Virus record (IMG/VR): IMGVR_UViG_3300025137_000158
Span: 1 to 32,275 of that record
Strand: one strand, 5' to 3'
Length of the DNA: 32,275 nt
From: a virus
Shown in pieces: positions 1 to 32,275 of the stretch. Below the pieces are notes generated by a model. The model was not told where the DNA came from. It made no database searches and saw only the letters and a program-made list of their open reading frames with translations. Numbering within the stretch: the first letter of the stretch is position 1; each line of letters begins with the position of its first letter. Made by a program: the position numbers and the translations under genes.

Positions 1-2
1 TG

Positions 3-173
3 ACCTGTGTGAGGATGAACAACCAGACTGGCGAAGGTGCACCTATAAGCCTGGTTAATTCTGCAATAATAGGCACAAACAAATTGGAAGCCCAAATCCA
101 GGAAAACATTGTAAGCAAGGCCAAAGAAGCCGCGGCGAAGTTCGCGGATGATTTAAAAGATGCGTCACCGTAA
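3..173 (+). CDS. 3' end of an unidentified phage gene (partial)
   Basis: An open frame enters from the left edge and stops at 171-173. Its last 56 residues contain a segment around NNQTGEGAPISLVNSAIIG and a charged, alanine- and lysine-rich tail (KAKEAAAKFADDLKDASP) that is probably helical. I do not recognise the family. Because it sits directly before gp5 in a T4-like baseplate block, a tail or baseplate protein is likely, and T4 itself has gp53 in this position, but nothing visible here identifies gp53. Only 16 bases separate its stop from the gp5 start, so the two are probably co-transcribed. Confidence 0.6.
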   Translation, partial: TCVRMNNQTGEGAPISLVNSAIIGTNKLEAQIQENIVSKAKEAAAKFADDLKDASP

Positions 174-189
174 GAGGATAAAATAACAT

Positions 190-2076
190 ATGGCATACAC
201 AGATTCGAGGGGATTCACAGACTCGCAGGACAACCAGAAGAGCTTCAACGAGAAGTACGTTGACAACGACTCAGGTCCGTATATTGCCACGGTCAAGACC
301 ACGGCAGATCCCTTGAGGATGGGACGCCTGGGTGTTAACATACCCGCACTGACCAACACCACAGATCCCAAGCCAGCACAGATCACATGGTGCCAGTACC
401 TGTCACCTTTCTATGGTGTGAAGAGTCTAAGGGCAGTTTCCAAAAGCGATCCATACAGTTTCAAGGACACCCAACAGTCATACGGACTGTGGGCAGTGCC
501 ACCAGACATAGACACCACAGTTTTAGTGATATTTGCCAAGGGTGAAAATCAGAACGCGAATGCTTTCTGGATGGGTTGCGTTCAGGATCCCCTGACCAAC
601 CAAATGGTACCAGGTAACGGTTCTACGGACAAGACCAGGGTGGCCGCTAACAACACAGATTTCTCACAGAACAAACAAGAATTATATGGCACAGATGTTG
701 TGCCGGCCGGTGAGAAGAATCGTAACATGTTTGACCCAGGCGACACAGTGGCCAGTGCTGACAAATGGAATTACCCTATCAATGATCCACTGACCAAACA
801 ACTAGAGTCGGAAGGGTTAGTACAGGATCAGGTCAGGGGAACCACAAGTTCATCCGCTAGGAGAGAATCGCCCAGCCAGGTTTTTGGAATGAACACTCCA
901 GGACCGGTCGACATCAATGGTACCCCGAGGAACTTAGGACTAGGTGGCTCACCTGTGCTAATAGACAGAAATCCCGGACACAGTTTCGTAATGGATGACG
1001 GTGATTTGGATGGCAACAATCAACTGACAAGATTAAGGACCGCTTCCGGACACCAACTGTTGATGCACGACACGGAAGGTGTAGTGTACCTAGCAAATGG
1101 ATCAGGAAAGGCATTCATCGAGATGGCCAAGGATGGTACCATAAGTGTGTTTTCTGATGCAGGAATACACATGAGGACCAAACAGGATTTCAACCTGCAC
1201 TCAGACATGAACATAAACATGCACGCCAAGGGTCAGATCAATTTCACATCTGAGACTAACGTGGCACTGAATGCAGAAGGTTACCTGTTGGCCATGGGAG
1301 AAAAAGGTATCTTTAATAGTGCTCAGAAAGGTGCTGTCAGAAATTACGCCAGGGATGGTATATCATCTTTCACAGACGGAACACAACTGCATGGGGCAGG
1401 AGGCCAGATTCATTTGGCCGGATCACAAGTACACATGAATTCAATAGGTGCTAGTGACACATGGGGACCTAGTTGGCTCAAACCAGACGCTATAGGTATA
1501 CAGGTCACGGGTGAAAATCCAACTCCGGAAAATACAGACGGTACTGGGATAGACATAGCCAGTGCAAAACCATTTAGACCATTTGACCCTGAAATAGATA
1601 GGAGCATATCGAAGCCAAATAATCCAAATCAACGTGTTGGAGCGAGTGCAGAAGGAAAACAAGGAGCCCAACCAAACAGAATCAAAAATAAAACTACTGT
1701 ATCTCAGTTTGTGACCCATGAGCCCTATGAGAGAAAAGGTAGTGATAAAAGGATTAAAGATTTCATCAACGAAGCAGTAGCGGATATCAAGGCAAGCAGT
1801 CCAGATCTTTCAGAAACTGAATTGCAAGCGATCAAGGCCGAACTGTTGAAACAGCCAAGCATTAAAGCAGTGGCAGACAAACTGGGCAAGGTTGTCAATC
1901 TGAACGACAATATTAAACTGCCCATAAAGAATTTAAATACCCTTGTAGGCAAGGCAAACGAGTTAAAAAAATTAATAGAAGATCCCAAAGCACAGGTAAT
2001 AAATTTCGTCCAAGGACAGATAGCAAACCTCAAGAGCCAGGCAATCAGTGCAATTAAGGATTTCTTTAAATTTTAG
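190..2076 (+). CDS. gp5: Baseplate central spike/hub protein, T4 gp5-like, lacking a visible lysozyme domain
   Basis: This 628-residue protein should form the trimeric spike under the tail tube that pierces the outer membrane. Residues about 28-140 look like the gp5/VgrG OB-fold: a PYIATVKTTADPLRMGRLGV start, a QYLSPFYG region and an NAFWMGCVQDP end. Residues about 263-420 are a repetitive beta-strand region (SGHQLLMHDTEG, then short strands with many N, H and M) that fits the gp5 C-terminal triple beta-helix. T4 gp5 is 575 residues and carries a lysozyme between these parts. Here residues about 141-262 are a polar linker with no recognisable lysozyme block. Residues about 500-628 add a charged, probably helical tail absent from T4 gp5. 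The ATG at 190 follows a purine-rich AGAGGA at 174-178. gp25 and gp6 lie just downstream, which supports the call. I am confident of the family and less so of the exact domain limits. Confidence 0.88.
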   Translation: MAYTDSRGFTDSQDNQKSFNEKYVDNDSGPYIATVKTTADPLRMGRLGVNIPALTNTTDPKPAQITWCQYLSPFYGVKSLRAVSKSDPYSFKDTQQSYGLWAVPPDIDTTVLVIFAKGENQNANAFWMGCVQDPLTNQMVPGNGSTDKTRVAANNTDFSQNKQELYGTDVVPAGEKNRNMFDPGDTVASADKWNYPINDPLTKQLESEGLVQDQVRGTTSSSARRESPSQVFGMNTPGPVDINGTPRNLGLGGSPVLIDRNPGHSFVMDDGDLDGNNQLTRLRTASGHQLLMHDTEGVVYLANGSGKAFIEMAKDGTISVFSDAGIHMRTKQDFNLHSDMNINMHAKGQINFTSETNVALNAEGYLLAMGEKGIFNSAQKGAVRNYARDGISSFTDGTQLHGAGGQIHLAGSQVHMNSIGASDTWGPSWLKPDAIGIQVTGENPTPENTDGTGIDIASAKPFRPFDPEIDRSISKPNNPNQRVGASAEGKQGAQPNRIKNKTTVSQFVTHEPYERKGSDKRIKDFINEAVADIKASSPDLSETELQAIKAELLKQPSIKAVADKLGKVVNLNDNIKLPIKNLNTLVGKANELKKLIEDPKAQVINFVQGQIANLKSQAISAIKDFFKF

Positions 2077-2078
2077 GG

Positions 2079-2086
2079 AGTAAATA
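2079..2086 (+). promoter_or_regulatory. T4-type late promoter box before gp25
   Basis: AGTAAATA lies just after the gp5 stop, with the TAAATA core at 2081-2086. It resembles the T4 late consensus TATAAATA read by the gp55 late sigma factor. Only six bases separate it from the gp25 ATG at 2093, so a start site at the usual distance falls at about 2092 and the message would be leaderless. No Shine-Dalgarno site stands between box and ATG, although GGGAG at 2076-2080 lies just upstream. An almost identical context recurs before the gene at 20965. Confidence 0.5.
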
Positions 2087-2092
2087 TAGTAT

Positions 2093-2512
2093 ATGGCATA
2101 CGGAGATTCAGGATCAGGAGCAGGTGGCTTATCAAACCAGTCAGTGACCTTCAAGGGTTTCAGTTCACGTGCGGACAATCAGAACTTCAAACTGTACGAC
2201 TTCGAAGTTGCCAAGCAAGACCTGATCAATAGATTAAGTGTGCGTAAGGGCGAGAGGGTCGAGAACCCAGAGTTTGGAACTATAATATACGATGCTATAT
2301 TCGAACCGTTCACAGAAGATCTAAAGGACGCTATAGTAGAGGATATTACAGCCAATCTCAATGCAGATCCGAGGATAGCCACAGAAGACATACTAGTATC
2401 AGAGGCAGATAAGGGCATAGCCATACAGGCCACTATAACCTATGTTCCCCTTAACATCACAGAAAAATTACGATTCAATTTCGACGAAAACTCCTTATTG
2501 CGTCTATCTTAA
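2093..2512 (+). CDS. gp25: Baseplate wedge protein, T4 gp25-like
   Basis: This 139-residue protein (T4 gp25 is 132) belongs to the gp25/TssE-type wedge family, which sits at the inner baseplate and nucleates the tail sheath. The family signature is at residues 51-63 (RKGERVENPEFGT), followed by IYDAIFEPFTEDL and a helix with NADPRI. The last part (ITYVPLNITEKLRFNF) gives the closing beta-strands. The first 30 residues are glycine- and serine-rich. The start lies 16 bases after the gp5 stop and right after a late promoter-like box. In T4, gene 25 lies away from gene 5; here it sits between gp5 and gp6, as I recall from marine T4-like phages. Despite its old name gp25_lysozyme for the family, no catalytic role is implied. 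Confidence 0.93.
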   Translation: MAYGDSGSGAGGLSNQSVTFKGFSSRADNQNFKLYDFEVAKQDLINRLSVRKGERVENPEFGTIIYDAIFEPFTEDLKDAIVEDITANLNADPRIATEDILVSEADKGIAIQATITYVPLNITEKLRFNFDENSLLRLS

Positions 2513-2532
2513 TATACGCACATTTCCTAACA

Positions 2533-2540
2533 CATAAATA
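2533..2540 (+). promoter_or_regulatory. T4-type late promoter box before gp6
   Basis: CATAAATA differs from the T4 late consensus TATAAATA only at its first base. It stands in the 42-base gap between gp25 and gp6, 14 bases before the gp6 ATG at 2555. A start site about six bases downstream would leave a leader of only eight or nine bases with no Shine-Dalgarno sequence. This is the best consensus match among the boxes I found. Confidence 0.65.
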
Positions 2541-2554
2541 CCGTTGTATACACA

Positions 2555-5500
2555 ATGGCCACAACAGATAGACAAAACAGATTACTAGTAGCGGAAGATT
2601 GGAGAAAGATCTACCAGGCCTTCCAACAGGCAGATTTCAAATCTTACGATTTCGAGACTCTAAGAAGGACCATGGTAGCATATCTTCAAGAGAACTATCC
2701 AGACGACTTCAATGATTTCGTAGAGAGTTCTGAGTACGTTGCTCTGATAGATCTTATAGCGTACATTTCACAGGCTCTGTCTTTCAGGGTCGACTTGAAC
2801 GCCAGAGAAAATTTCCTCGAGACAGCAGAGAGAAGAAATTCAGTGCTTCGATTAGCAAGGTTGATAAACTACAACGCAAAGAGGAACCAACCGGCGACAG
2901 GCATGCTGAAGATAGATTCAATATCAACAAGCCAGGATGTCACTGACAGCACAGGAACAAATCTTGCAAACAGTACGATAATATGGAATGACAGTGCTAA
3001 TGCAAATTACAGAGAACAATTTACGGCCATACTTAATGCGGCCAACCAGACAGGACAACTATTTGGCAACCCTAGGGAGTCAGGAACAATAGGTGGAATT
3101 GACACAGAAGTTTACACACTAAGTTCAAACCAGTTGGATCTTCCTATATTCAAATTCCAGAAAGCAATAGGTGGAATATCTAGATCGTTTGAGATAGTGC
3201 CCAGCACTATCACAGGCTCAGAATCAATTTACGAGTCGGATCCAATTCCAGGTGCAGGACTGACCTACACGTACAGAACAGATGGGTCTGGGGATAGTTC
3301 AAACAACACAGGATTCTTCTTTTTGTTTAAACAAGGTACCATGCAAAACCAAGAATTCACCGTGGATACATCAGTAACAAATTATGTCAAGAATGTAGAC
3401 TCGTCAAATATCAACAATTCAGATGTTTGGCTTTACAAGTTAGATCAGTTTGGACAGTTGGCAGAGGAATGGACGAAGGTTCCTTCACTGTCAGGCAACA
3501 ATGCAATTTACAATTCGTTATCAAAAACAGAGAGAAACACATACAACGTAGTAACAAAAAACAACGACACAGTGGATTTAGTTTTTGGTGATGGAAACTT
3601 CTCAAACATACCGTTGGGCAGTTTCAGGACTTACTATAGAGTTAGCGACAACGCCAAGTACGCAATACAGTCAAGCGATATGCAGAATGTTGAGTTGACC
3701 GTGCCTTACACAGACGTGAACGGTGCACAGCAGGCATTGTCAATGAGCATCAGCCTAAAGGCAAGTGTTTATAATTCAGCGGCCACCGAGTCAAATGATA
3801 ACATTAAAGAAAAAGCATCACAGGTATACTACTCACAGAACAGGATGATCACAGCAGAGGACTATCAAGTTGTTCCGCTGTCTGCATCACAGGAGATCGT
3901 TAAAGTAAGATCGGTCAATAGGTCCGCGTCTGGAATATCCAGGGCAAAAGAAATCTTAGATCCTACAGGAGCATACTCAAACGTTAACGTGTTTGCCGAA
4001 GATGGTATACTTTACAGAGAAGAATCAACACAGCAATTCACATTCACGTGGAACAACAAAAGTGACATACAATCCACTATCGACAAATCTGTTGAGCCCA
4101 AAATAAAAGAAGCATACGCTAGGCAATTCTATTATCTGAAGTATGATACTAAAGATGTTAGCACACTTACAGCCACATGGAATTCAACAACCACGTCAAC
4201 GAACACAAACACAGGGTACTTTACCTCAGGTGGTGCGTTGGTTATAGGCGATTTTGCCACTTCCAATTTAAAATTTGCAAAGACCGGAGCACTTGTTAAG
4301 TTTACATCTCCAGACACCAGGCAGTTCAAAAATGGAACTTTGGTTACCGCAGGCACAGACGAGGCAGAAGACAGACTATGGGCCAAGATAGGTGCTGTTG
4401 AAGGTGATGGCGCCAATGGCGGAACTGGTAATCTAGAATCAGGTGTAGGTCCTATCACTTTGTCAAACATCGTCCCACAAGGTGCTGTGATAAATGCAAT
4501 AATTCCAAACTTGACAACTTCATTTAGCACAACTTTAGAAGCAGACTTACTAGCACGAATAGAAGCGTATGAGGATTTTGGTCTGAGGTATGACGTCGCA
4601 ACAGAGACATGGAAAGTGATAACCTCAACAAACCTAAGCACCAGTTCTACGTTTAGTTTGGCCAACACAGGATCAACTGCAGGCACAAACGCTGACGCAA
4701 GTTGGTGGTTCAAATTCACAAATGACGGAAACACATACACTGTGCAGTACAGGAAACTAGACTACATATTTGAATCAGAATCACAAAACAAATTTCATTA
4801 TGATGTTGAAGAAAAAATTTACGATTACAAAACAGGCAAAAGTGTCAAAGACACTGTAAGCATACTTAAAACAAACAGCATAGTTTCAACTGGTAACAGC
4901 ATAGGCTACCCTATAAAATGGCAGGTCACTGATGTGGTTACTGAGATTGATGGATTCAGGGATAACAGGAGAGTGAAAGTTGGCTTCTTTGACGATGACG
5001 ATGACGGTGTAGTAGACAACCCAGAAATATTCGATATATTTGTGGAACCCACAGTGTCAGAATCTACTAAGTTTGTGTTCTTTGAAAAATACACTTCCTA
5101 TGACAACATTGAGAGGTACAGACCTTACGCCGCAACTAACTTCGTTGTGAGCGAAAACGAGACAGACATCAACCTTAACACTAGCACTTACACAGATGGA
5201 CAGTTGTTTTATTTCTATTCCCAGGACGAAGATGTAATTAAAACATACAGTTCAACAACTAACACATTGGCAACAAGCACTGATTACCTTGCAAGAAAAG
5301 GCAGGAGTTCAATAAACTTCCAATACAAACACCATGCAGGTCAAGAGACAAGGATAGATCCAAGCGTGTCAAACATTGTTGATGTGTACTTGCTAGAAAG
5401 AACATACGATAACCTGTATAGGATTTGGTTGCAAGACGAAGGCACAAAACCATCTGTGTCTACGTCGGATCAATTGAGGATCAATTACTCAGGCGCACTT

Positions 5501-6037
5501 AACCCGCTGAAATCATTATCAGATCAGATAATCTACCATCCTGTGAAATACAAAATACTTTTTGGTGCAAATGCAGAAGAAGAATTACAGGCAACATTTA
5601 AGATTGTCAAAAATCCAAAAACAAACATCTCAGATGCTGTGATCAAAACAAGGGTCGTAGCCGCTATAAATGAATTTTTTGCCTTGGACAACTGGGATTT
5701 TGGAGATACTTTTTACTTTACAGAACTAACCGCCTACATACACAATCAACTAGCACCAGACTTACTGACTGCTGTGATTGTCCCCAATCAATCAGGACAG
5801 AGTTTTGGGTCTCTGTTCCAGGTAGATTCAGCGGCGGACGAAATTTTCATCAGTGGGGCCACCGTTGATGATGTGACAACCATAACAGCACTTGGGGCCA
5901 ACCAATTGGCGGCATCAGGATCTGTGGTCACATCAACGTCAACTGCCACAACCAACACCACAACAGGATCAGCAGTGTCAGGCTCTACTACAACAGGTTC
6001 CGGTTCAAGTACCGGCAGTAGTGGGTCAGGATACTAA
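2555..6037 (+). CDS. gp6: Baseplate wedge protein, T4 gp6-like, enlarged
   Basis: In T4, gp6 forms the continuous ring of the inner baseplate and rearranges when the sheath contracts. The first 120 residues carry the marine T4-like gp6 signature: DWRKIYQAFQQADFKSYDFE, then EDFNDFVESSEYVALIDLIA in near form, then NARENFLETAERR. The product has 1160 residues against 660 in T4, so about 500 residues are added, mostly beta-rich. Residues 813-824 match an EF-hand calcium loop (DDDDDGVVDNPE). The last 50 residues or so are a serine/threonine/glycine low-complexity tail ending in SGSGY. The final TAC-TAA codons overlap the next ATG by one base, and an AGGA inside the last codons serves that next gene as a ribosome binding site. 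A short leader follows the late promoter box. I am confident of the family; the role of the extra domains is unknown. Confidence 0.9.
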   Translation: MATTDRQNRLLVAEDWRKIYQAFQQADFKSYDFETLRRTMVAYLQENYPDDFNDFVESSEYVALIDLIAYISQALSFRVDLNARENFLETAERRNSVLRLARLINYNAKRNQPATGMLKIDSISTSQDVTDSTGTNLANSTIIWNDSANANYREQFTAILNAANQTGQLFGNPRESGTIGGIDTEVYTLSSNQLDLPIFKFQKAIGGISRSFEIVPSTITGSESIYESDPIPGAGLTYTYRTDGSGDSSNNTGFFFLFKQGTMQNQEFTVDTSVTNYVKNVDSSNINNSDVWLYKLDQFGQLAEEWTKVPSLSGNNAIYNSLSKTERNTYNVVTKNNDTVDLVFGDGNFSNIPLGSFRTYYRVSDNAKYAIQSSDMQNVELTVPYTDVNGAQQALSMSISLKASVYNSAATESNDNIKEKASQVYYSQNRMITAEDYQVVPLSASQEIVKVRSVNRSASGISRAKEILDPTGAYSNVNVFAEDGILYREESTQQFTFTWNNKSDIQSTIDKSVEPKIKEAYARQFYYLKYDTKDVSTLTATWNSTTTSTNTNTGYFTSGGALVIGDFATSNLKFAKTGALVKFTSPDTRQFKNGTLVTAGTDEAEDRLWAKIGAVEGDGANGGTGNLESGVGPITLSNIVPQGAVINAIIPNLTTSFSTTLEADLLARIEAYEDFGLRYDVATETWKVITSTNLSTSSTFSLANTGSTAGTNADASWWFKFTNDGNTYTVQYRKLDYIFESESQNKFHYDVEEKIYDYKTGKSVKDTVSILKTNSIVSTGNSIGYPIKWQVTDVVTEIDGFRDNRRVKVGFFDDDDDGVVDNPEIFDIFVEPTVSESTKFVFFEKYTSYDNIERYRPYAATNFVVSENETDINLNTSTYTDGQLFYFYSQDEDVIKTYSSTTNTLATSTDYLARKGRSSINFQYKHHAGQETRIDPSVSNIVDVYLLERTYDNLYRIWLQDEGTKPSVSTSDQLRINYSGALNPLKSLSDQIIYHPVKYKILFGANAEEELQATFKIVKNPKTNISDAVIKTRVVAAINEFFALDNWDFGDTFYFTELTAYIHNQLAPDLLTAVIVPNQSGQSFGSLFQVDSAADEIFISGATVDDVTTITALGANQLAASGSVVTSTSTATTNTTTGSAVSGSTTTGSGSSTGSSGSGY

Positions 6038-9000
6038 TGGCAGACAATCCCACAAACTCTTTAACTAATAACGAAGTTGTAAAGCAAGGCACAAATGAGT
6101 ACAGGCGTACTGTACAGCACCTTCCTGCTTTCTATAGAACAGATGCCAATCAGAAATTTCTGGCAAGCACAATGGATCCATTGGTACAGAAAGGTTCTTT
6201 GGAGAGGCTCGATGGGTTTATAGGCAGACAAGACGCCTACACAAGAGAAGTGACAGACAGATATCTACCTGCAACAAGTAGAGATAGAGTGGCCTACCAA
6301 CTAGAGCCCACAGTAACATACACAACCAGAGACACAGTGTCTGTCAATCCTGAGGACCAGGTCAAGTTCACTGGAACCTATGATGATTACATCAATCAGA
6401 TAAAGTATTTTGGTGGCAAGGTCAACAATCACGACAGATTGAACAAAGAAACTGTTTACAGTTGGAACCCGGCCATAGACTATGACAAATTGGTCAACTA
6501 CAGGGAATACTACTGGATGCCATCTGGGCCTGGATCCATAGAAATAGATACGGTTGGTCCATCAGCAGTGGTTGAATATTCAGTTGAGAATTTACTCAAA
6601 GGTGCCTACAATTTTACGCACAGAGAGAATGAAAACAATCCTGAACTAAAACTTTACAGGGGCAACACTTACAAATTCAACGTCAACGCCAGGGGACATC
6701 CGTTTTACATCATGACGGAGCCATACAAGGATGGTTCAACAAACTTATTCTATACGTCGGGCGTGACAAACGCAGGAGCAGATGAGGGCACAGTTACATT
6801 TGTGGTCCCAACAGACGCCCCTGACATCCTATACTACCAGTGCGGTAACCACGACGCCATGTACGGTATACTTCAAATAAAGACTGCATCCAGCACCACG
6901 GAAATTAATGTTGAGGATGACATAGTAGGAGTTAAAAATTACAGTTTGAGAACTTTAAATCTTTCGAACGGCATGAAGATCAAATTCAAGAATTACAACG
7001 TTGCATCTGCGTACCAAGACAAAGAATACTATGTTGAGGGTGTCGGCGATGCAATTACATTGACGGATGTTGATGATCTAATCACTCCTGGTAGTTACGC
7101 CACAGAGACGACTGTGTTATATGATACAGTTGGCTATGATTCCAGACCTTACGCTAAATCATTTTACACCCCGGACAGTAAAGACTACATTACAATCAAG
7201 AGGGATTCACTGGATCACAATGCCTGGTCTAGATACAACAGATGGTTCCACAGATCAGTGATCGAAGCAACAGCAGACGTAAGTGGATTCACCCCATCGC
7301 TTGACGAGGACGACAGAGCAAAAAGACCTATCATAGAGTTCGATTCGGGACTTGCATTGTACAATCATGGTACTGTAGCGAAGAGATCTGTGACCGTTTT
7401 TGACACAGTGACGACAGATGCTTTCAGTGACGTGGTGGGACAGGCAGGTTATATCATTGACGGTATAACATTGTCTCAAGGAATGAGGGCGGTCTTTGCC
7501 GCAGACACGGACTCTATCGTAAAAAACAAAATTTATGAAGTCAACTTTGTGACAGCAGGAGATTCAACGCAAGTTATAAATCTGACCGAAGCCTCAGATG
7601 CCACGCCAGCAAATGATGAGTCAATCTTCATAGAATTTGGAACGGTCAACCAAGGAAAAACTTTCTACTACGATTCCACTACAGAGAAATACGAAGACGC
7701 ACAACAGAAAACAGGCGTCAACCAGCAACCATTGTTTGCCATGTTTGATGAAAGCCACACAAGTTTTGCTGATCCAACCGCTTATCCAAACTCAACATTC
7801 GCAGGAGCAAAAGTATTTGAATTTGCAACAAGTGATTCAGCAACAGAAGATACGGTGTTGGGAATAAAAGTAAAATACAACACCATTAACAATGTTGGAG
7901 ACATAGTTTTTGAATCAGATCACACATCAGGAACATTCACATACAAAAGCGGCACAACGACCGTGACCAAAAATCTTGCAGAAGGACACCTACATTACAC
8001 CACAGGTAGGGCGACTCACAATTCCAGAAGTGCGTGGATAAAGAGGACTACGGAAAGCAAACAGCGTGTCATCCGTACTTTTATCGTGGATGCAAAAGAG
8101 AAAAAGTTGTTCCCGATAGACTTCTACAAGGATTCCGCCGAATTGACAGACATAGAACAGTCTGTATCTGTTAACGGCATAAGGAAAACACTCACAACGG
8201 ATTACACCATAGTAAATGGAACAAAAAACAAATACATCAAGTTTAATGAAGATCAAGAAGTAAATGATCAAATAAGGATAGCAGGCTCCAGCAGTGCAGA
8301 CAAAGTTGCCGATAAAGGAATATACGAGATACCGGAAAACTTATCAACAAATGCTTTGAATGCCGCCCTTGGTACATTTACATATGGACAGGTATTGAAT
8401 CATGTTAGGGATATACTAGACAAAAATCAAGAGTTAACAGGGGCGGTGCCAGGCGTCTCTAACCTAAGGGATAAACCTGACGCAAGGCTCAAAGGCGGTA
8501 GCATACATCAGCACGAAGGACCTTTGTTGCCTGCAATTTTTAATTTAATAGACCAAGAATCCAATTTTGTTACAGCAGTTGAACATGTGAGTCAGGAGTA
8601 TGAAAAATGGTACAATGCTTTCTTAACCAACGCAACAGGCACAGCATACGAGGGTGTGGCATCGGACAGAGTAGACGAAATAATCACAGCCATCACTCCA
8701 GGTAGAAATAGCAGTTTTCCATTCTACTACGAAGACATGTTAGGTTGGGGAGAAAATGTGTCTACAAGAACATACACAGTGCTGGGCTCATCCCAAGTTG
8801 ACTACGCTTTGGATTCACAGCATGATATAACAACATTAAGTAACAGAGCAGTGTATGTGTACCTTAATGATACACAATTATTACTTGGTACTGATTACAC
8901 TTTTAGCACAACAGACGACAGCATAAACATAACAAAAACTCTCGCAGAGGGAGACAAGATTGTAATAAAAGATTACGCTGACACGACAGGCAGTTACATG

Positions 9001-12000
9001 CCACCTTCGCCAACAAAATTAGGAATGTATCCTAAGTTCACACCAGAAACTTTCACAGATACCACCTACATCACAGATACCGCCGTGATAAGAAAACACG
9101 ACGGAAGTATCATCAAAGCATACGGAGACGAACGTGATGATCTAATACTAGAACTTGAAAAAAGGATATACAATAACCTCAAAACATCTTACGATGCAAC
9201 ACTAGTGGACATCAATGATGTCGTTCCAAGTGCATTCAAGACAACTGAGTACACTACTACTGAAATAAATGACGTAATGGGCACCGACTTCTACAAGTGG
9301 GCAGGAAGAAACAACGTACAGTACATCAACAACACTGCTTTCACTGAGGGTTCGCCTTTCACTTACAATTTTGCAAGGTCTACTGACAAGTTGACTGGTG
9401 AAAAAATGGCAGGACACTGGAGAGGTGTTTACAAACATTTCTATGACACAGATGCTCCTCATATTAGACCATGGGAAATGTTTGGACATTCAGAAAAACC
9501 AACAGACTGGGAAGCCACGTACGGTGCGGCACCATACACCTCTGGAAACAGTGTTCTATGGAATGCCATTGCAACAGAAACAGGCAGATACGGTAAACCT
9601 GGCATAGAATCTTACCTTCCTGTTGACGCTTCAGGAAACTTGTTAGATCCGTTGGCGGCCGGACTTGTATTACAGTATGACATACCAGGCAGGCAGAACG
9701 CCTGGAAGTTTGGTGATCATGCACCAGCAGAAACTTCTTGGAGAAGATCTAGTTCATACCCGTTCAGTGTCATAAAAGTATTGGCACTAACAAAACCTGC
9801 AAAATTTTTCTCTAACCTATTTGATCCTTCAAGATTAAGCACTAATATTTCGGGCAACCAAATAGATTCAGACACGTCAGTAAGAAGAACTTTAGCAAAT
9901 GCCAAATATCATTTGGAGACATCCACAGACAACAACACAGGGGTAACCACGAAGTATCTTACAGCAGGTTATCAGCCAATCATAGTCAATTATTTGATAT
10001 CTAGAAATTTGAATCCTAAAACTTTCTATTATGACAAAATGAAAGGTATCACAGTGCAACTTGGATATAAATTAGGAGGATTCACAGACAAGGACAACAT
10101 AAAGGTTCTCACTGACAGTGTGTCTCCTGGTTCAACGTCAGGATCAAAATTCATCCCAGATGAAAACTACAAGATTCTTTTCAGAACTTCTAATCCTGTA
10201 AACAGTTTCTACTACAGTGGTGTGCTTGTAGAAAGGAACACAGATGTAAGTAGAGATGGTTCAACGTTGTTGGGAGGTTTTAAAGTGCTTGGTTACAGCA
10301 CTGCAAAACCGTATTTCAATTTTAACTATCCTATTAAAGCCACGACGTCTAACGCGATATCAGTTCCAGGTTCAGTACGGGTTGAACAATATAGCACATT
10401 CCGAGAAACAACACAAACCATTCCTTATGGTCATGTGTTTAACACCATACAGGATGTCACTGACTTCTTGTTTGGATACGGACACTGGCTTGAATCACAA
10501 GGGTTTAGATTCAATAAATTCTCTAATGAATTAAAAGAGACACTGAACTGGAGAAACGCTGTGCGAGAGTTTTTATTCTGGACAACGCAGGAATGGGCGT
10601 CAGGATCTGCTATCACAGTGTCACCGGCGGCGGACGGATTTGAATTAGATACAAATAACAGCATAGTTGGAAAATTACGTAACCTTGCAGGAGACTACTC
10701 ACTGTTAGATTCCGGCGGAAGGAAAATAGATATAAAAGAAGTTTCAACGAAACGTATCGGCAAGACATTTGAACTTGGGATTAAATCGGACTCAGTGGGC
10801 CTATACAATGTTGCACTAAACACTGTGCAAAAAGAACACATGCTATTGTTTGACAACAAGACTGTGTTCTCAGATATAATCTATGAACCATTTACAGGAT
10901 TCCGACAGCAAAGGTTGAAATTAGTTGGCTGGAAGACAGGCGGATGGAACGGTGATTACTACGCACCAGGCTTTGTTTTTGATTCTGCACAAGTGACATA
11001 TTGGGTGGCCAACACGGACTACAGGTTAGGAGACAGTGTTGAATACCAAGGAAAGTTCTACGTTGCTAAAATTAACCACAATAGTTACAGCAAGTTTGAT
11101 TCCAGTAATTGGACCTTGAAAGATAGTAAACCATCGCCACAGTTAATTCCTAACTTTGACTACAAAATCTCACAGTTCAATGATTTCTATGAGTTGGAAA
11201 CAAACAACTTTGATGAATCACAACAGCAACTTGCACAGAGATTGATAGGTTATCAAAGCAGAGATTATTTAGAAAATTTATTTGTAAATGACGTTTCGCA
11301 GTATAAGTTTTACCAAGGTTACATCAGAGAAAAAGGAACCCAAAATGCAATAGACAAAATACTTAAGGCAAAATATGAAGGCGAGGACATCACGCTCGAC
11401 ATGTATCCAGAATGGATGATACGTACAGGAAATTTTGGAAACACAGATTCGATAGAAAATATTCAAATTATTCTCAAGGATGATGAGATATCATCCAATC
11501 CACAGAGTATAGAACTACTAGATAACAGCAATGATACCAAAGAGTACGCAAGATCGGAGGGTATTGTCAAAGACGATTTTTATTACACACCTGTTGAATA
11601 CACTGCGTCTACTACATTCAAGAGATTAGACTACACCAAGCAAGGTGTCAGCAGAGACACAGCACAGGTATTCAAGACAGCAGGGTATCCACAACTTACA
11701 CAGGTACAACACACATTCTTTAATATTGCTGACGTGACAGGACTAGACGTAAATGCATTGAACAAAAACGATCTTATTTGGTTTGCTAACAAAAGCAATA
11801 ACGATTGGGACGTGGTGAGATTGACAAACATCAAGATTACCATTGAAAATATTAATTTGATAAATGACTCTACTCAGTTGGAGATAACTTTTTCAGGCAG
11901 TCATAACCTAACTGCCGGTACAACCAGCACCCAGGCAGACTACTTTGCAATATCAAACAGTGAAGAAGAAACTCTCAACGGCGTGTACCAAGTACAAGCA

Positions 12001-15000
12001 ACGCCAGATCACAAAACTGTGATCATAGACTACGATGGCAACGTTGGATTCATACCTGGACTAGAGGATGGATCTACAGCGGACAGTTACGGAAACGTTT
12101 ACAAATTTATTTCGGTTAGGTTGAATTCGATGGACAACGTCAATGACCTTTTACAATTTGATGAATACGTTGACAAAAACGTTTCGATAGGCCAGGAGGG
12201 CGACAAGGTTTTTGCAGACGCAGACAGTTCAGGTTTATGGAGAGTGTATGAGAAGCAAGATCCTTACACTTCTACTTTAGTACTGTCACCAGACTCCAGC
12301 ACAGCAGAACAGGAATTCGGACATAGGATAGTTGCTCGTAACGATGGAAGAACAGTTGTTGCATCTGCTCCAGGAAAAGCACAAGGCGAGGTGCACTTCC
12401 TATTCAGGTCGTCAACAGAAGCAGGCACTGCCTTACAGACCCAGGCAACAGTAACAATGACTGAAAACGATGACAACACCAGCAGACTTGGAGAATCGTT
12501 GTCGATGAGTACAGATGAAAACTTTGTGGTTGCAGGAGCACCTTACACCAACACTATAGGATCGGATGGAAGCACAAGGTTCAATGATTCAGGATTGGTC
12601 AAACTTTATCTATGGGATCCAAGTTCATTTAGGTACGGAATATTAAACACAATAAGTCCGCCCGTAGATGCGGCATCACAGAATTTTGGTTGGGCACACA
12701 AAGTATCAGAACCAGGCACGTCTTCGGTAAGGGCCACACCTGACAAATACTTGTTTGTGTCTGCCCCCGGACACACTAGTGACACAGGTAGGGTGTACAT
12801 GTACACTTGGGGAATAGGTGCAGATGGTTCCACTTATGACAGTTGGACACAGGACTACACTATAGAAGCGCCGGATGGTGGATCAGGACAGAGATTTGGA
12901 CACAGGATAGCCGCAAACGACAACGGTGACATCCTTGCAGTGAGTTCGGTTGCACCAGGAAACGCTGGTAAGGTGGAGATATTCATAAAGACATCACAAA
13001 GCAACGACGGAAGCACACAAAATTCATTTGCACTTGCCCAGACACTGACTGGAGTGGCCAGTGACGGTTCAACAGTAAACACAAAATTTGGTGATGCAAT
13101 AGCAATGAGCAAAGACGGTACAACACTTATAATCGGGGCACCTGGTGTTGACGGTACAACAGATCCTGATGCAGGTGCAATTTATTACTACAAGTGGAAT
13201 GCCGATGATTCAACAAACACTTACACATTACAACAGACAATAAGTGCTCCAAGTTCACATACCAACATGAAATTTGGAACCAGCATTGATTGTAACCATG
13301 ATGGGTCGAGGCTTATTATAGGTGCTGAAAATTTTGCGAGCTCGAGAGAAATGAAATTTGACAGTGGTGAAACAACATTTGATCTTCAAGACACAAACTT
13401 TGTTGATAATAACACGGGTTCAGGCGGTGCATTTACGGCCACTATGTATAATACCAAGTATGTGGTTGATGACAGATTGATGGGCAACAATGTAAATGAG
13501 AACGACGACTTTGCACGAGGTGTGTGCGTAGTGGACAACACAGTGCTGGTGGGAGCACCAAAGGATGACGGAAATGCGGGATCGGATGGAAGCACGAAAA
13601 TTACAAATGACGGAACGGTATTATGCTCTGACCTTACAAAAAATGGCGATTATGCTTGGAGTAACTTGGTAACTGAAACTGCATTTATCGACATAGAAAA
13701 ATTAGGCAAGGTTTTTGAATTCAGCAGTCGGACAAAACAGTTACAAGATTACTATGACTTATATGATCCTGTAAAAGGCAGAATCCTTGGAATAGCAGAC
13801 AGAGAGATCAACATCAAGACATCTTGGGATCCTGCTCACTACAATTTTGGCGCCAATGCAAACAGCAAGACTCATTGGGCAGAGGAACACCTGGGAGAAG
13901 TTTGGTGGGATCTGTCTAAAGTAAAATGGCTGTGGTACGAACAGGATACACAAGAATATAAAACTAACCACTGGGGACAGATATTCCCTGGTTCCAGCAT
14001 CGACATTTACGAATGGGTTGAATCAAGATTGCTTCCAAGTCAAAACACTAATGGAACTGCTCTCCACGGAGATGATTCTCAGTACACAGTGGTACAAACG
14101 TATGATTCTAAATTGGACACTTTTGTAAATGTGTATTACTACTGGTTAAAAGACCTGACAAGTATTCCAAGCAACAGTGTTGTGACTAGAAAAAACACAG
14201 TGGGATTTGTTGCCAACCTGATCAGCAATCCGAAACTCTTCGGCATGAAATACTACGCAGTGAGTGACACAAATAAATTAATTCTTAACAATGTTAAGGG
14301 ACTTAACAAATCAGAAATAGTTTTGAATATAGATATAAGATCGAACACGTTCGGTGGTGACTCACACAGTGTCTGGAAACTAGCACGTGAGGGAGATAAG
14401 GACTACAGACCAGGAGCGTACCTCGAGACAAGATGGTGGGATTCGTTGATCGGTAAAAATACTGCAGGCGACTTAGTGCCTGACCTCAATTTGCCTGTGA
14501 ACGAAAGATACGGTAACAACATCAGACCAAGACAGAGTTGGTATGTTGATAGGTATTCATCCCTTAAAGAAATAATCGATTACGCAAATAGTGTGTTGCT
14601 GAAATATCAATTGGTGGGACAATTCAACTTAGACAATCTTGACGCCAAAGATCCAGAGCCCACAGCACAGAGCCTGGAGTGGGACGGTTCGGTAGACACA
14701 TACGCTGAACTGACCTACATCAACACAGCGGATCTGTCTGGTAATGTGAACTACCTAGTGAAAGCAGACGAGACTGCGAACAATTACTGGGCAATATACC
14801 AATGGACCGGCACAGAATGGTCGAGGACAAGACTGCAAACATACAACACATCAGCCTATTGGAGTTACGTTGACTGGTATGGCACAGATCCAGATATACA
14901 CGAAATGATACACAGCGAAAACACACCGATCGACAAGCAAGTAACATTTCAGTACGAACTAGACACATTGGATCTCGCAATAGGTAAACACGTGAAAGTG

Positions 15001-18000
15001 ACCAACGCAGACACAGGTGGATGGAAATTGTTTATGAAAAATGCAGACGGGTGGATTAACGTCGGCACAGAGAATGGCACCATTAGATTAGCGACTACGC
15101 TTTATGATTATTCGCAAGACGCAACAGGATTTGCAGGACAGGACAACTTTGATGATAATTTCTTCGACCAAGAACCTGCAACAGAAACACGAAATATTTT
15201 GACTGCATTGAGGGATGATCTATTCATCAATGACCTTGCAGGTGAGTACAACACATTATTCTTTACAGGTCTAAGGAGTGTGCTTTCAGAACAAACTTAC
15301 GTAGATTGGATGTTCAAAACTTCATTCGTCAATGTTACAAACTCTGTAAGGAAATTAGATCAGAGGAAAACTTACACCAGCGGGACCGACAGTTGGATAG
15401 AAAGTTACATCAACGAAGTTAAACCTTTCCATACAAAATTAAGGGAGTACAAACTAGGATACACAAACACAGAAACGCAAGACGGTATATACACAGACTT
15501 TGACAATCCTCCGTTCTATGACGAATCCACAGGCAAGATAAGATCTTTAAGCATCCAAGGCGACTCGAGCAAACTGTCAGAGTACCCATGGCAGATGTGG
15601 CACGATTACTACAGTAAACACGTTCAGTCTATCACTGTGTACCATGGAGGTTCAGGATACGAAACACCACCTACTGTGTCTATCACAGTTGATGATTCAT
15701 CTACCGAAACTGCGGCGACTGCCACAGCGATCGTGCAGGATGGTGTTGTTACAAAAATTACTGTCACAGGAATAGGTTCAAACTACATCAAGACTCCAAC
15801 GGTTGTTCTGACAGGCGGCAAGGCCGACGGCTCTGCGCCATCAGACCCTGCCAAAGCATATGCTAACCTGAACAACGATCTAGTAAGAGAGTTCGACACC
15901 ACTATTAAATTTGATAGAGTCTCAAGCACTTCACAGGTAGTGGACTGGACGGCCAGCACTGCATACGCATACAACGATTTAATCAGACACAGCAATCAGT
16001 TGTACAAGGTAACAAATGCATTCACGTCAAGCACAGATTTCGATGACAACATCGGAAGCGTATACAAAATATATGGAAATGAAACTGGATTGACAGCGGC
16101 AGACAGGACCAAAGGTTTTTACACACCTGGATCCAACATGCCAGGCAACGAACTTGATCAGGTAATGACAGGCGTTGACTATGGCGGAACAATGGTTACA
16201 GGGCTTTTGTTCTCGCAAGAAGCAGGTTGGGACAAAGCGGGCTGGTATGATTTTCCATGGGACAATTATGGAGACTCAAGGGTCAAAGCCTTTAGGGCAG
16301 ATGGTTCTACTGCTTCATACACTTTTGATTCTGCACCAGCAAGTACAGAAGTATACCAAGTCTATCTTACACAAGATGACAGCACAAGGAGAAAACTTTC
16401 AGACGTAATCAACGGAGACGGTTCAACGGCAACATTTAGCATTAGTGAAACGCCAGAAGAAAATGCATTGGTAGAATTTATCCCATTTGATGATGACGGT
16501 GTATTGACACCAACAGATGACAGGACGCTGGACTCAATAGTAAAAGGTGGACTGTTCACATCAGCACTCGGACACGCACCAAGTGATATACTTTTAGAGG
16601 GAGATGATTTCGTGTCACCAGACACAAGTTACGCTCCTGAAGAGACTGTGCCAGGGCAACTATTTGACACACTGGACATCAAGGTATACACATCTCCAGA
16701 GTCAGGGGTGCCATTCATAAGTGAAAAGAATTACAGAGGTGACGGAACTACAACAATCTTCAGTATCGGTGACTTCCCGGGATCACTTGGGTCGGTGACT
16801 GTCGCTGTAGACGGAACAGTTAAGAAACTTACAACAGATTACACGATAAATGTTGGTAACAAAACAATTACATTTGGAACAGCACCAGCCAACCACACTG
16901 TGATATCAACCAAAGTTTTTGCCATATCAGGTGAGAACTACAGGGTTTTGAACACTTACACTGGTGATGGAAGCACAACGGCATATTTGACATCAACAAG
17001 AGGTGAGTTCAACCTAGATTCAACAACATCAGACATCTATGTTACTGTGGACGGTGTGCCGACAACTTCGTACACAACTACTAACACTGCAAACACAATT
17101 ACGGTTGTGTTCAACTCCGCTCCAGCGGCAAGTTCTTTTATACAGATAGCAGGCTTCAACAAGACAACAACTTCGACAAGGAGTTTTGCCAGTGTGAGAA
17201 ATGAGGTTATCACGTATGATGGATCTACAAACAGATACACTTTGACATATCCGCCCGGAGCAATAGGACCACTTTCTGGTTTGACGCTGATAGAATTGAA
17301 TGGAAAAATGTTGCGTGGCCCAGACATAAGTTACTATCTAGGTGACGGCACCACTACAAGATTCTTGTTTAATAATTTGACCGGGATAGGTGAGGATTCC
17401 TCGTGGACAAACGAATTAGGTGAAGACTCGACAGTAGATCCTTCCAAAACGATAACAAGTGCATCGCAGATACAGGTCCATAAAAATGGAGTGCTACAGA
17501 CTCTCAGCACAGACTACACTGTTGATTTGGCAGGTGTTTCAACAACAGCAGACTCATCATTGTCAACGGCAGACACCACTTCTATAACCACAGACGTGGC
17601 AGGAAATCCTGACAGAATAAGTTTCACAACAGCGCCTTCGGCCAACGATGTCATTGCAATTACTACATTGGTGGACTACCAGTACTACAACGAGGGCACA
17701 GACATTATTTTAGATCCTGCTGAATTGACCGCAGATGGAAATCCAATTTCATTGAATGATAAACTTTCCGTTACTACTATTAACAATGCACTTGGTACTA
17801 AATTTAGACGTGAGACCTTGGCAGGAAGCACAAGATCAGCGGCATACCCTAATGCAACAGAAGGAAAATTCCATTTAAGATTTGATACTTTAAATGCTGG
17901 TTACACATTTGTTTGGCTAAACGGTGTCCAACTAATACAGGGATATGATTACACTGTAACCAAAAATGTTATTACTGTTGTTGGAAGAACAATAGCAACA

Positions 18001-18723
18001 ACAGACAGATTAGATGTGCTTTACTTTGCACTTGACTCGGCGACCAGTGCAACAGGATTTAGAATCTTCAAAGATATGTTGAATAGAACTTTCTATAAAC
18101 GTATTAGCAAAACCTCAACCACAAAATTAACAATAGACATGACAGCAGGAATTCAGGAGATGACTGTTGAAGACGCAACACTGTTGCCTTCACCAAACGC
18201 ATCTGCAAATGTTCCTGGAGTTGTGTTTGTTGACAAAGAGAGAATAGAATACTTTACAAAATCAGGTAACACGTTGGGACAACTTAGACGTGGAACACTT
18301 GGAACAGGAATTAAGGAGCATGGATCAGGCACTGAAGTGGTAGATGCGTCTGGTACTCAAACCATCCCTTATGCGGACACTGTGTACACCAACACCTTTA
18401 CAGGTGACGGTAGCACGGCTACGTTTACACTATCACAAGCACCATCATCCGCTAGTGAGTTAGACATATTCATTGGTGGCCAACGATTGTTGCTCACTAG
18501 CGAGGATGGATCAACTATAAACTATTCTGTGGACGGAAGCACCACTGCTGTTACTTTAAGCACAGTACCTGCTTCAGGCACACAGATCAAGATATTACAC
18601 AAGAAAGGACAGGTCTGGTACACGGCACAAGATGGTAATCCAGCAGATGGTAAAGGATTACAGGCTTCAACTACTCAACAGGCTAAATTCATTGCTAATG
18701 AGCCTACAAACGCACCTGAATAA
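6037..18723 (+). CDS. Giant multidomain virion structural protein (4228 residues), baseplate/tail associated
   Basis: This single frame fills 12.7 kb right after gp6, the slot of T4 gene 7, but its length (T4 gp7 is 1032 residues) and domains do not let me assign gp7. Visible parts in order are: an N-terminal region with HLPAFYRTDANQKF; a cupredoxin-like domain at 204-284; a region with WSRYNRWFH and AKRPIIEFD; a HQHEGPLLPAIFNL segment; a KLGMYPKFTPETF and RDDLILELEKRIYNN segment; a WRRSSSYPF and ALTKPAKFF segment; a W-Y-Y-type sugar-binding-like motif near 11002-11121; a seven-blade FG-GAP-like propeller at about 2091-2538; a GSGYETPPTVSI-type repeat; and several G-D-G-S/T beta repeats up to the end. 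I recall several of these segments from large structural proteins of marine T4-like phages. I see no signal peptide or membrane segment. It starts by one-base overlap with gp6, with AGGA five bases upstream. A wedge, rim or fibre-anchoring role is inferred from position only. Confidence 0.8.
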   Translation: MADNPTNSLTNNEVVKQGTNEYRRTVQHLPAFYRTDANQKFLASTMDPLVQKGSLERLDGFIGRQDAYTREVTDRYLPATSRDRVAYQLEPTVTYTTRDTVSVNPEDQVKFTGTYDDYINQIKYFGGKVNNHDRLNKETVYSWNPAIDYDKLVNYREYYWMPSGPGSIEIDTVGPSAVVEYSVENLLKGAYNFTHRENENNPELKLYRGNTYKFNVNARGHPFYIMTEPYKDGSTNLFYTSGVTNAGADEGTVTFVVPTDAPDILYYQCGNHDAMYGILQIKTASSTTEINVEDDIVGVKNYSLRTLNLSNGMKIKFKNYNVASAYQDKEYYVEGVGDAITLTDVDDLITPGSYATETTVLYDTVGYDSRPYAKSFYTPDSKDYITIKRDSLDHNAWSRYNRWFHRSVIEATADVSGFTPSLDEDDRAKRPIIEFDSGLALYNHGTVAKRSVTVFDTVTTDAFSDVVGQAGYIIDGITLSQGMRAVFAADTDSIVKNKIYEVNFVTAGDSTQVINLTEASDATPANDESIFIEFGTVNQGKTFYYDSTTEKYEDAQQKTGVNQQPLFAMFDESHTSFADPTAYPNSTFAGAKVFEFATSDSATEDTVLGIKVKYNTINNVGDIVFESDHTSGTFTYKSGTTTVTKNLAEGHLHYTTGRATHNSRSAWIKRTTESKQRVIRTFIVDAKEKKLFPIDFYKDSAELTDIEQSVSVNGIRKTLTTDYTIVNGTKNKYIKFNEDQEVNDQIRIAGSSSADKVADKGIYEIPENLSTNALNAALGTFTYGQVLNHVRDILDKNQELTGAVPGVSNLRDKPDARLKGGSIHQHEGPLLPAIFNLIDQESNFVTAVEHVSQEYEKWYNAFLTNATGTAYEGVASDRVDEIITAITPGRNSSFPFYYEDMLGWGENVSTRTYTVLGSSQVDYALDSQHDITTLSNRAVYVYLNDTQLLLGTDYTFSTTDDSINITKTLAEGDKIVIKDYADTTGSYMPPSPTKLGMYPKFTPETFTDTTYITDTAVIRKHDGSIIKAYGDERDDLILELEKRIYNNLKTSYDATLVDINDVVPSAFKTTEYTTTEINDVMGTDFYKWAGRNNVQYINNTAFTEGSPFTYNFARSTDKLTGEKMAGHWRGVYKHFYDTDAPHIRPWEMFGHSEKPTDWEATYGAAPYTSGNSVLWNAIATETGRYGKPGIESYLPVDASGNLLDPLAAGLVLQYDIPGRQNAWKFGDHAPAETSWRRSSSYPFSVIKVLALTKPAKFFSNLFDPSRLSTNISGNQIDSDTSVRRTLANAKYHLETSTDNNTGVTTKYLTAGYQPIIVNYLISRNLNPKTFYYDKMKGITVQLGYKLGGFTDKDNIKVLTDSVSPGSTSGSKFIPDENYKILFRTSNPVNSFYYSGVLVERNTDVSRDGSTLLGGFKVLGYSTAKPYFNFNYPIKATTSNAISVPGSVRVEQYSTFRETTQTIPYGHVFNTIQDVTDFLFGYGHWLESQGFRFNKFSNELKETLNWRNAVREFLFWTTQEWASGSAITVSPAADGFELDTNNSIVGKLRNLAGDYSLLDSGGRKIDIKEVSTKRIGKTFELGIKSDSVGLYNVALNTVQKEHMLLFDNKTVFSDIIYEPFTGFRQQRLKLVGWKTGGWNGDYYAPGFVFDSAQVTYWVANTDYRLGDSVEYQGKFYVAKINHNSYSKFDSSNWTLKDSKPSPQLIPNFDYKISQFNDFYELETNNFDESQQQLAQRLIGYQSRDYLENLFVNDVSQYKFYQGYIREKGTQNAIDKILKAKYEGEDITLDMYPEWMIRTGNFGNTDSIENIQIILKDDEISSNPQSIELLDNSNDTKEYARSEGIVKDDFYYTPVEYTASTTFKRLDYTKQGVSRDTAQVFKTAGYPQLTQVQHTFFNIADVTGLDVNALNKNDLIWFANKSNNDWDVVRLTNIKITIENINLINDSTQLEITFSGSHNLTAGTTSTQADYFAISNSEEETLNGVYQVQATPDHKTVIIDYDGNVGFIPGLEDGSTADSYGNVYKFISVRLNSMDNVNDLLQFDEYVDKNVSIGQEGDKVFADADSSGLWRVYEKQDPYTSTLVLSPDSSTAEQEFGHRIVARNDGRTVVASAPGKAQGEVHFLFRSSTEAGTALQTQATVTMTENDDNTSRLGESLSMSTDENFVVAGAPYTNTIGSDGSTRFNDSGLVKLYLWDPSSFRYGILNTISPPVDAASQNFGWAHKVSEPGTSSVRATPDKYLFVSAPGHTSDTGRVYMYTWGIGADGSTYDSWTQDYTIEAPDGGSGQRFGHRIAANDNGDILAVSSVAPGNAGKVEIFIKTSQSNDGSTQNSFALAQTLTGVASDGSTVNTKFGDAIAMSKDGTTLIIGAPGVDGTTDPDAGAIYYYKWNADDSTNTYTLQQTISAPSSHTNMKFGTSIDCNHDGSRLIIGAENFASSREMKFDSGETTFDLQDTNFVDNNTGSGGAFTATMYNTKYVVDDRLMGNNVNENDDFARGVCVVDNTVLVGAPKDDGNAGSDGSTKITNDGTVLCSDLTKNGDYAWSNLVTETAFIDIEKLGKVFEFSSRTKQLQDYYDLYDPVKGRILGIADREINIKTSWDPAHYNFGANANSKTHWAEEHLGEVWWDLSKVKWLWYEQDTQEYKTNHWGQIFPGSSIDIYEWVESRLLPSQNTNGTALHGDDSQYTVVQTYDSKLDTFVNVYYYWLKDLTSIPSNSVVTRKNTVGFVANLISNPKLFGMKYYAVSDTNKLILNNVKGLNKSEIVLNIDIRSNTFGGDSHSVWKLAREGDKDYRPGAYLETRWWDSLIGKNTAGDLVPDLNLPVNERYGNNIRPRQSWYVDRYSSLKEIIDYANSVLLKYQLVGQFNLDNLDAKDPEPTAQSLEWDGSVDTYAELTYINTADLSGNVNYLVKADETANNYWAIYQWTGTEWSRTRLQTYNTSAYWSYVDWYGTDPDIHEMIHSENTPIDKQVTFQYELDTLDLAIGKHVKVTNADTGGWKLFMKNADGWINVGTENGTIRLATTLYDYSQDATGFAGQDNFDDNFFDQEPATETRNILTALRDDLFINDLAGEYNTLFFTGLRSVLSEQTYVDWMFKTSFVNVTNSVRKLDQRKTYTSGTDSWIESYINEVKPFHTKLREYKLGYTNTETQDGIYTDFDNPPFYDESTGKIRSLSIQGDSSKLSEYPWQMWHDYYSKHVQSITVYHGGSGYETPPTVSITVDDSSTETAATATAIVQDGVVTKITVTGIGSNYIKTPTVVLTGGKADGSAPSDPAKAYANLNNDLVREFDTTIKFDRVSSTSQVVDWTASTAYAYNDLIRHSNQLYKVTNAFTSSTDFDDNIGSVYKIYGNETGLTAADRTKGFYTPGSNMPGNELDQVMTGVDYGGTMVTGLLFSQEAGWDKAGWYDFPWDNYGDSRVKAFRADGSTASYTFDSAPASTEVYQVYLTQDDSTRRKLSDVINGDGSTATFSISETPEENALVEFIPFDDDGVLTPTDDRTLDSIVKGGLFTSALGHAPSDILLEGDDFVSPDTSYAPEETVPGQLFDTLDIKVYTSPESGVPFISEKNYRGDGTTTIFSIGDFPGSLGSVTVAVDGTVKKLTTDYTINVGNKTITFGTAPANHTVISTKVFAISGENYRVLNTYTGDGSTTAYLTSTRGEFNLDSTTSDIYVTVDGVPTTSYTTTNTANTITVVFNSAPAASSFIQIAGFNKTTTSTRSFASVRNEVITYDGSTNRYTLTYPPGAIGPLSGLTLIELNGKMLRGPDISYYLGDGTTTRFLFNNLTGIGEDSSWTNELGEDSTVDPSKTITSASQIQVHKNGVLQTLSTDYTVDLAGVSTTADSSLSTADTTSITTDVAGNPDRISFTTAPSANDVIAITTLVDYQYYNEGTDIILDPAELTADGNPISLNDKLSVTTINNALGTKFRRETLAGSTRSAAYPNATEGKFHLRFDTLNAGYTFVWLNGVQLIQGYDYTVTKNVITVVGRTIATTDRLDVLYFALDSATSATGFRIFKDMLNRTFYKRISKTSTTKLTIDMTAGIQEMTVEDATLLPSPNASANVPGVVFVDKERIEYFTKSGNTLGQLRRGTLGTGIKEHGSGTEVVDASGTQTIPYADTVYTNTFTGDGSTATFTLSQAPSSASELDIFIGGQRLLLTSEDGSTINYSVDGSTTAVTLSTVPASGTQIKILHKKGQVWYTAQDGNPADGKGLQASTTQQAKFIANEPTNAPE
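6646..6888 (+). other. Cupredoxin-like domain inside the giant structural protein
   Basis: Residues about 204-284 begin LKLYRGNTYKFNVNARGHPF, continue with a GTVTFVVPTDAPDILYYQC strand pair and end NHDAMYGILQI. The potential type 1 copper ligands are all present: His221, Cys269, His272 and Met275. The C-x2-H-x2-M spacing is the one found in amicyanin-type cupredoxins. Copper binding is inferred from these residues; a purely structural use of the fold is also possible. Confidence 0.7.
12307..13650 (+). repeat. Seven FG-GAP-like propeller blades in the giant structural protein
   Basis: Seven segments share the pattern F/L-G at the start, a D/N-G turn, a V/I-x-x-A-P-type strand and then a G-x-V-Y/F strand. 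Examples are EFGHRIVARNDGRTVVASAPG, shortened here to its core RTVVASAPG, then NFVVAGAPYT, KYLFVSAPGH, DILAVSSVAPG, TTLIIGAPGV, SRLIIGAEN and NTVLVGAPKDD. This matches the FG-GAP repeats of integrin-alpha-type beta-propellers, which commonly have seven blades. The last two blades carry longer insertions. Binding to a partner protein or a surface sugar is a reasonable inference. Confidence 0.7.
16290..18630 (+). repeat. Series of G-D-G-S/T beta-repeat domains at the C-terminal end of the giant protein
   Basis: Units open with a short motif such as ADGSTASYTF, GDGSTATFSI, GDGTTTIFSI, GDGSTTAYLT, YDGSTNRYTL, GDGTTTRFLF and GDGSTATFTL. Most continue with a strand of the type V-x-V-D/N-G-x, then T/S-DYT, then F-x-x-A/V-P. 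Spacing is irregular, and one long segment with LRRGTLGTG interrupts the last two. They look like small immunoglobulin-like or stalk domains that arose by duplication. I cannot assign a known family name from the sequence alone. Confidence 0.6.
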
Positions 18724-18726
18724 ATA
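18719..18726 (+). promoter_or_regulatory. T4-type late promoter box overlapping the stop codon of the giant gene
   Basis: AATAAATA spans the TAA stop at 18721-18723. It matches seven of eight bases of the T4 late consensus. Six bases separate it from the ATG at 18733, so a start site at the usual distance would fall at about 18732 and give a leaderless message. No Shine-Dalgarno site is visible in this gap. Confidence 0.5.
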
Positions 18727-18732
18727 CACTAG

Positions 18733-19458
18733 ATGACACAGGACAATAAACCAATAGAATCAAAAAAAGAGAACAAGAAGCCTCAAGATAATACGGGTGT
18801 TATGATGACGGGACACATTAAGATTTTTGACCCAGAGACAGGCGAAGTAATAGTAGACAAAAGAAACGCAATACACTATGAAAACATGTCTCAGGCATTG
18901 GCAAATTCTTTAGCAAATAAGACTACAGGATTTGTACACGAAATGGCTTTCGGGAATGGAGGGACTTCAGTTGATCCAACAGGTATAATCACTTACCTTA
19001 CACCAAACTCTACAGGTACAAACGCCACGTTGTATAATCAAACATATTACAAAGTTATAGATGATAACTCTGCAACTAACAAAGACACAACCAGGAACAA
19101 AATGGAAGTGAGGCACACGGCAGGTAACAAGTACACCGACATAGTCTGCACTTGCACATTGGATTATGGTGAGCCTACAGGACAGGCGGCCTTTGACAAT
19201 ACTACAAACTTCAATGGTGATTTTGTTTTTGATGAGTTAGGATTGAAGAGCTATGAAGGATCAGAAAATGGTTCGACTAACAAGTTACTAACACACGTCG
19301 TATTTCACCCTGTACAAAAGTCCTTGAACAGATTGATACAGATTGACTACACATTAAGAATACAAAGTTTAACAACATTCACTGAGACAAGTTCAACTGC
19401 ACTGTCAACTTCTAATACGGTAAGTGGAACTACGTCAGGTGGTAACACAGGATACTAA
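18733..19458 (+). CDS. Conserved virion structural protein of T4-like marine phages
   Basis: This 241-residue protein starts with a polar, lysine-rich stretch, followed by TGHIKIFDPETGEVIVDKRN, AIHYENMSQALANSL and FGNGG segments that I associate with a structural protein next to the baseplate genes of marine T4-like phages. The middle and end are beta-rich (YTDIVCTCTLDYGEP, QIDYTLRIQSL). The last 30 residues are a serine/threonine/glycine tail ending in NTGY. It does not resemble T4 gp8, which would be the next gene by T4 order. The start lies nine bases after the giant gene and directly after a late promoter-like box. Its stop overlaps the next ATG by one base, with AGGA embedded in the last codons. 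The exact place in the virion is unknown. Confidence 0.72.
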   Translation: MTQDNKPIESKKENKKPQDNTGVMMTGHIKIFDPETGEVIVDKRNAIHYENMSQALANSLANKTTGFVHEMAFGNGGTSVDPTGIITYLTPNSTGTNATLYNQTYYKVIDDNSATNKDTTRNKMEVRHTAGNKYTDIVCTCTLDYGEPTGQAAFDNTTNFNGDFVFDELGLKSYEGSENGSTNKLLTHVVFHPVQKSLNRLIQIDYTLRIQSLTTFTETSSTALSTSNTVSGTTSGGNTGY

Positions 19459-20954
19459 TGTCATACACTGTAAACAAGACCAATAGTTCGGCGTCGCCCA
19501 ATTCATACACTGTACAGGATGGCGTAGTAAATTCACAGACCGATCTTTCATTTATAGGAAAGGGATATGCAGGTTATGGAGAAAGCATTGCAGAAAACTT
19601 TTTACATTTATTAGAAAACTTTTCAAACACTTCTGCACCTACAAAACCTATCAGTGGACAACTTTGGTATGATGCTACAAATAACAGACTTAAAGTTTAC
19701 TCAGGTTCAGCGTTTGTTCCTGCAGGAGGAAACGTACCTTATGAGTCAATAGCACCAAGTTCACTTACACGGGGAGATCTATGGATCGATTCAGACACAG
19801 GACAACTTTATTTCTATGACGGAGCGTCTTCTATACTTGTTGGACCACCAAGTTCTACAGGTACAACAAACGGATTCACGTTTGACGCTATATTTGATTC
19901 TGCAGATGTAACACAGAACATAACCAAGTTGTTCAATGACGGAAACCTTATTGCAATAATTTCAGAAGACACTTTCACTCCAAAATCAACACTGACTGGT
20001 TTTGCAAGTGTTAAAAAGGGTATAACTTTAAGCACAGCAATTTCAGACTTAAAATTCCAAGGAACGGCAACTGACGCAGATGCACTAGGCGGCGTAGCGG
20101 CGGCCAACTACCTCACATCAAACGCCAACGACACCACATCAGGCACGTTATCTGTGGCCAACGATGGTGGAGTCATTGTTGGAACAGACAGTGACATAAC
20201 AATCACAGTTGACTCATCGGGTGGTATAATATCTAACACTGTACAGGATACGGATATAACTTTCAAAGTGAATGATGCTGGGACCACAGTAACAGTGATG
20301 ACCATTGATGGTTCTGAATCCAATGTTGGAATAGGAACTACCACACCAAGCACAAAATTACAAGTGTCAGGCACAACGACATCAACTGCGTTTGCAGGCC
20401 CAATTACAGGAGATGTAACAGGAAACGTAACAAGTTCTGGTGCAAACACAATGGGAACTTTGGTATTGGCTGACAAATTGACCACACAAGAAATAGAGCC
20501 AGATGCAAATACAACTTACGACATAGGAACAACCAGTAAAAAATACAACACAGTACACGCAAAAGCGACGTCGGCCCAATACGCTGACTTGGCTGAGATA
20601 TACGAATCTGACTCTACGTATGATGTAGGAACAGTGATGATATTTGGCGGCGACAAAGAAGTAACACAATCAACTATTTCAAATGACACAAGAGTGGCAG
20701 GCGTAATAAGTGAAGATCCTGCATATTTGATGAACAGTGATTCAGATGGTCAGGCTGTTGCACTTGTAGGAAAAGTAAAATGTAAAGTGCATGGTGTTGT
20801 TACAAAAGGCGATCTTCTAACCACTTGCGGTTCACATCCAGGTTGTGCCCAAAAGGCAATCACTCCTGAATTAGGATCTGTGGTAGGTAAAGCAATGGAA
20901 GATAAAACAGACGCCGGACAAAGTGCTATTTTAATAAGTGTAGGAAGATTGTAA
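19458..20954 (+). CDS. Tail-fibre-like structural protein, paralog A
   Basis: This 498-residue protein is one of three paralogs here. The first 130 residues or so hold the shared N-terminal module: LSFIGKGYAGYGESIAENFL, a LLENFSNTSAPTKP segment, then two copies of a G-x-L-W-Y/I-D and Y-x-G-S-A/S repeat. The middle is beta-rich and repetitive, including DALGGVAAANYLTSNAND and GPITGDVTGNVTSSGANT, as in trimeric phage fibres. The last 125 residues form a separate domain that opens SAQYADLAEIYESD and contains GTVMIFGG and VAGVISEDPAYLMNSD. Similar C-terminal domains occur on phage fibres, and some such fibre end domains cleave themselves. The ATG overlaps the previous stop by one base. A fibre or fibre-connector role at the baseplate is inferred. 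Confidence 0.75.
   Translation: MSYTVNKTNSSASPNSYTVQDGVVNSQTDLSFIGKGYAGYGESIAENFLHLLENFSNTSAPTKPISGQLWYDATNNRLKVYSGSAFVPAGGNVPYESIAPSSLTRGDLWIDSDTGQLYFYDGASSILVGPPSSTGTTNGFTFDAIFDSADVTQNITKLFNDGNLIAIISEDTFTPKSTLTGFASVKKGITLSTAISDLKFQGTATDADALGGVAAANYLTSNANDTTSGTLSVANDGGVIVGTDSDITITVDSSGGIISNTVQDTDITFKVNDAGTTVTVMTIDGSESNVGIGTTTPSTKLQVSGTTTSTAFAGPITGDVTGNVTSSGANTMGTLVLADKLTTQEIEPDANTTYDIGTTSKKYNTVHAKATSAQYADLAEIYESDSTYDVGTVMIFGGDKEVTQSTISNDTRVAGVISEDPAYLMNSDSDGQAVALVGKVKCKVHGVVTKGDLLTTCGSHPGCAQKAITPELGSVVGKAMEDKTDAGQSAILISVGRL
20091..20113 (+). repeat. 23-base segment identical to 26388-26410
   Basis: Beginning GGCGTAGCGGCGGCCAAC, this segment encodes part of the DALGGVAAANYL motif of fibre paralog A. 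It recurs base for base in paralog C at 26388-26410, although the flanks differ at several third codon positions. It could act as a site for recombination between the two genes. Confidence 0.85.
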
Positions 20955-20957
20955 ATA
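20950..20957 (+). promoter_or_regulatory. T4-type late promoter-like box before fibre paralog B
   Basis: TGTAAATA overlaps the stop codon of paralog A (TAA at 20952-20954). Seven bases separate it from the ATG at 20965. The stretch GTAAATATTAGTATATGGC is nearly the same as the one before gp25, differing by one inserted T, so this seems to be a reused start-region cassette. The first two bases of the box depart from the T4 consensus. Confidence 0.45.
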
Positions 20958-20964
20958 TTAGTAT

Positions 20965-22422
20965 ATGGCGTACACAATCAACAAAACAGACGGAACAGTA
21001 GTTGCCACAATAACAGATGGCACAATAAACAACACAACAAGTTTGACACTTTTTGGAAAGAGTTATTCAGGCTTTGGTGAATTATTAAACGAGAACCTAG
21101 TTAAACTATTAGAAAACTCAGCGTCAACAACGGCACCATCGGCACCTCTAAAAGGTCAAGTTTGGTTTGATACTACATCAAATCAACTTAAGGTGTATGA
21201 CGGTTCGGCTTTCAAACCATCAGGTGGTGCAAAAGCACAATCCACAGAACCAACTTCAGCATCGGCTGGAGATCTTTGGACGGACTCGGATGATGATCAA
21301 CTTTACGTATACACGGGCAGTGCCTGGCAACTGGTAGGACCGGTTTACACAGCAGGACAGACCCTTTCAGGATTCAAGATCGAGACACTTGGCAGTTCAG
21401 GTGGCGACAAGGTTGTGGCATCAATGTACGCAGGTAACACAAGGGTAGCAATATTATCAGCAGAAACATTTACACCGACTTTAACGCAGACAGGATTCGC
21501 TGAGATAAAAGCAGGATTTACACTTAATTCAACTCTAAGTGCAGTGTTCGAAGGAACAAACACGCAGGCATCCAACATCGACGTGTCAGGAACAACAAAC
21601 ACCTCCAGCACACTAATAGCAGGTGGAAACCTCTTGAGATCGGATGCGGCGGACACAACAACTGGCAGTTTGACAATCGACAACGACACAGGTCTAATTG
21701 TTGGTGACGCACAGGAATTGACGGTATCGGTGTCGAGCAACAATGTGACAGTGGCCCAGACATCGCAAGATAAAGATTTAAGTTTCACTATTAATGATGG
21801 TGGATCAACCAAGACTCCACTGGCATTCACAGGTTCAACTGGCGCAATAACCATGTCAGGTGCAACAGCAATCACAGGTAATGTCACAATCACAGGTAAC
21901 CTTAACGTAAGTGGTGCTTACGACTATACGTCATCTAACATTGTAGAACACGTAGATACTTTCTTAAAAGTTAATACAGGGAACAGTGAAGCAGATGCAG
22001 GACTTATTGTTGAGACAAGTGATACGGACGATGCAAGACTTTTTTATGACGTGTCAGAAAATTTTTGGACAGCAGGCCATGGTGCATCATATTCACAAAT
22101 AATTAGATTAGCAGACTTAACAGATGATGGTAACGCAAACAAAGGAACAAAAGCATTAACAACAGATTCTTCAACAGGCGATCTTAAAGTGACAACTTTG
22201 ACATTGAACGCTGTGGGTTCTGCTATAACGTCATCGACTAGCACGTCGGCTACGACAGTGCCAACTGTTGGACAGGTAACAACATCACTTAAACTTTGGG
22301 GTGGTTCAACAATCTCAGATGATAGTAGTAACAGTATCGCAGGAAACAGATACGTTGAAACTTCAGCACCAACATCAGGGCAAGGTGCAAACGGAGACCT
22401 TTGGTTTGTAAGGGAGGCTTAA
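20965..22422 (+). CDS. Tail-fibre-like structural protein, paralog B, with a different C-terminus
   Basis: This 485-residue protein shares the N-terminal module of paralogs A and C: TLFGKSYSGFGELLNENLVK, LLENSASTTAPSAPLKGQVW, and two W-F/T-D...Y-x-G-S-A repeats (SNQLKVYDGSAFKP, DDQLYVYTGSAWQLVGP). The middle includes NVTITGNLNVSGAYDY, a typical fibre beta pattern. The C-terminus lacks the AQYADLAE domain of A and C and instead ends in KLWGGSTISDD and GQGANGDLWFVREA, a short motif seen at the ends of other phage appendage proteins. Ten bases separate it from paralog A, and the gap contains most of a late promoter-like box. The likely role is an appendage or fibre subunit. Confidence 0.72.
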   Translation: MAYTINKTDGTVVATITDGTINNTTSLTLFGKSYSGFGELLNENLVKLLENSASTTAPSAPLKGQVWFDTTSNQLKVYDGSAFKPSGGAKAQSTEPTSASAGDLWTDSDDDQLYVYTGSAWQLVGPVYTAGQTLSGFKIETLGSSGGDKVVASMYAGNTRVAILSAETFTPTLTQTGFAEIKAGFTLNSTLSAVFEGTNTQASNIDVSGTTNTSSTLIAGGNLLRSDAADTTTGSLTIDNDTGLIVGDAQELTVSVSSNNVTVAQTSQDKDLSFTINDGGSTKTPLAFTGSTGAITMSGATAITGNVTITGNLNVSGAYDYTSSNIVEHVDTFLKVNTGNSEADAGLIVETSDTDDARLFYDVSENFWTAGHGASYSQIIRLADLTDDGNANKGTKALTTDSSTGDLKVTTLTLNAVGSAITSSTSTSATTVPTVGQVTTSLKLWGGSTISDDSSNSIAGNRYVETSAPTSGQGANGDLWFVREA

Positions 22423-22426
22423 TCCC

Positions 22427-23854
22427 ATGCCCACATTAACCAGAACATTTAACTACACAGGCACACTACAACAAGCAGTGGTCCCAGCAGGCACAACTTC
22501 AATAGATGTGCACCTATGGGGTGGCGCTGGAGGCGGAGGAGGATCAGACGCAGGTGGACCTGGAGGTATAGGAGCCGCGGGACAGCATGTAACATCATCC
22601 ACAATCTCTATGTCATCACAAAGAGGCAAGACACTTACGGTGGCAGTTGGTGGTGGTGGAGCCGGCGGGGTACAAGGTGGATCAGCACCGGGTGGAGCAA
22701 ACGGAAAAAGTATTGCAGGATACTCAGGCGGAGAAGGCGGTAACGCTGGACCAGGAGGATACTCAGGATCAGGCGGAGGTGGCGGAGGAGCCACTACGGT
22801 CCTTGCAGATGGAGCCGAGATTGCCACAGCAGGAGGCGGTGGAGGTGGTGCCGGAGCAGGTGTGGCATCAAACGGTACAGCAGGTGACAACGGACACTCA
22901 GCAACAGGAGAATCACCAGGCACACTTGGTGAGAACGGTAAGGATCACGCCGGCGACGGTGGTGGTGGAGGTGCTGGTGGCGGAGGTACTGATGGTGGAG
23001 CGTCAGGTAATGCAGGGTCAGGAGACAACGGCGGTACGGGTGGTAAGTCAGGATCAAACACAGCGGCAGGTGGCACAGCGAGCAACGGCTCAGGAGTCAC
23101 GCCAGGAGGAACAGATAATGCTTTTTACAGTGCAGGAGTTGCCGTTGGTGGACAACCAAGTAATTCAGGTGCTGATGGTAAGGCAGTAGTAGTATTCAAT
23201 ATGGGTGTGCAGGCAGAGTTTAAAGTTGGCGGAGCATGGAAAGACATAGGTGAGGCCTTTTTTAAAGTTGGTGGAGCGTGGAAACAGCTCACAGAAGGCT
23301 ACGTAAAAATAGGCGGTGCATGGAAGGCTTTATTCAATTCAGGTATAACATTTACTGAGACTGCCGCAGGTTTTGGAGACGCAGAAGGTGGATCAAGTTC
23401 AGGAAGTGGTGGAACTGGAGGTGGTGGTTGTTTCATGGCAGGCACAATGATAACAATGGCAGATGGCACTTTCAAAGCGGTTGAGACAGTGGACATTGGT
23501 GATAAAGTTGCAGTGGGTGGCAAAGTTTTTGCAACTGGTAAGTTCTTAATAGACAATTTATATGATTACAAAGGCATACAAGTTTCAGGTACCCACATGG
23601 TCAAAGAAGATGGCAGATGGACGAGAGTTGAAAACAGCATACATGGAGTCTCTCTTGGTAACGAGGACGCGATTGTGTACGTGTTTGGATCTGAAAACAG
23701 AAGAATTATTATCAACGGAACAGAATTTACTGACTACTTCGAATTAAGCGAACAGCAGGAACTAATCAATCACGGCGAACAGATTTTTAGTAATTGGCAG
23801 GATCATGATAGACAAATTCATGATAAAAATGTTAATATACTGAATGCTTCATAA
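22427..23854 (+). CDS. Glycine-rich adhesin-like tail protein with a C-terminal Hint (hedgehog/intein) domain
   Basis: This 475-residue protein has four parts. Residues 1-30 are beta-like (TRTFNYTGTLQQAVVPAGTT). Residues 31-250 are extremely glycine-rich with GG and GGX runs, like the polyglycine receptor-binding tips of phage adhesins such as T2/S16 gp38. Residues 265-306 are three tandem 14-residue repeats of the F-K-V-G-G-A-W-K type. Residues 335 to about 440 form a Hint domain: C335-F-x-A-G-T start, MADGTFKAVETVDIGDKV, then SGTHMV with His390, then NRRIIINGTEFTDYFEL. No terminal His-Asn and following extein is seen, so cleavage rather than splicing is expected. A clear AGGGAGG site lies at 22411-22417, ten bases before the ATG. 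Its end overlaps the oxygenase gene by 11 bases. The Hint call is strong; the receptor-binding role is inferred from context and composition. Confidence 0.82.
   Translation: MPTLTRTFNYTGTLQQAVVPAGTTSIDVHLWGGAGGGGGSDAGGPGGIGAAGQHVTSSTISMSSQRGKTLTVAVGGGGAGGVQGGSAPGGANGKSIAGYSGGEGGNAGPGGYSGSGGGGGGATTVLADGAEIATAGGGGGGAGAGVASNGTAGDNGHSATGESPGTLGENGKDHAGDGGGGGAGGGGTDGGASGNAGSGDNGGTGGKSGSNTAAGGTASNGSGVTPGGTDNAFYSAGVAVGGQPSNSGADGKAVVVFNMGVQAEFKVGGAWKDIGEAFFKVGGAWKQLTEGYVKIGGAWKALFNSGITFTETAAGFGDAEGGSSSGSGGTGGGGCFMAGTMITMADGTFKAVETVDIGDKVAVGGKVFATGKFLIDNLYDYKGIQVSGTHMVKEDGRWTRVENSIHGVSLGNEDAIVYVFGSENRRIIINGTEFTDYFELSEQQELINHGEQIFSNWQDHDRQIHDKNVNILNAS
23219..23344 (+). repeat. Three tandem 42-base repeats (G-G-A-W-K units)
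   Basis: The three units encode FKVGGAWKDIGEAF, FKVGGAWKQLTEGY and VKIGGAWKALFNSG. The DNA has diverged at third codon positions while K-x-G-G-A-W-K is kept, so the amino-acid repeat is under selection. The units link the glycine-rich part to the Hint domain and may form stacked beta-hairpins at a trimer axis. Confidence 0.85.
23429..23746 (+). other. Hint (hedgehog/intein) autoprocessing domain
   Basis: The domain starts at Cys335, directly after a GGGG linker, which is the standard place of the nucleophile. It keeps the GT-x-I-x-MADGT block, the GD-x-V block and a G-T-H block with His390. In Hint domains the Cys attacks the preceding peptide bond to form a thioester, so the break would fall between Gly334 and Cys335. 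Self-cleavage is predicted, not shown. Confidence 0.8.
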
Positions 23855-24512
23855 CAGTTTTTACCACGGCGAACAAGGACAGTGTTTTCGACAGTTCGAG
23901 AAACACTGGGAAAACATCAAGTATGAGTTTGATACACAGCCAAATAAAACATTCCTTCAGCCCGAAGACTTTTCAGACAGCGTAAGGGGAATGCCAGAGG
24001 ACTTTGATGATAGGTCAGGTGACTATGTCCATGGAGAATGGCAGGCGTTGGGAATACAATCAGGAGATAAAGAACTTCAAGACTTCAACGATTATCCAAT
24101 GCTCTACTCGATACTTAGGAAATTTCCTTATAAAACAAATGTTGCAATTATGACAGTAGGCTCAGACACTAAAATTGGTAATCACACCGACGACGAAGGT
24201 GGTTGGAGATACCAAATGTGCCTCGACGACGGAGGTGGAGACGAAAGTGGCATGCATGTGATGAACTTAGACAGTAACAAGCAGGAACTAATGACATGGT
24301 CAACAGGCAAAGCGTTTGTGTTCCAGCCGGACCTACAATTACACAACGGATTCAACAAAAATCCTGGTCCTAGAACCACGTTATTAATTGACTTTTGGAA
24401 AGAATCAGCGTACACTAAAGATAAATTTGTAAATTATTACCAACACTATTCGGAGTGCTTTGAGGGTTTGGATAATTTAGTGGAAACGTATGAATCAAGA
24501 AAACAAAAATAA
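23844..24512 (+). CDS. Fe(II)/2-oxoglutarate oxygenase, aspartyl/asparaginyl beta-hydroxylase-like
   Basis: This 222-residue protein has the jelly-roll metal site of the family. NHTDDEGGWRYQM gives His114 and Asp116. The segment from FVFQPDLQLHNGFN to PRTTLLIDFW gives the distal His167 and the 2-oxoglutarate-binding Arg177. The spacing and the closing LLIDFW strand resemble the C-terminal core of aspartyl/asparaginyl beta-hydroxylases. Such enzymes hydroxylate protein side chains or small molecules using O2 and 2-oxoglutarate. The ATG lies inside the end of the Hint gene (11-base overlap), with no strong ribosome binding site, so translational coupling is likely. Its own end overlaps the dehydrogenase start by 23 bases. 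The substrate is unknown; the preceding glycine-rich adhesin is a candidate by context only. Confidence 0.75.
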   Translation: MLHNSFYHGEQGQCFRQFEKHWENIKYEFDTQPNKTFLQPEDFSDSVRGMPEDFDDRSGDYVHGEWQALGIQSGDKELQDFNDYPMLYSILRKFPYKTNVAIMTVGSDTKIGNHTDDEGGWRYQMCLDDGGGDESGMHVMNLDSNKQELMTWSTGKAFVFQPDLQLHNGFNKNPGPRTTLLIDFWKESAYTKDKFVNYYQHYSECFEGLDNLVETYESRKQK

Positions 24513-25077
24513 AATTGCAATTATAGGCCACACAAAGGGGATTGGCAAAGCAATAGCAGACATCTATAAAACAAAAAAGTACACAGTGATAGGTCTCAGC
24601 AGGAGCAATGGATATGATCTATTGACTGACCAAGAAAAGATAATGGAGCAGATACAAGATTGTCACCTTGTTGTGATAAATGCCAATGCCGGAGTAGGAC
24701 AAATGCAACTTCTCAAAAGGATATACGGTAAGCATTCTTTCAACGCCATGAAGGTTGCAGTGATTACAAGCACGTCTGGAACAGAAGAAGGCCAAGATGC
24801 AAATGAATTTAAAATATGGAATAAGTTTGAATACGTTCAATACTGCGAGTCAAAAAAAGAGTTAATAGCATACATCAATGACCTACAGGTCGAACTTTTA
24901 AGAAAGCCATTGTCCGTTTATGACGTGTGTCCTGATGTCGTTGATACTGACATGACAAAAGGTTTATGGAAACATTTACCAAAACTAGATCCGAAGGAAG
25001 TGGCAGAAGCAGTGCTTTTTTGTTTTGAATCAACATTTAACGTCAACAAGATTGTGATACAAAAAAATGAAGATTAG
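24490..25077 (+). CDS. Short-chain dehydrogenase/reductase (SDR), short form
   Basis: This 195-residue protein shows the classical SDR order. The nucleotide-binding loop is GHTKGIGKAIA (residues 13-23), a variant of T-G-x3-G-x-G. An NANAG motif lies at 64-68. The catalytic serine lies in ITSTSG (about 92-97), and Y118-x3-K122 is in YCESK. The segment PDVVDTDMTKG follows as expected after the active site. Typical family members have about 250 residues, so loops are trimmed here. These enzymes reduce or oxidise hydroxyl/keto groups with NAD(P). The start overlaps the oxygenase gene by 23 bases and the end overlaps the GNAT-like gene by 11. Whether it works on sugars, lipids or a protein modification cannot be told. 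Confidence 0.8.
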   Translation: MNQENKNKIAIIGHTKGIGKAIADIYKTKKYTVIGLSRSNGYDLLTDQEKIMEQIQDCHLVVINANAGVGQMQLLKRIYGKHSFNAMKVAVITSTSGTEEGQDANEFKIWNKFEYVQYCESKKELIAYINDLQVELLRKPLSVYDVCPDVVDTDMTKGLWKHLPKLDPKEVAEAVLFCFESTFNVNKIVIQKNED

Positions 25078-25531
25078 GCCTTGGGATAGAGACAAAGATT
25101 ATGACACACTTGTACAATGGTGGAACCAATGGGAGTTTGGTGTGGTTCCAAAGGAGTGCCTGCCACCCGATGGAGTGATAGTTGAGGATAGCGATATGCC
25201 TGTTTGTGCTGGGGGACTGTATGTGTGTGATGGAACCGCATTTGGACTAATGGAATGGCTGGTGACCGATAAAAATGCAAAACCACGTATTGTACACAAA
25301 TGTCTAAAACAGTGCATTGACTCGATAATGGAACTGGCAAAGACAAAAAAGTTGAAGTTGGTGTACACTGCTACAAAACAACAAGCACTCCACAAAAGAT
25401 ATACAAAATACCACAATATGGTGCTTACGGAAAGCAACTTGAAGGCATTCGTAAGGGATCTAGATGGGGCGTACACAAAGGATTTAACCTGGATATCAGA
25501 TGATGAGCAGATAGAATCACGTAATAAATAA
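25067..25531 (+). CDS. GNAT-like acetyltransferase fold protein
   Basis: This 154-residue protein begins with KIRPWDRDKDYDTLVQWWNQ, the usual first strand and helix of GNAT proteins, followed by PKECLPPDGVIVED and a strand pair CAGGLYVCDGTAFGLMEWLV. It matches in outline the small GNAT-like proteins of marine phages. The acetyl-CoA loop R/Q-x2-G-x-G/A is not evident: at its expected place the sequence reads KPRIVHKCL. It may therefore use a modified loop or be inactive as an acetyltransferase. It overlaps the SDR gene by 11 bases and is the last of four overlapping genes. I am moderately sure of the fold and unsure of any activity. Confidence 0.55.
   Translation: MKIRPWDRDKDYDTLVQWWNQWEFGVVPKECLPPDGVIVEDSDMPVCAGGLYVCDGTAFGLMEWLVTDKNAKPRIVHKCLKQCIDSIMELAKTKKLKLVYTATKQQALHKRYTKYHNMVLTESNLKAFVRDLDGAYTKDLTWISDDEQIESRNK
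25523..25530 (+). promoter_or_regulatory. T4-type late promoter box plus Shine-Dalgarno site before the 60-residue gene
   Basis: AATAAATA overlaps the stop region of the GNAT-like gene. The ATG at 25551 is 20 bases away, and AAGGAG lies at 25537-25542. Unlike most other boxes in the window, this one leaves a short leader that keeps the ribosome binding site. It would give the third fibre paralog and the following gene their own late start. Confidence 0.6.
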
Positions 25532-25550
25532 GCGTAAGGAGTACATTATA

Positions 25551-25733
25551 ATGGCAACCAAACAAGAAGTCGCAGACTATATCAACGACAATTACAGTAA
25601 GGAGTGGACAGCGGAAGAAGAAGCAAAAATAGACGCTATGCTGAACCCGGAACTTGCAACAATATTGATAAAATTGGTTGGAGATGTTAGTTTCTTGACA
25701 GAAGTCAGAGACAACAGATCAAACAACAACTAG
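25551..25733 (+). CDS. Small unknown protein (60 residues)
   Basis: The frame has a good AAGGAG site eight bases before the ATG and its own late promoter-like box, which argues for a real gene. The product is acidic at the start (KQEVADYINDNYSKEWTAEE), has a probably helical middle (AKIDAMLNPELATILIKLVG) and a polar end rich in Asn. I do not recognise it. It sits three bases before fibre paralog C. An accessory or chaperone role for that fibre is possible by position, but nothing in the sequence shows this. Confidence 0.65.
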   Translation: MATKQEVADYINDNYSKEWTAEEEAKIDAMLNPELATILIKLVGDVSFLTEVRDNRSNNN

Positions 25734-25736
25734 GCA

Positions 25737-27362
25737 ATGGCATACAAGATTAACAACACATTTGGAACTTTACTTGTTACCCTGGCAGACGGGACTATTG
25801 ACGTTGCAACCACAGACCTTACATTAATTGGAAAAGGATATGCAGGGTTCGGTGAGAAACTTAATGAGAACCTTGTCAAATTATTAGAGAATTTCAACAA
25901 CACATCTGCACCATCAAAGAAAATACAAGGTCAGTTGTGGTATGACAAGACGAACAATCAACTGAACGTCTACACAGGATCAAAATTTAAACCAGTTGGA
26001 TCAACATCTAACTCAGCATCTGCACCAACAAACGCAGTGCTGGGAGACATGTGGTTTGACACAACCAACACACAACTTTACGTCTACACAGGGTCTGCAT
26101 GGACGCTGATTGGTCCAACCACAGTGGCAGGTTCAGGAGTGACACAGGTAGTAACAGAGACCCCGGAAGACAACACAGGTGTAAGGAGATCAATTCTTAA
26201 ACTAGTTGCCAATGACACAACTGTTGGTGTAGTTTCTAACATTGCATTCACGCCAAGCTCATCGGAAACATTGGGAGCGGCATTAGTAACAGCAGGTTTC
26301 TCATCCATAGCACAAGGATTACAACTTTCAAGCACGGTATCATCTGTTAAATTCAGAGGTACGGCAACAGACTCAGATGCACTTGGTGGCGTAGCGGCGG
26401 CCAACTACCTGAGGTCCAATGCTAACGACACATCAACAGGTTCTCTTGGGGTCTTGAATGACACAGGACTAACAATTGGTGCAGGATCAGACATCACAAT
26501 GAGTTTGTCCAGTGATGATTTTACTATTGCACAAACTACGCAAGACAAAGACATCATATTCACAGTCAACGATGGCGGAACTACCGTTGAAGCATTAAGA
26601 ATCAAAGGATCAACAGGCAGGATCGAACACTTAAGAGTTGGAGACCTTACTGTCGACGGCACCAACACGGTACTCAACACCACAACACTGTCGGTGGAGG
26701 ACAACATCATCGAATTGAACAGGGGGATATCCAGTAATGCTGGTATGCCTAGTTTCACAGGCCTAAAAGTAAACAGAGGCGAAACATCAACTGCTACGGA
26801 ACAGAACCTATACTGGGTATGGGACGAGACATTTGCGGATGACGGCACGACCATACACGGAAACGCAGGCGGTGCCTGGACAGCATTCAAGTCGGGAGGC
26901 GGAGACGAAATGTCTGCACCAACGTTGGTTGATATGAGAGCGAACATAGTACATGCAACATCAACATCGGCTCAGTACGCGGATTTGGCGGAAAGATACG
27001 CATCAGATGTGCAACTATCTATAGGTGAAGTTGTTATATTGGGCGGATCAGAAGAGATAACAAGATGTGATACTGAATTGAGTGACAAGGTTTTTGGAGT
27101 AGTCAGCGAAAGTCCAGCATTTTTAATGAACGCTTCAGCAGGAAACAACGACTCACACCCAATGGTGGCACTAAAAGGACGGGTGCTAGTGGCCTTAAAA
27201 GGCAAAGGAACAGCAGGCGACAGGATTGTTTCAGCAGGCGGAGGCGAGGCACGTGTCGCAACTTTAGACGAGTGCAACCATTTCAACGTTCTTGGGCGTT
27301 TAGTTAAAGATAAATATAATGAAGAAACAGCACTCACAGAGTGCGTTATAGGAGTTAAGTAG
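25737..27362 (+). CDS. Tail-fibre-like structural protein, paralog C
   Basis: This 541-residue protein has the N-terminal module of paralogs A and B: LTLIGKGYAGFGEKLNENLV, LLENFNNTSAPSKKIQGQLW, then repeats ending VYTGSKFKPVG and VYTGSAWTLIGP. The middle carries DALGGVAAANYLRSNANDTS, as in A, and a segment LNTTTLSVEDNIIELNRGIS typical of phage fibre and adhesin proteins. The C-terminal domain begins SAQYADLAERYASD and contains GEVVILGG and VFGVVSESPAFLMNAS, again as in A. No Shine-Dalgarno site is seen right before the ATG, only three bases after the small gene, so coupling is likely. It lies about 3.3 kb from paralog B, separated by the Hint/oxygenase/SDR/GNAT block. Confidence 0.75.
   Translation: MAYKINNTFGTLLVTLADGTIDVATTDLTLIGKGYAGFGEKLNENLVKLLENFNNTSAPSKKIQGQLWYDKTNNQLNVYTGSKFKPVGSTSNSASAPTNAVLGDMWFDTTNTQLYVYTGSAWTLIGPTTVAGSGVTQVVTETPEDNTGVRRSILKLVANDTTVGVVSNIAFTPSSSETLGAALVTAGFSSIAQGLQLSSTVSSVKFRGTATDSDALGGVAAANYLRSNANDTSTGSLGVLNDTGLTIGAGSDITMSLSSDDFTIAQTTQDKDIIFTVNDGGTTVEALRIKGSTGRIEHLRVGDLTVDGTNTVLNTTTLSVEDNIIELNRGISSNAGMPSFTGLKVNRGETSTATEQNLYWVWDETFADDGTTIHGNAGGAWTAFKSGGGDEMSAPTLVDMRANIVHATSTSAQYADLAERYASDVQLSIGEVVILGGSEEITRCDTELSDKVFGVVSESPAFLMNASAGNNDSHPMVALKGRVLVALKGKGTAGDRIVSAGGGEARVATLDECNHFNVLGRLVKDKYNEETALTECVIGVK
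26388..26410 (+). repeat. 23-base segment identical to 20091-20113
   Basis: This is the second copy of the exact shared segment. It encodes the same GVAAANYL part of the fibre motif in paralog C. The neighbouring codons differ between the copies, so this short block is more conserved at the DNA level than its surroundings. Confidence 0.85.
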
Positions 27363-27366
27363 TAAC

Positions 27367-28320
27367 ATGGCATATTCGGCGGGTGACGCAATTTTAGATG
27401 ATGAGTACAACGCATTTGTTGGTAGCTCTACTGATCCGTTTGGATACAACCATTTTGCAGGAGCAGGTTCAGGCGAATACGGATTGAACCAATCATCAAT
27501 CTCAACAGTTTCGGCGGGGGACGCCATTGCGGCATCAAGTTGGAACGCATTATTCACGGGTTTGGACAACATAGCCAACCACACAAACGTTTCTATCACT
27601 TCGTCATCGGTATCAGCAGGAGACGATATTGCAATTCGATCAGCACTTATAGGTGATCTTGCTAACTTGGCGGCGGCGGTTGCTGGCGGTTCAACAGGTG
27701 CAACTGCTATTGGCACAAACGCTGTAGGTTCAAGCACTAACTCGGCAACATGGAATTCCACTTCTACCATTGAGCGATCGGTTACATTTGCAAACAACAA
27801 CACCATGAGGGCATTCTTCAACGCAGGTGGATTCATCAGGATTGACCCTAGTTGCGTAACAGGTATTGACGGGACTAAAGATGATGTATACAACACGATC
27901 ACCACTGGAGCCATAGGTAACTTAGACCTTAAAGCACAGTCTAGTGTGAGATCAGGTTCAGGTGAGACACTGACCACTAACGGACTGGCAAATGGTTTCC
28001 ATAACCTTGGAACGTCATACACCGAAATTATAAAAATTACTTCAGACAACTCAGGGTACACCGGAAACAACGTTTCTATACAGGCCAAGTTGAATGCGGC
28101 AGTCGGATCAGCCACAGTGTTAACCATCAAGATGGTGGCCACAGATGGAGCGAGTGACACCCAGTACACTAGTGGTAACCTTGACAGTATTCCTACAAAT
28201 CCAAACGAGGCTCCTAGAATGACATTGGCCTTGATTGAACATCATCCAACTGATGCACAAGGGTTGGCGGCGGCCATACAGGCGGCCTCAAACGCAGAAG
28301 TTTCAAACTCCACATCATAA
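27367..28320 (+). CDS. Virion structural/fibre-like protein with SAGD repeats
   Basis: This 317-residue protein opens with MAYSAGDAILDDEYNAFVG. The motif S-A-G-D-A/D-I returns at residues 4, 49 and 83, each followed by a polar stretch with N-x-L/F or similar, which marks three related short units. After residue 120 it is beta-rich with many Thr, Ser and Asn (YTEIIKITSDNSGYTGNNVS). I recall a similar start in structural proteins of marine T4-like phages. A ribosome binding site AGGAG lies at 27350-27354, 12 bases before the ATG, inside the end of paralog C. The gene closes the fibre region; the following 38 bases hold only a promoter-like box. Role within the virion is unknown. Confidence 0.68.
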   Translation: MAYSAGDAILDDEYNAFVGSSTDPFGYNHFAGAGSGEYGLNQSSISTVSAGDAIAASSWNALFTGLDNIANHTNVSITSSSVSAGDDIAIRSALIGDLANLAAAVAGGSTGATAIGTNAVGSSTNSATWNSTSTIERSVTFANNNTMRAFFNAGGFIRIDPSCVTGIDGTKDDVYNTITTGAIGNLDLKAQSSVRSGSGETLTTNGLANGFHNLGTSYTEIIKITSDNSGYTGNNVSIQAKLNAAVGSATVLTIKMVATDGASDTQYTSGNLDSIPTNPNEAPRMTLALIEHHPTDAQGLAAAIQAASNAEVSNSTS

Positions 28321-28344
28321 TAATTTACATCAACTGATTGTGCA

Positions 28345-28352
28345 ATTAAATA
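28345..28352 (+). promoter_or_regulatory. T4-type late promoter-like box before the second oxygenase-like gene
   Basis: ATTAAATA lies in the 38-base gap after 28320. The ATG at 28359 is six bases away, so a start site at the usual distance would fall at about 28358 and give a leaderless message. No hairpin terminator is visible in the gap. A TTG at 28353, in frame with the gene, would lie upstream of that transcript start. Confidence 0.45.
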
Positions 28353-28358
28353 TTGCGT

Positions 28359-29276
28359 ATGCAGGTACAGATATTCACAAAAGTCAATGCCAGTTTTGAA
28401 TGCATAGGACTTAACGGCAACACAATCTCGCAGTCTGGTATAATCAACATGCCGGACTCTTGGCACAAGTGTTACATCAACCTACACAGGAAGTACATCA
28501 CAGACATCAAGATTGGATCAGAGTCAATCAGACACTGTCTGAACGCAGGCCAAAACACAGCCGACGGTTATGAGATATGGTTGCACGGAGATTGTGCCCA
28601 ATATTTTTCTAGGATAGCCAAATGCATAGCACAAGAAGATCTACTTAGATTTAGAAACTTGGCCGACAAATACTTGATTACAGAGAGTTGGGACGAGCAA
28701 GTTGCGGGAGATTTCATACCAACTAGCGTCAAACAGTTCTTTGCTAGAGGAGAAGGTCCCCACTGGTACCACAAGGAAGACTTCAATAATTTACCATACT
28801 TAGAATGTGATGGTTACGTGGACACTGATTTAGATCTAGATGAAGATCTAAAGTTCACGGACACAAAGTTCTATGGACAAGGACAGTGTAAGTCACTACA
28901 ACCTAAACCAGCACTGCCAACCATAAAACTGGATCAGATAAAGAATGGAAAACTCAGGGACACCATGGGCAGGTTTGGATTCACAGATATATTACAGATG
29001 CAGTATGTGGAGTTGCAACCAAATTCGGTGCTACCCATACACATGGACGACTTTACCTACGAGGATGGTAAAAGCATAATAGATGGCCCAACCCAGTTGT
29101 ACTGTGTGCTGTCCGGGAACCCTGAACAGATCAAATTCAAGTTCAGAAACGTAGGACTGCTAGATGTAAGCAAACCTATATTCATAAACAATCGTAGGTT
29201 CGTACACAGTTTGGTATACACTGGTAGCGTGCCACGTGCTGTCCTACTTGCATACGGAATTAGGAAAGCAAAATAA
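28359..29276 (+). CDS. Second Fe(II)/2-oxoglutarate oxygenase-like protein (beta-hydroxylase type core)
   Basis: The last 100 residues of this 305-residue protein show the jelly-roll metal site. LPIHMDDFTYEDGK supplies His228 and Asp230, and NNRRFVHSLVYTGSVPRAVL supplies His283 and Arg293. The order H-x-D, H, R and the closing strand AVLLAYGIR fit aspartyl/asparaginyl hydroxylase-like enzymes. The first 200 residues are unlike the oxygenase at 23844 and contain an acidic stretch (DTDLDLDEDLKF) and FFARGEGPHWYHKEDFNNLP. I chose ATG 28359 over an in-frame TTG six bases upstream because the promoter box ends at 28352. Substrate unknown; it stands between the fibre genes and the glycosyltransferase cluster. 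Confidence 0.6.
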   Translation: MQVQIFTKVNASFECIGLNGNTISQSGIINMPDSWHKCYINLHRKYITDIKIGSESIRHCLNAGQNTADGYEIWLHGDCAQYFSRIAKCIAQEDLLRFRNLADKYLITESWDEQVAGDFIPTSVKQFFARGEGPHWYHKEDFNNLPYLECDGYVDTDLDLDEDLKFTDTKFYGQGQCKSLQPKPALPTIKLDQIKNGKLRDTMGRFGFTDILQMQYVELQPNSVLPIHMDDFTYEDGKSIIDGPTQLYCVLSGNPEQIKFKFRNVGLLDVSKPIFINNRRFVHSLVYTGSVPRAVLLAYGIRKAK

Positions 29277-29287
29277 TTTTTACCAGG

Positions 29288-29316
29288 TTGATATTACACC
29301 ATAATTATTGTATAAT
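29288..29316 (+). promoter_or_regulatory. Sigma70-type promoter before the glycosyltransferase cluster
   Basis: TTGATA (29288-29293) and TATAAT (29311-29316) are separated by exactly 17 bases. The -35 differs from consensus at one base and the -10 is perfect. The start site would fall at about 29322-29324, on the ATG of the next gene at 29323, again a leaderless arrangement. This is the only good sigma70 pair I noticed in an intergenic gap in this window. Confidence 0.7.
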
Positions 29317-29322
29317 TTTGGT

Positions 29323-29640
29323 ATGGATATTCGCGATCTAAAAAAACAATCAGACCTTTCCTACGACATGGCAGTTGCTAAACGTAACGCTTTAGAGAAA
29401 GCACACTCACGACAGGTTTTGGCCTACAATGGACACCTTTTCCGTGCAGATCCTCACACAATCTGTCTAGTAAGGACACTGAAGGAAAGCCACGGCAGTT
29501 TCTATGTGCTGGACACTAATAGTAATCCTGTGCAGATAAAAGATGCTGATGACTTATTGCAAAAACTGATTGCTCGTAACCAGGAGGCCTTGAACGCATA
29601 TCACCAGATGTACGAAAGTTTTACTAAAAGGGGTGAATGA
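29323..29640 (+). CDS. Conserved phage protein of unknown function (105 residues)
   Basis: The product starts MDIRDLKKQSDLSYDMAVAK and contains YNGHLFRADPHTICLVRTLK, a small beta region, and ends with a helical stretch LNAYHQMYESFTKRGE. I have an impression of similar small proteins in cyanophages but cannot name a function. An in-frame TTG at 29308 is rejected as start because it lies within the predicted promoter. The stop overlaps the next gene (ATGA arrangement), and GGGGTGA before it may serve that gene as ribosome binding site. Since it is the first gene after a sigma70-type promoter, early or middle expression is inferred. Confidence 0.68.
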   Translation: MDIRDLKKQSDLSYDMAVAKRNALEKAHSRQVLAYNGHLFRADPHTICLVRTLKESHGSFYVLDTNSNPVQIKDADDLLQKLIARNQEALNAYHQMYESFTKRGE

Positions 29641-30389
29641 TGACCAAGGGAGTGCTACTATTCTGTTTTGACACAGAACACACAAAGTACCACAAGATAT
29701 TAGAAAGATCTGTGGGCCTGATTAAAAAGAATCTTAAGTTACCAATAACAGTCGTTACGAACTTCTCAACCTTCAAGCAGACAGCACCACTAGGAATGGT
29801 AAATTACAAATTTATTGAACCTGAGACGGGAAATACTAAACTGGGCAAATCCTGGAACAACGCTGACAGGCACATGGCGTATGAACTTTCTCCGTATGAT
29901 AACACACTAGTGATGGACGTTGACTATTTTTGTTTTTCTGACAATTTGTTGCAATTACTTGATACAAATTATGATTTCCTTTTGCCCAACATGGCATATG
30001 ATCTTACTAACAGGAACAGTTTCGATCACAGGAAGTTCAGCGTAATACCAATGGTGTGGGCAACTGTGCTGGTTTTTAAAAAGACCAAAAAAGCAAAAAG
30101 GATATTTGACATGGTCAAGTATGTAAAAAAATGGTATGCGTATTTTGTAGATCTTTACAGGCTAAGGACAAAAAATCTTCGCAATGATTACGTGTTCGCG
30201 ATAGCGTTACAACAGTTGAATGGCTTTCTTGGATATGATACCTTTCCGTTTGCCTTGTCAACATTACCGCCTGACTGTAAGATAGTACAATTTGACAAAA
30301 ATGGATTGAAATGGCAGTACAAAGACAACATCGATTTCATTACAGGGCAGGACGTACACGTGCTGAATAAGGAGATGGCAGATGTCTAG
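29637..30389 (+). CDS. Glycosyltransferase-like protein with a D-x-D motif (first of three)
   Basis: This 250-residue protein looks like a GT-A fold enzyme. It has an N-terminal strand (GVLLFCFDTE), a second strand LPITVVTNF, and then LVMDVDYFCF with Asp94 and Asp96, the usual place for the metal and nucleotide-sugar binding D-x-D. Later comes RNDYVFAIALQQL, comparable to the acceptor-side D-x-x-F/A-N segment of glycogenin-type (GT8-like) enzymes. It would transfer a sugar from a nucleotide donor; neither donor nor acceptor can be read from the sequence. It overlaps the preceding gene by four bases and the next by eight. Two ATG codons occur in tandem at 29637 and 29640; either could be used. 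Confidence 0.6.
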   Translation: MMTKGVLLFCFDTEHTKYHKILERSVGLIKKNLKLPITVVTNFSTFKQTAPLGMVNYKFIEPETGNTKLGKSWNNADRHMAYELSPYDNTLVMDVDYFCFSDNLLQLLDTNYDFLLPNMAYDLTNRNSFDHRKFSVIPMVWATVLVFKKTKKAKRIFDMVKYVKKWYAYFVDLYRLRTKNLRNDYVFAIALQQLNGFLGYDTFPFALSTLPPDCKIVQFDKNGLKWQYKDNIDFITGQDVHVLNKEMADV

Positions 30390-31176
30390 AGGATTTCTAT
30401 GGTTCGCACAGAACAACAACGACACAGACTACGTCGAGATGTCCATCGAACTTGCGAGGAGCATCAAGAGGCACAACACAGAAAACAAAATCTGTGTGAT
30501 CACAGATGAAAAAAGTAATTTTGAAAGCCAACATGTGGATGTGGTCAAGGTGCTTAAAGAAGATGACAGTGCTGAACACGACATAAAATGGGCAAATGAG
30601 TACAAAGCATTCGCCCTTACACCATTTACTCACACAATCAAATTAGAGGCCGACATGTTGTGGACAATAAACACTGACTGGTGGTGGCATCATTTAGGTC
30701 AACACAACCTTGTGTTCAGCGTAGACTGTTTTGACTACAGGAGCAATATTGTAAAAGACACGATGTACAGGAAACTTTTTGTGAGGAATTGCCTACCAAA
30801 CATCTACAACGGACTGATGTATTTCCGTAGGAGCAAGGAGGCACAAAAATTCTACAAAATCGCAGAGAGCATAGTGCAAAATTGGCAACAAGTCAAATCG
30901 CAAATTCTTGTAGCGTGTCATGATGAATATCCAAGCACAGACGTCGTGTTTGCACTTGCCTATAGAATAATGGATCCCACAGCAACAGATCTCATAGACT
31001 ATGATTGGTTTAAGTTCATACACAACAAGGCAGATGTCCATGGGTTGGGCCGATTTGCTAACCATAACGATTACTTGATGCCAAACGTCAGTGGAGATAA
31101 GATTTACGTGGGGGAGACACGTGTCAGCAGGGTGTGGCACTACCACGACAAGGAGTTACATGCCAGGAATATTTGA
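30382..31176 (+). CDS. Glycosyltransferase-like protein with an E-x-D motif (second of three)
   Basis: This 264-residue protein begins GFLWFAQNNNDTDYVEMSIE and has the GT-A order: strand KICVITDEK, then HTIKLEADMLW with Glu89 and Asp91 in the D-x-D position, NIYNGLMYFRRS, and a PSTDVVFALAYRI segment similar to that of the preceding gene product. The replacement of the first Asp by Glu is tolerated in some GT-A enzymes but lowers certainty. It has a good AAGGAG at 30369-30374 inside the preceding gene and an eight-base overlap with it. The next gene starts 17 bases before its stop. It is probably a distant relative of its upstream neighbour. Confidence 0.6.
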   Translation: MSRGFLWFAQNNNDTDYVEMSIELARSIKRHNTENKICVITDEKSNFESQHVDVVKVLKEDDSAEHDIKWANEYKAFALTPFTHTIKLEADMLWTINTDWWWHHLGQHNLVFSVDCFDYRSNIVKDTMYRKLFVRNCLPNIYNGLMYFRRSKEAQKFYKIAESIVQNWQQVKSQILVACHDEYPSTDVVFALAYRIMDPTATDLIDYDWFKFIHNKADVHGLGRFANHNDYLMPNVSGDKIYVGETRVSRVWHYHDKELHARNI

Positions 31177-31462
31177 AGCACTTGCTAATTTACCCAAGAG
31201 GGGGCCAAAGAAACACTTTGTGAACATTGACGGAGTCAAGATTGAGGTCTCGCTGGAACGATCATTAGAAATAATGAAACGGGGTCAAGAGTATTACATG
31301 CTTGAAGATGGAGAAATAGTTTTGAAACCAATTCCAAAGATGAAATCTAAATTTAGGAAACTGCTTGGATCCAACAAAGGCTATCATTTTGTCGACAATG
31401 ATATACACTGGCCAGAGGAAATAGGCGAAGGAGGGAAGACATGGCAGATAGAGTACGAATAA
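31160..31462 (+). CDS. Unknown small protein (100 residues) within the glycosyltransferase cluster
   Basis: I place the start at ATG 31160 because AAGGAG lies at 31150-31155; an upstream ATG at 31091 would overlap the preceding gene by 86 bases. The product begins MPGIFEALANLPKRGPKKHF, has a strand-like HFVNIDGVKIEVS, a helix SLERSLEIMKRGQEYY, and a basic stretch KPIPKMKSKFRKLL. It has no motif I recognise. Its end overlaps the next gene by 22 bases. Tight packing suggests the same pathway as its neighbours, without telling what it does. Confidence 0.65.
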   Translation: MPGIFEALANLPKRGPKKHFVNIDGVKIEVSLERSLEIMKRGQEYYMLEDGEIVLKPIPKMKSKFRKLLGSNKGYHFVDNDIHWPEEIGEGGKTWQIEYE

Positions 31463-32275
31463 GCGATATAGACTTTGTGTACATCTCATTCAAAGAGCCC
31501 AACAAGGAAGAGAACTGGGCAGACTTGAAGAACAAGGTGCCATGGGCCAAACGTGTCGACGGCGTGGTTGGTTTTGACAACGCACACAAGGCCGCCGCTG
31601 AAGTGGCAGATACTGATTTCTTTATAAGTGTAGATGGAGACAACATAATTGATGAACTTTTTTTGTTAGAAACACTGGACTGGACAAAGACGGACAAGAA
31701 AGCAGTACACAGATGGAGGGCCAGGAACAACATCAATGGCCTCGTGTATGGCAATGGTGGGCTAGTTGGATGGGATAAACAGACATGCCTTGCTATGAAG
31801 ACACATGAGAACGCAGAAACAGAAGAGAACCAAATTGATTTCTGCTGGGGTGTCCCGCATGAGAATCTGCATAACTGTTACTCCACCACCATTATAAATG
31901 GTTCTGAACAGCAGGCGTTTGTAGCAGGCTACAGGGAAGGCGTCAAGATGAGTACAGAGAAAGGCAAACCTATACCTGCCGAAGATTTCAGTAAAATGTG
32001 GCCAAACAATCTAAGAATACTCAGCACTTGGTGTACAGTAGGTTCGGACGTTGAACATGGCAAGTACGCCATGTTGGGAGCGAGGATGGGTTGTTTCAAC
32101 ACAGTGATACAGGCCAACAATGAGCATTTCAAGATACGTGACCTAGACAACATGGAGTTGTATTACAAGGAGCAGGCACCCACAGACATAGAAACGGATC
32201 TATCGATGTACGGCAACAGCCTGAGGCAACAACTGGACATACCGATTGCAGAATACAGTGAAGAGGACAGCAGGT
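31441..32275 (+). CDS. Glycosyltransferase-like phage protein with a D-G-D-N motif (third of three, cut by the right edge)
   Basis: The frame opens at ATG 31441 after AAGGAGGG at 31428-31435 and stays open to the window end, giving at least 278 residues. It starts with a strand DIDFVYISFKEPNKEENWAD, continues WAKRVDGVVGFDNAHKAAAE and then FFISVDGDNIIDELF, where Asp65 and Asp67 form a D-x-D. The order strand, variable loop, alanine-rich helix, D-x-D is that of GT-A glycosyltransferases, and I recall similar proteins in T4-like cyanophages. RWRARNNINGLVYGNGGLVG may line the donor site. Unlike the two upstream enzymes it has no clear sequence similarity to them. The missing C-terminus prevents further assignment. 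Confidence 0.62.
   Translation, partial: MADRVRISDIDFVYISFKEPNKEENWADLKNKVPWAKRVDGVVGFDNAHKAAAEVADTDFFISVDGDNIIDELFLLETLDWTKTDKKAVHRWRARNNINGLVYGNGGLVGWDKQTCLAMKTHENAETEENQIDFCWGVPHENLHNCYSTTIINGSEQQAFVAGYREGVKMSTEKGKPIPAEDFSKMWPNNLRILSTWCTVGSDVEHGKYAMLGARMGCFNTVIQANNEHFKIRDLDNMELYYKEQAPTDIETDLSMYGNSLRQQLDIPIAEYSEEDSR

Follow-up and report, generated by a model that had tools for sequence, protein, structure and literature searches.

Hint domains are usually regarded as self-sufficient. The product of hedgehog processing is a cholesterol ester. Domains of the Hint superfamily are established to work by an N-to-S acyl shift at residue 1. Hedgehog proteins use this step alone, and bacterial intein-like (BIL) domains mainly cleave (PMC7664689). 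BIL2 joins the part N-terminal to it to lysine by an isopeptide bond, and it is switched by zinc acting on its block-B histidine (PMC8616854). PanD undergoes a backbone N-to-O acyl shift, and the GNAT-fold protein PanZ promotes it in a manner that depends on CoA (PMC4410942). In the literature, the phage Hint domains that we found were inteins in terminase or ribonucleotide reductase; we found no paper that pairs Hint with GNAT, or that places Hint in phage tail fibers. Here we describe a Hint domain at the end of a phage protein and a GNAT-fold gene that accompanies it, which suggest an undescribed two-part protein-processing system.

The viral record and the Hint protein

The window, by which we mean the entire stretch of DNA that was analyzed (32,275 nucleotides), is a viral record of 32 kb. 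Its baseplate wedge protein shares 32-36% identity with the counterparts in jumbo myophages, Atu_ph07 and Phosso among them, and gp5-like and gp25-like genes lie nearby, so the window is a fragment of a phage of the jumbo type with a contractile tail. From the phage relatives and the gene content, we infer a marine origin for the source viruses. Another open reading frame in the tail region (6037-18723; 4228 residues) served as a synteny marker.

The protein of interest is encoded by ORF 22427-23854, with an ATG at 22427 and a stop codon at 23854. It is laid out as follows.

22427..23854, + strand: glycine-rich tail/adhesin-like protein with a C-terminal Hint domain, 475 amino acids, with orthologs in about 40 viral contigs
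22427..23212, + strand: glycine-rich N-terminal region, residues 1-262
23219..23344, + strand: three 14-residue GGAWK repeats, residues 265-306
23384..23428, + strand: glycine/serine linker ending in GGGG; Gly334 is position -1 of the predicted scissile bond
23429..23431, + strand: Cys335, the predicted nucleophile (Hint Cys1)
23429..23782, + strand: Hint core, residues 335-452
23594..23596, + strand: His390, the block-B histidine of V-S-G-T-H
23783..23851, + strand: helical C-terminal tail, residues 453-475

The repeats, the GGGG linker and the arrangement around Cys335 are just as an earlier sequence-only reading had described them. PHROG 25859 matches the repeat region (residues 262-308, E = 1e-8). 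At Cys335 (CFMAGT), the protein begins CFMAGTMITMADGTFKAVETVDIGDKV and continues with VSGTHMVKEDGRWTRV, with the motif layout MADGT / GDKV / V-S-G-T-H. Tail-fiber-like genes surround the Hint gene, and together with the glycine-rich composition, they indicate that the carrier is probably a receptor-binding tail protein or adhesin, as had been proposed. We looked for a relative of the glycine-rich part among solved structures and found none.

Two of the neighboring fiber-like proteins match Peptidase_G2, an autoproteolytic chaperone domain (25737-27362, E = 5e-6; 19458-20954, E = 0.04). More than one type of self-processing may thus act in the tail locus of the window.

Identification of the Hint domain

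The sequence-only reading placed a Hint domain at the end of this protein and suggested a profile search and a structure prediction as checks. In the window protein itself, the Pfam models Hom_end_hint, Hint and Hint_2 match residues 332-363 only, and all of the matches fall below the curated cut-offs: the best reaches 20.5 bits where 32.1 are required. The Hint model gives E = 0.022 for the window domain, which is also below its cut-off and does not amount to a significant sequence relation to Hog, the hedgehog processing domain. On their own, these sub-threshold matches are suggestive of Hint but are not proof. For the family, however, the profile search did succeed: all 19 members of the first family alignment match Hom_end_hint (best E = 5e-5). 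When compared to the sequences in the PDB, the family profile matches intein block A of PI-SceI at E = 9e-4; a separate, weak match is to block B of NEQ068, the Neq pol intein (GITLSANHLV, E = 0.06).

The predicted structure gave the expected fold. Over the whole core, beginning at Cys335, the AlphaFold model has high confidence (pLDDT of about 92), and its best 50 PDB matches, as found by Foldseek, are all Hint-fold proteins. The top match is BIL2 of Tetrahymena (E = 4e-6, probability 1), followed by a class 3 split intein, Vint, and the gp41-1 and DnaB inteins, with hedgehog (1at0) lower down. The matches among viral structures include many proteins that are named Hint. Whole-chain TM-scores, mostly 0.3-0.5, are kept modest by the linker and the tail, which were part of the query. 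Besides the fold, the domain has the residue-1 nucleophile of the superfamily (Cys335) and its block-B TxxH motif, in the form SxxH or AxxH. These results confirm that the C-terminal part of the ORF is a terminal-type Hint domain that begins at Cys335, well beyond what chance would give.

The ORF ends in ...VNILNAS. It lacks the terminal His-Asn, the +1 nucleophile and the C-extein of a splicing intein, and we reject that assignment, in agreement with the earlier reading. Since Cys1 and the block-B histidine are kept while His-Asn and the C-extein are absent, the natural prediction is cleavage or transfer at Gly334-Cys335.

Conservation and selection

Close relatives are encoded at 40 viral loci, and a profile search gave 61 loci, many of them on the same contigs. 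All of the relatives are from uncultivated contigs. No named phage relative of the window Hint was found in 50,697 GenBank phage records, and a search of cellular genomes gave just one weak match of 27 residues. Across 97 distinct relatives, residue 1 is always cysteine and the block-B histidine is always present (97/97 each), and the residue before Cys1 is glycine in 95. Three residues before the histidine, serine is found in 90 of the 97 and alanine in the other 7. In a set of 42 adhesin sequences, the Hint core has a median dN/dS of 0.077, against 0.23 for the glycine-rich region and 0.33 for the linker. Such strong purifying selection, along with the invariant residues, is what one would expect of a working catalytic domain and not of a remnant.

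The last 66 or so bases of the Hint gene (23786-23851) show another kind of constraint: third-position conservation is 0.89, as compared to about 0.65 elsewhere. A signal in the DNA or RNA is therefore likely where the Hint gene meets the gene that follows.

Carriers of the Hint domain

Besides the glycine-rich adhesin, the Hint domain is found on a DUF4815 tail protein (L091), on a 1280-residue protein beside the portal gene (L206), on a protein encoded between terminase and portal (L224), and on a protein encoded between portal and the major head protein (L096). In 15 distinct cases, a classical Hint domain of 146 residues (Hint1, with TSEH and a C-terminal His-Asn) lies directly upstream of the window-type Hint, and the two are usually joined as HN-KG-Cys, that is, via Lys-Gly. 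These tandem loci involve three different carriers (L082, L084, L090, L101, L161, L166 and L211-L234). Hint1 also precedes quite different C-terminal tips, such as helical domains of the KIVCTMMN type.

Helical tips that follow a glycine linker and carry a cysteine motif (KIVCTMMN, RVICTELN or KVLCDYIY) were seen at L105, L106, L258, L265, L274 and L282; the tip at L105 has no match in Pfam. Because different tips occupy the same slot, the C-terminal tip of these carriers is exchangeable, with Hint plus GNAT as one of several alternatives. At L259, a protein with three Hint domains in a row has a SET-domain gene (4245-4694) immediately after it; the third Hint is a sister of the window type and is without a GNAT gene in the short flank covered.

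A GNAT-fold gene accompanies the Hint domain

The next genes downstream of the Hint domain in the window are as follows.

23844..24512, + strand: aspartyl/asparaginyl hydroxylase-like gene, overlapping the end of the Hint gene (Pfam Asp_Arg_Hydrox, E = 2e-10; synteny)
24490..25077, + strand: short-chain dehydrogenase-like gene (Pfam adh_short, E = 2e-9; synteny)
25067..25531, + strand: GNAT-fold partner gene of Hint, 154 amino acids (AlphaFold, PDB matches, linkage to Hint)

The first two genes accompany only the group of adhesins with a single Hint, in which the dehydrogenase-like gene sits between Hint and GNAT. The start codon of the hydroxylase-like gene lies within the last codons of the Hint gene, at the junction where the GNAT gene begins in other loci. 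The Hint and GNAT genes often overlap by 11 bases.

The AlphaFold model of the third product (pLDDT of 86) has 342 matches among PDB chains at E <= 1e-3. The matches listed are GNAT-type proteins, so this protein has the GNAT fold. Pfam does not recognize the family, apart from one weak match to one member. The acyl-CoA pyrophosphate loop, [QR]xxGx[GA], is found in 0 of 94 GNATs of the partner family, and Cys47, Lys110 and Tyr112 are invariant among the 94. With the fold but not the loop signature, the partner is possibly not an ordinary acetyltransferase, and acyl transfer or CoA-dependent control by it is not established.

Wherever the arrangement could be checked in a window-wide comparison, relatives of the GNAT gene lie 3' of Hint, and where the carrier is not related to the window protein, the locus has nothing in common with the window but Hint and the partner GNAT. 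A search with GNAT alone, which was blind to Hint, found 113 loci, with Hint upstream in 112; the one without Hint is truncated, as it starts at contig base 70. Deduplication left 105 distinct Hint genes. The GNAT gene lies downstream of 102, and in the remaining three cases the contig stops within 258-704 bases, which is too short for the Hint-GNAT arrangement. Conversely, Hint is upstream of 104 of 105 distinct GNATs, and again the exception starts at contig base 70.

As controls, the GNAT partner is absent from glycine-rich adhesins with other tips and without the window-type Hint (L105-L111) and from all 25 A-type Hint loci without the window-type Hint (within the fetched flank of at most 3 kb after the match). 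At least twice, in two adhesin lineages (L101/L166 and L084/L090), the GNAT has been exchanged for a relative with 38-40% identity next to Hint domains that are 85-87% identical. Thus, what is kept is a GNAT of that family and not one particular sequence. The mirror-tree correlation between Hint and GNAT is r = 0.59, which shared ancestry would also give, so we do not count it as proof.

Distant relatives of the partner GNAT, without Hint, adjoin structural genes in Bacteroidetes phages. In several of these (among L122-L127), the gene precedes that of a small protein rich in glycine and alanine, which recalls genes 12-13-14 of T7. As a lead, one member of the GNAT family also matches PHROG 308, the internal virion proteins of the T7 gp13 type (E = 0.0035).

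Proposed mechanism and alternatives

We propose that the window protein carries a terminal autoprocessing Hint domain, acting at Gly334-Cys335, together with a dedicated GNAT-fold partner, and we put the probability of this reading as a whole at roughly two in three. Self-cleavage like that of hedgehog or of B-type BIL domains is the likely chemistry, judging from the residues that are present. Cys335 would attack the carbonyl of Gly334 in an N-to-S acyl shift, aided by His390, to form a thioester. Water or another nucleophile would resolve the thioester, and the glycine-rich adhesin would be released or would be modified at its new C terminus. The GNAT-fold partner would most likely control or trigger the acyl shift, in the way that PanZ acts on PanD, or modify the product: both the gene linkage and the PanZ precedent suggest a trigger, a gate or a modifying partner. 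Several points count against this proposal: the Pfam scores below the gathering threshold, the replacement of the block-B threonine by serine or alanine, a sister Hint lineage (L251, L259 and L281) with no GNAT in its short flanks, the lack of the CoA-loop signature from all 94 GNATs, and a Foldseek comparison that does not single out PanZ. The sequence-only reading, which had envisaged trimming of the adhesin or attachment of its C terminus to another molecule, is in part supported; the GNAT-fold partner gene, the recurrence of the domain on several unrelated virion-type carriers, the tandem with a classical His-Asn Hint and the conserved helical tail go beyond it.

A terminal Hint that always comes with a GNAT gene, on unrelated carriers, points to a Hint domain that depends on a partner protein to control its chemistry or to complete it. 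More tentatively, the pair may be a two-component system of marine phages in which the GNAT gates the Hint thioester or supplies the nucleophile for it. Phages that are not related to one another would then give their adhesins and other virion proteins a controlled C-terminal cut, adduct or cross-link. The pair makes trimming or covalent modification of virion proteins by Hint chemistry directly testable, and it could provide a switchable tool for cleavage or ligation.

We weighed several other explanations. First, Hint might join the C terminus of the adhesin to a lysine of a virion protein, a small amine or a lipid, with the GNAT preparing or delivering the nucleophile. The precedents are the isopeptide bonds made by BIL2, the best structural match, and the cholesterol ester made by hedgehog. 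An extra helical tail follows the Hint core in the AlphaFold model (with low confidence at the end), in the place where hedgehog proteins keep a nucleophile-recognition region; for the window domain, a counterpart of the sterol/adduct recognition region of Hog would be putative. A linked GNAT-fold gene would fit a modifying role, as would the SET-domain gene after the related terminal Hint of L259. However, the GNAT lacks the CoA-loop signature, the acceptor is putative, and simple hydrolysis would be expected to leave the same sequence pattern. We consider joining to be rather unlikely.

Second, the Hint fold might be retained as a folded tip or binding domain that does not cleave, with the GNAT as a folding or assembly partner. 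This would suit the helical tips that are not Hint domains but fill the same slot, after a glycine linker, in the same carriers (L105, L106, L258 and L274), and also the GNAT homologs without Hint beside the structural genes of Bacteroidetes phages. But a purely structural domain would have no need of an invariant Cys1 and block-B histidine or of the nearly invariant glycine before Cys1, so we view this explanation as unlikely.

Third, the Hint-GNAT pair might be a mainly selfish cassette, moving by recombination to the 3' ends of genes for phage structural proteins. Its carriers are indeed unrelated, with settings that include jumbo myophages, a DUF4815 tail protein and the terminase/portal region, and the junction DNA is conserved beyond what the protein needs. 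Yet the pair comes without a nuclease or recombinase, and all 22 records that hold a full Hint domain have a single copy. A mainly selfish cassette is distinctly unlikely, and selfishness would not exclude a function in any case.

Finally, the terminal position and the missing His-Asn might suggest what is left of an intein or mini-intein that has decayed at the gene end, next to a GNAT that is there by accident, but we rule out decay given the dN/dS values and the invariant catalytic residues, and 97 distinct conserved copies on several carriers and the reciprocal linkage likewise make this very improbable.

Comparison with known systems

The window Hint resembles the BIL domains of types A and B, which are Hint domains that mostly cleave and seldom splice. 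Type A keeps a C-terminal His-Asn, which the window domain does not have, but the upstream Hint1 of the tandem relatives does. Block B in the intein NEQ068 has the same SxxH form as in the window. BIL2 (Tetrahymena BUBL1 locus; PDB 6y75 and 6tmm) shares the Hint fold, the N-terminal cysteine and the block-B histidine. However, it lies between two ubiquitin-like domains, ends in asparagine and has a downstream partner, whereas the window domain is terminal and lacks His-Asn.

For the partner, the nearest described proteins are those of PHROG 17252 and related proteins from Cellulophaga, Tenacibaculum and Flavobacterium phages, which are about 25-34% identical and are also encoded beside structural genes, but no Hint was found next to them. 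The PanZ/PanM-PanD system, in which PanZ triggers the self-cleavage of PanD, is the best precedent and resembles Hint-GNAT in that a GNAT-fold protein is dedicated to one partner that processes itself by an acyl shift. PanD is not a Hint protein, though, and PanZ binds CoA, whereas the GNATs of the window family lack the usual loop signature. In the Foldseek comparison of the partner, PanZ is at rank 36 among many GNATs and is not singled out. The gene linkage is observed; a PanZ-like maturation factor is an analogy.

The hedgehog Hog domain (PDB 1at0) has the same Gly-Cys-Phe junction and, like the window domain, is terminal, has no splicing residues and is followed by a helical region after the Hint core. 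The structural match between the two is weak (Foldseek E = 5e-3), and unlike Hog, the window domain has phage carriers of the virion type and an attached gene for a GNAT-fold protein.
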